DNA of 64,000 nt from Phytohabitans maris (lineage in GTDB: Bacteria > Actinomycetota > Actinomycetes > Mycobacteriales > Micromonosporaceae): NCBI RefSeq assembly GCF_031085175.1, contig NZ_JAVHUY010000008.1, forward strand, positions 62,001 through 126,000. Reading direction: 5' to 3'. Shown piece by piece: positions 1 through 64,000 of this stretch. The position numbers and the translations under genes were made by a program. A model generated the notes under the pieces. The model saw only the letters and a program-made list of their open reading frames with translations, had not been told where the DNA came from and did no database searches. How positions within the stretch are numbered: position 1 is the stretch's first letter; every line of letters begins with the position of its first letter.

Positions 1-2526
1 ACACTTGTCGAGCCGACCGGCGTGCCCCAGGGGAGCGGCGGGCGGTTGCGGATCTGGGCGGGCGTGCCGGCGCGCAACCCGACGTTCACCGGTCGCGAGA
101 CGCTCCTGCTCGCGCTGCACCGGGCGCTGGAGCGGCGGTCCAAGGCCTCGGTGCTGCCGCGTGCGCTGCACGGCACGGGCGGTGTCGGAAAGACGCAGCT
201 CGCGGCGGAGTTCGCGTATCGGTACGCCGACCGCTACGACATCGTCTGGTGGATTCCCGCCGAGCAGCAGTCGATGGTCGTGCAGTCGCTGCACGAGCTG
301 GGGCGCCACCTCGGCACACCGCAGACCGCGGACCTCCAGCAGACCGCGAGCCTGGTGCTGGAGGAGCTGGCCAGCAGCCCCCTGCGCTGGCTACTGGTCT
401 ACGACAACGCCAACGAGCCGGAGGACGTCGCGCGGCTGATGCCGGTGCGCGGCGGCCACGTCATCCTGACCTCCCGCAACCAGACGTGGTCGGAGGTCTG
501 GGACCCGGTCCAGGTCGGCGTCTTCAGCCGGCCGGAGAGCGTCGAGCTGGTGCGGCGGCGGCGGGAGAACGTCTCGCCGGCCGACGCCGACCGGCTCGCG
601 GCCCGGCTCGGCGATCTGCCGCTCGCGCTGGACCAGGCGGTGTCCTGCCAGGTGGCGACCGGCATGTCGGTCGGCGACTACCTCGCCGAGCTGGAGGAGC
701 ACGCGCGGGAGCTGGCGGCGGCCGGCTCGCCGCGCACCACGCTCGTCGCGGTCGTGCGGCTGACGATACGGCGGCTGCGGGTGCACGCGCCGGCGGTCGC
801 CGAGCTGCTGGAGCTGTTCGCGTTCCTCGGCGCGGAGCCGATCTCGGGCGGCCTGCTACGCCGGGGCCGGGAGGCGCGTGTCTCGCCGGCGCTGGGTCGC
901 GCGCTTCGCGAGCAGATCGCCTGGGACCGGGCGATCCGCGACCTGCGCCGCTACGGCCTGGCCAAGGTCGACCCGGACCAGCGGATCCAGATGCACCGGC
1001 TCTTCCAGGGGGTGCTGCGGGACGAGCTCAAGCCGGACGTCGCCCGCCGCGGCCGGGCCAACGTGCAGCACCTGCTCGCGTCGGCCAACCCGGGGTACCC
1101 GCTGGACGAGGCGACCTGGCCGGTCCACGCCGAGATCGGCCCGCACATCGGCCCGGCCGGCCTGGTCGACTCCGAGCTGCTCGACGCCCGCCGTGTCGTG
1201 CTCGACCAGGTCCGCTACCTCAACGTCATCGGCGACCTGGAGGGTTGCCGGCGCCTGGGCGAGATGGTGGTGGACGCGTGGTCGAAGGTCGAGGGGGTGC
1301 GGGGGCTCGGACCGGACGGCGAGATGACCCTCCGCGCCTCCCTGTACCTTTCGATCACGTTGCGCCATCTGGGTTTCAACGAGCGGGCCCGGAGCCTCAC
1401 CGAGAACGCGCTCGAACGGTTCCGGGCGAACTCCGAGTTCGGTCCGGATCACGAGCACACGCTGTACGCCGCGTCGGTGCTCGCGCCGAACCTGCGGGTC
1501 GCCGGCCTCTTCCGCGAGGCGCTGGCGTTGGACGAGGAGAACGTGGCGCGGCACCGGGCGGTCTTCGGAGACGAGGACGAGGAGACGGTGAACGCCCGGA
1601 GCAACCTCGCGGTCAACCTGCGGCTGCTCGGCGACTTCGCCGGCGCCCACGCGATCGACAGCGAGGCGGCGCGGATCTGGCAGCAGGTGGTGGGCGACAA
1701 CGACAACCGGCTGCTCTTCGTCCAGGCCAATCTCGCCCGCGACCTGTACGGCCTGGGGCGCTACGCCGAGGCGCTGAGGCTCCTGCGGGGCATCCTGCCG
1801 CCGTTTCGCCAGCAGTTGGGCACGCGGCATCCGTACGTGATGCTGGCCGACCGCACTCTCGCGATCGCGCTGCGGAAGGTCGGCCGGTACGACGAGGCGC
1901 TGGTCGTCGCCGCCGAGCACGACCGCGACAGCGAGCGGCGCTACGGGCCCCAGCACGAGCGCGCGCTCGCCGCCGCGATGACCCATGCCAATACGCTCCG
2001 GGTGGCCGGCGACCTGGCCGAGGCGCACCGCCGTACGGACGAGGCGATGGACCGGTACCTGCTCGTCTTCGGCGAGGGCCACCCGCTGACCCTGGCCGCG
2101 GCGGTCAACCACGCGATCGTGCTACGCGGGGTGCGTGAGCGGGCGCGGGCCCGGGACCTGGACGAACGCACCTACGCCCGGATGCGCGAGGTGCTCGGCC
2201 CCGAGCACGGCTACACGCTCTGCGCCGCGAGCGGCCTCGCGAACGACCTCGCGCTGGCCGGCGAGACCGAGGCGGCGTGGCGGCTGTCCGCGCAGACCCT
2301 GCGGATCTCGCGGCGCGCGCGGGGGCAGCCGCATCCGTACACGCTGGCCTGTGCGGTGAACGCGGCGATCGACACCATCGCGATCGGCAGGCGCGGCGAG
2401 GGCCAGGCATCACTGGACGACGCGGTGGCGGCGCTCGCCGGCGTGCTGGGCGCCGACCATCCCGAAACCCTCGCGGCCCGCGAGGGCCACCGCGCCGAGT
2501 CCGACATCGAGCCGAGTCCGACCTAG
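1..2526 (+). CDS. NB-ARC/TPR protein of the cyclophane RiPP locus, 5' end outside the window
   Basis: The frame is open from base 1, so the N terminus is probably missing; the first internal start is a GTG at 22. The visible part opens with the segment WAGVPARNPTFTGRE, typical of actinobacterial STAND proteins. A Walker A motif GGVGKTQ (about nt 180-200) and a Walker B-like WLLVYDNA (about nt 388-411) mark an NB-ARC ATPase. The second half is a run of TPR repeats of the NPGY/FGPDHEHTL type. Known relatives accompany FxSxx-COOH and other radical-SAM cyclophane RiPP systems (possibly the family I recall as HaaT). It converges on the precursor genes, 18 bp away, and ends in SDIEPSPT, close to the CDIEPPPV end of the other TPR protein here. 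Its role, in sensing or regulation, is inferred. Confidence 0.85.
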   Translation, partial: TLVEPTGVPQGSGGRLRIWAGVPARNPTFTGRETLLLALHRALERRSKASVLPRALHGTGGVGKTQLAAEFAYRYADRYDIVWWIPAEQQSMVVQSLHELGRHLGTPQTADLQQTASLVLEELASSPLRWLLVYDNANEPEDVARLMPVRGGHVILTSRNQTWSEVWDPVQVGVFSRPESVELVRRRRENVSPADADRLAARLGDLPLALDQAVSCQVATGMSVGDYLAELEEHARELAAAGSPRTTLVAVVRLTIRRLRVHAPAVAELLELFAFLGAEPISGGLLRRGREARVSPALGRALREQIAWDRAIRDLRRYGLAKVDPDQRIQMHRLFQGVLRDELKPDVARRGRANVQHLLASANPGYPLDEATWPVHAEIGPHIGPAGLVDSELLDARRVVLDQVRYLNVIGDLEGCRRLGEMVVDAWSKVEGVRGLGPDGEMTLRASLYLSITLRHLGFNERARSLTENALERFRANSEFGPDHEHTLYAASVLAPNLRVAGLFREALALDEENVARHRAVFGDEDEETVNARSNLAVNLRLLGDFAGAHAIDSEAARIWQQVVGDNDNRLLFVQANLARDLYGLGRYAEALRLLRGILPPFRQQLGTRHPYVMLADRTLAIALRKVGRYDEALVVAAEHDRDSERRYGPQHERALAAAMTHANTLRVAGDLAEAHRRTDEAMDRYLLVFGEGHPLTLAAAVNHAIVLRGVRERARARDLDERTYARMREVLGPEHGYTLCAASGLANDLALAGETEAAWRLSAQTLRISRRARGQPHPYTLACAVNAAIDTIAIGRRGEGQASLDDAVAALAGVLGADHPETLAAREGHRAESDIEPSPT

Positions 2527-2544
2527 GTGACCCACGCCAGAACG

Positions 2545-2739
2545 CTATTTGCGCGCCGTGGTGTTGCTCGCGGTGGTGTTGTGGGCCGCGTAAACCTCGT
2601 CAGGTCGAGACATGTCGGTCAGCAGTTGCTCCAGACACGAATTCAGCGCCGAGTCCGTGCTGTTGAGAACGACATCGAGACGAATTGTGCGCAGGTCCAG
2701 GATTCTCGACGTGTCCCACGAGCCACTGTCGTAGGGCAT
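2545..2739 (-). CDS. RiPP precursor peptide B, YAAHNTT core
   Basis: This 64-residue peptide has a good ribosome site (GAAGGGGA, about 6 nt before the ATG). Residues 29-56 align with residues 34-61 of the neighbouring peptide A: both read DSAL..C...LL.DMSRPxExYAAHxxT. I read this as a precursor whose leader is the variable first half and whose core is the YAAHNTT segment (Tyr50, His53, Thr55 and Thr56) with a nine-residue tail. Its place directly downstream of a radical SAM/SPASM maturase and a HExxH protein supports a cyclophane-type RiPP. It does not carry the FxSxx-COOH ending. The maturation chemistry is inferred; an aromatic-to-side-chain crosslink starting at Tyr50 or His53 is the most likely kind. 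Confidence 0.75.
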   Translation of the reverse strand: MPYDSGSWDTSRILDLRTIRLDVVLNSTDSALNSCLEQLLTDMSRPDEVYAAHNTTASNTTARK

Positions 2740-2781
2740 CTCATTTCCCCTTCCCAGGGTCTTGTCTCCCAGGGCGGAGGA

Positions 2782-3060
2782 TCACTCCATGGACAAGATA
2801 TCGGGCCGGTCGGGAGAAGCCGTCTTCGCCACGCCGGACTCGGCCGAGTCGTCCGACAAAAATTCGACAGGGTCTGGGGTGCTGCCATGGGCGGCGTAGT
2901 TTTCGGCGGGTCGACTCATGTCCCGCAGCAGACGCTGGACGCAGGCTGCGAGGGCCGAATCGTCTGTGGCGAAGAGTTCACCGAGCGCCTGTTTGCTGAG
3001 GTCAGGGAGGAGGTACGCGGACGCCTCGTCCGCTGCGGCGGAGTGCTCTTCTTCATGCAT
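2782..3060 (-). CDS. RiPP precursor peptide A, YAAHGST core with long tail
   Basis: The chosen ATG at 3060 has AAAGG seven bases upstream and gives 92 residues. An in-frame ATG at 3090 would give 102 but has no clear ribosome site. The peptide is acidic and helical at its start, then carries DDSALAACVQRLLRDMSRP followed by ENYAAHGST (Tyr55, His58, Ser60, Thr61), matching peptide B almost residue for residue. Unlike B it continues about 31 residues past the core, which may be a cleaved follower. It is 42 bp upstream of peptide B, both on the minus strand after the HExxH gene. Cys40 is shared with B (Cys35). Its function as RiPP substrate is inferred from size, paralogy and position. Confidence 0.75.
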   Translation of the reverse strand: MHEEEHSAAADEASAYLLPDLSKQALGELFATDDSALAACVQRLLRDMSRPAENYAAHGSTPDPVEFLSDDSAESGVAKTASPDRPDILSME

Positions 3061-3167
3061 GCTCATGCCTTTCAGCCGCAGCGACGACATAGGATCCTAG
3101 GTGGTGTCCGTCCTGTGGCGTCACGCGCCCACCCGGCTTGTGTGAGCCTATAGCCTCGTGGTTCAGT

Positions 3168-4466
3168 TCATGAGGCATTCGGATTGTCGCGGCGCCATTC
3201 GTTTCGCCGCCGGTCGAGGATTCTCAGGGCGACATCCGTGGCCGACCTCGGCACTCTTTCCGCGCTCAACGCGTCCACCGCCTGCCGTAGTCCTGCGGTG
3301 AACCGCCGGCCCTTCGTCGTTAGCTCTGCCGAACCCTCCAGCGCGGTGAGGCCGACCGCGACCTGCTCCCGCACGATTGCGAACTCGCGCGTCGCCGACT
3401 CCTTGAGCCCAGGAGCCGACCGCAGAGCCCGCCACGTGTCCGCGACGCCCAGAAAGGCGTAGACCCCCTGGATGAGGCCGCCCGTCGGCCGGGCGTCGGC
3501 GCGCCAGGGGGCGAAATGCCGTTCCTCCCCGTCCGGCCGGTAGAGGGGTGCGACGTCGAGCAGTGCGCTCAGTTTGGAGTGCTGGAACTCGTGAACGAGG
3601 GTGACGGCCAGATCGGCGCCGGACGTGGGCGGGGTGAGACCCAGAATGCCGAACGAGTCGCGAGCGGTCCCACTGCGGGCGACGCCGTCCCCCGGGCTCA
3701 CCAGCGGGACCACGGAACGCAGCCCCGCGGTCAACTCGGCGGCGCGCTCAGGATGCCACTGGGCGAGCAGTTGCCACGCCTCGGTGAAACACTCCTGCCA
3801 GTGGCGTACCTCCTCCACGCGCAGCCGGCCGGCGGCGGGTACGTGATAGGCGCTCCGGTACGGGTTGCCGTCCTCGATCGCCAGCGACCCGGTCAGGCCG
3901 CCGTGGTGGGCGACCAGCCTGCGCAGGATCCGCCACCGCGGGTTGTCCGCGCCAACTGTCACGGAGGTCGCGGCATCGATCACCCTGGCCCGCCCACCGG
4001 AGACCGTCACGACGGCGGGGCCGTTCGACCCCAGCACCGCGCCGCCGAGGGTCGGGAGCGTGACGGTGCCGAAGAGCGCTCGCGTCCGCACCTCGGCGTC
4101 CTCGCCGGCTCGGACCGCCGCGGCTGCCGCCAGCGCCCCGAACTGCGCGAGTTCGGCGGTCAGCGGCACCGCATGCCCGTTGTGGTCGGCGCGGATCCGC
4201 CGGGTTGTACTTACCGCCCAAGCACCGACCATGGGATCGCTCAACAAATCGGCGACGGCACGCTCGTCACGCCGTTCCGCTCGCATCAACACCGCCACGG
4301 CTTCGCCACACTCCGGGGCGGAGGAGTACCTCTCTTTGAGGAACCGAAGCAGCATCAGGTGCTTGCTATGTTGGACAGCCGCCAGCTGCCGCACCGCGAC
4401 CGGTCCGCCGAGTCCCGACGCCAGGTCGGCGAAGCGGTCGGGCGGCAGTTGATGGTATGAGATCAC
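3168..4466 (-). CDS. HExxH-motif putative peptide beta-hydroxylase
   Basis: A 432-residue protein with a GTG start that overlaps the TGA of the radical SAM gene (GTGA), so the two are translationally coupled. The diagnostic motif is H292-E-F-Q-H296 followed by SKLSALLDVAPLY, as in the HEXXH motif-containing peptide-modification family. Members of this family have been described as alpha-ketoglutarate-dependent, iron-using peptide beta-hydroxylases rather than proteases. It is a soluble protein without signal peptide or membrane segment. Being between the maturase and the two precursor genes, it probably hydroxylates a core residue before or after cyclophane formation. That substrate assignment is inference; the family assignment is fairly secure. 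Confidence 0.82.
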   Translation of the reverse strand: MISYHQLPPDRFADLASGLGGPVAVRQLAAVQHSKHLMLLRFLKERYSSAPECGEAVAVLMRAERRDERAVADLLSDPMVGAWAVSTTRRIRADHNGHAVPLTAELAQFGALAAAAAVRAGEDAEVRTRALFGTVTLPTLGGAVLGSNGPAVVTVSGGRARVIDAATSVTVGADNPRWRILRRLVAHHGGLTGSLAIEDGNPYRSAYHVPAAGRLRVEEVRHWQECFTEAWQLLAQWHPERAAELTAGLRSVVPLVSPGDGVARSGTARDSFGILGLTPPTSGADLAVTLVHEFQHSKLSALLDVAPLYRPDGEERHFAPWRADARPTGGLIQGVYAFLGVADTWRALRSAPGLKESATREFAIVREQVAVGLTALEGSAELTTKGRRFTAGLRQAVDALSAERVPRSATDVALRILDRRRNEWRRDNPNAS

Positions 4467-5707
4467 TGGTAGGTCCCTAGGCGGTCGTGCACGTCGGCGG
4501 CGACGCGTCCCATGATGTGCCGGATGAGTCGGTACATGTCGCCGCAGTAGACCGTGGGATTGCGGAACCCATCACCGGCCCGATAGCGGTGGGCGTAGTG
4601 TCCGCCGCCGCAGACCGCTCGGATCGAGCAGTGCAGGCAGGTTTCGGAAAGAGCGTCGACGCCTATCTGCCTGGCCACCACGCCGGGGTGTTCGAGCGCC
4701 CCGTCCAAAGGGTCGGCGAAAACCGTCAAGCCGGTGGCGCAAGCGCCAGCGTATGCCGATTTCAGCGAGTCCACCTGCTCGATCGCGCCGTCCGTCTCGA
4801 CCACGACGACAGCCACCGGGCTCAGTCCGACCTGCTCCGAACGGCTGGTACCCCCCAGAGCGAGTTTCACGACGTCTTCGAAGAGCCGGACCCTGGTCTG
4901 CAGAGGGCGCGCGTCGTACCAGCGGTCGAAGACGGCCACCAGCCAGTCGCCATGCGGGGTGCTGCTGGCGTCGGCGGCGCGACGTGGCGGGTTCGACCAG
5001 TTGGCGTGCGGCAGCAGGAAGTCGATCGACGGCGGCCCGTACCCGAGCAGGGCCTCGTAGCAGGCGACGGGCTCCGCCGCCGGGTCGACGGTGCAGAGCA
5101 GCCCGGCGAAGGCCGGACGGTACCGGGGAGTGCCCAGCAACCGGAGCGCCCGCTCCACCGCCGCGAAGCTGCTCTGCCCGTTGGCGTGCCGGCGGTGGCG
5201 GTCGTTGTCGGCTCGCGTGCCGTCCAGGCTCACTCCGATCGCGACCCCACGCGCGCTCAGCCGGTCGAGCATCGGGGCGTCGAGCAGCAGCCCGTTCGTC
5301 TGGACCTGAACGTCGAGCCGGCAGAGGCCGTCGAGCGTGGCGCGGAAGTCGTCCACGAGCTGGGCCAGAAGGTCTGGGCCGGCGAGCAGCGGCTCGCCGC
5401 CGTGCAGGATGAGCCGCATCGAGGAAAGCCCGTGGGTGCGGGCGTGCTGGGCCATCCGGCTGGCCGTGGCGAGCCAGGTCTCCCGCGCCATGAGGACGGG
5501 GCGGTCGCGCCAGGACTGGTCGGCCATCTCGTAGACGTAGCAGTAGGCACAGGACAGGTTGCACCGCTGGTGCACCTTCAGGACGACATCCCGAAACGGC
5601 GTCGGCCGCCAGCCGCCGGCGCGCAGTGCGGCGACGTCGAGCGCTGATCCCGGCCACACGTCCGGGTTTTTCGGCGCAGGCAGCCCCGGCACCCGCTCAG
5701 GAGGCAT
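4463..5707 (-). CDS. radical SAM/SPASM cyclophane-forming peptide maturase, FxsB type
   Basis: The 414-residue enzyme carries the radical SAM cluster motif C49-NLS-C53-AY-C56 and a GGEP segment for SAM binding. Its C terminus has the SPASM-type cysteines (TCLHC, VCGGGHYAHRY, YCGDM) expected to bind auxiliary iron-sulfur clusters. This arrangement matches the FxsB-like maturases that join an aromatic side chain to a beta carbon two residues on (triceptides). The ATG at 5707 follows a GGGAGGGG sequence by about 9 bases and excludes an in-frame upstream shadow of the TPR gene. It is the second gene of the operon, 77 bp after the HTH/NB-ARC/TPR gene. Substrates are almost certainly the two YAAH peptides. 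Confidence 0.88.
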   Translation of the reverse strand: MPPERVPGLPAPKNPDVWPGSALDVAALRAGGWRPTPFRDVVLKVHQRCNLSCAYCYVYEMADQSWRDRPVLMARETWLATASRMAQHARTHGLSSMRLILHGGEPLLAGPDLLAQLVDDFRATLDGLCRLDVQVQTNGLLLDAPMLDRLSARGVAIGVSLDGTRADNDRHRRHANGQSSFAAVERALRLLGTPRYRPAFAGLLCTVDPAAEPVACYEALLGYGPPSIDFLLPHANWSNPPRRAADASSTPHGDWLVAVFDRWYDARPLQTRVRLFEDVVKLALGGTSRSEQVGLSPVAVVVVETDGAIEQVDSLKSAYAGACATGLTVFADPLDGALEHPGVVARQIGVDALSETCLHCSIRAVCGGGHYAHRYRAGDGFRNPTVYCGDMYRLIRHIMGRVAADVHDRLGTYQ

Positions 5708-5784
5708 GGGTTGGGGCCCCTCCCTCGCGAACGGCCGAATAGGACAGTCCACATCGTAGTCGTCGCCGCGGCGGGATGAGGGTT

Positions 5785-8625
5785 TTACACAGGCGGTGGC
5801 TCGATGTCGCACTCGCCGGGGCGGCCTTCGTTGGCGGCCGCCACCAACGGGTGATGGGGGCCGAGGAGTCGCCGCAGCTCGGCGAGGCTCGAGCCGAGCA
5901 GGGTCGAGCCCGGGTCGTCCGCCGAGAGCAGGCCGAGGTTGAGCGCACACGTTAGCGTCTCGGGGTGGTGCTCGCCGCGGACACGCCGCGCGTCGTCGAG
6001 GGTCCGGGTGAGCAGGCGGCGCGCGCTCTCCTCGTCGTGGGCGAGGACCAGGTCGTTGCCGAGACCCACCGCGGCCGCGATCGTGTACGGGTGGTCCTGG
6101 CCGAGCACCTGCCGCAGTGAGTAGAAGCTGCTCTCGCCGACCTGCCTGGCTCGGCGGCGCTCGCCCATGGCGCGCAGGATGATGGCCTGGTTGGCGGCGG
6201 CGGCGAGCGTCAGCGGGTTTCGTTCGCCGAAGTGGCGGCGGTAGCGGTCCATCGCGTCGGTGGCCACGTTCCAGGCGCGGCTCACCTCGTCCGCCGCGCA
6301 GAGGGTGTTGGCGTAGGTCATCATCGCGGCGAGGCTCAGCTCGTGGTCGGCGCCGACGTGTCCCTGGCTCACCAGGTACAGCCGGCGCCCCTCCTCCAGC
6401 GCCGCCGTGACCTGGCCGGTCTTGCGCAGGCCGAGCACGATCGTGCGCCAGGCGCTGAGCACGAGCGGGTGCCGGTCGCCGAGCCGTTCGCGGTGGGCCT
6501 GCCAGGCGGAGCGCTGCAGCTCCAGGGCGTTCGCGTACTCGCCCAGGCCGTAGAGGTCGCGGGCCAGGTTGGACAGGGACAGCAGCGTGCGCTGGTCGTC
6601 CGGGCCGAGCCGGCGGCGGCGGGACTCGGCGAGGTCGGCGTCGATGTCGTACGCCGCCCGGAAGTCGCCGGCGGCCCGTAGGCTGGCGCCCAGATTGTTG
6701 CGGGCCAGCATGGTCTCGCGGTGGTCCGCGCCGCGGATCCGGCTGTACCGCTCGACCCGGTCCAGGTCCAGCCGGAGCGCCTCGCCGTACCGGCCGAAGA
6801 CGCGGTGCAGCACGGCCAGGGTGTCGGCGATGTCGAGGGTGGCCGGGTGGTCGGGGCCGTACCCGGGGTTGGCCAGCAGCCGCTTCCACGCCTCGTCGAC
6901 GAGCCGGCGGGATTCGCCGTAGCGGCCGAGCGCGTACAGGGCGGCGACGAGCCGGCGCAGGCAGGCGAAGACCCGTACGTCCTCCGCGTCGCCCTGCCGC
7001 GTCCAGGTGGTCCACGCTTCGTCGCTGAGGCGGCGGCTGCCGTCGAAGTCGCCGATCTCGTAGAGGTACGTCGCCTGGTGCACCACCACCTCGCGGGCGT
7101 CCGGGGCGGCGGTCTCGATGACCCGGGCGGGGCGTAGATGGGGGCCGATCTGGGCGTGCATGTCCCAGGTCAGCGGGTCGGAGGGGTTGCCGGGGTTGGC
7201 GGCGCCGAGCAGGCGGCGGGCGTTGTCGAAGGCGCGTTCGCGGGCGTAGGCGGGCAGCGTGTCGCGGACGATCGCCTGCACCAGGCGGTGCACCCGCAGG
7301 GCCTGGCCGCCGTCGAGGACCTTGACCAGGCCGTACCGGCGCAGCAGCCGGACCGCCTCGTCGAGCAGGTCGGGCTGGTTGAGCAGGCGGCCCAGGGGCG
7401 GGGCGATGCGGGTGCCGGCGCGGCGCAGCAGGGAGAGGGTGATCGGCTCGGAGCCCAGGCAGGAGAGCAGCTCCAGCAGCTGTCCGGCGGCCAGCGACTC
7501 GACCCGTACCCGGTCGGCGGCGACCGCGAACGCGGTGGCGACGGTGGCCTGGTAGTCGCCGGGCTGGACGGCGGCGAGCAGGCCGACCGCGCGCTCGTCG
7601 AGCTGGCGCAGGTACTCCCGGACCGGTGTCCTGGTGGCGGACTGCACGGCGGCCACCTGCTCCAGCGCGAGCGGCAGGTCGCCGAGGCGTTCGGCGAGCT
7701 GGTCGGCCTCGTCGAAGTCGATGTCGTGGCCCCGCGCGCGGAGCAGCTCGATGCTCTCCTCGCGGGCGAGGACGTCCACCTCGACCGCGCGGCCCTCGTC
7801 GACCCAGGCGGCGTCGCGGGTGGTGACGACGACGTGGCCGCCGGAGGCGGGGACCAGGGTGGCGAGCTCCTCCGGCGGTCCGGCGTTGTCGAGGACGAGC
7901 AGCCACCGCACGCCGCCGCGCTCCAGGCGGGTCAGCACGGTGGTCACGGTCTGCGCCATGTCGAGGCTGGTCGGCCAGTCCTGCCGCTCGCCGAGCGCGG
8001 CCAGCGACGCGGTCGCCCGCGAGCGGTCGTCGGCGGCGATCCACCAGACCAGGTCGTACGCGTCGGCGTGGCGGTGGGCGTACTCGACGGCGAGCTGGGT
8101 CTTGCCGACGCCGCCGAGGCCGTACAGGATCAGCGGTTGCCACGGCTCGCCGAGCAGCCCGCGGCGGATCGCCTGGAGCAGCCCTTCGCGGCCGGTGAAG
8201 CCGATGTTTCGGTGCGGGGCCAGACCCATCGGCGTGATGCCGGCCGGCGGCTGGGGGTCCGGCGGCTCGGCGGGCCGAGGCTCGGCGTGCGGCGGCTCGG
8301 CCGGCGGCGGCGCAAGAGGGGCGGCCGGTGGCGTGCCGTCCGGGGCCAGCTGGTCGGAGGCGGCCAGCCAGAGCGCGTGGAACCGGCGCACCTCCTCGTC
8401 CTGGTCCGGGCGGTGGACGGCCATGGCGGCCAGGCAGCGCACCACGCACTCCACTTTGGACCAGCGGGCCAGCCCGTCGCCGCGCAGGATCGCGCTGACC
8501 GTCTCGTGGCTGACGGTGTCGGGCATGTGGTTGAGCCGGCGGATCTCGCCGCTGATCCGGCGGTACGACGGGCGGCCGGCGGCGCGGTGCAGCAGCTGAA
8601 GTTCGGCGACGAGGTCTCGCGTCAC
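5785..8625 (-). CDS. HTH/NB-ARC/TPR STAND protein, first gene of the RiPP operon
   Basis: This 946-residue protein has a small N-terminal helix-turn-helix-like region (about 1-75, ISGEI...SHETVSAILRGDG), a proline/alanine/glutamate-rich linker (about 105-150), then FTGRE and an NB-ARC ATPase with Walker A GLGGVGKTQ and Walker B WLLVLDN. From about residue 480 to the end it consists of TPR repeats (GPDHPATL, GADHRET, GDRHPLV, GEHHPET units). Proteins with this layout are STAND switches, and close relatives sit beside FxsB-type maturases. It leads the operon that makes the maturase, hydroxylase and precursors. It ends CDIEPPPV, like the TPR protein at the left edge. A role in sensing a trigger or controlling the peptide is inferred, not shown. 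Confidence 0.87.
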   Translation of the reverse strand: MTRDLVAELQLLHRAAGRPSYRRISGEIRRLNHMPDTVSHETVSAILRGDGLARWSKVECVVRCLAAMAVHRPDQDEEVRRFHALWLAASDQLAPDGTPPAAPLAPPPAEPPHAEPRPAEPPDPQPPAGITPMGLAPHRNIGFTGREGLLQAIRRGLLGEPWQPLILYGLGGVGKTQLAVEYAHRHADAYDLVWWIAADDRSRATASLAALGERQDWPTSLDMAQTVTTVLTRLERGGVRWLLVLDNAGPPEELATLVPASGGHVVVTTRDAAWVDEGRAVEVDVLAREESIELLRARGHDIDFDEADQLAERLGDLPLALEQVAAVQSATRTPVREYLRQLDERAVGLLAAVQPGDYQATVATAFAVAADRVRVESLAAGQLLELLSCLGSEPITLSLLRRAGTRIAPPLGRLLNQPDLLDEAVRLLRRYGLVKVLDGGQALRVHRLVQAIVRDTLPAYARERAFDNARRLLGAANPGNPSDPLTWDMHAQIGPHLRPARVIETAAPDAREVVVHQATYLYEIGDFDGSRRLSDEAWTTWTRQGDAEDVRVFACLRRLVAALYALGRYGESRRLVDEAWKRLLANPGYGPDHPATLDIADTLAVLHRVFGRYGEALRLDLDRVERYSRIRGADHRETMLARNNLGASLRAAGDFRAAYDIDADLAESRRRRLGPDDQRTLLSLSNLARDLYGLGEYANALELQRSAWQAHRERLGDRHPLVLSAWRTIVLGLRKTGQVTAALEEGRRLYLVSQGHVGADHELSLAAMMTYANTLCAADEVSRAWNVATDAMDRYRRHFGERNPLTLAAAANQAIILRAMGERRRARQVGESSFYSLRQVLGQDHPYTIAAAVGLGNDLVLAHDEESARRLLTRTLDDARRVRGEHHPETLTCALNLGLLSADDPGSTLLGSSLAELRRLLGPHHPLVAAANEGRPGECDIEPPPV

Positions 8626-8848
8626 CCGCCACGCTCCCGGTCCACATATCGCGCTTCACGACGGTCGCCAGATGCCAACTAACGTCAATTTCTGGCAGAG
8701 ACAGCATTCCATACCGGTGCGGTGCCAGGAACACCTTGTAAACCTTTGAACACCACCGGCAGAAACTGATCTCGGCGTGCGGACATGGGCCACCATCGAA
8801 ATCAGAGGACCTTCTCAGAGGGGAGCGCGTGATGCAGGGGAACCCACG
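8626..8848. promoter_or_regulatory. divergent promoter region between RiPP operon and CATRA gene
   Basis: This gap separates the start of the minus-strand RiPP operon from the plus-strand conflict gene. It is less GC-rich than its surroundings (for example around 8680-8770) and should hold both promoters. No clear -35/-10 pair or operator palindrome could be assigned by eye. Confidence 0.45.
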
Positions 8849-11287
8849 ATGATACCGAGCGATAACGCGACCCCGGCACGCGTGGATCCGTTAGTCCCGC
8901 CCGCTCCGGCCTGCGAATATCACGTACAGAACGGGTTCGAGAATCCGCTGAATATCCGAGCGGTTCCGGCATTGGATCTGCAAGTTGCAGTTACCCGTTT
9001 CCCATCCCGTGATCGGCTGGAACGGTGGGTCCGGCCGGCCGCCTCCGGCAATGCCAAGCGGTTCCGGCATCCGCGCCGGGAACGGAAGAATAGGCGGTTC
9101 GTCCCGCGCGGGATGTCGCGCTGGTTTCCCACCGTGAACGAGGACGCGACGGCGGCCCTGCAGGCGCTCGACCCGGTCCGGCTCACGCCGGGTGAACCGC
9201 CCGCCGAGGAGGTGCCCGGCGGGTCGAGGCTGCGGGCCAACATGCTCGTGCACCGGCTCACGCTCGCCCCGTCCGCCCGCCGCCGGGGCGCCGCGGGGCG
9301 GACCGTCGAGCCGCCGCCGCCCCGCGCCACCGACGCCGCGGTCCGCCAGGAGCTGGTGGTGCACGCGTTCGTGCCGCTCGACGGCCCGGGGCGCGACCCG
9401 GCGTACCAGCAGGTCCGTCGATTGTGGACGGCGGCGCGCGAGCTGTTGGGCGCGACCGAGACGATCGACGGCGGTGGCCCGCCCACCGACCTGCCGGACG
9501 GGTGCGCGTTGCTCGCCGGTCCGGTGGTCGCCGCCCAGCAGCGCGCGGACCGGCGGGTGCAGGTGGTCCTGCGCCGCGAGCACGACGTGCTCAGCCTGTC
9601 GATCGGATGGCGGGCCGACCCGGACGACCCGCCGGCCACCTGGGCGCAATGGGAGGAGCAGTGGGCCGCCGTGGCCGCCGGCGGCACGGACGAGCTGATC
9701 GGCCTGGTGCGGCTCTACGTCGGTACCCAGCCGGCCGCCCGGCGCGGCGGACCGCCGGCGCGGCCCCCGGTCGAGGTGGCCGCGGAGCTGGCGGCGGGCC
9801 TCGCCGCCGAGGGCAGGACACTGTGGAACGACGGGGTGCTGGTCGACGGGTGCGTGCTGTGGGAGCTGCCGCCGTTCGGTGGCAACGCCCGGCGGGAGCG
9901 GCGGATCCTCGCGCTGGCCACGCCCGACCGCGAGCGGGCGATGAGCACGCTGACCTGGTGGCGCGGGGTGGCGGAGCTGGCGCCGCTGCCCCGGTACCTG
10001 CTCGACGCGGCCAAGGTCCGCTACCAGCTGCGGGTCCGGGAGGCCGCCGAGGCCTCGCTGCGGGCGGCGCTCACCGGCCACGCCACCGCGGCCGAGATGG
10101 CCGTCCTGCTGACCCGCCTCGCCGACACCCGCCTCACCGTCGAGATCGCCCGGTCCAACATGGACGCCGTGCTCCGCGCGATCGACCCGTGGGGCGGCTC
10201 GCCGACCGGCGGGCTCTTCGCCGACGACCGGGCCTGCGCCGCCTGGGTGGAGTCGCGGCTGGCCGACGACGTCCGGTACATGAAGAACGCGCTCCGGCGG
10301 GCCCAGCACGTCGCCGACCGCGGCCGCCCGGTCACCGCGCGGGTGCCGCGGCGGCCGGTGATCGGGCTGGTCACCGCGCTGCCCGAGGAGTTCGCCGCGA
10401 TGGCCTCGCTGGTCGACGGCGGGCAGGAGCGGTCGGTCGCCGGCGACCCCGCGGAGTACGTCTGCGGGACCATCCCGAGCGCGCGTCCCGGCCGGCCGCA
10501 CGCGGTGGTGCTGACGCTGCTCACCGAGACCGGTACCAACTGGGCGGCCACCGCCGTCGCCAACATGCTGCGCAGCTTCGAGTCGGTCGACCAGGTGCTG
10601 ATGGTCGGCATCGCGGCCGGGGTGCCGGCGCCCGGCGACCCGCACCGGCACGTACGGCTCGGCGACGTCGTCGTCTCGACCTGGGGGATCGTCGACTACG
10701 ACCACGTCGTCGACCGGCCCGGCGGGGCCACGCTGCGGCAGGGCTTTCCGCAGCCCTCCGCGCTGCTGGCCCACCGGGTGAAAGGCTTGATGGCGGCGGA
10801 GCTGCGGGGGCGGCGGCCGTGGGAGGGGGAGCTGGCCCGGGTGCTCGCCCAGTTGCCCGGCTTCGCCCGGCCGGAGGCGGTCACCGACCGGCTGTACACG
10901 CACGACGGCCCGGGCGCCCGGGAGGTGTGGCATCCCGACCCGGCCGTGTCCGGGCACCGCGACGGGATGCCGAGAGTCCACGAAGGACGGATCGGCTCGG
11001 CCAACCGCTCGCTGCGCAACAGCGCCCGCCGCGACGCGCTGGCCCGCGAGTACGACCTGCGGGCGATCGAGATGGAGGGCTCGGGGATCGGGTCGTCGGC
11101 GTTCGCGGGTGGGCGGGACTGGCTGGTGGTCCGCGGCATCAGCGACTACGGCGACCGGCGGCTGGGCCGGCTGTGGCGCCCGTACGCGTCGGCGGTCGCG
11201 GCCGCGTACACCCGCGCGCTGCTGTGCCGCTGCCCGCCGATCACGCCGCACGGCGGCCGCACCGGCGACGTCGACTCGGCGGCGTAG
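8849..11287 (+). CDS. CATRA-like conflict protein with C-terminal nucleoside phosphorylase domain
   Basis: With the ATG at 8849 (AGGGGA seven bases upstream) the product is 812 residues. Codon use is poor until about 9112, so an ATG there is a real alternative start. Residues about 165-460 begin LVVHAFVPLDGPGRDP and resemble the CATRA (caspase/TPR-repeat-associated) region known from actinobacterial conflict systems. From about 500 comes a phosphorylase-superfamily (PNP/MTA-SAH nucleosidase) domain: VIGLVTALPEEF, VLMVGIAAGVP, a GD-VV-S strand, the AIEMEGSGIGS purine-binding segment and the RGISDYGD ending. Such domains act as nucleotide- or nucleoside-degrading effectors in NTP-dependent conflict systems. 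It is divergent from the RiPP operon. The CATRA assignment rests on remembered family similarity. Confidence 0.78.
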   Translation: MIPSDNATPARVDPLVPPAPACEYHVQNGFENPLNIRAVPALDLQVAVTRFPSRDRLERWVRPAASGNAKRFRHPRRERKNRRFVPRGMSRWFPTVNEDATAALQALDPVRLTPGEPPAEEVPGGSRLRANMLVHRLTLAPSARRRGAAGRTVEPPPPRATDAAVRQELVVHAFVPLDGPGRDPAYQQVRRLWTAARELLGATETIDGGGPPTDLPDGCALLAGPVVAAQQRADRRVQVVLRREHDVLSLSIGWRADPDDPPATWAQWEEQWAAVAAGGTDELIGLVRLYVGTQPAARRGGPPARPPVEVAAELAAGLAAEGRTLWNDGVLVDGCVLWELPPFGGNARRERRILALATPDRERAMSTLTWWRGVAELAPLPRYLLDAAKVRYQLRVREAAEASLRAALTGHATAAEMAVLLTRLADTRLTVEIARSNMDAVLRAIDPWGGSPTGGLFADDRACAAWVESRLADDVRYMKNALRRAQHVADRGRPVTARVPRRPVIGLVTALPEEFAAMASLVDGGQERSVAGDPAEYVCGTIPSARPGRPHAVVLTLLTETGTNWAATAVANMLRSFESVDQVLMVGIAAGVPAPGDPHRHVRLGDVVVSTWGIVDYDHVVDRPGGATLRQGFPQPSALLAHRVKGLMAAELRGRRPWEGELARVLAQLPGFARPEAVTDRLYTHDGPGAREVWHPDPAVSGHRDGMPRVHEGRIGSANRSLRNSARRDALAREYDLRAIEMEGSGIGSSAFAGGRDWLVVRGISDYGDRRLGRLWRPYASAVAAAYTRALLCRCPPITPHGGRTGDVDSAA

Positions 11288-11589
11288 CCGGCCGCCGTGC
11301 GGCCAGGGGCGACCGGGACATGGGCAGGATCCTGCCGGACGGCCCGCGAGAGGTCGCGGAGCTGTCGGACATGCGCCATGGCGCATTCAAGACACTGGTT
11401 GTGACCCTACCGTGACCGCATCGAGCCGCATCCTTACCTCAGCCCACCGGCGGATCGAACTCTCCACAAAACCACAATTAAATACATCAATCCGCTCGGA
11501 AGGGTGTGATCTAAATATTTAACTCGGTTGTGATAAACCGCCGCTAGGGTGCGGAGCCAATGATCGACATGCGGGGGAAGGGGTTGGGG
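11288..11589. promoter_or_regulatory. AT-rich intergenic promoter region of the winged-helix gene
   Basis: About 300 bp without a gene. The right half (11455-11540) is strikingly AT-rich for this chromosome, with stretches such as CAATTAAATACAT and CTAAATATTTAACT, and likely carries the promoter of the winged-helix gene. No operator could be defined with confidence. Confidence 0.4.
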
Positions 11590-12096
11590 ATGAGCGGAGA
11601 CCTTGCCGTGCCACTGATCATCGGGATCGCCCCGTCGGCGGCCGCGCGCCGGCGGCTCGCGCAGCTCCTCGGCGGGACCGAGGCGTTCCTCATCGTGGCG
11701 AGCGTCGAGCAGGCACGGGAGTTCCTCGACGCGGCCGTGCCACGCACCACCACACAGGCCCCGGCGAGCGGCGCCGCACCGGTCGAGCGCGAGCCGGAGG
11801 CGCCGCGCCCACCGGACCTGAGCGTCGACTCGGACCGGCGGGTGCTGCGGTGGCTGGACCGCGAGGTCGAGCTGACCCGGCTGGAGCACGACTTCCTGCA
11901 CCGCCTGCTCGACGCGCCGGGACAGGTCTTCACGTACGAGCGGCTGCACCTGGAGGTCTGGGGCAACCAGCACCTCGGCCGCGGCTCGGACATCCACTCG
12001 GTGGTGCGCCGGGTGCGCCGCAAGCTCGCCGGGCTGGAGGCGGCCGCCACCATCCACTCGGTCCGAGGTGTCGGTTTCCGGCTGACCGCGGCCTGA
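11590..12096 (+). CDS. winged-helix (OmpR/PhoB-type) DNA-binding regulator
   Basis: The ATG at 11590 is preceded by GGAAGGGG with good spacing, which favours it over the in-frame ATG at 11560; the product is 168 residues. The C-terminal half (about 75-168) is a transcriptional-regulator C domain: LTRLEHDFLHRLLDAPGQV, then YERLHLEVWG, the recognition helix region SVVRRVRRKL and the final wing HSVRGVGFRL. The N-terminal 60 residues are a short alpha/beta segment without a phosphoacceptor aspartate, so this looks like an orphan or atypical regulator rather than a response regulator. It follows the CATRA gene and may control it, but no shared operator was found. A strong terminator closes the unit. 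Confidence 0.85.
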   Translation: MSGDLAVPLIIGIAPSAAARRRLAQLLGGTEAFLIVASVEQAREFLDAAVPRTTTQAPASGAAPVEREPEAPRPPDLSVDSDRRVLRWLDREVELTRLEHDFLHRLLDAPGQVFTYERLHLEVWGNQHLGRGSDIHSVVRRVRRKLAGLEAAATIHSVRGVGFRLTAA

Positions 12097-12108
12097 CCCA
12101 GGAACAAG

Positions 12109-12150
12109 GACCACAAGAGACAGACCATAAAAGACAGACCACAAAAGACA
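12109..12150 (+). repeat. three tandem 14-bp units
   Basis: Three consecutive units occur here: GACCACAAGAGACA, GACCATAAAAGACA and GACCACAAAAGACA. They lie between the stop of the winged-helix gene and the terminator hairpin. Purpose unknown; likely slippage-generated. Confidence 0.85.
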
Positions 12151-12152
12151 GA

Positions 12153-12182
12153 GGCCCCGCCCGGCCGAAGCCGGGCGGGGCC
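12153..12182. terminator. 13-bp perfect GC hairpin, bidirectional terminator
   Basis: The arm GGCCCCGCCCGGC (12153-12165), loop CGAA and a perfectly complementary arm (12170-12182) form a very stable hairpin between two convergent genes (winged-helix regulator and S8 protease). There is no T-run, as is common for actinobacterial terminators. Confidence 0.8.
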
Positions 12183-12198
12183 GATACCTGTCAGCGGG

Positions 12199-15100
12199 TC
12201 AGCACTTGATGGGGGAGAGGGTGAAGTCTTCCACCGTCGGCGTGCTGGTGTTGATCCTCGTCTGGCGCGTCTGCGGCTTCCAGCCGTCCTTCGCGACGAT
12301 CAACGTGAGCGGGTTGTTGCGGCGGTCGAGCCAGTAGGCGTACTTGCCCTGGGCGTCGGTGGCGAACGTCAGCGAGCTCGCCCACGAGTCCACCTGTACG
12401 ACCGCGCCCGCGATCGGCGCGGTGGCGCCGTCGCAGCCCTTGCCGGTGACGGTGCCCAGGAGCTTGCCCCAGGTCGTCGGCGGCTGCACCTCGAGGGTCA
12501 GGTCGACCGGCGGCACGGTGTACGGGGTGTTCTCGCCGATGGCGATCCCGCCCTTGTACGTGCCCGGCTGGTCGACGTTCGCCGTCATCGTGACGGTGAC
12601 CGTGACCGCCTCACCCGGCGCCAGCGCCGCCTCGGTCTTGTCGATCGAGAACCAGCTGACGTCGGCGCCGCCCTCGGCGCACTCCTCGAAGCCGGGCAGC
12701 GCCTCGCTGTCCACCGTGGAGTTGAAGTTGCCCGAGGAACCGCCGATCTTGTAGAAGCCGCACGCCGCGCCGCCGCGGTACCGGGCGGTGTTGGCGTTCG
12801 GCAGGGCCGACCAGGCGCTGGTCGCGGGGTCGTACGCGAAGCCGGCGTTGGTGACCGCGCCGGCCTGCACGCCGCCGACGACCAGCAGCTTGCCGTTGGC
12901 CACCGCGAACGAGCTCGCCCAGCTGTCGGCCGGCGCGTCCGCGATCGGGGTCCAGCTGCCCGCGCCGGGGTCGAAGGCGTAGCTGGCCTTCTGGGCCGCC
13001 ACGCCGTCGTTGCCGCCGGTGCAGTAGAGGACACCGCCGATGCCGCCACACGAGGCGAACGCGACCGACTTCGGGTAGTCGGGCAGCGTCTCCCAGGTGT
13101 CGGTGGCCGGGTCGTACCGGACCACGTCGTTGGACATCGGCGTGCAGCCGGAGGTGGTGCAGCCACCGACCGCGTACAGCTTGCCGTCGACGACCGCCTG
13201 TCCGGCCGCCGAGCGCGGCGCCGGGTTGTCGGCCTTCTCCGTCCAGGTGTTCGCGGCCGGGTCGTACGACCAGGTGGTGCCGTCCGGGCCCGCGGAGGCC
13301 CAGCCGCCGGTGGCGATGATCTTCCCGCCGACGACGCCCACGGTCAGCGCGTTGCGCGCCGCCGGCAGGTCGGCGATCGCCGACCAGGTCTGCGCGACCG
13401 GGTCGTAGACGTAGCTCTTCGCCGTGGAGGCAGAACCGCTGCCGCCGGCGATCGAGTAAACCTTGCCGTCCAGCGTGACCACCCGGTTGTCCATCACGTT
13501 CGACGGGTAGTCGGTGATGTCGGTCCACGGCGCGGCCTGCGGGCCGGTCGCCGCCGCACCCACCGCGGTGGAGCCCATCGAGGCGGCCGCCGCGAACGAG
13601 GTCGGCACGTCGAGCCGCTGCTCGGGCGCGCCGGCCGCACCGAGGATCTGCTCCCGGGTCATCCGCGAGCCGTCGGCGCGCAGGAGCGAGAAGCCACCGT
13701 CCTGCTCACCGAACTTGACGTCCACCGGCGCGCCGCCGGTGTTGGTCACCGTGAACGTCTTGGTGACCTTGCCGGAGGGGATCCGCGCGTTGCCGCTCAG
13801 CGAGCCCGGCTTGACCGTGAGCTTGCCGGCCGCCAGCTGGAAGCTGGTCGAGGTGGTCCAGTCCGCCTCGACGTCGACGTCCTTGCCCTGGCTGACGTAG
13901 CTGCCACCCTTGGCGGTGAAGCCGTGGGTGCCGGTCAGCGACGAGAACAGCCAGAAGAAGCCGTCGGGCAGCCCCGGGTCGTCCGGCGTCGCGGCGCTGA
14001 CCGCCGACTCGGCCGGCTTGTCGTCGCTGGTGACCGTGGCGCCGTTGACGTACCCGTTGTCGTTGGCGTCGCGGACGTGGCCGACGACCAGGCCGCCGTT
14101 GCTCGGCACGCAGGTGACCTGGCTGCCGATCAGGACGTTGTCGACCTCCCACCACCACTCGAACGAGGCGTCGTAGTAGTGGAACCGCACCTGCACCTGG
14201 GCCTGGCCGGCGGCCTGCGGGATCGGGATCTCGGTGACCCGCGGTCCGCGTACGTTGGCCGCCTGCCGGAGCACGTTCGTCCAGGTGGCGCCGGCGTCGA
14301 GGCTGAGGTCGACGTCGGCCCGGTCGCTGCCGAGCCAGCGGAAGTCCTGGTTGAACCGGATCACCGGCGCGGTGACCGCGGTCAGGTCCACCACCGGGCT
14401 GACCAGCGAGGTGTCCTGCGAGTTGCCGCTGCCGTAGGCGTCGCTGTCGATCATGGCGAAGCCGCCGGTGCCACCGGTCAGGTTGCCCCGGTTGCCGTCG
14501 TCGGTGAACTTCCAGACCTGGCCCGTGCCGGCGTGGTCGACGACCGTCCAGCCGGCCGGCGCCGTCGTACCGTCGAAGGTCTGGTAGACGCCGTCCGAGC
14601 CGTACTCGTAGCCCGGCGCGGTCGAGCAGGACTCGGCCGACGCCGGTACCGCGACGTTGTCGACGACGTTCCGGGCGCCGACCGTGACCTCCTTGGTGAC
14701 GGTCTGGTAGCCCGGGTACTGCGGGACGTACGTCAGCGTGTACGTCGCGTTCGCCGGCAGCGAGAGGCTGTAGCGGCCGTTGGCCGGGTTGGTGTAGTCG
14801 GCGGCGCCCGAGGGGCCGGCGACCGACACCTTCGCGTACAGCGGCCAGCCGTGCCCGGAGCCGTCGGTGACCGAGCCGCTGACCGAGACCTTCGGCTGCG
14901 CGTCGAGCGCGACGGCGAGGGTCGTGGTCTGGTTGGTGGTCACCGTGGCCGGCACGGTCTTGGACTGGTACCCGAAGAGCGTGACGGCGACCTGGTAGTC
15001 GCCGGCCGGCACCAGCGAGGAGAACTTGCCGTCGCTGCCCGTGGTGAGCTGGCGGTCCGCCGCGCCGGTCAGCGCGACGTCGACGCCGGCGAGCGGGCCG

Positions 15101-16596
15101 CCGGTGGCCGCGTCCGTCACGGTGCCGGCGAGCGTGCCGTTGTCACCGATCGGGGCGGCGTTGAGGAGCGCGAGCGCGTCCAGCCGCCCTTCGCCCCACA
15201 CGTTGTTGTCGTCCTCGGTGCCACCGCACTGGGCGTCGAGCTTGTCCACGGCGGTGTCGTTGAGCAGCTGGCGGGTCGCGGTGATCTGGCCGACCAGGCT
15301 GGGCGCCGCCGACCAGAGCAGGGCGACGGTACCGGCGAGGTGCGGCGAGGCCATCGAGGTGCCGTTGGCGCTGCCGTACGCGTTGCCCGGCAGGCTCGAG
15401 CGCACGTTCACGCCCGGCGCCGAGATGTTCGGCTTGATCTCGCCGTCCTGCCCGGCGCCGCGGCCGGAGAAGCTGGCGATGTTGTTGTTCACGTCGTACG
15501 CGCCGACGGAGTAGTTGGCGATCCGGCTACCGGGGGAGCCGCTGGTCTGGCAGGCGGAACCGCTGTTGCCGTTGGACCAGGAGCCGAAGATGCCGGAGGC
15601 CTCCCAGGCCAGCGTCACGTCCTCCATGAACGGGTCGTTGGAGGGCAGGCGCGAGCCCCACGAGTTGTTGATGACGTTGGGGCGCTTGCTCGCGTCCGGG
15701 TTCTGGCCGTTGAGGTCGCGCGGCTGGAGCATCCACTGGCCGGAGTTGATCAGCGCGGCGTCGCTCGGGCAGCAGCCGTTCGCCGCGATCCACTTCACCT
15801 CGGGCGCGACGCCGATCTGGTTGGCGCCGTCGAGGCCGGCCATCGTGCCCATCGTGTGCGTGCCGTGGCCGTCCGCGTCACAGGGCGCCGCGGCGCAGGT
15901 GCCGGCCGCGTTGAACCAGTTGTAGTTGTGGTCGAACGTCCCGTCGCCGTTGTTGCCGCGGTACGAGTTGACCAGCGCGGGGTGGTCGAACTGCACGCCG
16001 GTGTCGATGTTGGCGATCGTGATGCCGGCGCCCTTGACGCCGTACTGGGTCCACACGTCGTCGGCGTTGATGTTGGCGATGCCCCACTCGACGGCGTTCA
16101 CCGCCTTCTCGTCGGTGCCCTTGGTGACCTTCGGCACCTCGTAGGCCATCGGCGGGTACAGCCCCTCGACCTCGCCACGGGCGGCGAGGTTCTGCGCCAT
16201 GCTCTGCCCGGCGGCGCTGACCTTGATGGCGTTGGTGGCCCAGAACGCCTGGTACTTCACGCCCGCCGCGTCGAGCTCGGCCCGGACCTTGGCCTGGCTC
16301 TCCTCCGCGGTCTTCTGCAGCGCGGTCGCGACGGCGGTGCCGCGCTCGTTCCAGTCCTTGATGGCGCTGGCCTTGCCCAGGTCCGCCTTGGGCGCGAAGC
16401 GCACCCAGAGGTCAGACTCGCCCTTGGCCTCGAGCACCTTGGCCAGGTCCGGGCGGATCTTGTCGGACACCGAGCCGCCGGGCGCGGCCTGTGCGGGCGA
16501 GCCGGTAGCGGCCAGGCTGGTCGCGACGACCACCAGTGCCGCGCCCGCGCTCAGCAGAGATCTGGCCAGGCGTAGTCGGCGTGTCGGTCTCAACAT
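12199..16596 (-). CDS. secreted S8 (subtilisin-like) serine protease with Cna-like and kelch modules
   Basis: The ATG at 16596 has GGAGG eight bases upstream and yields 1465 residues beginning with a signal peptide (cleavage about AQA-AP, residue 37). An I9-like propeptide region follows, then the subtilase domain with the triad Asp198 (NIDTG), His244 (GHGTH) and Ser414 (GTSMASPH). Beyond about 490 come two carboxypeptidase-regulatory/Cna-like beta domains, a jelly-roll-like region, a third beta domain, about five kelch-type repeats (about 1015-1285, repeated VYDPVAQTWSAI-like units) and a last beta domain. The layout resembles large bacillopeptidase-F-like extracellular proteases. It ends just after a strong terminator shared with the convergent regulator. 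Substrate unknown. Confidence 0.92.
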   Translation of the reverse strand: MLRPTRRLRLARSLLSAGAALVVVATSLAATGSPAQAAPGGSVSDKIRPDLAKVLEAKGESDLWVRFAPKADLGKASAIKDWNERGTAVATALQKTAEESQAKVRAELDAAGVKYQAFWATNAIKVSAAGQSMAQNLAARGEVEGLYPPMAYEVPKVTKGTDEKAVNAVEWGIANINADDVWTQYGVKGAGITIANIDTGVQFDHPALVNSYRGNNGDGTFDHNYNWFNAAGTCAAAPCDADGHGTHTMGTMAGLDGANQIGVAPEVKWIAANGCCPSDAALINSGQWMLQPRDLNGQNPDASKRPNVINNSWGSRLPSNDPFMEDVTLAWEASGIFGSWSNGNSGSACQTSGSPGSRIANYSVGAYDVNNNIASFSGRGAGQDGEIKPNISAPGVNVRSSLPGNAYGSANGTSMASPHLAGTVALLWSAAPSLVGQITATRQLLNDTAVDKLDAQCGGTEDDNNVWGEGRLDALALLNAAPIGDNGTLAGTVTDAATGGPLAGVDVALTGAADRQLTTGSDGKFSSLVPAGDYQVAVTLFGYQSKTVPATVTTNQTTTLAVALDAQPKVSVSGSVTDGSGHGWPLYAKVSVAGPSGAADYTNPANGRYSLSLPANATYTLTYVPQYPGYQTVTKEVTVGARNVVDNVAVPASAESCSTAPGYEYGSDGVYQTFDGTTAPAGWTVVDHAGTGQVWKFTDDGNRGNLTGGTGGFAMIDSDAYGSGNSQDTSLVSPVVDLTAVTAPVIRFNQDFRWLGSDRADVDLSLDAGATWTNVLRQAANVRGPRVTEIPIPQAAGQAQVQVRFHYYDASFEWWWEVDNVLIGSQVTCVPSNGGLVVGHVRDANDNGYVNGATVTSDDKPAESAVSAATPDDPGLPDGFFWLFSSLTGTHGFTAKGGSYVSQGKDVDVEADWTTSTSFQLAAGKLTVKPGSLSGNARIPSGKVTKTFTVTNTGGAPVDVKFGEQDGGFSLLRADGSRMTREQILGAAGAPEQRLDVPTSFAAAASMGSTAVGAAATGPQAAPWTDITDYPSNVMDNRVVTLDGKVYSIAGGSGSASTAKSYVYDPVAQTWSAIADLPAARNALTVGVVGGKIIATGGWASAGPDGTTWSYDPAANTWTEKADNPAPRSAAGQAVVDGKLYAVGGCTTSGCTPMSNDVVRYDPATDTWETLPDYPKSVAFASCGGIGGVLYCTGGNDGVAAQKASYAFDPGAGSWTPIADAPADSWASSFAVANGKLLVVGGVQAGAVTNAGFAYDPATSAWSALPNANTARYRGGAACGFYKIGGSSGNFNSTVDSEALPGFEECAEGGADVSWFSIDKTEAALAPGEAVTVTVTMTANVDQPGTYKGGIAIGENTPYTVPPVDLTLEVQPPTTWGKLLGTVTGKGCDGATAPIAGAVVQVDSWASSLTFATDAQGKYAYWLDRRNNPLTLIVAKDGWKPQTRQTRINTSTPTVEDFTLSPIKC

Positions 16597-17043
16597 CGAT
16601 GCTGCCTCCCCTAGTGAGGGGCCGCCGCGCGGATCTCGCCGGTGGCCCGGTTGGACACTAAAGATCACTTGAGAGATCGATCAAGGACGCTGCGTCAGCA
16701 AACTGTCACCAAAACATCAGCACGGCGCCGACCTGCCCGATTCGCCTTGCTAGGGGGACGTGGCGTGCATATGATCCAAACGTTCAGATGAGTTGATGTT
16801 CGTACCAGGTAGTGCGCGACGGCTTCGCCGCCGCGGGCAGGGGCCCGATGGCAAGGGTCCGGTGGTTGCCCCGGTGCGGTCGGGAGCCTCGCGCGTCATC
16901 GGTCGTCGGCGTGTGGCACCGCTCGACGAACGCCCGGTCACCCGTGACCGGCCGTTTCGCGTCGTGCTCTGGAGTCGGCGATCCGGGCCTCTGGCGCTGT
17001 CCGGTCGGGGTGACGCGTGTCCATCCCGTCAGGAGGCCTCTCC
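16597..17043. promoter_or_regulatory. divergent intergenic region, about 450 bp
   Basis: No convincing gene lies here. The left part (16655-16800) is relatively AT-rich and includes the dyad CTTGAGAGATCGATCAAG, and probably holds the promoter of the protease. The right part is GC-rich and ends with the CAGGAGG ribosome site of the isomerase-like gene. Confidence 0.4.
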
Positions 17044-18024
17044 ATGTGCATCACCCACGAGCAGTTCGGCGCGGACCCCGCGAAGTCCGGCGCGGGACCC
17101 GCGCCCGACGTACCGGCGCTCAGCCGCCGGGGCGTGCTGAAGGCGGCCACCGCCGCCACGGTCGGCGCGGCCGGGGTCCTGGCCGCGGCGGCGCCCGCCG
17201 AGGCGTCCGGCGGCAGCCACGGCGGGTACCGCCGGGTGCCGCTCGACCGGATCAGCGTCCAGCTCTACACGCTCCGCGACCAGCTCGCGCTCGACCTCGA
17301 CGGCACGCTCGCCGCGCTGCGCCGCATCGGGTACACCCGGGTCGAGCACGCCGGTTTCGTCGGCCGCACCGCCGCCCAGTTCAGGGCCGCGCTCGACCGG
17401 GCCGGGCTGCGCGCCACCTCCGGCCACTCCGGCATCCCGCAGCCGTTCGACCCGGCGGCCTGGCAGGCCACGCTCGACGACGCCCGCACGATCGGCCAGC
17501 GGTACATCGTGCACCCGTTCTTCGGCGTCGACGCGAACGGGCCGATCCGCAGCTCCGCCGTGTACAAGGCGTTCGCCCGCGACCTCAACAAGGCCGGCGC
17601 GATGGCCAGGCGGGCCGGCCTGAAGTTCGGCTACCACAACCACCACAACGAGTTCTTCCGCCAGGACGGCGGCTCGCGCACCGGCTTCGACGTGCTCGCC
17701 GACGAGACCGACCCCGACCTGGTGTACCTCGAGGTCGACCTGTTCTGGGTGACCCGGGGCGCGCACGACCCGGTCGACGTCATCCGGCGCAACCGCGGCC
17801 GCATCCACCAGTTCCACGTCAAGGACATGAACCCCGACGGCGGCATGGCGGACCCCGGCGAGGGCCTCGTCGACTTCGCCCGGATCTTCGCGCACGGCAA
17901 GGAGGCGGGCATCGACGAGTTCATCGTCGAACGCGACGACGCCGGCACCCCGCCGCGCGCCCCGGCCGACGCGATCAGCACCGCCGACGTCGGCTACGAC
18001 TACCTCGCCTCCGTGCGGTTCTGA
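17044..18024 (+). CDS. Tat-exported sugar phosphate isomerase/epimerase-like protein
   Basis: The ATG at 17044 sits seven bases after AGGAGG, better than the in-frame GTG at 17017; 326 residues. A twin-arginine signal (SRRGVLKAATAATVG, about 27-55) directs export of a folded protein. The rest is a xylose-isomerase-like TIM barrel (AP endonuclease family 2) with metal-ligand segments FGYHNHHNEF, LEVDLFWV and HVKDMNP. Exported members of this family can act on 3-keto sugars or glycosides as isomerases or lyases. The PQQ-type sugar dehydrogenase gene follows after 7 bp, so the two probably work together on an extracellular sugar. The exact substrate cannot be read from the sequence. Confidence 0.88.
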   Translation: MCITHEQFGADPAKSGAGPAPDVPALSRRGVLKAATAATVGAAGVLAAAAPAEASGGSHGGYRRVPLDRISVQLYTLRDQLALDLDGTLAALRRIGYTRVEHAGFVGRTAAQFRAALDRAGLRATSGHSGIPQPFDPAAWQATLDDARTIGQRYIVHPFFGVDANGPIRSSAVYKAFARDLNKAGAMARRAGLKFGYHNHHNEFFRQDGGSRTGFDVLADETDPDLVYLEVDLFWVTRGAHDPVDVIRRNRGRIHQFHVKDMNPDGGMADPGEGLVDFARIFAHGKEAGIDEFIVERDDAGTPPRAPADAISTADVGYDYLASVRF

Positions 18025-18031
18025 GGCCGCC

Positions 18032-20104
18032 ATGCGAAAACTCGCCATCCTGAGCGGCATGGTGCTGGTCGCCAGCGCCGCCACCGCCACACCGGCCACC
18101 GCCGGCGGCGCGCCACCGCCGCCGCCGGACTCCAGCTTCCAGAAGGTGACGCTGAACGACTTCCCCGGCGAGCCGGTCAGCCTCGCCGTCCTGCCCGACA
18201 ACCGGGTGCTGCACACCGCGCGGACCGGCGAGGTCCGGATCCACGACCCGAAGACCGGCCTGAACGTGCTGGCCGCGGACGTGCCGGTGTACGAGCACGA
18301 CGAGGAGGGGCTGCAGGGCATCGCGATCGACCCGGACTTCGCCCGCAACAAGTGGGTCTACCTGTACTACTCGCCGCCGCTCGACACCCCCGTCGACGAC
18401 CCCGCGACGCCGGACGTCAACGAGGGCGACGCGCCGTTCGAGGGGACCGAGGCGGACTGGGCGCCGTTCAAGGGCGCGCTGCGGCTGTCCCGCTTCAAGC
18501 TCGACGGCAACACGCTGCGACTCGGCACCGAGCAGCGCATCCTCGACGTACCCGTGGACCGCGGCATCTGCTGCCACGTCGGCGGCCAGATCGGCTTCGA
18601 CGGCAAGGGAAACCTGTACCTGTCCACAGGGGACGACACCAACCCGTTCGAGTCCGACGGGTACGCGCCGATCGACGAGCGGGCTGGCCGCCACCCGGCG
18701 TTCGACGCGCAGCGCACCTCGGCCAACACCAACGACCTGCGCGGCAAGCTGCTCCGCGTCCGGGTCGGGCCGCGCGGCGGGTACAGCGTCCCGCCGGGCA
18801 ACCTATTCCGCCCGGGCACCCCGAAGACCCGGCCGGAGATCTACGCGATGGGGCTGCGCAACCCGTTCCGCTTCGACGTCGACCCGAGGACCGGCCAGGT
18901 GTACCTGGCGGACTACTCGCCCGACGCCGGCGAGCCCGATCCGGCGCGCGGACCGGCCGGCCACGGGCGCTGGATGGTCGTCGACCGGCCGGCGAACTAC
19001 GGGTGGCCGTACTGCGTCACGCCGGATCAGCCCTATGTGGACCACGACTTCGCCACCGGTGGGTCCCGGGCGCCGTTCGACTGCCGGCGGCCGGCCAACG
19101 AGTCGCCGCACAACACCGGCCTCACCCGCCTGCCCCCGGTCGCCGAGCCCGAGGTCGCCTACTCGTACGGCCCGTCGGCGCAGTTCCCGGAGCTGGGCGA
19201 GGGGGGCATCGGGCCGATGGCCGGTCCGGCGTACGACTACTCTGCGCAGAGTCGGTCCAGGCTCAAGTGGCCGGAGTTCTACGCCGGGAAGCCGCTGTTC
19301 TACGAGTGGACCCGGGACTACGTCAAGGCGTTCACAGTGGACCGTCGCGGCGAGGTGAGCGGCATCGAGCCGGTGCTGCCGTCGTTCGTCTTCGACAACC
19401 CGATGGACATGGAGTTCGGCCCGGACGGCGCGCTCTACGTCCTGGAGTACGGCGACGGCTACTTCGCCGAGAACCCGGACGCGCAGCTCGCCCGGATCGA
19501 CTTCGTCCGCGGCAACCGCACGCCCGTCCCGAAGGTCAGCGCCGCGCCGCTGGCCGGGCTCGCCCCGCTCACGGTCACGTTCTCCAGCGAGGGTACGACC
19601 GACCCGGACGGCGACCCGCTGCGGTACGCCTGGGACTTCGACGCGGACGGCACCGTGGACTCGACCGCGGCGAACCCGACGTACACGTACCAGCGCAACG
19701 GCTCGTACCGGCCGACCCTCAAGGTCACCGACAGCACCGGGCGCTCCGCCTCGGCCGAGCTGCCGTTCGTGGTCGGGCCGATCGCGCCGGTGGTCACGTT
19801 CGTGGCGCCGGTCGAGGGGCAGCCGTTCGAGTTCGGGCAGCAGGTCGCGTACGAGGTCACCGTGCTGGACGACGAGCCGATCGACTGCACGCGGGTCACC
19901 GTGACGTACATCCTCGGGCACGACGAGCACGGCCACCCGATCACCACCGCGACCGGCTGCTCGGGGACCATCACGACCACGAGCCCTGGGCACGGCGAGG
20001 GGGACAACCTGTTCGCGGTGTTCGTGGCCGAGTACACGGACGCGCCGAGCGACCCGGGCACGCCACCCCAGACGGGTACCGCCCAGGTCATCCTCTACCC
20101 GTAG
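18032..20104 (+). CDS. secreted PQQ-type glucose/sorbosone dehydrogenase with PKD domain
   Basis: A 690-residue exported protein with a signal peptide (cleavage near residue 25). Residues about 35-495 form the six-bladed beta-propeller of soluble GSDH-type sugar dehydrogenases: PDNRVLHTARTGEV, EEGLQGIAIDPDF, CCHVGGQIGFDGKGNLY, the LLRVR strand and GLRNPFRFDVDP. The CCHVGG histidine is the likely catalytic base. A PKD domain (about 500-590, DPDGDPLRYAWDFDADG) and a further beta domain follow, probably for wall or polymer binding. It is co-transcribed with the isomerase-like gene. PQQ would bind in the propeller; oxidation of a sugar carbon is expected. The first copy of the 54-bp palindrome begins 3 bp after the stop. 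Confidence 0.9.
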   Translation: MRKLAILSGMVLVASAATATPATAGGAPPPPPDSSFQKVTLNDFPGEPVSLAVLPDNRVLHTARTGEVRIHDPKTGLNVLAADVPVYEHDEEGLQGIAIDPDFARNKWVYLYYSPPLDTPVDDPATPDVNEGDAPFEGTEADWAPFKGALRLSRFKLDGNTLRLGTEQRILDVPVDRGICCHVGGQIGFDGKGNLYLSTGDDTNPFESDGYAPIDERAGRHPAFDAQRTSANTNDLRGKLLRVRVGPRGGYSVPPGNLFRPGTPKTRPEIYAMGLRNPFRFDVDPRTGQVYLADYSPDAGEPDPARGPAGHGRWMVVDRPANYGWPYCVTPDQPYVDHDFATGGSRAPFDCRRPANESPHNTGLTRLPPVAEPEVAYSYGPSAQFPELGEGGIGPMAGPAYDYSAQSRSRLKWPEFYAGKPLFYEWTRDYVKAFTVDRRGEVSGIEPVLPSFVFDNPMDMEFGPDGALYVLEYGDGYFAENPDAQLARIDFVRGNRTPVPKVSAAPLAGLAPLTVTFSSEGTTDPDGDPLRYAWDFDADGTVDSTAANPTYTYQRNGSYRPTLKVTDSTGRSASAELPFVVGPIAPVVTFVAPVEGQPFEFGQQVAYEVTVLDDEPIDCTRVTVTYILGHDEHGHPITTATGCSGTITTTSPGHGEGDNLFAVFVAEYTDAPSDPGTPPQTGTAQVILYP

Positions 20105-20107
20105 AAC

Positions 20108-20161
20108 GTGATCGAAGCTCCTTTCACGTCGTTCTAGCGACTTGAAAGGAGCTTCGATCAC
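20108..20161. repeat. 54-bp palindromic element, copy 1 (inverted relative to copies 2, 4 and 5)
   Basis: The ends are GTGATCGAAGCTCC and GGAGCTTCGATCAC; the arms pair over 19 bp, then a mismatch, then GTCG. The centre reads GTTCTAGC, the reverse of the centre in copies 2, 4 and 5. It lies between convergent genes (GSDH and a glycosyltransferase) and supplies the TGA stop of the latter. It could serve as a bidirectional terminator. Confidence 0.95.
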
Positions 20162-21846
20162 TCCGTAGGGGCCTTCGGCCGGATCACCGCCACCAGGCCC
20201 TGGTCGCCGGCCTGCGGGTAGGGCTCGACCACCCACGGGGTGAGCGCGTTCCTCCACATCTGCTTCTCGGCCGGCACGATGTGGGTGCGCACCAGCCAGA
20301 TCCGGCCGGTGGCGCCCGGGGCGGCGGCGAGCCGCCGCGCGTCGGCGAGGGCGGCCAGGGTCGCCTCGTCGGTGCGGGCCTGGGCGACCACGATCCTCGA
20401 CTCCTCGGGGTACTCGGGCGTCCAGCCCACCGCGAGCCGCGGGTTGCGCACCAGGATCGGGCGGTCGGGCTGCCAGTAGAGCGCGAAGCCGAAGCTGCCG
20501 AGCGCGTTGACCACGATGACGTCGCCGGGCTGCCGGTGGACCTTGAGGTAGCGGACGCCGCGCCGGACGTCGCCCGAGGCCGTCGAGGGGTTCGGTGTGA
20601 TCTTGTCGGGGTCGTCGAGGCGCAGGAAGTCGCGGTTGGCGTTCGCGAAGATCGTGAACGTCGCGGCCACCACCACGGCGGCGAGCGCCACGCTCCACGG
20701 GCGTGGCCGGACGCGTTCACCGCCGCCGCCCGCCGACCCGGCGACCCGGGTGAGCCCACGCGCGGCGGCCAGCGCGACGCCCGCCACGGCGAGCCCGGCC
20801 ATCGCCGCGACGAGCACCAGGAAGAAGTGGGAGGTCCGCAGGTCGAGCAGCGGGTACGCCTCGGCCAGGCCGAGCGCGACCATCACGACCGGGACCAGCC
20901 CGACGGCGACGGCGGTCGCCGGCCGGCCGGCCTGGGCGACCACGAGCACGCCGACGAGGGCCAGGGCGAGCAGCACCCCCCACGGCATGCCGAGGAACCG
21001 CTGCAGCTCGGACATGCGCACGTCGACGTACTCGCCGAGGTTGTCGAAGTCGGGGAAGTAGCCGGCCCAGTAGCTCTGCAGGGACTCGTTGCGGCCGCGG
21101 GTCGTGACGCCCAGGTACACCGCCAGCACCGCGGCCCCGGCGACCGCACCGGTGACGAGCGACTCGACCAGCCGGCGCCACTGCCGGCGGGCCAGCGCGG
21201 TGACGGCGAGCCCGCCGGCCGCGCAGACCGCCATGATCGCGGTCGGGTGGCTGATCAGCATGCCGGCCGCGCTGAGCGCCGCGATCGCGGCCAGGCGCCG
21301 GCGGGACCAGTGCCGCTCGGTCAGCGAGACGAGCGTGACCAGGGCGAGCGCCACGGCGGCGTCGGCCGTGTACTGCTTGAGGTCGTGCCGCATCTGGCTG
21401 GCCGGGAGCAGGATCACGCCGGTCGCCGCGGCCAGCCCGGCGAGGATCCCCTCCGCCCGGGAGCGCCAGCCGAGCGAGCGCCCGAGCGCGTACGCGATCA
21501 GCACCGCCGCCGCCAGGAAGGCGAGCGGAAGCAGCCGCAGGCGGTCGACGCCCGGTACGAGGCGGAGCAGGACCGTCCAGCCCAGCGGGGTGGAGGAGGT
21601 GGCGACCGGCAGGTCGGACAGGGGCAGCCGCACCGAGAGGGCGACCCACGCCTCGTCCAGCCAGTAGTGCAGGTGGACTATCGCGCGGATGTCGTGCAGC
21701 GAGCAGAGCAGCGCGACGGCGAGCACCGCCGCGCCGGCGTCGAAGCCGTACGGGAGGAGGGCGGCGCGGGCGCGGGCCGGCCATCCGGGGCGCTCTTCCG
21801 CCGGTGGCACGGGGTCCACGGTCCGGGTGGCGGAGGGGGAGGACAT
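20158..21846 (-). CDS. membrane glycosyltransferase of the GT39/GT-C type
   Basis: A 562-residue polytopic membrane protein with about ten to twelve hydrophobic helices. The first outer loop carries HYWLDEAWVALSV; the Asp-Glu pair there is the catalytic acid site typical of dolichyl/polyprenyl-phosphate-sugar-dependent (GT-C) transferases. It would move a sugar from a lipid carrier to an acceptor outside the membrane. The GT2 gene 13 bp upstream probably makes the lipid-linked sugar donor. The final TGA lies inside the terminal GTGATC of the 54-bp element, so the present C terminus was fixed by that insertion. The acceptor is unknown. Confidence 0.85.
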   Translation of the reverse strand: MSSPSATRTVDPVPPAEERPGWPARARAALLPYGFDAGAAVLAVALLCSLHDIRAIVHLHYWLDEAWVALSVRLPLSDLPVATSSTPLGWTVLLRLVPGVDRLRLLPLAFLAAAVLIAYALGRSLGWRSRAEGILAGLAAATGVILLPASQMRHDLKQYTADAAVALALVTLVSLTERHWSRRRLAAIAALSAAGMLISHPTAIMAVCAAGGLAVTALARRQWRRLVESLVTGAVAGAAVLAVYLGVTTRGRNESLQSYWAGYFPDFDNLGEYVDVRMSELQRFLGMPWGVLLALALVGVLVVAQAGRPATAVAVGLVPVVMVALGLAEAYPLLDLRTSHFFLVLVAAMAGLAVAGVALAAARGLTRVAGSAGGGGERVRPRPWSVALAAVVVAATFTIFANANRDFLRLDDPDKITPNPSTASGDVRRGVRYLKVHRQPGDVIVVNALGSFGFALYWQPDRPILVRNPRLAVGWTPEYPEESRIVVAQARTDEATLAALADARRLAAAPGATGRIWLVRTHIVPAEKQMWRNALTPWVVEPYPQAGDQGLVAVIRPKAPTE

Positions 21847-21859
21847 CGCGGGGCGGGCG

Positions 21860-22558
21860 TCACTTGCCCGCGGGTCGACGGCCCACCCGGGTGCGCGTGA
21901 TGATCCAGAGCGCCTCGATGCCGTCCCACGCGGTGATCTTCTTGCCCTGCTCCCGCCCGCGGGCGCGGTAGGAGATCGGGATCTCGTACGGCCGGTAGCC
22001 CATGCGCAGCAGCTTCCCCGTCGCCTCGGCCTCCATGCCGAACCCGGCCGACTTGATGTCGAGGCGCCGGTAGAGCTCCAGCGGCATCAGCTTGAAGCAG
22101 GTCTCCAGGTCGCTGATGTAGCAGTTGAAGAGCACGTTGGCGAAGGTCGTCACGAACTTGTTGCCCATGACGTACCAGAACGAGAACGACGAGTGGCTGC
22201 CGAACGTGCGGGTGCCGTAGACCACCTCCGCCTCGCCGGCGACCACCGGCGCGAGCAGGCCGGGGATCTCCTCCGGCGAGTACTCCAGGTCGGCGTCACA
22301 GATGATCATGTAGTCGCCGGTGGCCGCCGCGGCGGCGGTGCGGATGGCGGCGCCCTTGCCCTTGTTGCGCTCGTGGGAGATCAGCCGGACCCGCCCGTCG
22401 GCGACCGCGGCCAGCGCCTCGGCGGTGCCGTCCGTGCTGCCGTCGTCGACGATGACGAGCTCGAAGTCGACCTGGTACGCCACGTCGAGCACCCGCTTGA
22501 CGGCGACCTCGATCGTCCGCGCCTCGTTGTACACCGGCATCAAGATCGACAACTTCAT
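21860..22558 (-). CDS. GT2 glycosyltransferase, polyprenyl-phosphate mannose/glucose synthase-like
   Basis: A 232-residue cytoplasmic GT-A fold enzyme with the start [14 protein letters not shown], the nucleotide-sugar site [11 protein letters not shown], the DADLEY metal-binding motif and the terminal region [13 protein letters not shown]. This is the pattern of DPM1/polyprenyl-phosphate sugar synthases, which transfer a sugar from a nucleotide to a lipid phosphate. There are no clear transmembrane helices. It is the first gene of a two-gene unit with the GT-C transferase and probably provides its donor. It is divergent from lexA. Confidence 0.9.
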
Positions 22559-22694
22559 GGAACCCCCAGTATCGTGTTCGCGGCCCCACGACCGCGCAGA
22601 CCCTATCAGCTTCCGCGCGGTCCGGCCGGTCCTGCGCCGACCAGCCCCGGCGTGCCTGGCGCCGTCCCGGCCCGCGGTGGGTCAGGATCGGTGC

Positions 22695-23336
22695 GTGGTA
22701 CTGGCTGAGGATCTCGACACCGCCGCGCTGACCTCCCGGCAGCGCGGCATCCTGACCGTCATCCGCGACTGGGTGGTCCGCTACGGCTACCCGCCCTCCA
22801 CCCGCGAGATCGGGGACGCGGTCGGGCTGGCGTCGACCTCGTCGGTCAGCCGGCACCTGCGCGCGCTGGAGGACCTCGGGTTCCTGCGCCGCGGCCGCAC
22901 CGCCACCCGCCCGGTCGACGTACGCCTCTTCCTCGGCGCCGCGCCGGAGCGCCGCGACCCGGCCACCGTGGGCGTGCCGCTGGTCGGCACGATCGCGGCC
23001 GGAAGCCCGATCCTCGCGCAGGAGGCCGCCGAGGAGACCCTCACCCTCCCCCGCGACCTGGTCGGCCGCGGCGACCTCTTCTGCCTGCGAATCCAGGGCG
23101 ACTCGATGGTCGAGGCCGCCATCTGCGACGGCGACATCGTCGTGGTCCGGCGGCAGCACGAGGCGTACAACGGCGACATCGTGGCCGCGCTGATCGACGA
23201 CGAGGCCACCGTCAAGGTGTACCGCCGCCGCGCCGGCCACGTCCTGCTCGAACCCCGCAACCCCGCCTACGACCCCATCGACGGCGACCACGCCGTCATC
23301 CTCGGCAAGGTCGTCTCCGTCCTCCGCCGCGTCTAG
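22695..23336 (+). CDS. lexA: LexA SOS repressor
   Basis: The GTG at 22695 gives 213 residues starting [16 protein letters not shown]. The N-terminal winged helix has [22 protein letters not shown] and the recognition region [18 protein letters not shown]. The C-terminal S24 domain shows the Ala-Gly self-cleavage site in [10 protein letters not shown], catalytic Ser in QGDSMVEA and catalytic Lys in ATVKVYRR. All residues needed for RecA-stimulated self-cleavage are present. It is transcribed alone. No obvious SOS box (GAAC...GTTC type) was seen in its 136-bp upstream gap. This could be a second LexA copy; the remainder of the genome is not visible. Confidence 0.95.
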
Positions 23337-23352
23337 GCGGCGCCCACTGCCC

Positions 23353-23406
23353 GTGATCGAAGCTCCCTTCACGTCGCTAGAACGACTTGAGGGGAGCTTC
23401 GATCAC
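23353..23406. repeat. 54-bp palindromic element, copy 2
   Basis: Ends identical to the other copies (GTGATCGAAGCTCC and its complement); centre CGTCGCTAGAACGAC. The arms differ only at a few inner positions, one of them a G-T pair. It starts 16 bp after the lexA stop, in a convergent gap. Confidence 0.95.
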
Positions 23407-23526
23407 GCGGACAGCTTCCCGGGCCGGTCACCCGCACGGGGTGACGTCGACCCGGCCGCGCAGGTCCGCCGCGCGGGCCGGGGAGAGGGGGCCAGCCGCG
23501 GCTCGGCGGTGCCGAACACCGGCCGG

Positions 23527-23793
23527 CTAGACCGGGGCGCCGCTGCGCTCGGCCGCCTCGATGACCGACTGGAGCGCGGCCACCAGCGCCCGGCCGGTCT
23601 CCAGGTCGAGCTCGACCGCGATCCGGGCGGAGGGTCCGCGGGCCGGGTCGACGAAGTCGAGCAGCAGGGCGTGGTCGAAGCGGGAGCCGACCGCGTGGTC
23701 GAAGCCGACGTTCGCCGCGGTCACCGGGAACCAGCCGGAGCCGCCCTTCGCGGCGCCGGCGGCCGGCAGGGTCTCGGAGATGTTCGTGCACAT
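23527..23793 (-). CDS. small conserved protein, DUF6295-like
   Basis: An 88-residue soluble protein starting MCTNISETLPAAGAAKG and containing GWFPVTAANVGFDHA and a helical end LVAALQSVIEAA. I recall this pattern as the actinobacterial DUF6295 family; no function is known to me. The ATG lies one base after the TGA of the dienelactone hydrolase gene, so the two are translationally coupled and may serve the same substrate. Confidence 0.72.
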   Translation of the reverse strand: MCTNISETLPAAGAAKGGSGWFPVTAANVGFDHAVGSRFDHALLLDFVDPARGPSARIAVELDLETGRALVAALQSVIEAAERSGAPV

Positions 23794-23794
23794 G

Positions 23795-24568
23795 TCAGCT
23801 CCTGGTCGAGAGGTGGCGGCCGAAGAAGTCGAAGACCTTCGCCCAGCCGTCCATGGCGGACTCGGCGCGGTACGCGGCCCGGTGGTAGTAGAAGAAGCCG
23901 TGCCCGGCGTCGGCGTACCGGTGGAACTCGTACTCCTTGCCCTGCTTGCGCAGCTCCTCCTCGTGCCGGTCGACGAGCTCCGGCGTCGGGTACTTGTCCT
24001 GGTCGCCGAAGAGGCCGAGCAGCGGCGCGTCCAGGCCGGCGGTGTAGTCGAGCACGGAGACCGGGCGCTCCGGGGTGAGCTCGTCCGGCGCGGCCACCAC
24101 GCCCCCGCCCCAGAGGTCGGCGACCGCGTCGAAGCCGCCGGCCTTGCTCGCCGCGAGTAGCGCGTGCCGGCCGCCGGAGCAGGTGCCGATGACGCCGACC
24201 CGGCCGTTCGCGGTGGGCAGCGCGCGGAGCCAGTCGCGGGCGGCGACCAGGTCGGCGACCACCTGGTCGTCGGGGACGCCGCCGGCCGCGCGGACCGAGG
24301 CGGCCACGTCGTCGGGCTCGCCGTGGCCGGTACGGCAGTAGAGGTCGGGGCAGATGGCCGTGTACCCGTGGTCGGCGAAGCGGCGGGCGAACTCCCGGTA
24401 CAGCTCGTCCCATCCCGGCATGTGGTGGGCGAGCACCACGCCGGGGAACGGGCCGGGCCCTTCCGGGCGGGCCACGTAGGCGTGGACGAGGTCGCCGTCG
24501 CCGGCCTGGTACGCGGTGACGCCGGCGACGAGGCCGGCGGGCGCGTCGGTGCGCAGTGAGTTCCACAC
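23795..24568 (-). CDS. dienelactone hydrolase family protein
   Basis: With the GTG at 24568 the product is 257 residues, the usual DLH length; an upstream in-frame ATG at 24673 lies inside the 54-bp repeat and is not credible. The alpha/beta hydrolase triad is Cys (GTCSGGRH), Asp (FGDQDKYP) and His (DAGHGFFYY), with Cys as the DLH-type nucleophile. Members cleave dienelactones or other small esters. There is no clear ribosome site, so translation may be leaderless. The small DUF6295-like gene follows with a one-base gap. Confidence 0.87.
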   Translation of the reverse strand: MWNSLRTDAPAGLVAGVTAYQAGDGDLVHAYVARPEGPGPFPGVVLAHHMPGWDELYREFARRFADHGYTAICPDLYCRTGHGEPDDVAASVRAAGGVPDDQVVADLVAARDWLRALPTANGRVGVIGTCSGGRHALLAASKAGGFDAVADLWGGGVVAAPDELTPERPVSVLDYTAGLDAPLLGLFGDQDKYPTPELVDRHEEELRKQGKEYEFHRYADAGHGFFYYHRAAYRAESAMDGWAKVFDFFGRHLSTRS

Positions 24569-24653
24569 GGGAAACAACTTAGCCCGGCGAACGACCCGCT
24601 CGCGAGCGAGCCACCCGGCCAGCTGAGAGCTTTCGGAGTCGGGGTGATGGGTT

Positions 24654-24707
24654 GTGATCGAAGCTCCCTTCAAGTCGTTCTAACGACTTGAAGGGAGCTT
24701 CGATCAC
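24654..24707. repeat. 54-bp palindromic element, copy 3 (perfect palindrome)
   Basis: This copy has two perfectly complementary 26-bp arms around a 2-base CT centre (GTCGTT-CT-AACGAC). It sits between two minus-strand genes, just before a run of 20 G, and is the only copy not in a convergent gap. Confidence 0.95.
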
Positions 24708-24711
24708 AGGC

Positions 24712-24731
24712 GGGGGGGGGGGGGGGGGGGG
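24712..24731 (+). repeat. run of 20 consecutive G
   Basis: A pure G homopolymer directly after the perfect 54-bp palindrome and 23 bp beyond the 3' end of the DUF72 gene. Such a tract is slippage-prone and hard to sequence; its true length may differ. Confidence 0.85.
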
Positions 24732-24754
24732 CGGCGCACGCCGACTCCGAAGCC

Positions 24755-25615
24755 CTAGAACAGGGTCAGCGGTTCGGCCGGGATCGGGTCGGGCAGCGGG
24801 GCGAGGCCGGGCACCCGGGCGCGTACCTCCTCGTGGAAGCGGCGGGCCAGCGCCGGCGCGTCGGCGTTGTCCGGGGTGTGGACGAAGACGGTGGGGCTGC
24901 GCCCCTCGCGCAGCCACCCGGCGGTGACCTCGACCCACCGCCGCCACCCCTCGACGGTGCGGGCGGTGTCGTCGCGGCCGAGGTACCGCACGATCGGCCG
25001 GGCGGTCAGCGCGCGGGTGCGCGGCGGCAGGCGCGGCTTCTTGACCCAGGCCTCCCGCTCGGCGTCGCTGGCCGGCGGGCTGGCGAAGAACGCCGTCGTG
25101 TCGAACGGGATCCACTCGGCGTCGACCGTGCCGAGCGCCGCTTCGAGCCGCCGCGCCGCGCGCGGGTCGGCGAAGAAGTCGGGGTGGCGCACCTCCACCG
25201 CGTACCGGTGGGCGGCCGGCAGCCGGCGCAGGAAGCGGGCGAGCACCGGCACGTCGTCCGGGCCGAACGACCCCGGCAGCTGGACCCAGAGCGCGTGCGC
25301 CCTCGGCCCGAGCGGCTCCACCGCGTCCAGGAACGCGCGCAGCGGCTCGTCGGCGTCCGCCAGGCGCCGTTCGTGCGTGACGGTCCTGGGCAGCTTCACC
25401 ACGAACCGGAAGCCGGGGTCGGTCTGCCGCGCCCACGACGCCACCGTCTCGCGCGCCGGCGTGGCGTAGAAGGTGGTGTTGCCCTCGACCGCGTCGCACC
25501 AGCCGGCGTAGTGCCGCAGCCGCTCGTGCGGCGGCAGCGGGTGCGGCACGAAGCGCCCCTGCCACGCCTTGAGAGTCCACATCGCACACCCCACGTGAAG
25601 GCGCATGGCCTCCAT
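24755..25615 (-). CDS. DUF72 family protein
   Basis: A 286-residue soluble protein with the DUF72 signature HVGCAMWTLKAWQGRF near the start, AVEGNTTFYATPA, FVVKLPRTVTHERRL and AVEVRHPDFF. The fold is a TIM barrel; the biochemical role of the family is not settled. The ATG at 25615 follows the TGA of the membrane-anchored protein by one base; a second ATG at 25606 is possible. It is the last gene of a three-gene coupled unit, followed by the poly-G run and palindrome copy 3. Confidence 0.88.
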   Translation of the reverse strand: MEAMRLHVGCAMWTLKAWQGRFVPHPLPPHERLRHYAGWCDAVEGNTTFYATPARETVASWARQTDPGFRFVVKLPRTVTHERRLADADEPLRAFLDAVEPLGPRAHALWVQLPGSFGPDDVPVLARFLRRLPAAHRYAVEVRHPDFFADPRAARRLEAALGTVDAEWIPFDTTAFFASPPASDAEREAWVKKPRLPPRTRALTARPIVRYLGRDDTARTVEGWRRWVEVTAGWLREGRSPTVFVHTPDNADAPALARRFHEEVRARVPGLAPLPDPIPAEPLTLF

Positions 25616-25616
25616 C

Positions 25617-26084
25617 TCACCACAGCGTCCGCGCGGACGTGCGGCGCCGTCGCCGGCGGGCCAGGAGAAGACCCGCCACGAGTACGGCGACGACGGCGCC
25701 CGCCAGGGCGACCGTGGGCCACGGCACGGCGGCACCGGCCGGGGCGGCCGCGGAGTCCGGGGGAGTGCAGGCGACCGCCGCCGGTGCCGCCGCGGCGCCC
25801 ACCTCGAAGCGGGCGTCGCAGCGGGCCACCGCCGGCATGGCGAGCTCGGCGGTGACCGTCCACTGGCCGGGCGGCAGCTGTCCGGAGTACGTGAGCGTGC
25901 CGGCGCCGTCACCGATCGCCCGCAACGGGGCCGGCCCCACCCGCTGGCCGGCCGCCGTCGCGGTGAGGATCGCGCTCGCCGGCCCGGTCACCGGGTGGCC
26001 GTCCGTCCACTGTGCGGTGACCCAGACCGAGCCGGCGCCGTCCGAGTGGACGGTCAGGACGGCGCCGGCGTGCGCGAGGTTCAT
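25617..26084 (-). CDS. membrane-anchored extracellular protein, unknown function
   Basis: The ATG at 26084 overlaps the stop of the metalloprotease gene as TGATG, giving 155 residues. The N-terminal part is a beta-rich domain of about 85 residues (LTVHSDGAGSVWVTAQWTDG ...) with no obvious signal peptide. Near the end a hydrophobic helix (VALAGAVVAVLVAGLLLA) is followed by an arginine-rich tail RRRRRRTSARTLW, so it is likely held in the membrane by its C terminus. Tight coupling to the metzincin suggests that it partners or anchors the protease system. I do not recognise a named family. Confidence 0.7.
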   Translation of the reverse strand: MNLAHAGAVLTVHSDGAGSVWVTAQWTDGHPVTGPASAILTATAAGQRVGPAPLRAIGDGAGTLTYSGQLPPGQWTVTAELAMPAVARCDARFEVGAAAAPAAVACTPPDSAAAPAGAAVPWPTVALAGAVVAVLVAGLLLARRRRRRTSARTLW

Positions 26085-27583
26085 CAGGGTCCGTACGCCT
26101 TGACTTCCAGCAGCCCGACCGAGCCGGCGCCGCTCTGCAGCAGCACCCGCAGCCGGGTCGTGCTCACGCTGCCGAACGTCACCCGGTTGTACTGGTTGAC
26201 CGCGACCGGGTAGCCGCTGGCGCCGGGCACGTCGACGTACGCGCTGCCGTTCCAGGACTGGAGCTTCCACGACGCCGGGACCCGGACGCCGCCGCCGTCG
26301 TCGAAGAGGTACACCTCGGCCGAGGTGAGCGTCTGCGCCGACGGCCAGGTCAGCAGCGCCCACTGCTCACCCGTCTCGGGCCAGGTGCCCCAGCGCGGGT
26401 TGGCCGTGTCGTTCGACGTGGCCGGCTCGGCACCGTCGTTGACGGCCGCCACGCTCTCCCACGACGAGGTGTACGACGCGGACGCGGTCGCCGAGAGCGC
26501 GCGGTTCTGGCTGGGCTGCGGTCCCGGCCCGCCGCCGCCGGTGCCCTTGATGAGGAAGAGGTTGTCGGCGACGTTGAAGTAGGTCGCCAGGTACGAGCCG
26601 GCCGCCGGGTTGGTGTGGTAGTAGTCGTCGTGGTTGCAGTCCAGCCGCTGGTCGTGCGCCCGGTCGGTGCACTTGGTCTGGATGACCACGTTCGGCCCGT
26701 CCTTGTAGCACATGACGTCCCACTCGTCGACGCAGTGCGCCGCCCCGGAGGCGTTGGGCGCGTTGTTGTTGACGGCGCCGAGCGTGTGGCCCAGCTCGTG
26801 CGCGGCCACGCCGGCGCTCCAGCAGCCGTTGTCGGCGCGGGCGTACTCGGGGCCGGAGTTGGAGCGGTTGGCGTCGCTCTTGCGGGTGTCGCCGGCGAAC
26901 CCGCCGATTCCACAGTAGACGTTCGCGTCGACGAACTGGAGGTACTTGCGGTCGGTGCGGGTGTAGCCGGCCGCCTTGACCGCGTTGAGCAGCGGCGCCC
27001 AGTCGTTCGCGTTGAGCGCCGAGTCGGCGATCTGCACGTCCCGGACGACCGGGCGGCAGGCGCCGTTGACGGTCTCGGTCACGTACCGCACGTGCCGCTC
27101 GCCGCCGGTCTCCCGGGCGCTCTCGTTGAAGATGACGTCGACGCCCTCGGCGAGCGAGCGGAACGTCTCCAGGTACTGCTGGTACCGGCTGGTCGAGCCG
27201 TGCACGTAGAGCACCTCGACCCGCCGGCCGGAGGTGCCGTCGCCCTCGCAGACCGCGAGCGCGCTGGCGCCGGCGGCCGCGGCGGCGAGCGGCTGGATCC
27301 GGCGCTTGACCGAGAGGCCGGCCGGCGCGGCGTCGGGGCCGTGCGTGCACATCGCCGGGGAGACGCCCTTGACCTGGAACATGCCGGCGCACGGGCCGTC
27401 CGCGGCGGCAGCCAGTCCACTGTAGACCATGCCGGTCGCGGCGTCGCTGGCCGGCAGGGCCGGATCGGCGCGCGCGCCGGCGAACGCGCCGCCGCCGCGC
27501 CGTCCGACGTGGACGGCGATGAGGAGGGCGCCGGCGGGGAGCGGGCGGCGCCGCCGGCGGCGGGAGAGGGGATGGTCGGGCAT
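26084..27583 (-). CDS. secreted metzincin-type zinc metalloprotease with discoidin domain
   Basis: A 499-residue protein with an arginine-rich N terminus and a hydrophobic stretch (export signal). The zinc site is AAHELGHTLGAVNNNAPN and a Met-turn occurs in DEWDVMCYKDG, both metzincin hallmarks; several cysteines suggest disulfides. A glycine/proline linker (about 348-356) leads into a C-terminal F5/8-type-C-like domain (ASYTSSWESVAAVNDG, RWGTW, TTRLRVLLQ). It heads a three-gene unit with overlapping stops and starts. The ribosome site GGAAGGGAAA lies about 10 bases before the ATG. Substrate unknown. Confidence 0.87.
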   Translation of the reverse strand: MPDHPLSRRRRRRPLPAGALLIAVHVGRRGGGAFAGARADPALPASDAATGMVYSGLAAAADGPCAGMFQVKGVSPAMCTHGPDAAPAGLSVKRRIQPLAAAAAGASALAVCEGDGTSGRRVEVLYVHGSTSRYQQYLETFRSLAEGVDVIFNESARETGGERHVRYVTETVNGACRPVVRDVQIADSALNANDWAPLLNAVKAAGYTRTDRKYLQFVDANVYCGIGGFAGDTRKSDANRSNSGPEYARADNGCWSAGVAAHELGHTLGAVNNNAPNASGAAHCVDEWDVMCYKDGPNVVIQTKCTDRAHDQRLDCNHDDYYHTNPAAGSYLATYFNVADNLFLIKGTGGGGPGPQPSQNRALSATASASYTSSWESVAAVNDGAEPATSNDTANPRWGTWPETGEQWALLTWPSAQTLTSAEVYLFDDGGGVRVPASWKLQSWNGSAYVDVPGASGYPVAVNQYNRVTFGSVSTTRLRVLLQSGAGSVGLLEVKAYGP

Positions 27584-27891
27584 TCGCGGTTTCCCTTCCG
27601 GAGAGAAACGGCGCGCCGCCCGGAGGCGCGATGAGGATGTGTGTCACAGACAAGCAGCTATGGTCATCGATGTCAAGCCCGGGTGGCGCCGCCCCGGCCA
27701 CGGGGCGGGCCGCCGGCGGGACGGTGAGCGAGGCCGCGCGGCGGTGTGATCGAAATCGCGTGACCAGGGATGATCAACTAACTGTTCACGTCGACCTCGC
27801 CTGCTGATCACCGCGGCGAGCCCGTGAGTTTCAAAACGCTGGCACAGACTCATGCGCGGCCCGAACCCCTCTCGACCAGGAGCGCTGTCCC
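27584..27891. promoter_or_regulatory. divergent intergenic region, about 310 bp
   Basis: No gene is visible. It separates the metzincin operon from the NicO operon. Less GC-rich pockets (27640-27680 and 27740-27850, including GATGATCAACTAACTG) may hold promoters. A GTGATCGAA string at 27747 is only a chance match to the end of the 54-bp element. Confidence 0.35.
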
Positions 27892-28599
27892 TTGCCCATC
27901 CGCGGCCTCGCCGGCGGCCTCGCGATCCTCGCGTGCGCGGCCACCGCCGTCCTCGCGACACCGGCGCCGGCCGGCGCGCACCCGTTCGGCGACCCGCAGA
28001 CCGTGGCCATCGCGCCCGATCCGGCCCGTCCCGAGGTGGTCCGGGTGCGGTGGAAGGTCGGCGGGCTCGACGACCTCACCCTGCTCGGCGTCGCGCTCGG
28101 GCTGCTCCCGCGGGACCGGGTGCTGCTCGACGGCGCCGTGTTCTACCAGGACTCCGACGCGGCGGCGGTCGGGCCGTCGGCCCAGTTCGCGGCGTACCTG
28201 CGGGAGCGGATCACGGTCGCCAGCGACGGGCGGGAGTGCGCCGGGACGGTCACGCCCCCGGACGACCTGGCCCGTACCGGCGCGACGATCGACTACACCT
28301 GCCCGGCGGCGGTCGGGGTGGTCGACGTCGCCGTGCGGACGCTCACCGACCTCGACCCGGCCTACCGGACCCTCGCCACCGGACCCAGCGGTGCCCGCGC
28401 GGTCTACACCTCCGACGCGTACACGCATGAATGGAGCGTGGGTGACGCGGTGCCGGCGGCCGGCGGCGGCGCGGGAACCGGTCGCGGCGCCGCCCTCCAG
28501 ATCGGCGCGGTCGTCGGCGGCCTGCTGCTGGTCGCGGTGGCCGCGCTGGCGATCGGCCGCCGGATGAGGCGCCGCGCGGCCGGGCGGGTGGCGGCGTGA
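27892..28599 (+). CDS. secreted, C-terminally anchored partner of NicO transporter
   Basis: A 235-residue protein with a TTG start and CAGGAG nine bases upstream. A signal peptide ends near PAGA-HPFGD, so the mature protein begins with a histidine. The middle is a beta-rich domain with paired cysteines (ECAGT and YTCPAA). Near the C terminus there is one transmembrane helix (AVVGGLLLVAVAALAI) and an arginine-rich tail. The stop overlaps the GTG of the NicO gene (GTGA). Similar exported His-leading proteins accompany NicO/HupE-type metal permeases; a metal-handling role is inferred. Confidence 0.78.
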   Translation: MPIRGLAGGLAILACAATAVLATPAPAGAHPFGDPQTVAIAPDPARPEVVRVRWKVGGLDDLTLLGVALGLLPRDRVLLDGAVFYQDSDAAAVGPSAQFAAYLRERITVASDGRECAGTVTPPDDLARTGATIDYTCPAAVGVVDVAVRTLTDLDPAYRTLATGPSGARAVYTSDAYTHEWSVGDAVPAAGGGAGTGRGAALQIGAVVGGLLLVAVAALAIGRRMRRRAAGRVAA

Positions 28600-29351
28600 G
28601 CACCATCGGCGCGGTCGCCGACCAGCTGCAGAGCGCGATCCAGTCGCCGGGCGTGCCGCCGGCCGCGTTCGCGCTCGCGTTCGTCGCGGGGGCCGGCCAC
28701 GCGGTGACGCCGGGGCACGGCAAGAGCCTGGCCGCCGCGTACCTCGTGGGCTCGCGCGGCCGGGTGCGGGACGCGGCCTGGCTGGGCGGCTCGGTGGCCG
28801 TCATGCACACGCTCTCCGTGCTGCTGATCGGTCTGGCGTGGACGTTTCTGTCCCTTTCGGACCTGGTCCGGATGGAGGACCTCACCCGCTGGCTCCAGCT
28901 CGCCGCCGGCGTGCTCGTGGTGGGCACCGGCCTCTGGCTGCTCCGGCGCCAGCGGCACCGCCACGACCACGACCACTCCCACGAGCATCAGCACGACCAC
29001 CACCACCACCACGACCACCACCACGGCAAGCGGCCGGGGCTGCTGCTGCTCGGCGCCTCGGGTGGGCTCACCCCGTCGCCGGCCGCGTTCCTCGTGCTCG
29101 TCACCGGGCTGTTCGTCGGGCGGGCCGGCTTCGCGCTGCTGCTGGTCCTGACGTTCGGCGTCGGGATGGCCGTGGTGCTCTTCGGCGTCGGGCTGCTCGC
29201 GATCGGCGGCAGCACCGCCGTCGTCCGCGGCGCGCGCACGCACGCCACCCTCCGCCTCGCCACCCGCGTGGCCCCGGTGCTGGCCGCGGCCGGCATCACG
29301 CTCTTCGGCACCGGCCTCACGGCCGTCGCCGCGATCCAACTCACCACATAG
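28596..29351 (+). CDS. NicO-type nickel/cobalt transporter with histidine-rich loop
   Basis: A 251-residue membrane protein with about six hydrophobic helices. It carries GAGHAVTPGHGKSLAAAYLVGS, whose HAVTPGHGK motif is the hallmark of the NicO/RcnA group, and a loop dominated by histidine and aspartate (about 125-144, HDHDHSHEHQHDHHHHH and on). Family members move nickel or cobalt; RcnA-like members with such loops are usually exporters. The GTG start overlaps the stop of the secreted partner gene. A very large metallophosphoesterase gene follows 11 bp later. Direction of transport cannot be decided here. Confidence 0.87.
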   Translation: MSTIGAVADQLQSAIQSPGVPPAAFALAFVAGAGHAVTPGHGKSLAAAYLVGSRGRVRDAAWLGGSVAVMHTLSVLLIGLAWTFLSLSDLVRMEDLTRWLQLAAGVLVVGTGLWLLRRQRHRHDHDHSHEHQHDHHHHHDHHHGKRPGLLLLGASGGLTPSPAAFLVLVTGLFVGRAGFALLLVLTFGVGMAVVLFGVGLLAIGGSTAVVRGARTHATLRLATRVAPVLAAAGITLFGTGLTAVAAIQLTT

Positions 29352-29362
29352 GAGAGACCTTC

Positions 29363-32300
29363 ATGAAGCGCCCACTAGGTGCGCTGGCGGTGGCGATCGT
29401 CGTCGCCGCCGCAGCGATCGTCCCGGCCGCCGCCGGGGCGGAGGAGGCGCCGCCGGTCGTCGGCGGCGCACCGACGCTCAACCTCCGCGAGGGGCAGGCG
29501 CTGGACGGCACCGTGACCGTCAGCGCCGAGCCCACCGCCGAGAACGACTCGGTGACGGACATCGCGATCGACGACCAGGCGGTCGAGGCGACGCGGACCG
29601 CGGGCACCGCGCACTTCGCGTTCGACATGGGCGGCAACGGCACCGAGGCGCGCTACCACAACTACATCACCGTCAACGACCACACGGCCGAGGACGAGCG
29701 CGTCTACTTCCCGGACGTCCCGGGCGGCAACGCGGGCGTGCTCGACTTCCCCGGTGAGTGGCTGCGCTCCGGCGTCAACACCATCACCGTCAAGGCCGGC
29801 GCCAACTGGGTCGACAGCAGCAACACGGCCGCCATCGGGTACGAGCAGCTGCCGAACGGCGAGGGCGGGCGCTGCCCCAACTACGACGACTTCCCGCTGA
29901 GCAACATCAGCCTCAGCCTGCTCGGCGTGGTCATCGACGGCGAGCAGAACCTGTTCAGCTACAGCTTCGGCGACGGCACCTGCGGCACCTCGACGCCGCG
30001 GCTGAGCCAGACGCTGACGTTCGTGCTCTCCGGCGAGCCGGGCGGCACCTCGGGCCTCCGCCTCGACCTCGACACCCGGTCGCTGCCGAACGGCACGCAC
30101 ACCGTCAAGGCGGTCACCGCGTCCGGGGCAACGACCAGCGTCACCGTCGGCGTCAACAACCCGCCCGCCGGCTCGGCGAAGGTCACCCCGGCCGAGGGCG
30201 CGCTCGTGCGCGGCACCCAGCCGGTCATCGCGGCCGCGCCGCGCGACGGCGACACCGGGGTCGACGCGATCGCGCTCGACGGCGCGCCCGCGCAGAACGC
30301 CGAGACACTCGCGACCGGCACCTCGACGCTCACCTTCACCGTCGCCGCCGGCAACTCGGTCGAGGCGCGTTACCACAACTACCTGATGGTGAACGGCAAC
30401 CGCGTCGACCTCGGCGGCGACTACGGCGCCGGCGGGGCGGAGCCGGTCTCGGTCGAGCTGCCGAACCGGTACCTGCGCCCGGGCGAGAACAGCGTCCAGG
30501 TGGTCACCGGCGACTACAACTCCGGCAGCGGCGCCAGCCTCTGCGCCAACCACGACGACTTCCGGATCACCCGTTCCACGGTCGGGCTCCAGACGAGCAC
30601 CGGCACGGCCGCGCTCGACGGCGTGTACTACCTCAGCGGCGGCAACCGGACCGCGACGGCCGACGCCACGCTCGCGCTCGGCGACGGCACCTGCGGCACC
30701 AACAAGGACGTCGAGCTCGTCTTCACCATCTCCGGCGCGCAGACCACCCGGACGGTCGCCACGCTGGGCAGCGGCGAGAACGCGCGGCTGCGCCTCTTCG
30801 TCGGCGGCAACGGCACCGACGGCGGCTACCGCAACCAGGTGCTCGTCAACGGCATCCCGCTCGACCTCGGCATCTGGGAGAAGGAGACCGCCGAGCTCTC
30901 CTTCCCGAACGAGTGGCTCGTGCCCGGCGTCAACGTCCTCGACTTCGTCGCCGGCATCAACCCGACCACCGTCGCGCCGGACTGCCCGACCGGCAACTTC
31001 GACGACTTCACCCTGCGCGACTTCCAGCTCTTCCCGGCCGGCGGCCCGCAGGCCGTCCAGCTGACCCGGGAGGTCGCGCAGACGAACGTGACGATCGGCT
31101 CCGCGACGTACCCGGCCGGGACGCAGGTGACCACGTTCATCGGGGACGGGACGTGCGGCAGCACGTACAACTCCGTGCTGCGCAAGGAGATCCTGTTCGA
31201 GGTCGACCCCGGCCTCACCGCCAAGGGGCTGCGGGCCGACGTGGACACCGCCGCGCTCGCCGACGGCCCGCACAGCGTCACCGCCACGAGCGGCGACAGG
31301 ACCGCCACGCGTACGTTCACAGTGGACAACACCGCGCCGGTGGTGAAGAGCAGCGTCCCCGCCGAGGGCCAGCGGCTCACCGCGACGGTCGCGCTCGACG
31401 TCCGGGTCGAGGACGCGACCGGCGTCGCCGGCACCCCGACCATCACGCTCGACGGCCAGGCGGTCAAGCAGGGCGACCAGATCGGTCACGGCCTGCCGGC
31501 CGGCGCGCACACGCTCGCCGTCACCGCCACCGACACGCTCGGCAACACGGCCACCCGCGAGGTCCGCTTCACCAGCGCCAGCATCCCGGACGTGCCGACC
31601 GGGCTGGAGACCGACGTCACCGGCACCAACGGGCCGAAGGCGACGCTGTCGGCGAAGATCCCGGGCGAGGACGGGGTGCCGCTCACCGCCACCTTCACCA
31701 AGGCGGACGTGGTCGCCCCCTCCACCGGGTACCAGGGTGTGGCGGCCGCGGTGCCGACCACATTGGACGTCCAGCACGAGGGGACCGTCGACGTCGGCTC
31801 GCTGCGCCCGCTCGACGGCCGCTCGGTCGACACCCCGTCCAGCCGTGACGTGGTCTTCCAGCGGTACGACGTGCCGCTCGGCGCGACCCAGGCGGCGCCC
31901 ACCCTGCGCTGGGAGGGGACGATCGACCCGGCCCGCGTCGTGGCGCTGCGGGTGTGGGACCCGGCCGGCGGCAAGTGGGACGTGCTCACCAGCTCCCGCG
32001 GCAAGGCCGGACAGTCCACTGTGCTCACCGCACCGGTCACCGACGCGTACCGGGACGGCGGCACCGTGCACGTGCTGGTCACCGGCGAGGACCCGTTCGC
32101 CGACGACCTGTCCCCGCGGGACTCCTCGGCGCAGAACGACAAGGACCGCTTCGAGGACCCGGCCACGTACGACTTCGCGCTCGCCCACTTCACCGACACC
32201 CAGTACCTGAGCGAGGGTGCGGCCGGCGGCACGTACGACGACTTCGACGGCCGGCAGGAGCCCTCCGACATCCAGGTCGCCGAGGAGCAGGCCATCTTCG

Positions 32301-34294
32301 CGGCGGCGTACCGCGAGCAGACCCAGTGGATCGCCGACAACGCGGCCGGGCGGAAGATCGCGTACACGGCGCACACCGGCGACATCATCGAGAACGACTA
32401 CTACGACCCGCTCGCGAGGAACCCGGACGGCTCGCTGCAGCGGCCCGGCCTGAACGAGCAGGTCGACCGCGAGTTCGAGCGCGCCTCCGGCTACCAGCGG
32501 GTGCTCGACGACTCCGGCGTGGTCAACCAGGTCATCGCCGGCAACCACGACAACCAGCTCGGCGCCGAGACCGGCCCGGACTCGCGGTTCAGCAAGGTCT
32601 TCGGCGCGGACCGGTACTACCAGGTGGCCGGCGCCTGGCCGCGGGGCGCCGAGTACCACGCCTGGGACGAGGTGACCAACCCCGACGGCACGGTCACGCC
32701 CGGCAAGGACAACCAGAACAACTACGTCCTCTTCTCCGCCGGCGGGCTGGACTTCGTCGCGGTCGGCCTCTCCTACGGGGTCACCCCGACCGAGGCCAAG
32801 TGGGCCGACTCGATCTTCAAGCGGTACAAGGACCGCAACGGGATCCTGCTCTCCCACGACTACCTGCGCCCCTCGACCAACCCGGACGGCCGCGGCGCGG
32901 CGTTCTCCGCGCCGGACGGTTCGCCGCTCTACAAGCTGGTCGTGGAGGAGAACCCGAACGTCTTCCTGGTCCTCGCCGGCCACGAGCACGGCGTCGGCAC
33001 CAACGTGAAGTCGAAGGTCGGCGTCACCGTCGCGCACGACGTGGTCGAGCTGCTGGCGGACTACCAGTTCTACACGGTCTCCGCGGGCGAGCTCTGGCCC
33101 GGCCTGGTCGACGCGAGCGGCAACATCGACCTCGACGGGGACGGCACGGTGGACCACAAGTCCACCGACCGCCTCCAGTTCGGGGCGAGCTTCCTGCGGC
33201 TGCTGCAGTTCGACGTGGACCGCGCGGAGATGCACATCGACACGTACTCGCCGCTGCTGGAGAACTTCGGCGCCACCGAGTACGACATCCGCGCGGACGG
33301 CAGCCAGACCCGGCCGCGGTACAACGGCGCGGAGGACAACCTCACCCTCCCGGTCGACCTGACCACGCGGCAGACGTCGTTCAAGACGGAGTCGCTGGCG
33401 GCGTACGTGCCGGGCGGCGAGATCGGCACCGACGAGGTCACCGCGAACGGCACCGCCTCGGTCACCTGGAGCGGCCTGCTGCCCGCCACCTCGTACGCCT
33501 GGGTCGTCTCCGCCAGGAGCGCGGACGGCGGCGAGGCGGTGGCCCAACCGGCGGTGTTCCGGACGGCCAAGGGCGTGCCGGCGGTGACCGCCACCTCGGC
33601 CCCGGTGAGCTGGGGCACGGCGGCCACGGTGACCGTCACGGTGGACGCCGCGCCGGCACCGGTCACCGGCACGGTCGAGCTGCGCGAGGGTACGACGGTC
33701 CGCGGCTCGGCGGCGCTCTCCGGCGGCAAGGCGACGTTCACGCTGCCGGTGGGGCTCGCCGCCGGCAGCCACACGCTGACCGCGTCCTACTCGGGCAGCG
33801 ACTACCTCGACCCGGCGTCGGCCACCGTCACGGTGACCGTCGACCTGCCGGCGGCGTGGAGCGCCACGAAGGTGTACGACAACGGCGACCGGGTCACGTA
33901 CCAGGGCAAGGTCTACCTCGCCTCCTGGTACTCGAAGAACAACAAGCCGGGTGACCCGAACGGCCCGTGGCAGGAACTGGCCATGACCGAGGAGGGTGTG
34001 GCGATCTGGACGCCGTCGCGCGTCTTCGACACCGGCGACGTCGCGGAGCACGACGGCAAGCGGTGGCGGGCCCGCTGGTACACCCGCAACCAGAAGCCCG
34101 GCGACGCGAACGGCCCGTGGGAGGAGATCGCCCCGCCGCCGCCGCCGGACGGCACCCCGTCCGCCTGGACGCCGACCACGGTGTACAACGCCGGTGACCG
34201 CGTCACGTACCAGGGCAAGGTCTACGAGGCCAAGTGGTACACCCGCAACCAGCCCCCGGGCGACCCGAAGGGTCCCTGGAAGCTGGTCGCCTGA
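29363..34294 (+). CDS. giant secreted metallophosphoesterase with three chitin-binding modules
   Basis: With the ATG at 29363 (GGAGAG upstream) the product is 1643 residues with a signal peptide (about 1-25). Three similar beta modules (YHNYITVND, YHNYLMVNG, YRNQVLVNG) fill about 30-560, followed by Ig-like domains. The calcineurin-like phosphoesterase domain (about 935-1340) shows FTDTQ, HTGDIIEND, GNHDNQ, SHDYL and AGHEHG, a complete two-metal site. A Big_3-like Ig domain (about 1400-1490) precedes three CBM5/12-type modules with WYSKNNKPGDPNGPW-like cores (about 1496-1643). It probably acts on a phosphate ester at a chitin-like surface. Palindrome copy 4 follows 10 bp later. Confidence 0.9.
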   Translation: MKRPLGALAVAIVVAAAAIVPAAAGAEEAPPVVGGAPTLNLREGQALDGTVTVSAEPTAENDSVTDIAIDDQAVEATRTAGTAHFAFDMGGNGTEARYHNYITVNDHTAEDERVYFPDVPGGNAGVLDFPGEWLRSGVNTITVKAGANWVDSSNTAAIGYEQLPNGEGGRCPNYDDFPLSNISLSLLGVVIDGEQNLFSYSFGDGTCGTSTPRLSQTLTFVLSGEPGGTSGLRLDLDTRSLPNGTHTVKAVTASGATTSVTVGVNNPPAGSAKVTPAEGALVRGTQPVIAAAPRDGDTGVDAIALDGAPAQNAETLATGTSTLTFTVAAGNSVEARYHNYLMVNGNRVDLGGDYGAGGAEPVSVELPNRYLRPGENSVQVVTGDYNSGSGASLCANHDDFRITRSTVGLQTSTGTAALDGVYYLSGGNRTATADATLALGDGTCGTNKDVELVFTISGAQTTRTVATLGSGENARLRLFVGGNGTDGGYRNQVLVNGIPLDLGIWEKETAELSFPNEWLVPGVNVLDFVAGINPTTVAPDCPTGNFDDFTLRDFQLFPAGGPQAVQLTREVAQTNVTIGSATYPAGTQVTTFIGDGTCGSTYNSVLRKEILFEVDPGLTAKGLRADVDTAALADGPHSVTATSGDRTATRTFTVDNTAPVVKSSVPAEGQRLTATVALDVRVEDATGVAGTPTITLDGQAVKQGDQIGHGLPAGAHTLAVTATDTLGNTATREVRFTSASIPDVPTGLETDVTGTNGPKATLSAKIPGEDGVPLTATFTKADVVAPSTGYQGVAAAVPTTLDVQHEGTVDVGSLRPLDGRSVDTPSSRDVVFQRYDVPLGATQAAPTLRWEGTIDPARVVALRVWDPAGGKWDVLTSSRGKAGQSTVLTAPVTDAYRDGGTVHVLVTGEDPFADDLSPRDSSAQNDKDRFEDPATYDFALAHFTDTQYLSEGAAGGTYDDFDGRQEPSDIQVAEEQAIFAAAYREQTQWIADNAAGRKIAYTAHTGDIIENDYYDPLARNPDGSLQRPGLNEQVDREFERASGYQRVLDDSGVVNQVIAGNHDNQLGAETGPDSRFSKVFGADRYYQVAGAWPRGAEYHAWDEVTNPDGTVTPGKDNQNNYVLFSAGGLDFVAVGLSYGVTPTEAKWADSIFKRYKDRNGILLSHDYLRPSTNPDGRGAAFSAPDGSPLYKLVVEENPNVFLVLAGHEHGVGTNVKSKVGVTVAHDVVELLADYQFYTVSAGELWPGLVDASGNIDLDGDGTVDHKSTDRLQFGASFLRLLQFDVDRAEMHIDTYSPLLENFGATEYDIRADGSQTRPRYNGAEDNLTLPVDLTTRQTSFKTESLAAYVPGGEIGTDEVTANGTASVTWSGLLPATSYAWVVSARSADGGEAVAQPAVFRTAKGVPAVTATSAPVSWGTAATVTVTVDAAPAPVTGTVELREGTTVRGSAALSGGKATFTLPVGLAAGSHTLTASYSGSDYLDPASATVTVTVDLPAAWSATKVYDNGDRVTYQGKVYLASWYSKNNKPGDPNGPWQELAMTEEGVAIWTPSRVFDTGDVAEHDGKRWRARWYTRNQKPGDANGPWEEIAPPPPPDGTPSAWTPTTVYNAGDRVTYQGKVYEAKWYTRNQPPGDPKGPWKLVA

Positions 34295-34304
34295 CACGTC
34301 CCAT

Positions 34305-34358
34305 GTGATCGAAGCTCCCTCCACGTCGCTAGAACGACATGGGGGGAGCTTCGATCAC
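34305..34358. repeat. 54-bp palindromic element, copy 4
   Basis: Same ends and centre (CGTCGCTAGAACGAC) as copies 2 and 5, with a few changes in the inner arms. It lies in the convergent gap between the metallophosphoesterase and the Gfo/Idh gene and contributes the TGA stop of the latter (34357-34355). Confidence 0.95.
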
Positions 34359-35434
34359 GGGGCTGGTGCCGTGAGCGGCACCGGCGAGGGGCGTACGGCC
34401 GTGGTGGTCAGCGCGATCCGGCGGCCCTGCGCGGCCGAGTCGAGGAGGGCGGTCATGATCTCCAGTACGTGCAGGGCGAGCGCCCCGCTGGCCCGCCCCT
34501 CGGCGGTGATCTGGTCGACCAGGCCGATGCCGCGACCCGCGCCCACGTAGCCGGCCGACGGGTCGAGCGGCTGCCAGCCGGTGCCGCCGAGCGCGAAGAG
34601 GCGGGTCTCGCCGTCGAACTGGTTGGGGTCCGGCACCCGGAGCGTCCCGGTCTCGCCGTGCACCTCGATCGGCGCGGCGGTCGTCGCCACGCTGTCGAAG
34701 CTCGTGGTGATCGTGGTGAGCGCGCCGCCGCTGTGTTCGAGCACGCCGGTCACGTGGCTGGCCACCTCGACCGGGATCCGCTCGCCGGCCCGCGGTCCGG
34801 AACCGATCACCCGCTCGGGGCGCAGCCGGCTGGCCGCCCCGGTCACCGCGCGTACCGGGCCGAGCAGGTGGACCAGGGACGTCACGTAGTACGGCCCCAT
34901 GTCCAGCAGCGGACCACCGCCCGGCAGGTAGTAGAAGTCGGGGTTGGGGTGCCACCGTTCGTGTCCGGGTGTGACCATGACCGCCGACGCGGCGACCGGG
35001 CGCCCGATCAGGCCGGCGTCGATCGCGGCGCGCGCGGTCTGGGTACCCGTGCCGAGCACCGTGTCCGGGGCGCACCCCAGCCGCAGCCCGGCCGCGGCGG
35101 CCGCGTCGACGATGGACCGCCCGTCCGCGAACGTGACGGCGAGCGGCTTCTCGGCGTACACGTGCTTGCCGGCGGCGATCGCGGCCAGCGCGACCTCGGC
35201 GTGGGCCGCGGGGACGGTCAGGTTGAGCACGGTGTCGACGTCGGCGCCGCCGAGCAGCCGGTCGACGGTCACCGCCTCGGCGCCCGGGATCCGCGCGGCG
35301 GCCGCGGCGGCCCGGGCCGGGTCGAGGTCGGCCACCGCGGTTATCCGCAGGTCCGGGTGGTCGGCGAGCGTGCTCAGGTACGCGCCGGAGATGACGCCGA
35401 GCCCTACGATTCCGACGCGGTGCGGCTCGCCCAC
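34355..35434 (-). CDS. Gfo/Idh/MocA family NAD(P)-dependent oxidoreductase
   Basis: A GTG at 35434 with GAGGGG upstream gives 359 residues. The Rossmann start is VGIVGLGVISGAYLSTLADH, followed by the AEKPLAV signature (catalytic Lys) and the C-terminal beta domain with LLDMGPYYVTSLVHLLGP. It overlaps the ThuA gene by 31 bp. Enzymes of this family oxidise or reduce sugars and inositols, and with ThuA partners they act in 3-keto sugar metabolism. The terminal stop comes from palindrome copy 4. Confidence 0.9.
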   Translation of the reverse strand: MGEPHRVGIVGLGVISGAYLSTLADHPDLRITAVADLDPARAAAAAARIPGAEAVTVDRLLGGADVDTVLNLTVPAAHAEVALAAIAAGKHVYAEKPLAVTFADGRSIVDAAAAAGLRLGCAPDTVLGTGTQTARAAIDAGLIGRPVAASAVMVTPGHERWHPNPDFYYLPGGGPLLDMGPYYVTSLVHLLGPVRAVTGAASRLRPERVIGSGPRAGERIPVEVASHVTGVLEHSGGALTTITTSFDSVATTAAPIEVHGETGTLRVPDPNQFDGETRLFALGGTGWQPLDPSAGYVGAGRGIGLVDQITAEGRASGALALHVLEIMTALLDSAAQGRRIALTTTAVRPSPVPLTAPAP

Positions 35435-36111
35435 AGGATGCCCCTCTCGATGACGGTCCGGACGCTCGGGTGCTCCAGCACGTCGAGGCTGTGCCCCGGC
35501 GTGGTCACGACGATCCGGCCGGCGCCCCACCGCCGGGTCCAGATCGCCGGCGAGGTGATCGGCCGGTGCCACGGGTGCCACGGCCGGGTCGGGTGGGTGG
35601 TCGTGGCGAGCACGTCGACGAGGTCGTCGTGGAGCACCCAGTACTGCTCGGTGGCCAGGTCGAAGTCCTCGACGCCGGCGGTGACCGGGTGCTCGCGGCC
35701 GAGGGCGGTCAGGTTCACCGTGTACGGCAGGTAGTTGTCCTCCTGCCCGCCCTGCCGCTCGCACGGCTCCTTGCCCGGGTGGGTGGCGAACTGCCCGCCG
35801 ACCAGTTGCAGGTAGTCCGAGCAGGCGCGGTACGAGTCGACGATCCCGCCGTGCCAGCCGGTGAGCCCGGTGCCCGCCTCGACCGCCGTCCGCAGGCCGG
35901 CCACCTGCTCGCCGGTGATCTGCGACATCGTCACGCACTGCAGCACGAGGTCGGTGGCGGCCATCGCGGCCGGGTCGGCGTACACCTCGGGGGAGCCCTC
36001 GACGCGTACCTCGTAGCCGGCCCGCTCCAGGAACGGGATGAACATGTCCGTGGCCTCCACCGGCCGGTGGCCCTCCCACCCGCCGCGGACCACCAGCGCG
36101 TTCAGCGTCAC
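35404..36111 (-). CDS. ThuA family protein
   Basis: A 235-residue ThuA-type (class I glutamine-amidotransferase-like fold) protein with VVRGGWEGHRPVEATDMF at the start, GTGLTGWHGGIVDSYR in the middle and the end GAGRIVVTTPGHSLDVLEHP. The GTG start follows GGGAG by about 5 bases and lies one base after the stop of the IMPase-like gene. ThuA proteins are linked to trehalose and other sugar use, including oxidised disaccharides. It overlaps the Gfo/Idh gene, so both are coupled. Confidence 0.88.
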   Translation of the reverse strand: MTLNALVVRGGWEGHRPVEATDMFIPFLERAGYEVRVEGSPEVYADPAAMAATDLVLQCVTMSQITGEQVAGLRTAVEAGTGLTGWHGGIVDSYRACSDYLQLVGGQFATHPGKEPCERQGGQEDNYLPYTVNLTALGREHPVTAGVEDFDLATEQYWVLHDDLVDVLATTTHPTRPWHPWHRPITSPAIWTRRWGAGRIVVTTPGHSLDVLEHPSVRTVIERGILWASRTASES

Positions 36112-36112
36112 G

Positions 36113-36907
36113 TCAACTCCCTCGGAACTGCTTGCCGACCATCGCCAGCAGCGCGTCGTGCGTCTCCCGGTCGGCCGCGGCGACCAGGCCGCCGGCCCCC
36201 TCGTACACCGGCTGGCCGCGCAGGCCGGTCACCACGCAGCCGGCCGCCCGGCAGACCGCGACCGGGGCGGCGAAGTGCACGTTGTCGCGCAGGTCGCTGT
36301 CGCTCACGAACCCGGCCCGCCGGCCGGCCGCCACCCACAGCAGGGCCAGCGTCGACGACGACACCCGCGGCCCGAACCGCTGGGTGAACGCCACGTCGCC
36401 GAGCAGGCGTACCGCCCGGAAGCCCGGCCCGTTGGCGAACGGCGGCTCCAGGTTGACGTCGACCAGCGGCACCGCGGCGTCCGGCGTGAGCGGCCGGTCG
36501 GCGCCGTCGACCCGTACCCGCGCCACGGCACCGTCGGTCCAGAAGACCTCGCCGCCGAACGGGTCCGCCGACGCCGCCGCGGTCACCTCGCCGCCGGTGC
36601 GCAGGGCGACGTTGACGGCGACGAGCGGGGTGCGGGCGGCGAAGTTGTGGGTGCCGCAGAGCGGGTCGACCAGCCACACCCGGTCGGCGCCGGGATCGCC
36701 GTCAGCGCCGGACTCCTCGGCCAGCACCGCGTCGCCCGGCCGGGCGGCCCGCAGCACGTCGAGGATCGCCTTCTCCGACTCGATGTCGGCGGCGGTGGCG
36801 AAGTCCCGGCCGGACTTGGCGTACCGGTCCAGCGGCTGGCCGAATCGGGCCCGCACGACGGCGGCACCCGCCTCCGCCGCGGCAATGGCGAGGTCCGCGT
36901 CTGACAT
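36113..36907 (-). CDS. inositol monophosphatase family protein with altered metal-site motifs
   Basis: A 264-residue protein of IMPase size and fold: the AEESGAD glutamate is present and WLVDPLCGTHNFA stands where DPIDGTxNF is usual, so the second aspartate of that motif is cysteine. The C-terminal WDxAA-type motif reads VHFAAPVAVCRAAG, with His in place of Asp. Two metal ligands of canonical members are therefore changed; I believe an actinobacterial subfamily shares the DPLCGT form, so it may still be an enzyme. The ATG directly abuts AAGGA, so the start is uncertain. It is the first gene of the unit with ThuA and Gfo/Idh. Confidence 0.82.
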   Translation of the reverse strand: MSDADLAIAAAEAGAAVVRARFGQPLDRYAKSGRDFATAADIESEKAILDVLRAARPGDAVLAEESGADGDPGADRVWLVDPLCGTHNFAARTPLVAVNVALRTGGEVTAAASADPFGGEVFWTDGAVARVRVDGADRPLTPDAAVPLVDVNLEPPFANGPGFRAVRLLGDVAFTQRFGPRVSSSTLALLWVAAGRRAGFVSDSDLRDNVHFAAPVAVCRAAGCVVTGLRGQPVYEGAGGLVAAADRETHDALLAMVGKQFRGS

Positions 36908-37093
36908 TCCTTGATCATATCGGTCTTTTACCGGTAACCGCCGCCGAGGAGGGGCCGGGTTTCGTCCGCTGCCTCCGCGGTGGCCACGGGTGGTCGAGCG
37001 CCCGGATCGCGGCGTGGGGCCGGCGAAACGGCCGGTCCCCACGCGGTCTCGGCGGGCCGCCGGGCTTGACGCGGGCGCGTACAGTCTCGGCTC

Positions 37094-38137
37094 GTGATCT
37101 TCTCTCGCCGCCGTGCCGAGTCCTCGCCCGTACCCGACGACGCCGCGATCCAGGCGTTCTGGCAGTGGTGGCCGGGCGCCCGCGACCGGGTCCAGGCGGC
37201 CGTCGCCTCCGGCGAGTGGGGTGAGCTGAGCGGCCAGGTCAACAGCCTGGTCGAGGCGATCCACCCGGACCTGCACTGGGAGTTCTCCCGCGGCGTCCGG
37301 GCGGCCCACGCGGTGGTCGTCTCGCCGGCCGGCGCGGCGCCGCTGCGGGCCGTGGCCGCGCGCTGGCTCGCCGCCGCGGTCCCGGCGGACGAGACCTGGG
37401 AGTACCACTGCTCGCGCCAGCCCGACCCGCGCGCCTTCGAGGCGCGGCTGCGGATCGGCGGGGCCGAGCTCGAGCTGGAGAAGCTGCGCTACGGGTTCGC
37501 GGTCGAGGCCGGCCGCCAGCTGATCGACGTCACCGTGTACCACCCGATGTTTCCCGGGCTGCCCGAGGACGTGCGCGGCCAGGTCTGCTTCCTCTCGCTC
37601 GACTGGCTGCTCGGCGAGGAGGGCGTGGAACGCTGGATCGGCGCGGTCGAGTTCGGCGAGGCGCCGCCGGACGACGCCCACCCGCCGGCCGAGCTGCTGG
37701 CGGCGGTGGAGCGGCAGGCCGTCGAGTACAAGGAGCCCACCTGGGTGATGCTCTCCGCGCAGGACGAGAAGGGCTGGCCGATCATCGCCACCGCCCAGCA
37801 GCCGCTGCTGCCGGTCCGCTTCCCCCGCTTCGACACGCACGTGGCGGTGACGCTGCCGTTCCGCGAGGCGAACGAGGGCGGCCTGCCGCTGGACGGCTCG
37901 CTGACCGCCCTGCGCGAGTTCGAGGACGAGCTGACCGCGGCGCTCGCCGGCGACGGTGACCTGCTCGCCCACGAGACCACCCGGAGCAGCCGCGTCCTGC
38001 ACTTCTATGTGGACGGTTCGACCGGCGCGGCGGCGCTCGTCCAGGAACGGCTCGCCGGCTGGCGGGAGGGGCGCGCCGAGGCGAAGTCGTCGTACGACCC
38101 CACGCTGGACGAGGTGGCCCACCTGAACGCGGCCTGA
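37094..38137 (+). CDS. DUF695-like protein
   Basis: A 347-residue soluble acidic protein with a GTG start. The N-terminal half (AFWQWWPGARDRVQAAV, HPDLHWEFSRG, LEKLRYGFAVEAG) has no known catalytic motif. The C-terminal half (about 220-345, PTWVMLSAQDEKGWP, GRAEAKSSYDPT) resembles the DUF695 domain. No signal peptide or membrane segment. It stands alone between the IMPase-like operon and a convergent PH-domain gene. Function unknown. Confidence 0.78.
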   Translation: MIFSRRRAESSPVPDDAAIQAFWQWWPGARDRVQAAVASGEWGELSGQVNSLVEAIHPDLHWEFSRGVRAAHAVVVSPAGAAPLRAVAARWLAAAVPADETWEYHCSRQPDPRAFEARLRIGGAELELEKLRYGFAVEAGRQLIDVTVYHPMFPGLPEDVRGQVCFLSLDWLLGEEGVERWIGAVEFGEAPPDDAHPPAELLAAVERQAVEYKEPTWVMLSAQDEKGWPIIATAQQPLLPVRFPRFDTHVAVTLPFREANEGGLPLDGSLTALREFEDELTAALAGDGDLLAHETTRSSRVLHFYVDGSTGAAALVQERLAGWREGRAEAKSSYDPTLDEVAHLNAA

Positions 38138-38159
38138 CCCGGCCCACGGGCGGGCGCGG

Positions 38160-38690
38160 TCAGAGCCCGGGGAGCATGACCGCCAGTACGCCGGCCGCCG
38201 CCAGCAGGAAGAGCGCGGCCGGCCGGCGCACCCGCGGGGCCGGCGGTGGCTCCGCGCCGGTGCCGCCCAGCCCGGCGTCGTGTGCCGCGCGCAGCCGGGC
38301 CTCGATGGCGGTCGGCAGGTCGCGAGTGGACGGATGCACCCGGGCCAGCCACCAGGGCCGGTCGAAGCGGGCCTCCAGCATCCCCTCGGGCGTCCGGACC
38401 GAGACCCGGTTGTCCCGTACGCCGATCGCCGTGACCTCGGCCCACGGATGGCGGTGCACGCCCCGGCCGTCCACCAGTACGAGGCCGCCGTCGTTCCACA
38501 GCAGGCGCGGGCGCAGGTCGTACCGCCACAGCTCCTCCAGGAGCAGCAGCATGACGCCCACCCACAGCAGCCGCGCCCACAGCCGGTCGGCGAAGGCTCC
38601 CGCCGCGCCGGTCGCGGCGACGGCCACCACCACGGCGCTCCAGCCGAGGACCTGGTTGGGGCGGACGACCTGAGGCTCGGCTTCGCTCAC
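38160..38690 (-). CDS. membrane protein with bacterial PH domain
   Basis: With a GTG start at 38690 the product is 176 residues: two N-terminal transmembrane helices (about 15-55), a bacterial PH-like beta domain (about 60-125, RLLWNDGGLVLVDGRGVHRHPWAEV ...) and a final C-terminal helix (ALFLLAAAGVLAVML). No enzymatic motif. Family members are usually single genes of unknown role. It converges with the DUF695-like gene. Confidence 0.75.
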   Translation of the reverse strand: MSEAEPQVVRPNQVLGWSAVVVAVAATGAAGAFADRLWARLLWVGVMLLLLEELWRYDLRPRLLWNDGGLVLVDGRGVHRHPWAEVTAIGVRDNRVSVRTPEGMLEARFDRPWWLARVHPSTRDLPTAIEARLRAAHDAGLGGTGAEPPPAPRVRRPAALFLLAAAGVLAVMLPGL

Positions 38691-38766
38691 GCGACCGGAT
38701 GGTAGCCCAGCCAGGGCCGGAGCGCGGCGCACCCGGCCGTGACGACCCCGCCGGAGCCGCCGGGAA

Positions 38767-38796
38767 TCCAAACTGGAGCTTGGGGTCCAAACTGGA
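38767..38796 (+). promoter_or_regulatory. two tandem TCCAAACTGGA dyads upstream of a LuxR-type gene
   Basis: The 11-mer TCCAAACTGGA occurs at 38767-38777 and 38786-38796, a 19-bp period (two helical turns). Each copy is itself a TCCA-N3-TGGA palindrome. The second ends 33 bp before the start codon of the LuxR-type regulator. This looks like a pair of operator sites, possibly for autoregulation. Confidence 0.55.
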
Positions 38797-38829
38797 CGGA
38801 GGCGGTCCGCTGGCCTAGCGTAGGCCTGG

Positions 38830-39528
38830 GTGAACGCCATGCCGGAGGATGCGCAGACGGGTCTGGAGCTGGCCGATGTGGCCACTTCCGGCGAGGCGCT
38901 GCCCAGGCGCGCCGGCGAGCTGCTGGCGGTCCTGCGCCGCGCGATGCTCGGCCCGATGCGTACGCTGGCCGCGGTGGCCGGCCTCGTCGACGGGGCGAAC
39001 GCCGGCACCGTGCTCAATGTGGACGGTGGCGTCGAGGCGCTGCCCGGCCTGCCGGGCCACGAGCTGCTGGCCGCCGACTCGCCGCTGCTGGCCGTCGCCC
39101 GCGCGGAGGCGGCCGCGGGGCAGGTGTACCGCACCTTCCTCTGGCCGCTGGGCGGCCGCCACGCGCCGCGCGGGCACGTACGGGTCACGGTCCTGGCCAG
39201 CCCCGCCGACGCGCCCTCCCGGGTGGGCGGCCTGGTGCTGCTCTCACCCCCGGGCGACCTGCGCGGGCTCACCCCGCGCGAGCTGGAGGTGCTCGGGCTG
39301 GTGGTGGACGGCCGCTCCAACGGGCAGATCTCGCACGCCCTCGTCGTCGCCGAGCGCACCGTCGCCGCCCACGTGGAGCACATCCTGGACAAGCTGGACG
39401 CCCCCACCCGCACCGCCGCCGCGGTGCGCGCCGACCGGACCGGTCTGTACGTGCCCGACCAGCGGCAGGCCCCGCGGAGCCCGCTGCCCGCCCCGCGCCG
39501 CCGGGGCCCCCGCCCGCCCCGGGGCTGA
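38830..39528 (+). CDS. LuxR-type HTH transcriptional regulator
   Basis: A 232-residue protein with a GTG start. The N-terminal 150 residues (LPRRAGELLAVLRRAML, LNVDGGVEALPGLPGH) resemble a small sensory domain without a phosphoacceptor. A LuxR C-terminal HTH follows (about 150-205: LTPRELEVLGLVVDGRSNGQ, VVAERTVAAHVEHILDKL). A proline/arginine-rich tail ends the protein. The tandem TCCA-N3-TGGA sites sit just upstream. It precedes the PoxB-like gene by 76 bp and may control it. Confidence 0.85.
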   Translation: MNAMPEDAQTGLELADVATSGEALPRRAGELLAVLRRAMLGPMRTLAAVAGLVDGANAGTVLNVDGGVEALPGLPGHELLAADSPLLAVARAEAAAGQVYRTFLWPLGGRHAPRGHVRVTVLASPADAPSRVGGLVLLSPPGDLRGLTPRELEVLGLVVDGRSNGQISHALVVAERTVAAHVEHILDKLDAPTRTAAAVRADRTGLYVPDQRQAPRSPLPAPRRRGPRPPRG

Positions 39529-39604
39529 CCGCGCCGCGCCGCGTTCCCGTGGCAGGTTACTGGTTCGCCCGTGTACGGGGGATTTTGTCACTAGCATCGG
39601 TGCG

Positions 39605-41353
39605 GTGAGCGAGCCGACTCTGGCCGAGCAGCTGATCGACATCCTGCGCCAGGCGGGTGTGGCGCGGGTCTACGGGGTCGTCGGCGACAGCCTCAACCCG
39701 GTCGTCGACGCGATCCGGCGCACCGAGGGCATCGACTGGGTACACGTGCGCAACGAGGAGGCGGGCGCGTTCGCCGCCGCCGCCGAGGCGCAGCTGACCG
39801 GCCGCCTGGCGGTCTGCGCGGGCAGCTGCGGGCCGGGCAACACCCATCTGATCCAGGGCCTGTACGACGCGCACCGCAGCGGCGCGCCGGTCCTGGCCAT
39901 CGCCTCCCAGATCCCCGCCGCCGAGCTGGGCACCGGCTTCTTCCAGGAGACCCACCCGGAGCGGCTGTTCGGCGAGTGCAGCCACTACTGCGAGCTGGTC
40001 AGCCAGCCGGCGCAGATGCCGCGGCTGGCCCGGATCGCGATCGGCCACGCGCTGGGCCGCGGCGGGGTCGGGGTGCTCGTCGTACCCGGCGACCTCATGC
40101 ACCGCGAGGCCGCACACCCCACCGGCACGAGCGCCCCCGCGGCGGTGACCGGCCGGGTGACGCCCGCCGACGAGCAGGTACGCGAGCTGGCGCGGCGGCT
40201 GGACGAGGCGGACACCGTCACCCTCTTCTGCGGCGCCGGCACCCGCGACGCGCACGCCGAGGTCGTCGACCTGGCCGCCAAGCTCGCCAGCCCGGTCGGG
40301 CACACGCTGCGCGGCAAGGAGTGGATCCAGTTCGACAACCCGTTCGACGTGGGGATGACCGGGCTGCTCGGCTACGGCGCCTGCTACGAGGCGATGCACC
40401 AGGCCGACCTGCTGGTGCTGCTCGGCACCGACTTCCCGTACGAGGCGTTCCTGCCCGGCACCCGGACCGCGCAGGTCGACCACGACGTCACCCGGCTGGG
40501 CCGGCGCACCCCGCTCGACCTGGCCGTGCACGGCGACGTCGGGGCCACGCTGCGGGCGGTGACGCCGCTGGTCCGGCAGAAGGACGACCGGTTCCTGCGC
40601 GGGATGCTGCACCGGCACGCCGAGCTGCTCGGCGACGTGGTCGAGGCGTACACCCGGGACATCGACCGCACCATGCCGATCCACCCCGAGTACGCGGCCC
40701 GGCTGCTGGACGAGATCGCCGCCGCCGACGCGGTCTTCACCGTCGACACCGGCATGTGCAACGTCTGGGCGGCCCGCTACCTCACCCCGAACGGGCGGCG
40801 GCGGGTGATCGGCTCGTTCGTGCACGGCTCGATGGCCAACGCGCTGCCGCACGCGATCGGCGCCCAGCTCGCCTTTCCCGGCCGCCAGGTCGTCTCGCTC
40901 TCCGGCGACGGCGGGCTCGGGATGCTGATGGGTGAGCTGCTCACCGTGGCGATGTACCGGATCCCGGTGAAGATCGTGACGTTCAACAACTCGGCGCTCG
41001 GCATGGTCAAGCTGGAGATGATGGTCGACGGGCTGCCCGACTACGGCACCGACCAGGGCCCGGTCGACTACTCGGCCATCGCGAAGGCGGCCGGCATCCA
41101 CGCGGTGCGGATCGAGGACCCGGCCGACCTGCGCCACGGGCTGGCGGAAGGGCTCGCCCACCCCGGCCCGGCGCTGGTCGAGCTGGTCACCGACCCCAAC
41201 GCGCTCGCCATCCCGCCGCACGTCACGGCCGCCGAGGTGAAGGGCTTCGGGCTGGCCGCCACGAAGGTCGTCCTCGACGGCGGGGTGGGCCGGATGGTCG
41301 ACCTCGCCCGCGCCAACCTGCGCAACGTCCCGCGCCCGTCCTTCACCCGCTAG
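39605..41353 (+). CDS. thiamine-pyrophosphate enzyme, pyruvate oxidase/dehydrogenase (PoxB)-like
   Basis: A 582-residue protein, the usual length for PoxB-like enzymes. The N-terminal domain has the catalytic glutamate in HVRNEEAGAFAAAAEAQ and AGSCGPGNTHLIQGL. The C-terminal TPP site runs from LSGDGGLGMLMGELLT to FNNSALGMV (GDG to NN). The central domain would bind FAD. PoxB makes acetate and CO2 from pyruvate with quinone as acceptor. The GTG start is 76 bp after the LuxR-type gene; an aldo-keto reductase follows 15 bp downstream. Another acceptor or 2-keto acid remains possible. Confidence 0.88.
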   Translation: MSEPTLAEQLIDILRQAGVARVYGVVGDSLNPVVDAIRRTEGIDWVHVRNEEAGAFAAAAEAQLTGRLAVCAGSCGPGNTHLIQGLYDAHRSGAPVLAIASQIPAAELGTGFFQETHPERLFGECSHYCELVSQPAQMPRLARIAIGHALGRGGVGVLVVPGDLMHREAAHPTGTSAPAAVTGRVTPADEQVRELARRLDEADTVTLFCGAGTRDAHAEVVDLAAKLASPVGHTLRGKEWIQFDNPFDVGMTGLLGYGACYEAMHQADLLVLLGTDFPYEAFLPGTRTAQVDHDVTRLGRRTPLDLAVHGDVGATLRAVTPLVRQKDDRFLRGMLHRHAELLGDVVEAYTRDIDRTMPIHPEYAARLLDEIAAADAVFTVDTGMCNVWAARYLTPNGRRRVIGSFVHGSMANALPHAIGAQLAFPGRQVVSLSGDGGLGMLMGELLTVAMYRIPVKIVTFNNSALGMVKLEMMVDGLPDYGTDQGPVDYSAIAKAAGIHAVRIEDPADLRHGLAEGLAHPGPALVELVTDPNALAIPPHVTAAEVKGFGLAATKVVLDGGVGRMVDLARANLRNVPRPSFTR

Positions 41354-41368
41354 AGGGGGTCCCGACCC

Positions 41369-42223
41369 ATGCCCGACACCGTGCACGCGTCGATGGCCGG
41401 CACGATCGACATCGGTGGCGACCTGACGGTCAACCGCCTCGGCTTCGGCGCCATGCGGATCACCGGCCCGGACATCCTCGGCGAGCCGCGCGACCGCGAG
41501 CGGGCGAAGGCGACGCTGCGCCGGGCGGTCGAGCTCGGCGTCAACTTCATCGACACCGCCGACTCGTACGGGCCGGAGGTCAGCGAGGAGATCATCCGCG
41601 AGGCGCTCCACCCGTACCCGGAGGATCTGGTCATCGCGACCAAGGGCGGCCTGGTGCGGCGGGGATCCGAGGCGCCGTGGCCCGCCGACGGCCGGCCGGA
41701 GCACCTCGTCGCGGCGTGCGAGGGGAGCCTGCGGCGGCTCGGGCTGGAGCGGATCCCGCTGTACCAGCACCACCGCCCCGACCCGGCGGTGCCGTACGAG
41801 GACTCGATCGGCGCGCTCGTCACGCTCAAGGAGCAGGGCAAGATCCGGCACATCGGCGTCTCCAACGTGGACGAGCGGCAGCTGCGCACCGCCCAGCGGC
41901 TGACACCCGTGGTCTCGATCCAGAACCGGTACAACGTGGACGACCGCCGCTCGGAGTCCCTTGTGGACCTCTGCGAGCAGGAGGCGCTGACGTTCCTGCC
42001 GTGGGCGCCGATCCACGACCCGGAGGCCGATCCGCTGATCGCCGAACTGGCCCGGCGGCACGGCGCGACGCCGCGCCAGATCGTGCTCGCCTGGCTGCTG
42101 GCCCGCTCGCCGTCGATCCTGCCGATCCCGGGCACCGGCTCGGTGGCCCACCTGGAGGAGAACGTGGCCGCCGCCGCCGTCGAGCTGACGCCGGACGAGG
42201 TGGCGGCCATCCGGCAGTCCTGA
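41369..42223 (+). CDS. aldo/keto reductase
   Basis: A 284-residue TIM-barrel reductase with the tetrad Asp/Tyr (FIDTADSYGPEV), Lys (IATKGGLV) and His (YQHHRPDP), and the NADPH site IPGTGSVAHLEENV. GAGGGGG lies 9 bases before the ATG. It follows the PoxB-like gene closely and is probably co-transcribed. Small aldehydes or keto sugars are likely substrates. Confidence 0.9.
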   Translation: MPDTVHASMAGTIDIGGDLTVNRLGFGAMRITGPDILGEPRDRERAKATLRRAVELGVNFIDTADSYGPEVSEEIIREALHPYPEDLVIATKGGLVRRGSEAPWPADGRPEHLVAACEGSLRRLGLERIPLYQHHRPDPAVPYEDSIGALVTLKEQGKIRHIGVSNVDERQLRTAQRLTPVVSIQNRYNVDDRRSESLVDLCEQEALTFLPWAPIHDPEADPLIAELARRHGATPRQIVLAWLLARSPSILPIPGTGSVAHLEENVAAAAVELTPDEVAAIRQS

Positions 42224-42438
42224 GCACCGGCCGGCCCGCTGACCCGCCCGGCCCGCGTTGACGGGTCGGGGCGACCGCCGGTACATTCACGTCAGTACAC
42301 GTCCGACCTCTTGGCCGCGCGGTGGCACGGCGGCCCGGCCGGCCAGTCCACATCGGTCACCCCGACTCTTCCAGGTGCGGCGGCGCGCCCTGTCCCCTTC
42401 GATCCGCTGAGCCACCACTCAGCGGGAAGGAGCGCGCG

Positions 42439-45210
42439 ATGCGCCGACTGCTGGCGCCACTGGCCTCGGCCGCCCTCGTCCTCACCGCCCTCACCGTCCC
42501 GGCGGCGGCCGCGTCCGCCGAGCCGGCGTCGGTCGGCCCGGTCCTGGTCTTCTCCAAGACCGCCGGGTTCCGGCACGACTCGATCCCGGCCGGCATCGCC
42601 GCGATCGAACGGCTCGGCGACGAGCACGGCTTCGCCGTCGACGCGACCGAGGACGCGGCCGCGTTCACGCCGGAAAACCTCGCCCGGTACCAGGCCGTGG
42701 TCTTCCTCTCCACCACCGGTGACGTGCTCGACGCGGCCCAGCAGGCGGCGTTCGAGGGGTACATCCGGGCCGGCGGCGGCTACGCCGGCATCCACGCGGC
42801 GGCCGACACCGAGTACGACTGGGCCTGGTACGGCGGGCTCGTCGGCGCCTACTTCCGGTCGCACCCGGCCATCCAGCAGGCGACCGTGCGCCTCGAGGAC
42901 CGGGCCAACCCGTCCACCGCGCACCTCCCGCCGACCTGGACCCGCACCGACGAGTGGTACGACTACCGCACCAACCCGCGGGCGAACGTGAAGGTGCTCG
43001 CCAACCTCGACGAGTCCAGCTACAGCGGCGGCGGCATGGGCGCCGACCATCCGATCACCTGGTGCCAGCGGTACGACGGCGGCCGCTCCTGGTACACCGG
43101 CATGGGGCACACCGCCGAGTCCTACTCGGACGAGAACTACCTGCGGATGCTGCTCGGCGGGATCCGGCTCGCCGCCGGCGACGCGGCCGGGGACTGCCGG
43201 CCGGAGACCGGGTACGCGCCGCTCTTCGACGGCACCCAGGCCAGCCTCGACCAGTGGCGGCAGGCCGGCCCGGGCGGCTTCACGCTGGAGAACGGCACGC
43301 TCAGCTCGTTCGGCGGCATGGGTCTGCTCTGGTTCCCGGTCCGCACGTTCAGCGACTACTCGCTGAAGGTCGACTGGATGATGCCGGGCGACGACAACGG
43401 CGGCGTCTTCGTCGGCTTCCCCAACCCGGGCGGCGACCCGTGGGCGCCGGTCTCGACCGGCCACGAGATCCAGATCGACGCCACCGACGCCGATCCGACC
43501 CGCACGACCGGCAGCGTCTACAGCTTCAAGGCGCCGGACACCGCCCTGCGCGAGGCCAACCTCAACCCGCCCGGCGAGTGGAACTCGTACGACGTCCGGG
43601 TCAGCGGCCGGCACGTCGAGGTCCACCTCAACGGCGTGAAGATCAACGACTACACCAGCGACCGGGACATCGCCGACGGCTACATCGGCGTGCAGAACGA
43701 CGGCGCCGGCCTCGACATCAACTACCGCGACATCCGGATCCGGGCCGGCGGCACCACGGGCGAGGACCTGGCCCACGGCCGCCCCACGGACGCCTCCTCG
43801 GTCGAGCCGGGCTCCTCGCACGCGAGCGGCAACGCGGTCGACGGCGACGCCACCACCCGGTGGGGGAGCGCGCACAGCGATCCACAGTGGATCAGCGTGG
43901 ACCTCGGCGCGGCGTACGACCTGAGCCGGGTGCGCCTCAACTGGGAGGCCGCGTACGCCCGGTCGTACGAGATCCAGGCCTCGACCAACGGCACCGACTG
44001 GGCGCCGGTCTACAGCACCACGGCCGGCGACGGCGGCATCGACGACGTCGAGGTCGCGGGGGAGGCGCGCTACGTGCGGGTCTACTGCGCGGAGCGGGGC
44101 ACCCAGTGGGGCTACTCGCTGTGGGAGCTGAACGTCTACGGCGCCCCCACCGGCGGCGTGGACACCACCGCGCCGGCGACGGAGGCCTCGGTGGCCGGCG
44201 TGGAGTCCGGCGGCTGGTACACCGGTCCGGCGACGGTCACGCTGGCCGCCTCCGACGAGCCGGGCGGCAGCGGGCTGGAGTCCATCGAGTACCAGGTGGA
44301 CGGCGCCACGTCCTGGACCGTCTACAGCGCACCGTTCGAGGTGGACGGTGACGGCACGCACGAGGTCCGCTTCCGCTCCACCGACCGGGCCGGCAACGTC
44401 GAGCCGACCCGCACGGCGGCGCTGCGCACCGACGCGACGGCGCCGCTGACGACCGCCACGTTCGCGCCGGGCAACGACGACGGCTGGCACGCCGGCGCGG
44501 TACCGGTGACGCTCACCGCGACCGACGGCGGTGCCGGCGTGGCCACCACGGAGTGGTCGCTCGACGGCGGCCCGTGGAGCGCCTACACCGGGCCGGTGGA
44601 CGTCACCGGGGACGGCGAGCACGAGCTGCGGTACCGCTCCACCGACGCGGCCGGCAACCCGGAGGCGCTCAAGTCGGCGGTCGTGAAGGTCGACGGCACC
44701 CGGCCGACCACGATCGTCTCCGGTGTCGCGGACGGTGTGCTCTACGGCGACAGCCAGGACGTGCGGATCGCCTACCAGGCGGTCGACCCGACCTCCGGCG
44801 TCGCCACGCTGGCCGGCACGATGGACGGCGCGGCGTATCCGAGCGGCCGGCTCCAGCCCCTGTACGACCTCGGGTTGGGGCTGCACGAGCTGACCGTGAC
44901 CGCCACCGACAGGGCCGGCAACCGCACCACGACGACGGTCCGGTTCTACGTCACCACGTCCTTCCGCGACCTGGCGAACCTGGTCGACCGCTTCCGCGCC
45001 ACCGGCCAGCTCTCCGCCACGGCGCACCGCAAGCTGTCGAACAAGCTGGAGGCGGCCCGCGTCTCCGAGGCGGCCGGCGACGACCGGCGGGCGCTGCGGC
45101 AACTCGCCGCGCTCCGCACGCTCGCCACCGACGCGACGCTGGTGCCGGACCCGGACGTACGGGCGGTGCTGGCCCGCGACATCGACGCCCTGACCGCACT
45201 CATCGACTAG
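42439..45210 (+). CDS. secreted ThuA-DUF1080-discoidin-FIMAH protein
   Basis: The ATG at 42439 has AAGGAG seven bases upstream; 923 residues with a signal peptide (about 1-27). Domains in order: ThuA (about 33-250, VFSKTAGFRHDSI, GGYAGIHAAADTE), DUF1080/3-keto-disaccharide hydrolase-like concanavalin fold (about 257-434, WRQAGPGGFTLENGTL, GEWNSYDVRVSG), F5/8C discoidin (about 442-570, WGSAHSDPQWISVDLG), three Ig-like repeats of the DGTHEVRFRSTDRAGN type (about 575-840) and a FIMAH domain at the end. ThuA plus DUF1080 points to hydrolysis of 3-keto-glycosides at the cell surface. Palindrome copy 5 lies 32 bp downstream. Confidence 0.9.
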   Translation: MRRLLAPLASAALVLTALTVPAAAASAEPASVGPVLVFSKTAGFRHDSIPAGIAAIERLGDEHGFAVDATEDAAAFTPENLARYQAVVFLSTTGDVLDAAQQAAFEGYIRAGGGYAGIHAAADTEYDWAWYGGLVGAYFRSHPAIQQATVRLEDRANPSTAHLPPTWTRTDEWYDYRTNPRANVKVLANLDESSYSGGGMGADHPITWCQRYDGGRSWYTGMGHTAESYSDENYLRMLLGGIRLAAGDAAGDCRPETGYAPLFDGTQASLDQWRQAGPGGFTLENGTLSSFGGMGLLWFPVRTFSDYSLKVDWMMPGDDNGGVFVGFPNPGGDPWAPVSTGHEIQIDATDADPTRTTGSVYSFKAPDTALREANLNPPGEWNSYDVRVSGRHVEVHLNGVKINDYTSDRDIADGYIGVQNDGAGLDINYRDIRIRAGGTTGEDLAHGRPTDASSVEPGSSHASGNAVDGDATTRWGSAHSDPQWISVDLGAAYDLSRVRLNWEAAYARSYEIQASTNGTDWAPVYSTTAGDGGIDDVEVAGEARYVRVYCAERGTQWGYSLWELNVYGAPTGGVDTTAPATEASVAGVESGGWYTGPATVTLAASDEPGGSGLESIEYQVDGATSWTVYSAPFEVDGDGTHEVRFRSTDRAGNVEPTRTAALRTDATAPLTTATFAPGNDDGWHAGAVPVTLTATDGGAGVATTEWSLDGGPWSAYTGPVDVTGDGEHELRYRSTDAAGNPEALKSAVVKVDGTRPTTIVSGVADGVLYGDSQDVRIAYQAVDPTSGVATLAGTMDGAAYPSGRLQPLYDLGLGLHELTVTATDRAGNRTTTTVRFYVTTSFRDLANLVDRFRATGQLSATAHRKLSNKLEAARVSEAAGDDRRALRQLAALRTLATDATLVPDPDVRAVLARDIDALTALID

Positions 45211-45242
45211 AGCTCTCCGAGGCGGCGCGCTCCCCACCGCCC

Positions 45243-45296
45243 GTGATCGAAGCTCCCTTCATGTCGCTAGAACGACGTGAGGGGAGCTTCGATCAC
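45243..45296. repeat. 54-bp palindromic element, copy 5
   Basis: Same ends and centre (GTCGCTAGAACGAC) as copies 2 and 4. It sits in the convergent gap between the ThuA-DUF1080 gene and an aldo/keto reductase gene, 7 bp short of the latter's stop. Confidence 0.95.
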
Positions 45297-45303
45297 CGGA
45301 TCG

Positions 45304-46350
45304 TCAGAGGGTGCCCTCGCGGGCGTCGCGCCACAGGTCGACCGAGGCGGTGCCCGCCTCCAGGATCTTGTCTATCGTGGACAGTTCGTCGTCGGTGAAG
45401 GTCGGGTTGTCCAGGGCGGCCACGTTCTGCTCCAGCTGGCGCACGCCGCTCGCGCCGATCACCAGCGAGGTCACCCGCGGGTCGCGCAGCGCCCAGGCGA
45501 GCGCGAGCTGGGCGAGGCTCTGGCCGCGGGCGCGGGCCACGTCGTCGAGGGCGTTGAGCTGGGCGAGCCGGGTCCCGTCGATGGTCTGCGGGTCGAGCGA
45601 CTTGCCCTGGGTGGCCCGCGAGCCTTCCGGGATCCCGTTCAGGTACCTGTCGGTGAGCAGGCCCTGCGCCAGCGCGGTGAAACCGATGACGCCCGCGCCC
45701 ACCTCGGCCGCCGCGTCCAGCAGCCCCTCGGTCTCGATCCACCGGTTGAGCATCGAGTACGACGGCTGGTGGATCAGCAGCGGCGTGCCGAGGTCCCGCA
45801 GCAGCGCGGCCATCTGGCGGGTGTGCGCGGCGTCGTAGGAGGAGATGCCCACGTAGAGCGCCTTGCCCGCGCGCACCGCCGCGTCCAGCGCGGAGGCGGT
45901 CTCCTCCAGCGGGGTGTCCGGGTCGTAGCGGTGCGAGTAGAAGATGTCCACGTACTCTAGGCCCATGCGGCCCAGCGACTGGTCGAGGCTGGCCAGCAGG
46001 TACTTGCGGCCGCCGCCACCCTGCCCGTACGGCCCCGGCCACATGTCCCAGCCGGCCTTGGTCGAGACGACGATCTCGTCCCGGTACGGCCGCAGGTCCT
46101 CGCGCACAAGCCGGCCGAAGTTCAGCTCCGACGAGCCGTACGGCGGGCCGTAGTTGTTGGCCAGGTCGAAGTGCGTGATGCCGAGGTCGAAGGCCCGCCG
46201 GGCGATCGCCCGCTGCGCCTCGAACGGCTTGTCATCGCCGAAGTTGTGCCAGAAGCCCAGCGACAGCACTGGCAGGTCGAGGCCCGAGCGGCCGGTCCGG
46301 CGGTACTGCATACCGCTGCCGTAGCGGTCCGATGCGGCGACGTAACTCAT
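45304..46350 (-). CDS. aldo/keto reductase, YghZ (glyceraldehyde-3-phosphate reductase)-like
   Basis: The ATG at 46350 gives 348 residues, the length of YghZ/Kv-beta-like reductases. Motifs: HFDLANNYGPPYGSSE (Asp and Tyr), VVSTKAGWDMWPGPYG (Lys), DIFYSHRYDPDTPLEE (His) and the cofactor segment SLVIGASGVRQLEQNV. Members reduce L-glyceraldehyde-3-phosphate or methylglyoxal. Convergent with the ThuA-DUF1080 gene. Confidence 0.9.
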   Translation of the reverse strand: MSYVAASDRYGSGMQYRRTGRSGLDLPVLSLGFWHNFGDDKPFEAQRAIARRAFDLGITHFDLANNYGPPYGSSELNFGRLVREDLRPYRDEIVVSTKAGWDMWPGPYGQGGGGRKYLLASLDQSLGRMGLEYVDIFYSHRYDPDTPLEETASALDAAVRAGKALYVGISSYDAAHTRQMAALLRDLGTPLLIHQPSYSMLNRWIETEGLLDAAAEVGAGVIGFTALAQGLLTDRYLNGIPEGSRATQGKSLDPQTIDGTRLAQLNALDDVARARGQSLAQLALAWALRDPRVTSLVIGASGVRQLEQNVAALDNPTFTDDELSTIDKILEAGTASVDLWRDAREGTL

Positions 46351-46434
46351 GATCTCACTATCGCCACCGGGCGCTGTGCCGTCCAACAGAAGAACGAGAT
46401 CCGATCCAGCACCGCCGCTGCTGAATCGACGGGG

Positions 46435-46571
46435 TCAGGTGGCGATGCCGACCACCTGCTTGACCGTCTGGCCGACCGTGCGGAGCATGTGGTGCCCGCC
46501 GTCGACCTGGACCGCCGCGACCTGACCAGCCGGCAGGGGCCGATCGGCCGCCGGGCGACCGGGTTTCGCGG
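46435..46571 (-). pseudogene. possible 3' relic of a coding region
   Basis: Reading the minus strand, an open frame without a start codon runs to a TGA at 46437-46435 and encodes PAGQVAAVQVDGGHHMLRTV and a short tail. It looks like the last 40-odd codons of an enzyme, perhaps an alpha/beta hydrolase, left between two genes. The upstream part is missing. It could equally be chance open frame in GC-rich DNA. Confidence 0.25.
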
Positions 46572-47582
46572 TCAGGCGGGCGCGCCCAGGTCGTCCAGCG
46601 CCTTGACCGCGCCGCGGTGGAGCGTCACCGGGTCGGTCTGCCGGGCCTTGTCGAGGCTGATCTCCTTGGCGGCCGCGTTGGCCGCCTCCAGTTGCGGCTT
46701 GCGGTCGAAGAGGGCCCTGGTGAGCGCGCAGACCACGTTCGGGTCGGTGTCCTGCTTCACCAGCAGCAGGTTGGGTACGACGATGGTCTTCGCGTCCCGC
46801 GCCATGCCGTACGTGGCGGCCGGGATCACGCTCTCCTCGTAGACCGGGTTGACCTGCTTCATCTTCGGCAGCAGCGGCGTGATGTCGACGAACCGCACCT
46901 GCCCCTTCGCGGTCGTGAAGAGGTCGGTGATGCCCGGCGTGGGCAGGCCGCCGGACCAGAACATCGCGTCGATCGAGCCGTCCTTCATGCCGTCGACGGT
47001 CTTGGTGAGGTCGAGGCGCTGGGCGGAGACGTCCTTGGCGGGGTCGAGGCCGGCCGCTTCGAGGAGCCGGTTGGCGATCACCTCGGTACCCGAGCGGGGT
47101 GAGCCCGTCGAGACCCGCTTGCCGCGCATCTGTTCCACGGTGGTGATGCCGGCGTCCGCGCGGACGACGACCTGGGTGTAGTTGGTGTAGATGCGCGACA
47201 GCGCCTGCACCGGCTGCGGCGCGTCGAAGCTCCCCGCGCCCCGCACCGCGTCGGCGGCGCTGTCGGCGAGCGAGAAGGCGACCTGGTACGTGCCGGCCAC
47301 GAGCTGCTGGATGTTTTGCACCGAGGCGCCGGTCTCGGCCGCGGTCGCCTTCACCTTGCCGCCGGTGGCCGCCGAGATCTGCTCCGCGTACGCGTTGCCG
47401 AGCGCGAAGTAGACGCCGGTGGCGTTGCCGGTCGCGATGCCGACCCGCACGTCGCCGGCCACCTCGCAGGTGACGTCGCCGCCCGCGTCGGTACCGGCCG
47501 CGTCCTGCCGCCCGCCGCAGCCGCCCAGCCCCGCGGCCGCGAGGCCCAGCACGACGAGGGCAGCGCCCGTCCGTGTTCTCAT
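46572..47582 (-). CDS. TAXI family TRAP transporter solute-binding lipoprotein
   Basis: A 336-residue protein with a lipoprotein signal (GLAAAGLGGCGGRQ; lipobox LGGC). Typical TAXI segments follow: GIATGNATGVYFALGNAYAE, NIQQLVAGTYQVAFSLADSA, GKRVSTGSPRSGTEVIANRL. It binds the substrate outside the membrane for the TRAP permease encoded upstream; its ATG overlaps the stop of that gene (ATGA). AAGGAG is 6 bases before the start. Ligands of such systems are often organic acids; the ligand here is unknown. Confidence 0.92.
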   Translation of the reverse strand: MRTRTGAALVVLGLAAAGLGGCGGRQDAAGTDAGGDVTCEVAGDVRVGIATGNATGVYFALGNAYAEQISAATGGKVKATAAETGASVQNIQQLVAGTYQVAFSLADSAADAVRGAGSFDAPQPVQALSRIYTNYTQVVVRADAGITTVEQMRGKRVSTGSPRSGTEVIANRLLEAAGLDPAKDVSAQRLDLTKTVDGMKDGSIDAMFWSGGLPTPGITDLFTTAKGQVRFVDITPLLPKMKQVNPVYEESVIPAATYGMARDAKTIVVPNLLLVKQDTDPNVVCALTRALFDRKPQLEAANAAAKEISLDKARQTDPVTLHRGAVKALDDLGAPA

Positions 47583-49762
47583 GTGGACTCCTTCCCGAGG
47601 GTGTGGACTCCCGGCCCGGCGCCGCCGGGTGCGCGGCGCCGGCGCAGCGCGACCGCCGCCACCGCGGCGGCCAGCAGGGCGATGCCGGCGGTGATGGTGA
47701 CCGGGTGCAGGTAGAGCAGCAGGAGGCCGGCGGCCGCGGCGGCGATCCGCTCGGTCGGGCCGGCCGGGCCGAGGCCGAGCACCCAGCCGCCGGTCGCCAC
47801 CGCGAGCGCGGCCACCGCCAGGCAGGCCGCGACGGCCGTCCAGACCACGCCCCAGAGCGGGCCGCGGCCGAGCAGGTACTCGCCGGGTCCGGTGAGCACG
47901 AACGTGACCGGCACCAGGAACGCGGGCAGCGCGTACTTCAGCGCCTGCCACATCGTCGGCACCGGGCGTCCGCCGGTCACCGCCGAGGCGCCGACCGCGG
48001 CCAGCGCCGTCGGCGGCGTCACCTCCGACAGCACCGAGTAGTAGAAGACGAACATCGCGGCGGCCGGGCCGGGCACGCCGAGCGTGAGCAGCGCCGGCCC
48101 GATGATGACCCAGCCGATGATGAACGAGGCGGTCACCGGTACGGCCAGGCCGAGCAGCGCGAGCGCCACCGCCGCGAACACCACGGTCAGCGCGAGCACG
48201 GCGGTGCGGTTGTCGGCCAGCGACTCGGCCGTGCGGACCAGCAGGGAGGCGAGCTGGGCGCCGAGCCCGGTCTTGGTGGTGACCGCGGTGATGACGCCGG
48301 CCGCCGCGCAGACGGCCGCGACCGGCAGCACGCCGCGTACGCCGGCGGAGAGCGCCGCGAAGAGCCGGGCCGGGGTGAGCCAGGCGCCCCTGTCCAGGAA
48401 GGAGAGCAGGAACGCCAGGGCGGTCGCGTACACCACGGCCCTGGTCGCGCTCACCCCGACCGCGAGCAGTACGACGATCGCGGCGAGCGAGGAGAAGTGG
48501 TACCCGAAGCGGGCCAGCATCCGCCACGGCGAGCCCAGCTCCAGCGGCACCGGCCGGACCCGGAACCGGCGGGCGTCGATCTCGACCGCGAGCAGGATGC
48601 CCAGGTAGTACAGGACGGTCGGGATCATCGCCCAGCCGAGCACGGTGAGGTACGAGACCTCCAGGTACTCCGCCACGATGAACGCGGCCGCGCCGAGCGT
48701 GGGCGGCGACAGGATCGCCCCCACCCCGGCCGCCGCGAGCATGCCGCCCGCCTGCTCGGCCGGGTAGCCGGCGCGGCGCAGGATCGGCCAGGTCACCGCG
48801 CCGACGCTGACCGCGGTGGCGGTACCAGATCCGGAGACCGTGCCGAGCAGGAAGCCGGAGGCGACCGCCGTGCGCCCGGCGGCGCCCCGGGAGCGGCGGA
48901 ACGCGGCGACCGAGAGGTTGACGAAGAAGCGGCCGGCGCCGGAGAGGTCGAGCACCGCGCCGTAGATGGTGAAGAGCACGACGTAGGTGGCGGCGACGTC
49001 GAGCGGGGTGCCGTAGAAGCCGCTGCCGGAGTTGTAGAGCGCGTCGACGATCTGGCTGAAGTCGAGGCCGGCGTGGGCGATCGACCAGCTCTGCGGGAGC
49101 AGGCCGCCGTAGTAGCCGTAGCCGAGGAAGGCGAGGCAGACCGCGGGCAGCACCCAGCCGGTGGTCCGGCGGCAGGCCTCCAGCACGAGCAGGAGCAGGA
49201 CCCCGCCCATGGCGACGTCCGCGGGGGCGAGCAGCGCCTGCCGGTCCAGGAACGCGTCGTAGCCGCCGCCGGCGCCGCCGATCCCGAACGGCAGGACGGG
49301 GTACAGGCAGACGGCGAGCGCGAGTACGGCCAGGACCCAGTCGACGGGCGTGGGGAGGTCCCGCTGGCGCTGCCGCGCCGCCGTCCCGCCGCCTTCGTCC
49401 GCGGTCGTGGTGCGGCTCTCGGCGGGCGCGGCGTGGGTCTCGGCGGGTCCGGTGCGGGTCTCGGCGGGCGTGGCGCGGCGGAGGCGGGCGGGGAGCGGGA
49501 TGCCGGCGCGGTAGCTCAGGAAGACCAGCGGCAGCACGCCGGCCAGGAAGACGATCAGGTAGTACTGGCTGCCCTGGGCGAGCGGCCGGAAGACCTGCCA
49601 GAGCACGAGTAGCGCCACCGCGAAGGCGACCACCGCGACGCCCCGCTCGACCGGCCCGGCGAGCCGCCGCGCGGGGCGCTCCTCGTCGTCCCAGCGCTCC
49701 GGATCCACTGTGGACACAGCCGGCTCGGCCGAGCGGAGTGCCCCGTCCCGCCCTTCGGACAT
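47579..49762 (-). CDS. TRAP transporter permease, 4TM/12TM fusion
   Basis: A 727-residue membrane protein in which the small (DctQ-like) and large (DctM-like) TRAP subunits are fused, as is usual for TAXI-type systems. There are many hydrophobic helices. The large subunit includes GTVSGSGTATAVSVGAVTWP and AAGVGAILSPPTLGAAAFI, conserved in the family. A soluble acidic segment with repeated AETRTGPAE-like units (about 108-128) lies between helices. The first gene of a two-gene unit with the solute-binding protein; sodium or proton gradient driven import is expected. Confidence 0.92.
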   Translation of the reverse strand: MSEGRDGALRSAEPAVSTVDPERWDDEERPARRLAGPVERGVAVVAFAVALLVLWQVFRPLAQGSQYYLIVFLAGVLPLVFLSYRAGIPLPARLRRATPAETRTGPAETHAAPAESRTTTADEGGGTAARQRQRDLPTPVDWVLAVLALAVCLYPVLPFGIGGAGGGYDAFLDRQALLAPADVAMGGVLLLLVLEACRRTTGWVLPAVCLAFLGYGYYGGLLPQSWSIAHAGLDFSQIVDALYNSGSGFYGTPLDVAATYVVLFTIYGAVLDLSGAGRFFVNLSVAAFRRSRGAAGRTAVASGFLLGTVSGSGTATAVSVGAVTWPILRRAGYPAEQAGGMLAAAGVGAILSPPTLGAAAFIVAEYLEVSYLTVLGWAMIPTVLYYLGILLAVEIDARRFRVRPVPLELGSPWRMLARFGYHFSSLAAIVVLLAVGVSATRAVVYATALAFLLSFLDRGAWLTPARLFAALSAGVRGVLPVAAVCAAAGVITAVTTKTGLGAQLASLLVRTAESLADNRTAVLALTVVFAAVALALLGLAVPVTASFIIGWVIIGPALLTLGVPGPAAAMFVFYYSVLSEVTPPTALAAVGASAVTGGRPVPTMWQALKYALPAFLVPVTFVLTGPGEYLLGRGPLWGVVWTAVAACLAVAALAVATGGWVLGLGPAGPTERIAAAAAGLLLLYLHPVTITAGIALLAAAVAAVALRRRRAPGGAGPGVHTLGKEST

Positions 49763-49895
49763 AGGCGGACCATACTACGGATAGATCGAGGCATGGCGTT
49801 CTCTAGATCGATTCCGCGCCGAGCGGTCGTTCCGGCGCGCCTTACGGGACGTTCCCTGATGTCCTGACGGCGGGCCGGGTGCGACCCTCACCGTC

Positions 49896-50618
49896 ATGAG
49901 CCTCAATCCGGCCCGGATCGCGGGCGTGTGCTACCTCCTGGTGATCGCGGGCGGGCTGTTCGCCGAGGTCTTCGTGCGCGGCTCGCTGATCGTGCCCGGC
50001 GACGCCGCCGAGACCGCGTCGCGGATCGCCGCCGACGAGTCGCTGTGGCGGTGGGGCCTGGCGGCGCACCTGCTGTACCTGATCCCCGCCCTGGTCGTCA
50101 ACGTCCTCGTACCCGGCCTGCTGGCCGCCCCGGGTTCGATGCCGGCGCGGCTGGCGAGCACGTTCGGCGTGGTGAGCGTGACCGTCGAGGGCGTGGCGCT
50201 GCTCGGCCTGTACGTGCCGCTCGCCCTGCTCGACGAACGCGCCGCCACGCCCGACCTGGACCGGGCGCCGCTCACCTACCTCGCCGTACGGCTGTTCTCG
50301 GCGGGCTTCGGGTTCGCGCTGGTCTTCTTCGCCGCGTTCTGCGTGCTGGTCGGGGCGCTGATCCTGCGGTACCGGCGGGTGCCGCGCCCGATCGGCGCGC
50401 TGATGGTCGCGGCCGGCGCCGGTTACCTGGTCAACAGCCTGGCGCTGGTGCTCGCCGACCGCGCGACGCTCAACGAGCGGCTGGTGCCGTGGATCCTGCT
50501 GCCCTGCCTGGTCGGCGAGTTGTCGCTCACGGCGTGGCTGCTGGTGAAGGGCACGCGGGCGGGCGTCCCGGCCGCGGCGACCGCTATCCGCGAGCCCGCC
50601 AGTAGCCGCAGAACATGA
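49896..50618 (+). CDS. DUF4386 membrane protein
   Basis: A 240-residue membrane protein with about six hydrophobic helices, starting NPARIAGVCYLLVIAGGLFAE, the DUF4386 signature. Function unknown. Its 3' end overlaps that of the convergent siderophore-interacting protein gene by 35 bp, so both stops lie in each other's coding region. Confidence 0.85.
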   Translation: MSLNPARIAGVCYLLVIAGGLFAEVFVRGSLIVPGDAAETASRIAADESLWRWGLAAHLLYLIPALVVNVLVPGLLAAPGSMPARLASTFGVVSVTVEGVALLGLYVPLALLDERAATPDLDRAPLTYLAVRLFSAGFGFALVFFAAFCVLVGALILRYRRVPRPIGALMVAAGAGYLVNSLALVLADRATLNERLVPWILLPCLVGELSLTAWLLVKGTRAGVPAAATAIREPASSRRT

Positions 50619-51402
50619 TGTCGTCCTTCGGCACGCCGGCCTCGACCCAGGTGCGGCGCATGCCGGAGGCGAGGGCCTGCTCGCCGGCGACCCAGCCGTA
50701 GAACGGCTCGGCCGGTGCGGGCAGCGCCCGGGCCGTGGCCAGCGCGGCGACGCCCGGCGTGGCGTGCGAGCCGTCCCGGCTGACCCAGCTCACCTCGACG
50801 CCGTCCGGGGCGGCGAGCGGCTGGGCGTCGTCCGCGTGCGGTACCTCGATCACCGCGTGGCCGGTGATGTGGCGCGGCAGCGAGCCCAGGACGGCCGCCG
50901 CCGCGGGCAGGGCGGACTCGTCGGCGACCAGCCGCACCCGCTCCGGCGCGGCGGCCGGGTGGAAGCCGATGCCCTCGTCCAGGATCGCGACCGGGTCGCC
51001 CGGGCCGCAGTCCTGTGCCCATGTGGCGGCCGGCCCGGACGTGCCGTCGCCGGGCGAGCCGTGGATGACGAAGTCGACGTCCATCTCCGCCGGCTCCGGC
51101 CGGTACGCCCGCACGCTGTAGTTGCGCAGCACCGGCCGCGAGCTCTTGGAGATGGTGAGGAAGCGCAGGTAGGAGAGGGTGTTGAGCTTGGCCGGGAGGC
51201 GGGTCAGCGAGTCGCCGGAGACCGGGATGAAGAGGCGGAACCACTGGTCGTAGCCCATCGGCCGGAAGCGTTCCAGGTCGCCCTCGCCGAGCGTCACCCG
51301 CTGGAAGTGCGGCGAGATCCGCTCGCTGCGCAGCACGCGCAGGGTGAGCAGCTCGGAGACCTCCGGCTTGATCCGGACGGCGTTGAGGTTGGTCCGGGCC
51401 AT
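50584..51402 (-). CDS. siderophore-interacting protein (FAD-dependent ferric reductase)
   Basis: The ATG at 51402 (GGAGG 10 bases upstream) gives 272 residues. It carries RNYSVRAYRPEPAEMDVDFV, which is the RxYS FAD-binding site of the SIP family, VIHGSPGDGTSGPAATWA and the C-terminal NAD(P)H-side segment FYGWVAGEQALASGMRRTW. These cytoplasmic proteins release iron by reducing imported ferric siderophores. An IdeR-type iron box lies 26 bp upstream of the start, so iron-dependent repression is likely. Its 3' end overlaps the DUF4386 gene. Confidence 0.92.
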   Translation of the reverse strand: MARTNLNAVRIKPEVSELLTLRVLRSERISPHFQRVTLGEGDLERFRPMGYDQWFRLFIPVSGDSLTRLPAKLNTLSYLRFLTISKSSRPVLRNYSVRAYRPEPAEMDVDFVIHGSPGDGTSGPAATWAQDCGPGDPVAILDEGIGFHPAAAPERVRLVADESALPAAAAVLGSLPRHITGHAVIEVPHADDAQPLAAPDGVEVSWVSRDGSHATPGVAALATARALPAPAEPFYGWVAGEQALASGMRRTWVEAGVPKDDIMFCGYWRARG

Positions 51403-51427
51403 GTGCGCGACACCTCCGCTGGTCAAC

Positions 51428-51446
51428 TCAGCGTAGGCTAACCTAA
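51428..51446 (-). promoter_or_regulatory. IdeR/DmdR iron box
   Basis: The sequence TCAGCGTAGGCTAACCTAA agrees with the IdeR/DtxR consensus TTAGGTTAGGCTAACCTAA at 16 of 19 positions, with a perfect right half. It lies 26 bp upstream of the siderophore-interacting protein gene, where iron-loaded repressor would block its promoter. Confidence 0.8.
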
Positions 51447-51449
51447 CCC

Positions 51450-51540
51450 GCCGCCCCGGGGAAGGCGACGCCCGGGAAGGGGCGCCGCGGGGAAGCCGGC
51501 GCCCCGGGGAAAGCGATCCGCCGGGCAAGGGTGCCCCGGC
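51450..51540. repeat. degenerate GCCCCGGGGAARGCG-like direct repeats
   Basis: About four imperfect copies of a CCCGGGGAAGGCG-like unit lie between the iron box and the end of the hydrolase gene. The copies are diverged, and no function is apparent. Confidence 0.45.
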
Positions 51541-51579
51541 GTGGCGGCGCGGTGTGGTGCGCCGCCACGCGGCGGGGAG

Positions 51580-52443
51580 TCAGCTCGCGTCGAGGATCTT
51601 GCGGAGGGCGACCGCGAAGCCGGCCGGGTCGCCGCCCATGCCGTACTCGGCGGGCAGGTAGGCGCCGTGGTTGCCGGGCACCGTCACGGCGGCGGTGCCG
51701 AGCCGCTCCGCGACCGCCACGCCGCCCCGGTACGCCAGCTCGCCCTCCGACTCCGCGCCGACCGCGACCACGATCCGGGTCGCCGCCGCGGCGAGCGCCG
51801 CGAAGTCCGGCTCGTAGTGCGTGCAGGTGACGATGTTCTGCGCGAGCAGCGGGTCGTCGCGCCGGCCGTCGTCCTCGGCGGGGAGCCCGAAGTCGGCCGC
51901 GCCCGGCCCGGGCCGCTCGGCCTGGTCCGCCGGAACCGGTCCCTTGAGCATGGTGAGCGCGATGAACTTCGCCATCGCCGGCCCGAAACCGTCCCGCTGG
52001 TACGTGTCCCGGATGTCCCGGATCGCGGCGAACGCCGCCGTGCGGTCCGGCAGCAGCGCGGCGGCCGGCGGCTCGTGCGCGACCAGCGTGCGCACCCGCT
52101 CGGGGTGGCGGGCGACCAGCGCCAGCCCGTTGACGGCGCCGCCGCTGCTGCCGAAGACGTCCACCGGCCCGCCGCCGAGCGCGGAGACGACCCGGTGCAG
52201 GTCGTCGGCGTGCTGCTCGGGCGTGGCCTCACCGGCCGCCGAGCGGGGGCTCCGCCCGGTGCCGCGCGGGTCGTAGGTGACCACGGTCCGGTCCGGGAAC
52301 TGCGCGGCCAGCGCGGCGAACCCGCTGGCGTCCATCGGTGACCCGATCAGCAGGAGGGCCGGCTCGGCGCTCTGCGCGGCGTACACGTCGTAGGTGACGG
52401 TGGCGCCGGGCGCGTCGACGGTCCGCGTCTGGGGGTTGGTCAT
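51580..52443 (-). CDS. alpha/beta fold hydrolase
   Basis: A 287-residue hydrolase with the nucleophile elbow VFGSSGGAVNG, an Asp-containing YDPRGTGRSP loop and catalytic His in VPGNHGAYL. The oxyanion region is LLLIGSPMDAS. It has no signal peptide. A LysR regulator gene lies 54 bp upstream on the same strand and may control it. Substrate unknown. Confidence 0.87.
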   Translation of the reverse strand: MTNPQTRTVDAPGATVTYDVYAAQSAEPALLLIGSPMDASGFAALAAQFPDRTVVTYDPRGTGRSPRSAAGEATPEQHADDLHRVVSALGGGPVDVFGSSGGAVNGLALVARHPERVRTLVAHEPPAAALLPDRTAAFAAIRDIRDTYQRDGFGPAMAKFIALTMLKGPVPADQAERPGPGAADFGLPAEDDGRRDDPLLAQNIVTCTHYEPDFAALAAAATRIVVAVGAESEGELAYRGGVAVAERLGTAAVTVPGNHGAYLPAEYGMGGDPAGFAVALRKILDAS

Positions 52444-52497
52444 GATCTCTCCTCCGGTGTGTGCCTGCCCGGGTAAGACGGCCCGGCCCGCCGGAAC

Positions 52498-53427
52498 TCA
52501 TCGGCGGCCGGCCGCCGACGGCGCGCGGGTGGTGCGGAAGGCGCGGGCGGCCGCGCGCAGGTGGGTCAGGAACCGGGCGGCGGTGGGTGGCGCGGTCCGG
52601 CCGGCGGCGGTGGCCGCGAAGACCCGGCGGACCGACTCGTCCTCGGCGCGCAGGCGCAGCAGCGCGATGTCGGCGGGCGTGCCGCGCACCGCGAGGGCCG
52701 GCACGAGCGCGACGCCGAGGCCGGCGGCGACCAGGCCGAGCTTGCCGGTCCACTCGGCGGCGACCAGGTCGATCCGCGGCTGGAAGCCGCTGGGCAGGCT
52801 GGCCCGCAGCAGCGTCTCCTCGGCCGTCGCGGAGCCGACCACGAACGGGTCGTCGGCCAGGTCGGCGAGGCGCACCGTGCGGCGCCGGGCCAGCCGGTGG
52901 TCGCGGGCGACCGCCACCAGCAGCCGCTCGTCGAGGAGGTGGTGCAGGTCGAAACGACCAGGATCGCCCAGGCCCGCCGGGGGCGCGCTCACGACCGCGA
53001 CGTCCGCGTCACCGGCGGTAAGCCTCTCCAGGAGTACGGGCGTGGTGCCCTCGACGAGCGACAGCGCGACATCCGGGTGGGCGTCGCGGAACGCGGCCAG
53101 CGCCCGGGGGACGAGCGCCGCGACGGCGGTCGGGAACGCGCCGACCCGCAGCCGGCCGCCGCCCAGCCCGCGCAGGGCGTCGAGGTCGCGGCGGGCGGCG
53201 GTGAGCCGGTCGAGCACCGCCTCCGCGTGGGGGAGCAGCGCCCGCCCCTCCTCGGTGAGCGCCACGCCGCGCGGCAGCCGGTCGAGGAGCCGGGCGCCCA
53301 CCTCCGCCTCCAGCGCGGCGACCTGCCGGGAGACCGCCGACTGGGTGAAGCGGAGCTGGCGGGCGGCGGTGGTGATCGAGCCGTACCGCGCGACGGTCCG
53401 GAACACCTCCAGCAGCCGGGTCTCCAC
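52498..53427 (-). CDS. LysR family transcriptional regulator
   Basis: A 309-residue protein with a GTG start and an N-terminal HTH (ITTAARQLRFTQSAVSRQVA, ALEAEVGARLLDRLPRGVAL) and a periplasmic-binding-like effector domain from about residue 90 (GRLRVGAFPTAVAALVPRAL). It is divergent from the RidA-like gene and upstream of the hydrolase, so it likely controls one or both. No classic T-N11-A box was found in the 80-bp gap by eye. Confidence 0.9.
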   Translation of the reverse strand: METRLLEVFRTVARYGSITTAARQLRFTQSAVSRQVAALEAEVGARLLDRLPRGVALTEEGRALLPHAEAVLDRLTAARRDLDALRGLGGGRLRVGAFPTAVAALVPRALAAFRDAHPDVALSLVEGTTPVLLERLTAGDADVAVVSAPPAGLGDPGRFDLHHLLDERLLVAVARDHRLARRRTVRLADLADDPFVVGSATAEETLLRASLPSGFQPRIDLVAAEWTGKLGLVAAGLGVALVPALAVRGTPADIALLRLRAEDESVRRVFAATAAGRTAPPTAARFLTHLRAAARAFRTTRAPSAAGRR

Positions 53428-53507
53428 CGCCCCATGCTAGCGACGCATGGCGGCCATGCCGGACATTCGTTGGTCGCATGCCGCCCACGGCCCTAGCCTG
53501 GGCTCCC

Positions 53508-53927
53508 ATGGAGCTGACCCTGGACAACCCGGCGGCGGTGGCCGCGCCGTTCGGCGATCGCTTCGCCCACGTGGCCCGGCTGGACACCGGCGGCGGTGGC
53601 GCGCTGCTGCTGCTCGCCGGCCAGGTCGCGGTCGACGACGCGGGCGCGGTGGTCGCCCCCGGCGACGCCGGCGCGCAGGCGGAGCGGATCTTCGAGATCG
53701 TCGCCGGCGTCCTCGCCGCGCACGGGGCGACGCTCGCCGACGTCGCGCACGTCCGCACGTTCATGACCGACCTGGACGACCTGCCCGCCTACGCCGCGGT
53801 CCGCCGCGCCCTCTTCCCGGCGGCGCCGGCGACCCTCCCGCCGGCGAGCACCACGGTCGAGGTCAGCCGCCTGTTCCTGCCCGGGGCGGTGCTGGAGGTG
53901 GAGGTCACCGCCGTCGTCCGCCCGTAG
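53508..53927 (+). CDS. RidA family protein
   Basis: With the ATG at 53508 the product is 139 residues. Family features: LLLAGQVAVDDAGAVVAPGD, AQAERIFEIVAGVLAAHGAT, HVRTFMTDLDDLPAYAAV, and LPPASTTVEVSRLFLPGAVLEVE. RidA members hydrolyse reactive enamine/imine intermediates. Divergent from the LysR gene and convergent with the LigD-like gene, 6 bp away. Confidence 0.88.
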   Translation: MELTLDNPAAVAAPFGDRFAHVARLDTGGGGALLLLAGQVAVDDAGAVVAPGDAGAQAERIFEIVAGVLAAHGATLADVAHVRTFMTDLDDLPAYAAVRRALFPAAPATLPPASTTVEVSRLFLPGAVLEVEVTAVVRP

Positions 53928-53933
53928 CCGGCG

Positions 53934-55562
53934 TCAGTCGAGGCGGGGCAGCCGCTGCGAGTGGTCCAGCAGGTCGCGGAAGAGGTCGCCCTTCGCCTCG
54001 ATCCGGTCCACTATGGAGCGGATCGTGAACGCGTCGGGGCGCAGGTCGGGGTCGTCGAGCTCGTCCCAGCCGATCGGCGCCGACACCGGTGCCCCGGGCG
54101 CCGGGCGCGGGCTGTACGGCGCGACGAGCGTCTTGTTGACCGCGTTCTGGGTGAAGTCGAGGCGGGCCTTGCCCTTCCGCTCCTTCACCTCCCACTTCCA
54201 GCTGACCAGGTCCGGTACGACCGCGCCGACGGTACGCGACAGCTTCTCCACCCAGGCGCGGGTCGTGGCGAAGTCCGGTCCGCGCCAGCCGCGCTGGGTG
54301 ACCGGTACCCAGATCTGGATGCCGCGCCGCCCGGTGACCTTGGGCCGGGCGAAGGCGCCGACGTGCTCCAGGGCGGTACGGTGCAGGCGGGCGAGGGCGA
54401 GCAGGTCCTCCCAGGTGGTCTCCGCGCCCGGGTCGAGGTCGATCAGCGCCCACGTCGGACGGTCCGGATGGTCCACTGTGGAGGTCCAGGCGTGCCACTC
54501 CAGCGCGCCGAAGTTGGCCGCCCACACCAGCGCCGCCGGCTCGTCCACGACCAGGTACGTCCGCGTCTCGCCCGGGTCGGCGTCCGGGTTGGTCCAGCGC
54601 GGCAGCCAGTCCGGCGCGTGCCGCGGCAGCTCCTTGTGCCAGAAGCCCTTGGCCTGCGCGCCGTTCGGGTAGCGGTGCATGTTGAACGCCCGCCGCCGCA
54701 GGTAGGGCAGCACGGTCGGGGCGATCCGCGCCGCGTACCGCAGGAGCTCCCGCTTGGTGACCGGCTCCTCGCCCGGCAGTCCCGGAAAGAGCACCTTGTC
54801 GAGGTTGGTGACCTTGAGGTCGCGGCCGAAGACGTGCCACACGCCACCCGACCCGCGCAACTCGTCCAGTTCGCGCAGCGCGCCGTCGCCGGCCGGGTCG
54901 GCGGTGGCCTTGAGCGGTACGGCGGCGCGGGCGGCCGGCTGGTCGGAGCGCCACATGCGTTCCGGGTCGGCCTTGACCTCGTCGTTGGTGCGGCCGCTGC
55001 GCACCGAACGCGGGTGCTCCTCCGGATCCCACCCGCCCCGCGCGAACTCGTCCCGCTTGTGCAGCAGCAGCCACCGTTCCCGGTCGCCGTCCTTGCCCGT
55101 GCGGACCAGCACGAAGCGGCCGCGCAGCTTCTCCCCGAACAGGTCCATGTGCAGCTCGCCGCCGGCCAGTGCGCGCCCCGGGTCGTCCACCCCGTCCGCC
55201 GGGCGCCAGGTGCCGGCGTCCCACACGATGACGTCGCCGCCGCCGTACTCGCCGGACGGGATGATCCCCTCGAAGTCGATGTACTCGATCGGGTGGTCCT
55301 CCACGTGGAACGCGGCCCGCCGCGCCTTCGGGTCGAGCGTCGGCCCCTTCGGCACCGCCCAGCTGGCCAGCACGCCGTCGACCTCGAGGCGGAAGTCGTA
55401 GTGCAGCCGCCGCGCCCGGTGCCGCTGCACGACGAAGCGCGGCGCGCCCGCCTCCGGGCGGCCACCGTCGCCGGCGGGCTCGGGCGTGCGCGCGAAGTCA
55501 CGCTTGCGCCGGTACTCGTCGAGGGTCTCCCCGCGCCCCGACCCGCTCCTGGTCGGCGCCAT
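53934..55562 (-). CDS. LigD-like phosphoesterase-polymerase protein, no ligase domain
   Basis: A 542-residue protein in two parts. Residues about 15-160 are the LigD 3'-phosphoesterase domain (FVVQRHRARRLHYDFRLEVD, SWAVPKGP, VEDHPIEYIDFEG). Residues about 235-530 are the LigD primase-polymerase domain (VTNLDKVLFPG, HRYPNGAQAKGFWHKELPRH, ALIDLDPG with its metal-binding Asp pair, VTGRRGIQIWVPV). The ATP-dependent ligase domain is absent, so a separate ligase and Ku would be needed for non-homologous end joining. AAGGAGG stands only one base before the ATG, unusually close. Confidence 0.9.
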   Translation of the reverse strand: MAPTRSGSGRGETLDEYRRKRDFARTPEPAGDGGRPEAGAPRFVVQRHRARRLHYDFRLEVDGVLASWAVPKGPTLDPKARRAAFHVEDHPIEYIDFEGIIPSGEYGGGDVIVWDAGTWRPADGVDDPGRALAGGELHMDLFGEKLRGRFVLVRTGKDGDRERWLLLHKRDEFARGGWDPEEHPRSVRSGRTNDEVKADPERMWRSDQPAARAAVPLKATADPAGDGALRELDELRGSGGVWHVFGRDLKVTNLDKVLFPGLPGEEPVTKRELLRYAARIAPTVLPYLRRRAFNMHRYPNGAQAKGFWHKELPRHAPDWLPRWTNPDADPGETRTYLVVDEPAALVWAANFGALEWHAWTSTVDHPDRPTWALIDLDPGAETTWEDLLALARLHRTALEHVGAFARPKVTGRRGIQIWVPVTQRGWRGPDFATTRAWVEKLSRTVGAVVPDLVSWKWEVKERKGKARLDFTQNAVNKTLVAPYSPRPAPGAPVSAPIGWDELDDPDLRPDAFTIRSIVDRIEAKGDLFRDLLDHSQRLPRLD

Positions 55563-55646
55563 GCCTCCTTCTTACCCGCCCGCGACCGCGCCTACCGCCG
55601 TTCTCCCGGACCGGTATTCCCGCCCGGCCGAGCGTATGGTGGGCGG

Positions 55647-56039
55647 GTGGTCCTTCCCCGCCGACTGGCCAGGGCCAACCGCGTCGTGGGCAACCGGGTG
55701 CTCGGCCCGGTCGCGCGGCACCTGCCGGGCTTCGGCATCGTGGTCCACCGCGGCCGCCGCAGCGGCCGCGCCTACCGCACGCCGGTCAACATCTTCAAGA
55801 CCACCGACGGGTACGTGGTGGCGCTGACCTACGGCCTCGGCGACTGGACCCGCAACGTGCTGGCCGCCGGCGGCTGCACGGTCGAGATCCGCCGCCGCCC
55901 GGTCCACCTGACCGACCCGCGCCTGGTCGACGACCCGACCCGCTCGGCCGTGCCGCTGCCGATCCGTCCCATCCTGGCCGCCCTCGGCGTGACCGAGTTC
56001 CTCCACCTCCGCCCGATCCCGCCCTCGCCAGGGCTGTGA
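55647..56039 (+). CDS. nitroreductase/deazaflavin (F420)-dependent oxidoreductase-like protein
   Basis: A 130-residue protein with a GTG start. VVHRGRRSGRAYRTPVNIFK, TYGLGDWTRNVLAAGGCTVE and the short beta-barrel length match the split-barrel DDN family that uses F420 or flavin. Such enzymes reduce nitro- or unsaturated compounds. It is divergent from the LigD-like gene. Confidence 0.88.
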   Translation: MVLPRRLARANRVVGNRVLGPVARHLPGFGIVVHRGRRSGRAYRTPVNIFKTTDGYVVALTYGLGDWTRNVLAAGGCTVEIRRRPVHLTDPRLVDDPTRSAVPLPIRPILAALGVTEFLHLRPIPPSPGL

Positions 56040-56154
56040 TCGCGTTTCTCCGGACGGGATCTGCCTTTCGGACGTGTGTGCGTCGAGCGAGGTTCGAGCC
56101 GGGCTCGAGCTGACACACCTTGACGCGTGTCGATGGCTGGCGCATTGTCGGAGC

Positions 56155-57297
56155 ATGTCAGGCGTGCGTTCCACCGCGGGTATCCGTCGTCTGCTGCCGG
56201 GTCTGCTGGCCGCCACCCTCCTGCCGGCGGCCGCGTTCGGGGCGCTGGTCGTCGCGGTGCCGGGCGCGGGAGCCAGCCCGCTGCCGGGCGCCGCCGCGCT
56301 GGACACGTCGCCGCCGACCCCGCCGACCCCGCCCACGACGCCGACCACACCGGGCACCTCGCCGTTCCCGCCGGGCGCGCCGGGCAGCCTCACCGCCAGC
56401 GCCGTCACGACCGGGTCGGTGACGCTGACCTGGACCGCCGCGACGCCGGGCTGCTGCGCGGTCACGGCCTACGACATCACGTACACCCAGGCGTTCAACG
56501 ACATCGTCTGGAGCACGCAGGTCGGCAACGTCACCACCGCCACCGTCACGGCGAACATCTCCCGCGCCAAGCAGTACAGCTTCTACGTGTCGGCGCGGGA
56601 CAGCATGGGGCGCCGCTCGCCGGCCTCGAACTCGGTGCAGGTGGTCACGCCGAACACCGACACCGGGCCGGACACCACGCCGCCGAGCCGGCCGGGCGGG
56701 CTGGAGCTGGCCGGCCAGGGGGCCACGACCGCGCAGCTGGCCTGGACCGCCGCGACCGACGACGTGGGCGTCATCGGGTACGACGTCTACAGGTTCGACG
56801 GGCTCTACATCTCGACACTGCTCGCCACCGTGACCGGTACCGGCGCGGGCGTGCCGCTCGGGCCGGGGCGCAACCTGTTCTACGTACGGGCGCGCGACGC
56901 GGCCGGCAACGTGTCGATCGCGACCAACCTGCTGACCGTGCAGGGCGCGACCAACCCGCCGGTGACGCCGGGGCTCTGCCTGGTGACGTACACGAACCAG
57001 GCGCAGTGGAGCGGCGGCTTCGTGGCCGCGGTGACGATCCGCAACACCAGCCCGTCGACGGCGGTGGACGGGTGGACGCTGACCTTCGCGTTCCCGGGCG
57101 ACCAGCGGGTCACCTCCGCATGGGGTACGCGGGCCGTCCAGACCAACGCCGTGGTGACCGCGCAGAACGCGGACTGGAACCGGAGCGTCCCGCCGGGCGG
57201 CAGCGTCAGCTTCGGCATGCAGGGCGCCTGGAGCGTCAGCAACGCCGCGCCGACCGCGTTCGCCCTCAACGGGACCGGCTGCGTGGTCGGGAGCTGA
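56155..57297 (+). CDS. secreted fibronectin type III/CBM2 protein
   Basis: The ATG at 56155 gives 380 residues with a signal peptide (about 1-42). A proline/threonine linker (about 50-70) leads to two fibronectin type III domains (about 75-165 and 180-262; GSVTLTWTAAT, AAQLAWTAATDDVG-like) and a C-terminal cellulose-binding CBM2 domain (about 275-380: QWSGGFVAAVTIRNTS, GWTLTFAFPGDQRVTSAWG, GGSVSFGMQG). There is no catalytic domain, so it acts as a polysaccharide-binding or adhesion protein. It ends one base before the stop of the convergent HTH gene. Confidence 0.9.
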   Translation: MSGVRSTAGIRRLLPGLLAATLLPAAAFGALVVAVPGAGASPLPGAAALDTSPPTPPTPPTTPTTPGTSPFPPGAPGSLTASAVTTGSVTLTWTAATPGCCAVTAYDITYTQAFNDIVWSTQVGNVTTATVTANISRAKQYSFYVSARDSMGRRSPASNSVQVVTPNTDTGPDTTPPSRPGGLELAGQGATTAQLAWTAATDDVGVIGYDVYRFDGLYISTLLATVTGTGAGVPLGPGRNLFYVRARDAAGNVSIATNLLTVQGATNPPVTPGLCLVTYTNQAQWSGGFVAAVTIRNTSPSTAVDGWTLTFAFPGDQRVTSAWGTRAVQTNAVVTAQNADWNRSVPPGGSVSFGMQGAWSVSNAAPTAFALNGTGCVVGS

Positions 57298-57298
57298 C

Positions 57299-57544
57299 CT
57301 ACGGCTGGCGCGCCCCGCGGCGGGCCGGCCGGTGGATCGTGAGCAGGTCGCCGGGCTGGCAGTCGAGCGCCTCGCAGAGCGCGGTGAGCGTGCTGAAGCG
57401 GATCGCGCGGGCCCGCCCGTTCTTGAGGATCGACAGGTTGGCCAGCGTCACCCCGACCTGGGCGGAGAGCTCGGTGAGGCTCATGCCGCGGTCGGCGAGC
57501 AGCTTGTCGAGGTGCACCTCGACGCGGTCCTCCTCGGCCGGCAT
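57299..57544 (-). CDS. small HTH (Xre/Cro-C1) regulator
   Basis: An 81-residue protein that is nearly all helix-turn-helix: LDKLLADRGMSLTELSAQVG, VTLANLSILKNGRARAIRFS, TLTALCEALDCQPGDLL. Its ATG overlaps the stop of the DUF2975 gene as TGATG. The DUF2975-HTH pair is a common unit, and the regulator probably controls its own operon through the TATCG repeats upstream. Confidence 0.9.
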   Translation of the reverse strand: MPAEEDRVEVHLDKLLADRGMSLTELSAQVGVTLANLSILKNGRARAIRFSTLTALCEALDCQPGDLLTIHRPARRGARQP

Positions 57545-58137
57545 CAGATCACGCCGTCCAGCTCGACCCGCATCCGCACGCCCCGCTTGAACACCTCGGC
57601 GATCGCCAGGAACGCGATCCCGACCAGCCACCACCCGCTCCAGAAGAAGCCGCCGACCGGGCCGTCCACGATCGGGGCGGCCAGGGCCCGGTAGGCGAGT
57701 TCCTCGACCACGTCGGCCGCCAGCCCGCCGGCGATCACGGTGAGGCCGAGCAGCCGCAGCAGCCGTACGTTGCCGGCGGTGAACGGGTCGCCGCGCCGGG
57801 CCTCCCGGACGATCCGCACCAGCAGGAAGAGCATCGCGATCACCACGCACTTGGTCGGCAGCGAGGTGGCCATGTGCAGCAGGCTCTGCGTGGCGGTCGG
57901 CTCCTCGACCAGCGCCCGCACCTGGGCGGACGGCTCGACGGAGACGCCGTCCGGCAGCCGGCCGGGACCGGCGAGGCCGCCCGCCTGGCTCAGCGGCACC
58001 CCCACGGTGAACGCCGCGCTGGGCGCCACGGTGACCTGGAACAGGGTCGCCACCGCCGTGAACAGCAGCGCGCCCACCAGGCCGAACCAGAGCAGCCCCA
58101 GCCAGTCCAGCCGCGTCAGGCGTACCTTGATCGGCAT
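57544..58137 (-). CDS. DUF2975 membrane protein
   Basis: A 197-residue membrane protein with about four hydrophobic helices and the DUF2975 pattern LLFLLVRIVREARRGDPFTA, NVRLLRLLGLTVIAGGL. Its function is unknown; the downstream overlapping Xre-type regulator suggests a membrane signal/regulator pair. GGGGG is 7 bases before the ATG. Operator-like TATCG repeats lie 14-45 bp upstream. Confidence 0.87.
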   Translation of the reverse strand: MPIKVRLTRLDWLGLLWFGLVGALLFTAVATLFQVTVAPSAAFTVGVPLSQAGGLAGPGRLPDGVSVEPSAQVRALVEEPTATQSLLHMATSLPTKCVVIAMLFLLVRIVREARRGDPFTAGNVRLLRLLGLTVIAGGLAADVVEELAYRALAAPIVDGPVGGFFWSGWWLVGIAFLAIAEVFKRGVRMRVELDGVI

Positions 58138-58150
58138 CGCGGTGCCCCCT

Positions 58151-58180
58151 TATCGAAAAGCGATACATCGATAGTCGATA
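58151..58180 (-). promoter_or_regulatory. TATCG repeat operator of the DUF2975-HTH operon
   Basis: On the minus strand TATCG occurs three times at 7-8 base spacing (TATCGAC, TATCGATG, TATCGC) and the last forms the dyad TATCG-N5-CGATA with its complement. The region overlaps the likely promoter just upstream of the DUF2975 gene and fits autoregulation by the small HTH protein. Confidence 0.6.
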
Positions 58181-58306
58181 TGAAAGCCGGTGCTGTCAAG
58201 CCCCCCGCGAAGCCGTGCCCGCGCCGCGACTGGACTAGGCTGATCATCGGAGCGCCACGCGTTCCGCCACCCCTCCGCTTGCTCGGCCGCCGGGCGACGG
58301 TGATCC

Positions 58307-58318
58307 GCATACGTATGC
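58307..58318. promoter_or_regulatory. perfect palindrome upstream of the LacI-type gene
   Basis: GCATACGTATGC is a perfect 12-bp palindrome with the central CG typical of LacI-family operators. It ends 17 bp before the ATG of the LacI-type regulator, so autoregulation is plausible. Confidence 0.45.
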
Positions 58319-58335
58319 ACGCCAAGGGGCCGCCG

Positions 58336-59349
58336 ATGACCCGGGTACCCACCAGCAAGGACGTCGCCAAGGCCGCCGGCGTCTCCCAGCCCACGGTGTC
58401 CCGGGCGCTGGCCGGCCACCCGCAGGTGTCGGCCGCCACCCGCGAGCGGGTACGGAAGGCGGCGCTGGAGCTCGGGTACGTGCCGCAGGAGTCCGGCCGG
58501 GTCCTGCGCAGCCGCCGTACCCGCCGGATCGCCGTGGTCTGCGGCCCGGACGACCTGCTCAGCCCGTTCCGCCCGCAGCTGGTCGTGCCGCTGCACCAGG
58601 CGCTGGCCGCGGCCGGGTACCGCACGACGCTGATCGCCGAGAGCGGGGACGCCGCCGTGCTCTCCCAGGTCACCGACGGCTCGGTGGACGGGGTGCTGGT
58701 GACCGCCGCGCGGGCCGGCTCGGCCGTACCCGGGCAGCTGGCCGCCCACGGGGTGCCGCACGTGCTGGTCGACCGGCTCGTACCCGAGGCGGGTCATCCG
58801 ACCTGTGCCGCCGACAACCGGCAGGGAGCCGCGGAGATCGCCACGCTCGTGGCCGGCCTCGGCCACCGGGAGGTCGCGCTGGTGCTCGGCCCGCGCCGGC
58901 TGCGCACCAGCCTCGACCGCGAGGCCGGCTTCCGCAGCGTGCTGGCCGCCGGGCGCGCGGTCCGCACCCGGGTCCTGCGCGGCGGCGTCGACCACGCCGC
59001 CGGGGTGGCCGCCGCCCGGTCCCTGCTCGGCGCCGCCCACCGTCCGACCGCCATCCTCTGCGCCAACGACACGATCGCGCTCGGCGTGCTGCACGAGGCG
59101 CGGCTGCGCGGTGTCGACGTGCCGGGGGAGCTGACCGTGACCGGCTTCGACGACATCCCGATGGCCGGCTGGGAGCCGTACGCGCTGACCACGGTCCGCC
59201 ACGACACCGGGCGGATGGCCGCCGAGGCGGTACGGCTGCTGCTGTCGCAGCTCGGCCCGGACGTGGACGGAGCGGCGCCCGAGTCGGTCGTGCTCCGCGC
59301 CGACCTGGTGCTCCGCCAGACCCACGCTCCGCCGCCTTCGCCCAGTTGA
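58336..59349 (+). CDS. LacI family transcriptional regulator
   Basis: The ATG at 58336 follows AAGGGG by 6 bases and gives 337 residues. The N-terminal HTH is SKDVAKAAGVSQPTVSRALA, with hinge helix residues around GYVPQESGRVLRS. The rest is a periplasmic-binding-like sugar sensor (CANDTIALGVLHEARLRGVDVP, TGFDDIPMAGWEPYALTTV). It precedes a sodium:solute symporter by 125 bp and probably controls it in response to the transported solute. Confidence 0.93.
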   Translation: MTRVPTSKDVAKAAGVSQPTVSRALAGHPQVSAATRERVRKAALELGYVPQESGRVLRSRRTRRIAVVCGPDDLLSPFRPQLVVPLHQALAAAGYRTTLIAESGDAAVLSQVTDGSVDGVLVTAARAGSAVPGQLAAHGVPHVLVDRLVPEAGHPTCAADNRQGAAEIATLVAGLGHREVALVLGPRRLRTSLDREAGFRSVLAAGRAVRTRVLRGGVDHAAGVAAARSLLGAAHRPTAILCANDTIALGVLHEARLRGVDVPGELTVTGFDDIPMAGWEPYALTTVRHDTGRMAAEAVRLLLSQLGPDVDGAAPESVVLRADLVLRQTHAPPPSPS

Positions 59350-59367
59350 CGCCTTCGCCCAGTTGAC
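59334..59367 (+). repeat. 17-bp tandem duplication over the LacI stop codon
   Basis: GCCTTCGCCCAGTTGAC occurs twice head to tail (59334-59350 and 59351-59367). The first copy contains the TGA of the LacI-type gene, so the second copy is a non-coding duplicate of its end. Confidence 0.9.
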
Positions 59368-59474
59368 GAGGACAAACGCCCAAATCCGCCCCGCATGATT
59401 CTTTTTCCTGTTTCGTGGGTACGTGGCCCTCGTTGCGAACGGCCGCCAGCGGCCACGAGCGGAGGAGACGTGCC

Positions 59475-61148
59475 GTGGAGGAAGCGTTGCGGATCGACGC
59501 CAGCTTCATCGACTACGTGCTGGTCGCCGTCTACTTCGCCGTCGTACTGCTGATCGGCCTGGCGGCCCGCCGGCGGATCTCGGACAGCCTCGACTTCTTC
59601 CTGGCCGGGCGCTCCCTGCCGGCCTGGATCACCGGCCTGGCGTTCATCTCCGCCAACCTCGGCGCGGTCGAGATCATCGGCATGTCCGCCAACGGCGCCC
59701 AGTACGGCATGCCGACCATGCACTACTACTGGATCGGCGCGGTGCCGGCGATGCTCTTCCTGGGCGTCGTGATGATGCCCTTCTACTACGGGTCGCGGGT
59801 GCGCAGCGTGCCCGAGTTCATGCTGCGCCGCTTCGGTCCCGGCGCCCACCTGGTCAACGCGCTCAGCTTCGCGGTGGCCCAGGTGCTGATCGCGGGCATC
59901 AACCTCTTCCTGCTCGCCAGCGTCGTCAACACCCTGCTCGGATGGCCGCTGTGGGTGGCGCTGGTCCTGGCCGCCGCGATCGTGCTCAGCTACATCACGC
60001 TGGGCGGCCTCTCCGCGGCGATCTACAACGAGGTGCTCCAGTTCTTCGTGATCGTCGCCGCGCTGCTCCCGCTCACGCTCATCGGCCTGCACCGGGTGGG
60101 CGGCGTCGACGGCCTGATCGACAAGGTCACCAACGCCCAGGGCGGCGGCGCCGAGCAGCTCAGCTCGTGGCCGGGCAACGAGCTCGCCGGGTTCAGCAAC
60201 TCGTTCCTGTCGGTGCTCGGCATCGTGTTCGGCCTCGGCTTCGTGCTCTCCTTCGGCTACTGGACCACCAACTTCGTCGAGGTGCAGCGCGCGATGGCCA
60301 CGCACAGCATGTCGGCCGCGCGGAGCACGCCGATCATCGGGTCGTTCCCGAAGATGTTCATCCCGTTCGTGGTGGTCATCCCCGGCATGATCGCCGGCGT
60401 GCTGGTCGCCGAGACCGCCTCGCTCAAGGCCGGCGGCGACGGCGGCGGCACCACGTACAACCAGGCGATCCTGCTGCTCATCCGGGACACCCTCCCGAAC
60501 GGGCTGCTCGGCGTCGCGCTCGCCGGCCTGCTCGCCGCGTTCATGGCCGGCATGGCCGCCAACGTCTCCGCCTTCAACACCGTCTTCAGCTACGACCTGT
60601 GGCAGCGGTACGTGGTCAAGGACCGGCCCGACGCCTACTACCTGACCGTCGGGCGCCTGGCCACGGTGGGCGCCACGATCCTCGCGATCGGCACCGCGTT
60701 CATCGCGTCCGGCTACGAGAACCTGATGAACTACCTGCAGACGCTCTTCGGCTTCTTCAACGCGCCGCTGTTCGCCACGTTCATCCTCGGCATGTTCTGG
60801 AAGCGGATGACCGCCACGGCCGGCTGGGTCGGCCTGGTCGCGGGCACGGCGGCGGCGGTCACCGTCTGGGGCCTCAACGAGGGCGGCGTCTACAACCTGC
60901 CCGGCCAGGGCGCCGCGTTCGTCGCGGCCGGCGCGGCGTTCGTCGTGGACGTGGTGGTCAGCGTGCTGGTCAGCCGGGCCACCGCGGCCAAGCCGGCGAC
61001 CGAGCTCCGCGGGCTGGTCTACTCCGAGACCCCGAAGGAGCAGCGCACCGACCCGGCCGCGAGCCGCCTGCCCTGGTACCGGTCGCCGGTCAAGCTGGCC
61101 GGCATCTCCCTCGTGCTCGTCGTCGCCCTGAACGTCGTCTTCCGCTGA
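59475..61148 (+). CDS. sodium:solute symporter (SSS/SGLT family)
   Basis: The GTG at 59475 is preceded by GGAGGAG and gives 557 residues. A polytopic membrane protein with about 13-14 helices and SSS-type segments: FLAGRSLPAWITGLAFISAN near the start, GQYGMP-like NGAQYGMPTMHYYWIG and SFGYWTTNFVEVQRAM. Members import sugars, amino acids or other solutes with sodium. The upstream LacI-type regulator suggests a sugar or glycoside. A small membrane protein gene follows 20 bp downstream. Confidence 0.9.
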   Translation: MEEALRIDASFIDYVLVAVYFAVVLLIGLAARRRISDSLDFFLAGRSLPAWITGLAFISANLGAVEIIGMSANGAQYGMPTMHYYWIGAVPAMLFLGVVMMPFYYGSRVRSVPEFMLRRFGPGAHLVNALSFAVAQVLIAGINLFLLASVVNTLLGWPLWVALVLAAAIVLSYITLGGLSAAIYNEVLQFFVIVAALLPLTLIGLHRVGGVDGLIDKVTNAQGGGAEQLSSWPGNELAGFSNSFLSVLGIVFGLGFVLSFGYWTTNFVEVQRAMATHSMSAARSTPIIGSFPKMFIPFVVVIPGMIAGVLVAETASLKAGGDGGGTTYNQAILLLIRDTLPNGLLGVALAGLLAAFMAGMAANVSAFNTVFSYDLWQRYVVKDRPDAYYLTVGRLATVGATILAIGTAFIASGYENLMNYLQTLFGFFNAPLFATFILGMFWKRMTATAGWVGLVAGTAAAVTVWGLNEGGVYNLPGQGAAFVAAGAAFVVDVVVSVLVSRATAAKPATELRGLVYSETPKEQRTDPAASRLPWYRSPVKLAGISLVLVVALNVVFR

Positions 61149-61168
61149 CCGCCCCCGAGGAGTCCGAG

Positions 61169-61477
61169 ATGAGCGACCAACACCGCACCGGCCGGACGGC
61201 CGCCCCGCACCGCGCCGGCTTCTCCGACGTGCGCACCGTGATCGGCCTGCTGGTCGGCTTCTACGGCGTCGTCCTGGTCGTCATGGGCATCGTCGCCGAG
61301 TCCGCCGAGGACCGCGCCAAGACCGGCGACGTCAACGCCAACCTCTGGGCCGGCCTGGCCATGCTGGTCTTCGGCATCCTGTTCGTCCTCTGGGCCTGGC
61401 TCCGCCCGGTGATCGTCGACCCCGACGAGACCGAACCCCCACCGGACAACCCACCCCCCGTCGGCGGCGCCGGCTAG
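61169..61477 (+). CDS. small two-helix membrane protein, partner of the symporter
   Basis: A 102-residue protein with GAGGAG six bases before the ATG. It has two transmembrane helices (TVIGLLVGFYGVVLVVMGIV and LAMLVFGILFVLWAWL) and an acidic, proline-rich C-terminal tail. I do not recognise a named family. The position 20 bp after the symporter suggests an accessory subunit. Confidence 0.82.
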   Translation: MSDQHRTGRTAAPHRAGFSDVRTVIGLLVGFYGVVLVVMGIVAESAEDRAKTGDVNANLWAGLAMLVFGILFVLWAWLRPVIVDPDETEPPPDNPPPVGGAG

Positions 61478-61965
61478 CCCGGCGGCCAGCGGAGATTCGC
61501 ATTTGCCCCTTTGCGTTTGCCCCGGCCCGGGTCACCCGCGGACCGCATGCGCTCGCCGACTTCCCCGCCCTCCGCGGCCGGCTCCGCGCGGGTTTGGTCG
61601 CGCTGTCCGCCGCACCCGGGATGTGCGTGCGCGGAGCTCTGGAGCTGCCCGCACAGACGGGGCACCGCGGGAGCGACCGGTCCGGACCCGATGCCACTCA
61701 CCTTGAGTCGATCACGGAGCTGGGCCCGTGCCCGGGCCGCGCCGACCTTGCCCACGGTGATCGTGGTATTCCAGTGCCCCCTGCGGGGCACCTGAGTACC
61801 ACGATCTCGGCGAACGAGGTGGATCTGGTCGTTGTCCGCGCGGATTGCGGGCCGGACGGGGTGTGAAACCGCGGAGGGTGCGGCCGCGGGAGCGACGGTC
61901 TGGACCACGACGGGCGTCGCGGTAGCCCGGATCTGTGTCTTCGTCCGTGAACGTCCAAGCGAACG
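61478..61965. other. 488-bp intergenic region without a convincing gene
   Basis: Several short open frames occur on both strands but none has a ribosome site, family motif or steady codon bias. The one structured piece is the inverted repeat at 61760-61805. The gap separates the symporter unit from the convergent Clp gene. Confidence 0.5.
61760..61805. repeat. 21-bp imperfect inverted repeat with CTGC loop
   Basis: The left arm begins ATCGTGGTATTCC and ends GTGCCCC; the right arm is its complement except at three positions. The CTGC loop lies at 61781-61784. It is in a long gap between convergent genes and could be a terminator or a small repeat element distinct from the 54-bp family. Confidence 0.75.

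Positions 61966-64000
<2,035 letters not shown>

Follow-up and report, generated by a model that had tools for sequence, protein, structure and literature searches.

The window analyzed here, a 64,000-nucleotide stretch from the soil actinobacterium Phytohabitans maris, contains a locus that, judged from its sequence, is a cyclophane-type RiPP operon with two precursors, as originally predicted, and that probably closes two small peptides into rings through a histidine, where phenylalanine would be usual. Two immune-like sensor proteins, the STANDs, are encoded alongside. The locus is a recognizable variant of a known peptide-modifying system. We consider it likely to be an FxsA/FxsB-type (triceptide) RiPP locus where His has replaced Phe as the crosslinked aromatic and where precursor and STAND protein each occur twice; its product would be a His-to-Ser/Thr three-residue cyclophane, perhaps β-hydroxylated, that acts with the STANDs. 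Gene content, family membership, conserved synteny, and core alignment are established for the locus.

The original prediction described an operon encoding a STAND protein, a radical SAM/SPASM enzyme, an HExxH protein, and two small peptides. All five open reading frames (ORFs) are present in the ORF list, on the minus strand between 2545 and 8625, and three of their products matched protein families above cut-off. The features of the locus and its surroundings are as follows:

22..2526, plus strand: STAND2, a second NB-ARC/TPR protein of the FxSxx system (NF040586, 868.7 bits, cut-off 300)
2545..2739, minus strand: precursor peptide B, an ORF of 64 amino acids (precursor-profile match, E = 2e-13; core YAAHNTT at 2572-2592)
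2782..3066, minus strand: precursor peptide A, an ORF of 94 amino acids from 3066 or 92 from 3060 (precursor-profile match, E = 2e-18; core YAAHGST at 2878-2898)
3168..4466, minus strand: αKG-HExxH-type peptide β-hydroxylase with an intact HExxH motif, HEFQH (TIGR04267, 166.7 bits, cut-off 40)
4463..5707, minus strand: FxsB-family cyclophane-forming radical SAM/SPASM maturase (TIGR04269, 475.5 bits, cut-off 370)
5785..8625, minus strand: STAND1, the NB-ARC and TPR protein of the FxSxx-COOH system and first gene of the operon (NF040586, 790.8 bits, cut-off 300; Pfam NB-ARC, TPR)
8777..11287, plus strand: divergent neighbor with CATRA-N, CATRA-C, and nucleoside phosphorylase/nucleosidase-like domains (Pfam PF20269, PF20270, PF01048)

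The maturase and HExxH genes overlap by 4 nt. While the five-gene extent of the operon held, the STAND2 gene had been overlooked; it is convergent to the peptide genes, and the module is therefore wider than the five-gene operon. The open frame of STAND2 begins upstream of the window (longer frame, locus L204) and includes a VMAP-M0 domain (E = 3e-8). The CATRA neighbor, which matches the PADLOC effector PN-superfamily (E = 1e-11), exceeded 300 bits in only 3 of 121 loci (the window, L054, and L055), all from Phytohabitans, with a weak partial match of 29 bits in Virgisporangium locus L045. A scan of positions 2450-8900 found no promoter, the same interval contained four terminator-like sites (1.3 in shuffles), every one within coding sequence, and the repeats around the peptide genes were unremarkable.

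The two peptides share the motif DMSRPxExYAAHx[ST]T exactly, as first described (DMSRPAENYAAHGST and DMSRPDEVYAAHNTT). Their leaders, which had been called different, are divergent yet alignable, with 33% identity between A and B. Past the core, peptide B has a tail of 8 residues (ASNTTARK) and peptide A a long C-terminal tail. The absence of an F-x-S-x-x C-terminus from both peptides was borne out; His occupies the Phe column, and the tails continue past the core. Residues of peptide A are numbered here from 3066. The ORF list also includes a longer start at 3090. An ATG at 3060, with GAAAGG 7 nt ahead of it, may be the true start.

Peptide A matched the FxSxx-COOH model TIGR04268 with 19.4 bits (E = 9e-4), below the cut-off of 28, and peptide B matched no NCBIfam model at E ≤ 1; neither peptide had a Pfam match at E ≤ 0.1. 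Homologous short peptides clearly do occur beside other members of this maturase clade. Of the 121 loci of relatives, a count that includes the window, 93 held at least one precursor-like peptide near the maturase in a profile search (E < 0.01), and the precursor profile matched none of the 616 ORFs at 13-64 kb of the window at E ≤ 10; together, these results argue that the peptides are not chance ORFs. No precursor was detected in 28 of the 121 loci, and inspection by eye of same-strand small ORFs near maturases without a STAND or HExxH gene (ten loci) gave nothing clear.

Alignment of the cores places His at the Phe of FxS in FxsA. The core, which initially seemed to resemble nothing that could be named, is thus that of FxsA with His in the place of Phe: TIGR04268 was matched at E ≤ 1 by 11 of the 15 His-core peptides (best 1.8e-8), and the maturase belongs to the FxsB family. 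FxsB relatives (E ≤ 1e-90) occur in 225 of 354 genomes from the taxonomic family to which the window belongs. The 109 precursors from FxsB loci had either Phe (90) or His (19) as the aromatic residue; because this column was picked as the richest in F/H with a profile built from these same peptides, its occupancy in 109 of 109 is partly circular. The position two residues further on was S (46), N (24), A (13), Q (5), T (4), or D (2) in 94 unique cores and never Gly or Pro (0/94), as a Cβ crosslink requires, and position +1 was Gly in 28 of the 94. At least four changes between Phe and His are needed on the maturase tree (92 labeled loci), and His cores are also found outside the window's clade (PVAGHQSSV-COOH, VVSGHESSI-COOH, and RYQNHGSTV-COOH). 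Of 18 unique His cores, 13 reach the C-terminus 4-6 residues past His, and 10 do so at exactly four, which indicates that the longer tails of the window peptides are local. In the maturase itself, window residues M97 and F121 fall in columns that separate the His-core clade from 20 hand-picked Phe-core sequences, a pattern that may be mere descent.

The closest solved relative of the maturase by sequence is ChlB (9gm3, E = 7e-76). The HExxH protein matched the solved structures PDB 22nu (E = 1e-44) and ChlH (8s5f, E = 8e-9), and the HExxH motif was kept in 89 of the 89 homologs counted. We regard as unlikely the older annotation by which this protein would be a precursor-cleaving metallopeptidase rather than a hydroxylase: its family is now named aKG-HExxH-type peptide beta-hydroxylase, and ChlH, PflC, and PosC are described as αKG-dependent enzymes in PMC12636437, although the same paper reports PflC to be proteolytic without its leader, and Kaur et al. 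2020 attribute release of the C-terminal peptide to a zincin-like metallopeptidase (PMC7159879). One ChlH-type HExxH enzyme hydroxylates Asp and His and needs a preinstalled cyclophane (PMC12636437).

For the preferred reading, a His-to-Ser/Thr cyclophane made by an FxsB maturase, we infer the position and chemistry of the crosslink, the hydroxylation, the interaction with the STANDs, and an optional second Tyr-Ala ring. An FxsA-like leader (approximately ...PDLSxxxLxxLxxxDDSALxxxxxRLL...) would bring each precursor to the maturase, which would take a β-hydrogen from Ser62 of A or Thr55 of B, two residues past His, and join that Cβ to the His imidazole, yielding a three-residue cyclophane with a change of -2 Da. 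By analogy with HaaB/ScaB, the imidazole would be attached at C2. The αKG-HExxH enzyme would then add a β-hydroxyl to a ring residue (+16 Da), and a crosslink from Tyr57 (A) or Tyr50 (B) to Ala may form the optional second ring. The product could work with the two STAND ATPases in a conflict- or immunity-type circuit, whether as ligand, as inhibitor, or as peptide effector. Counting against this scheme, the five operon genes include neither a leader peptidase nor an exporter, both peptides carry C-terminal tails and miss the TIGR04268 cut-off, and some of the loci yielded no precursor.

Tyr, His, and the Ser/Thr at +2 from His had all been singled out as likely modified sites. The latter two agree with our analysis, as does hydroxylation as the likely second modification, but Tyr is less essential than implied. 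A main crosslink on Tyr, from Tyr C3 to Cβ of the second Ala in YAA, or tandem Tyr-Ala and His-Ser/Thr rings, is a tentative alternative that we find less probable. Y57, A58, and A59 are invariant in an alignment of 15 His-core peptides from the close clade (H60 is uninformative, as members were picked for His), and a ScaB substrate with Tyr replacing His is crosslinked from Tyr to Ala at i+2 (PMC11002830). Among unique cores, 16 of the 18 with His have Tyr at -3, against 6 of the 76 with Phe, whereas F/H is always present; with Tyr absent from 2 of 18 His and 70 of 76 Phe cores, an obligatory role for it is not supported. Its enrichment in His cores could also reflect common descent (the independent-pair test was not significant). 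Across the 94 unique cores, aromatic residues are enriched at -3 (30/94) and +3 (23/94), with just 1 in all at -2, -1, +1, and +2, and the core RYQNHGSTV of locus L101 could hold a Tyr-Asn and His-Ser pair. However, +5 is often Gly or Pro where +3 is aromatic (by eye), so this periodicity need not mean crosslinks, and we rejected it as proof of tandem rings. Of the 30 cores that have an aromatic at -3, 4 carry Gly at -1, compared with 20 of the 64 that do not (Fisher P = 0.08), giving no clear sign of co-selection. Alongside the preferred His crosslink, Tyr is a possible second site.

STAND partners are conserved across the relatives' loci and have been noted for FxSxx systems (PMC7159879), and close relatives of the window locus pair two STANDs with two precursors. 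We tallied both genes in 84 loci; L073 and L075, each with two tandem clusters, were left out, as were loci that lacked a STAND or an alignable precursor. Sixteen loci had at least two STANDs and two precursors, 11 had two STANDs and one precursor, and 57 had one of each; two precursors were thus accompanied by at least two STANDs in 16 of 16 loci. A deeper scan of 17 loci, including the 11 (L060 via its duplicate L186), revealed no second precursor in the 11. These 11 loci rule out a strict rule of one STAND per precursor and leave one-to-one pairing as a hypothesis. STAND and precursor number were associated (Fisher P = 2e-10), but descent is not factored out of this value: starred branches held just 3 independent pairs, and the second trait was mostly the same within them.

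The suggested STAND-peptide interaction draws on gene neighborhood only, and PADLOC recognized neither the STANDs nor the HExxH protein as defense genes. An exported antibiotic- or toxin-like product, with an incidental link to the STAND genes, seems improbable to us: 87 of 121 loci have both a STAND and a precursor, and the five operon genes include no transporter. The radical SAM-crosslinked antibiotics darobactin and dynobactin (PMC11002830) provide a precedent for such a product, and the PADLOC result for the STANDs also speaks for it. A more elaborate form of the STAND model is a long shot in our estimation: a two-channel, peptide-licensed STAND immune switch in which one maturase would make two chemically distinct His-cyclophanes (Ser type and Asn/Thr/Gln type), each a dedicated ligand or inhibitor of one STAND paralog, in Phytohabitans gating the CATRA-nucleosidase effector, and would also serve four orphan precursors elsewhere in the genome.

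If the His-cyclophane reading is correct, natural substitution would extend a widespread actinobacterial triceptide family from Phe cores to cores with His, and Phe-type and His-type maturases, which are ~60% identical, would be available for the study of specificity. The role of FxSxx peptides would also become more testable: the occurrence of paired precursors next to paired STAND ATPases suggests that the two relate as ligand and receptor, which binding tests and the exchange of precursors could check.

Published His cyclophanes include those made by HaaB, YhhB, and ScaB (PMC11002830). HaaB links His C2 to Cβ of Ala, and the ScaB substrate, similar to that of HaaB, is named as a His-Ala-Ala motif in the same paper. 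As with HaaB and ScaB, His is taken here to supply the aromatic side of a three-residue cyclophane. By their published motif, however, these two differ from the H-x-S/T of the window, where the alanines lie ahead of His, and the window maturase belongs to the FxsB family. An initial lead to the HaaA family did not hold up: neither core (YAAHGST, YAAHNTT) has HAA, neither the window peptides nor the 15 His-core peptides matched a HaaA-named model at E ≤ 1, and none of the papers searched had HaaA together with cyclophane. YhhB, which forms Tyr-Arg and His-Arg cyclophanes (NF041707), is the second-best family of the window maturase, but the score of 346.7 bits is below the cut-off of 445 and the target positions are without Arg. 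ChlB/ChlH (fused ChlBH), compared here by its enzymes, has the same two enzyme kinds, which in the window are encoded by separate, overlapping genes. With the FxSxx-COOH system (FxsA TIGR04268, FxsB TIGR04269, FxSxx_TPR NF040586), the window locus shares an FxsA-like leader, an FxsB maturase, an HExxH protein, an NB-ARC/TPR STAND, and a core whose H lines up with the F of FxS; unlike that system, it has His for Phe, two precursors with tails past the core that score below the TIGR04268 cut-off, and two STAND paralogs.

The operon under study comprises five genes, all read in the same direction on the minus strand, with a 4-nt overlap between the HExxH and maturase genes. These genes and their two neighbors, in window positions, are:

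22-2526, plus strand, convergent to the peptide genes: STAND2, second FxSxx_TPR protein (868.7 bits)
2545-2739, minus strand: peptide B, open reading frame
2782-3066 (or start at 3060), minus strand: peptide A, open reading frame
3168-4466, minus strand: aKG-HExxH protein (HExxH beta-hydroxylase model, 166.7 bits; cut-off 40)
4463-5707, minus strand: FxsB-family radical SAM/SPASM maturase (FxsB model, 475.5 bits; cut-off 370)
5785-8625, minus strand: STAND1 (FxSxx_TPR, 790.8 bits; cut-off 300)
8777-11287, divergent to STAND1: CATRA and nucleoside phosphorylase/nucleosidase-like protein, matching the PADLOC effector PN-superfamily model

By sequence match, the nearest solved structure to the maturase is ChlB (9gm3, E 7e-76), and those nearest to the HExxH protein are 22nu (E 1e-44) and ChlH (8s5f, E 8e-9). 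A precursor profile, seeded with 14 peptides and then extended through relatives, finds the two window peptides at E values of 2e-18 and 2e-13 and gave zero matches at E ≤ 10 among the 616 ORFs of window 13-64 kb. Peptides A and B are real.

Relatives were collected in two sets: the best 80 of 116 loci found by scanning named genomes with maturase alignment A1, and loci from further genomes of the same family, including 40 chosen from the best-scoring maturase places there. Because loci were picked among best-scoring places, the sample is skewed toward close kin. We left out eight stretches repeating named loci, five duplicates by maturase sequence, two stretches without an FxsB maturase (L038 and L039), and one without a detected maturase (L053). 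The final set contained 121 loci, including the window; the profile detected at least one precursor in 93 and none in 28. Among the best 80 of 116 loci from named genomes, the closest relatives are Phytohabitans flavus, P. suffuscus, Virgisporangium aurantiacum, and Asanoa siamensis.

Alignment of these precursors (109 of 110; one with masked bases was excluded) indicates that the core is an FxsA core carrying His for Phe. The aromatic column holds Phe in 90 precursors and His in 19, and the lack of other residues is partly circular, since the column was chosen with a profile built from the same peptides. Across the 94 unique cores, the +2 residue is S (46), N (24), A (13), Q (5), T (4), or D (2) and never Gly or Pro, as a Cβ crosslink at i+2 would require; Gly occupies +1 in 28. 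Of the 18 unique His cores, 10 reach the C-terminus exactly four residues past His, and three others do so no more than two residues away from that point; A and B extend 30 and 7 residues past it, respectively. Besides the window's Micromonosporaceae clade, His cores are present in Streptosporangium, an Actinophytocola MAG, and a Streptosporangiaceae MAG. On a maturase tree built by a quick method with SH-aLRT support only, at least four F/H changes are needed over 92 labeled loci, a count that does not distinguish gain from loss. The window sits in a six-locus, His-only clade (support 94), and three loci among its sister rows each encode one His and one Phe precursor.

The Y, A, and A of YAAH are invariant in all 15 His-core peptides aligned from the close clade. 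Among unique cores, Tyr occupies -3 in 16 of 18 with His versus 6 of 76 with Phe, and an independent-pair test did not confirm a link between Tyr and the His core beyond common descent. A second ring, joining Tyr and Ala, is possible.

We tallied STAND proteins against precursors in the 121 loci. The classes (STANDs, precursors) were (1,1) 58, (2,2) 16, (2,1) 12, (0,0) 22, (0,1) 6, (1,0) 5, (2,0) 1, and (3,2) 1. After excluding L073 and L075 (two tandem clusters each) and L201 (masked precursor), each of the 16 two-precursor loci encodes two or more STANDs, a second precursor is absent from all 57 one-STAND loci, and 11 two-STAND loci carry a single precursor. A deeper scan of two-STAND, one-precursor loci did not find the missing precursors. 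These counts suggest that STANDs and precursors are paired, and they fall short of proof because related loci dominate them. By eye, the +2 residue differs within all nine pairs containing a His core (Ser, once Thr, versus Asn, Thr, or Gln) and within two of seven Phe-only pairs; this is a weak signal, as about two in three random pairs would differ too (hand estimate from core frequencies). One related group with two STANDs and one detected precursor (L097, L172, L173, L175, L178, L180, L181, and L202) bears cores like VISAFGSF, in most of which another aromatic stands at +3. In the proposal of Kaur et al. (2020), processed peptides of this type serve as a toxin or signal linked to AP-ATPase/TPR proteins (PMC7159879).

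The STAND2 open frame starts upstream of the window, as seen in L204, and contains a VMAP-M0 domain. A domain scan of STANDs from five other loci found EAD2 in L062 and L172 and VMAP-M0 in L062 and L055. The CATRA/nucleosidase-like protein exceeds 300 bits in just 3 of 121 loci, every one Phytohabitans. PADLOC gave no match for STAND1, STAND2, or the HExxH protein, which counts against an immune reading. Farther along (12199-16668, minus strand) lies a very large, secreted-looking protein, subtilisin-like and kelch-like by eye.

The genome itself encodes three FxsB-family enzymes above cut-off. A His-core profile has six strong matches there (E ≤ 7e-10): the window's two and four on contigs C5 and C67. 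Two further matches are weaker: one (E 0.03) adjoins the Phe-core precursor of the C45 cluster, and the other (E 0.75) probably arose by chance. The four on C5 and C67 are orphan precursors of this type, with YAAH in three and YAAR in one:

L038 8438-8602, plus strand: core YAAHGSTPAFRSPDL
L039 7572-7739, minus strand: core YAARGGSPRI
L039 14581-14760, minus strand: core YAAHGNTLDV...
L039 15108-15257, minus strand: core YAAHGSTPANPRDL

The 18-20 kb read around these four yielded no FxsB maturase. About 3.5 kb from the C5 orphan peptide sits a radical SAM gene of a different type (MoaA-like by its best model, 50 bits), and a trypsin-domain protein (PF00089, L039 5871-7556) follows the YAAR precursor. 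Peptide A matches 34 of 300 family genomes at E ≤ 0.01, many with a Phe core. Across 396 genomes from the phylum (this one among them; 15 candidates scored per genome), just two weak matches (E 0.001 and 0.005) lie beyond this genome, and His-core-type precursors look rare outside the family. Eight maturases that group near the window's clade (L061, L065, L067, L166, L171, L184, L192, and L194) are 62-69% identical to the window's, and the roughly 9 kb to each side of them shows neither a STAND nor an HExxH protein nor an FxsA-like peptide above threshold. FNSAL precursors elsewhere in the genomes of four (L065, L166, L171, and L192) suggest that these stand-alone maturases act in trans.

By analogy with characterized enzymes, FxsB probably forms a His-Ser/Thr ring that the HExxH enzyme then hydroxylates. 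The leader would direct FxsB, which would take a β-hydrogen from Ser62 (A) or Thr55 (B); the ring would close onto the imidazole of His60 (A) or His53 (B), and the HExxH enzyme would afterwards hydroxylate a residue within it. Triceptide formation is described as H abstraction from an aliphatic residue followed by addition to an aromatic ring (PMC12257519). Literature searches returned only unrelated work for YAAH with precursor peptide and no paper for HaaA with cyclophane. Among reported systems, MscB joins Phe C4 to Ser Cβ, HaaB and ScaB join His C2 to Ala Cβ, and YhhB joins His C2 to Arg Cβ (PMC11002830); a ChlH-type enzyme is reported to hydroxylate Asp and His, with the cyclophane required (PMC12636437). 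We do not claim the motif as unpublished; we assign the operon to the FxsA/FxsB kind and treat it as a new variant there.
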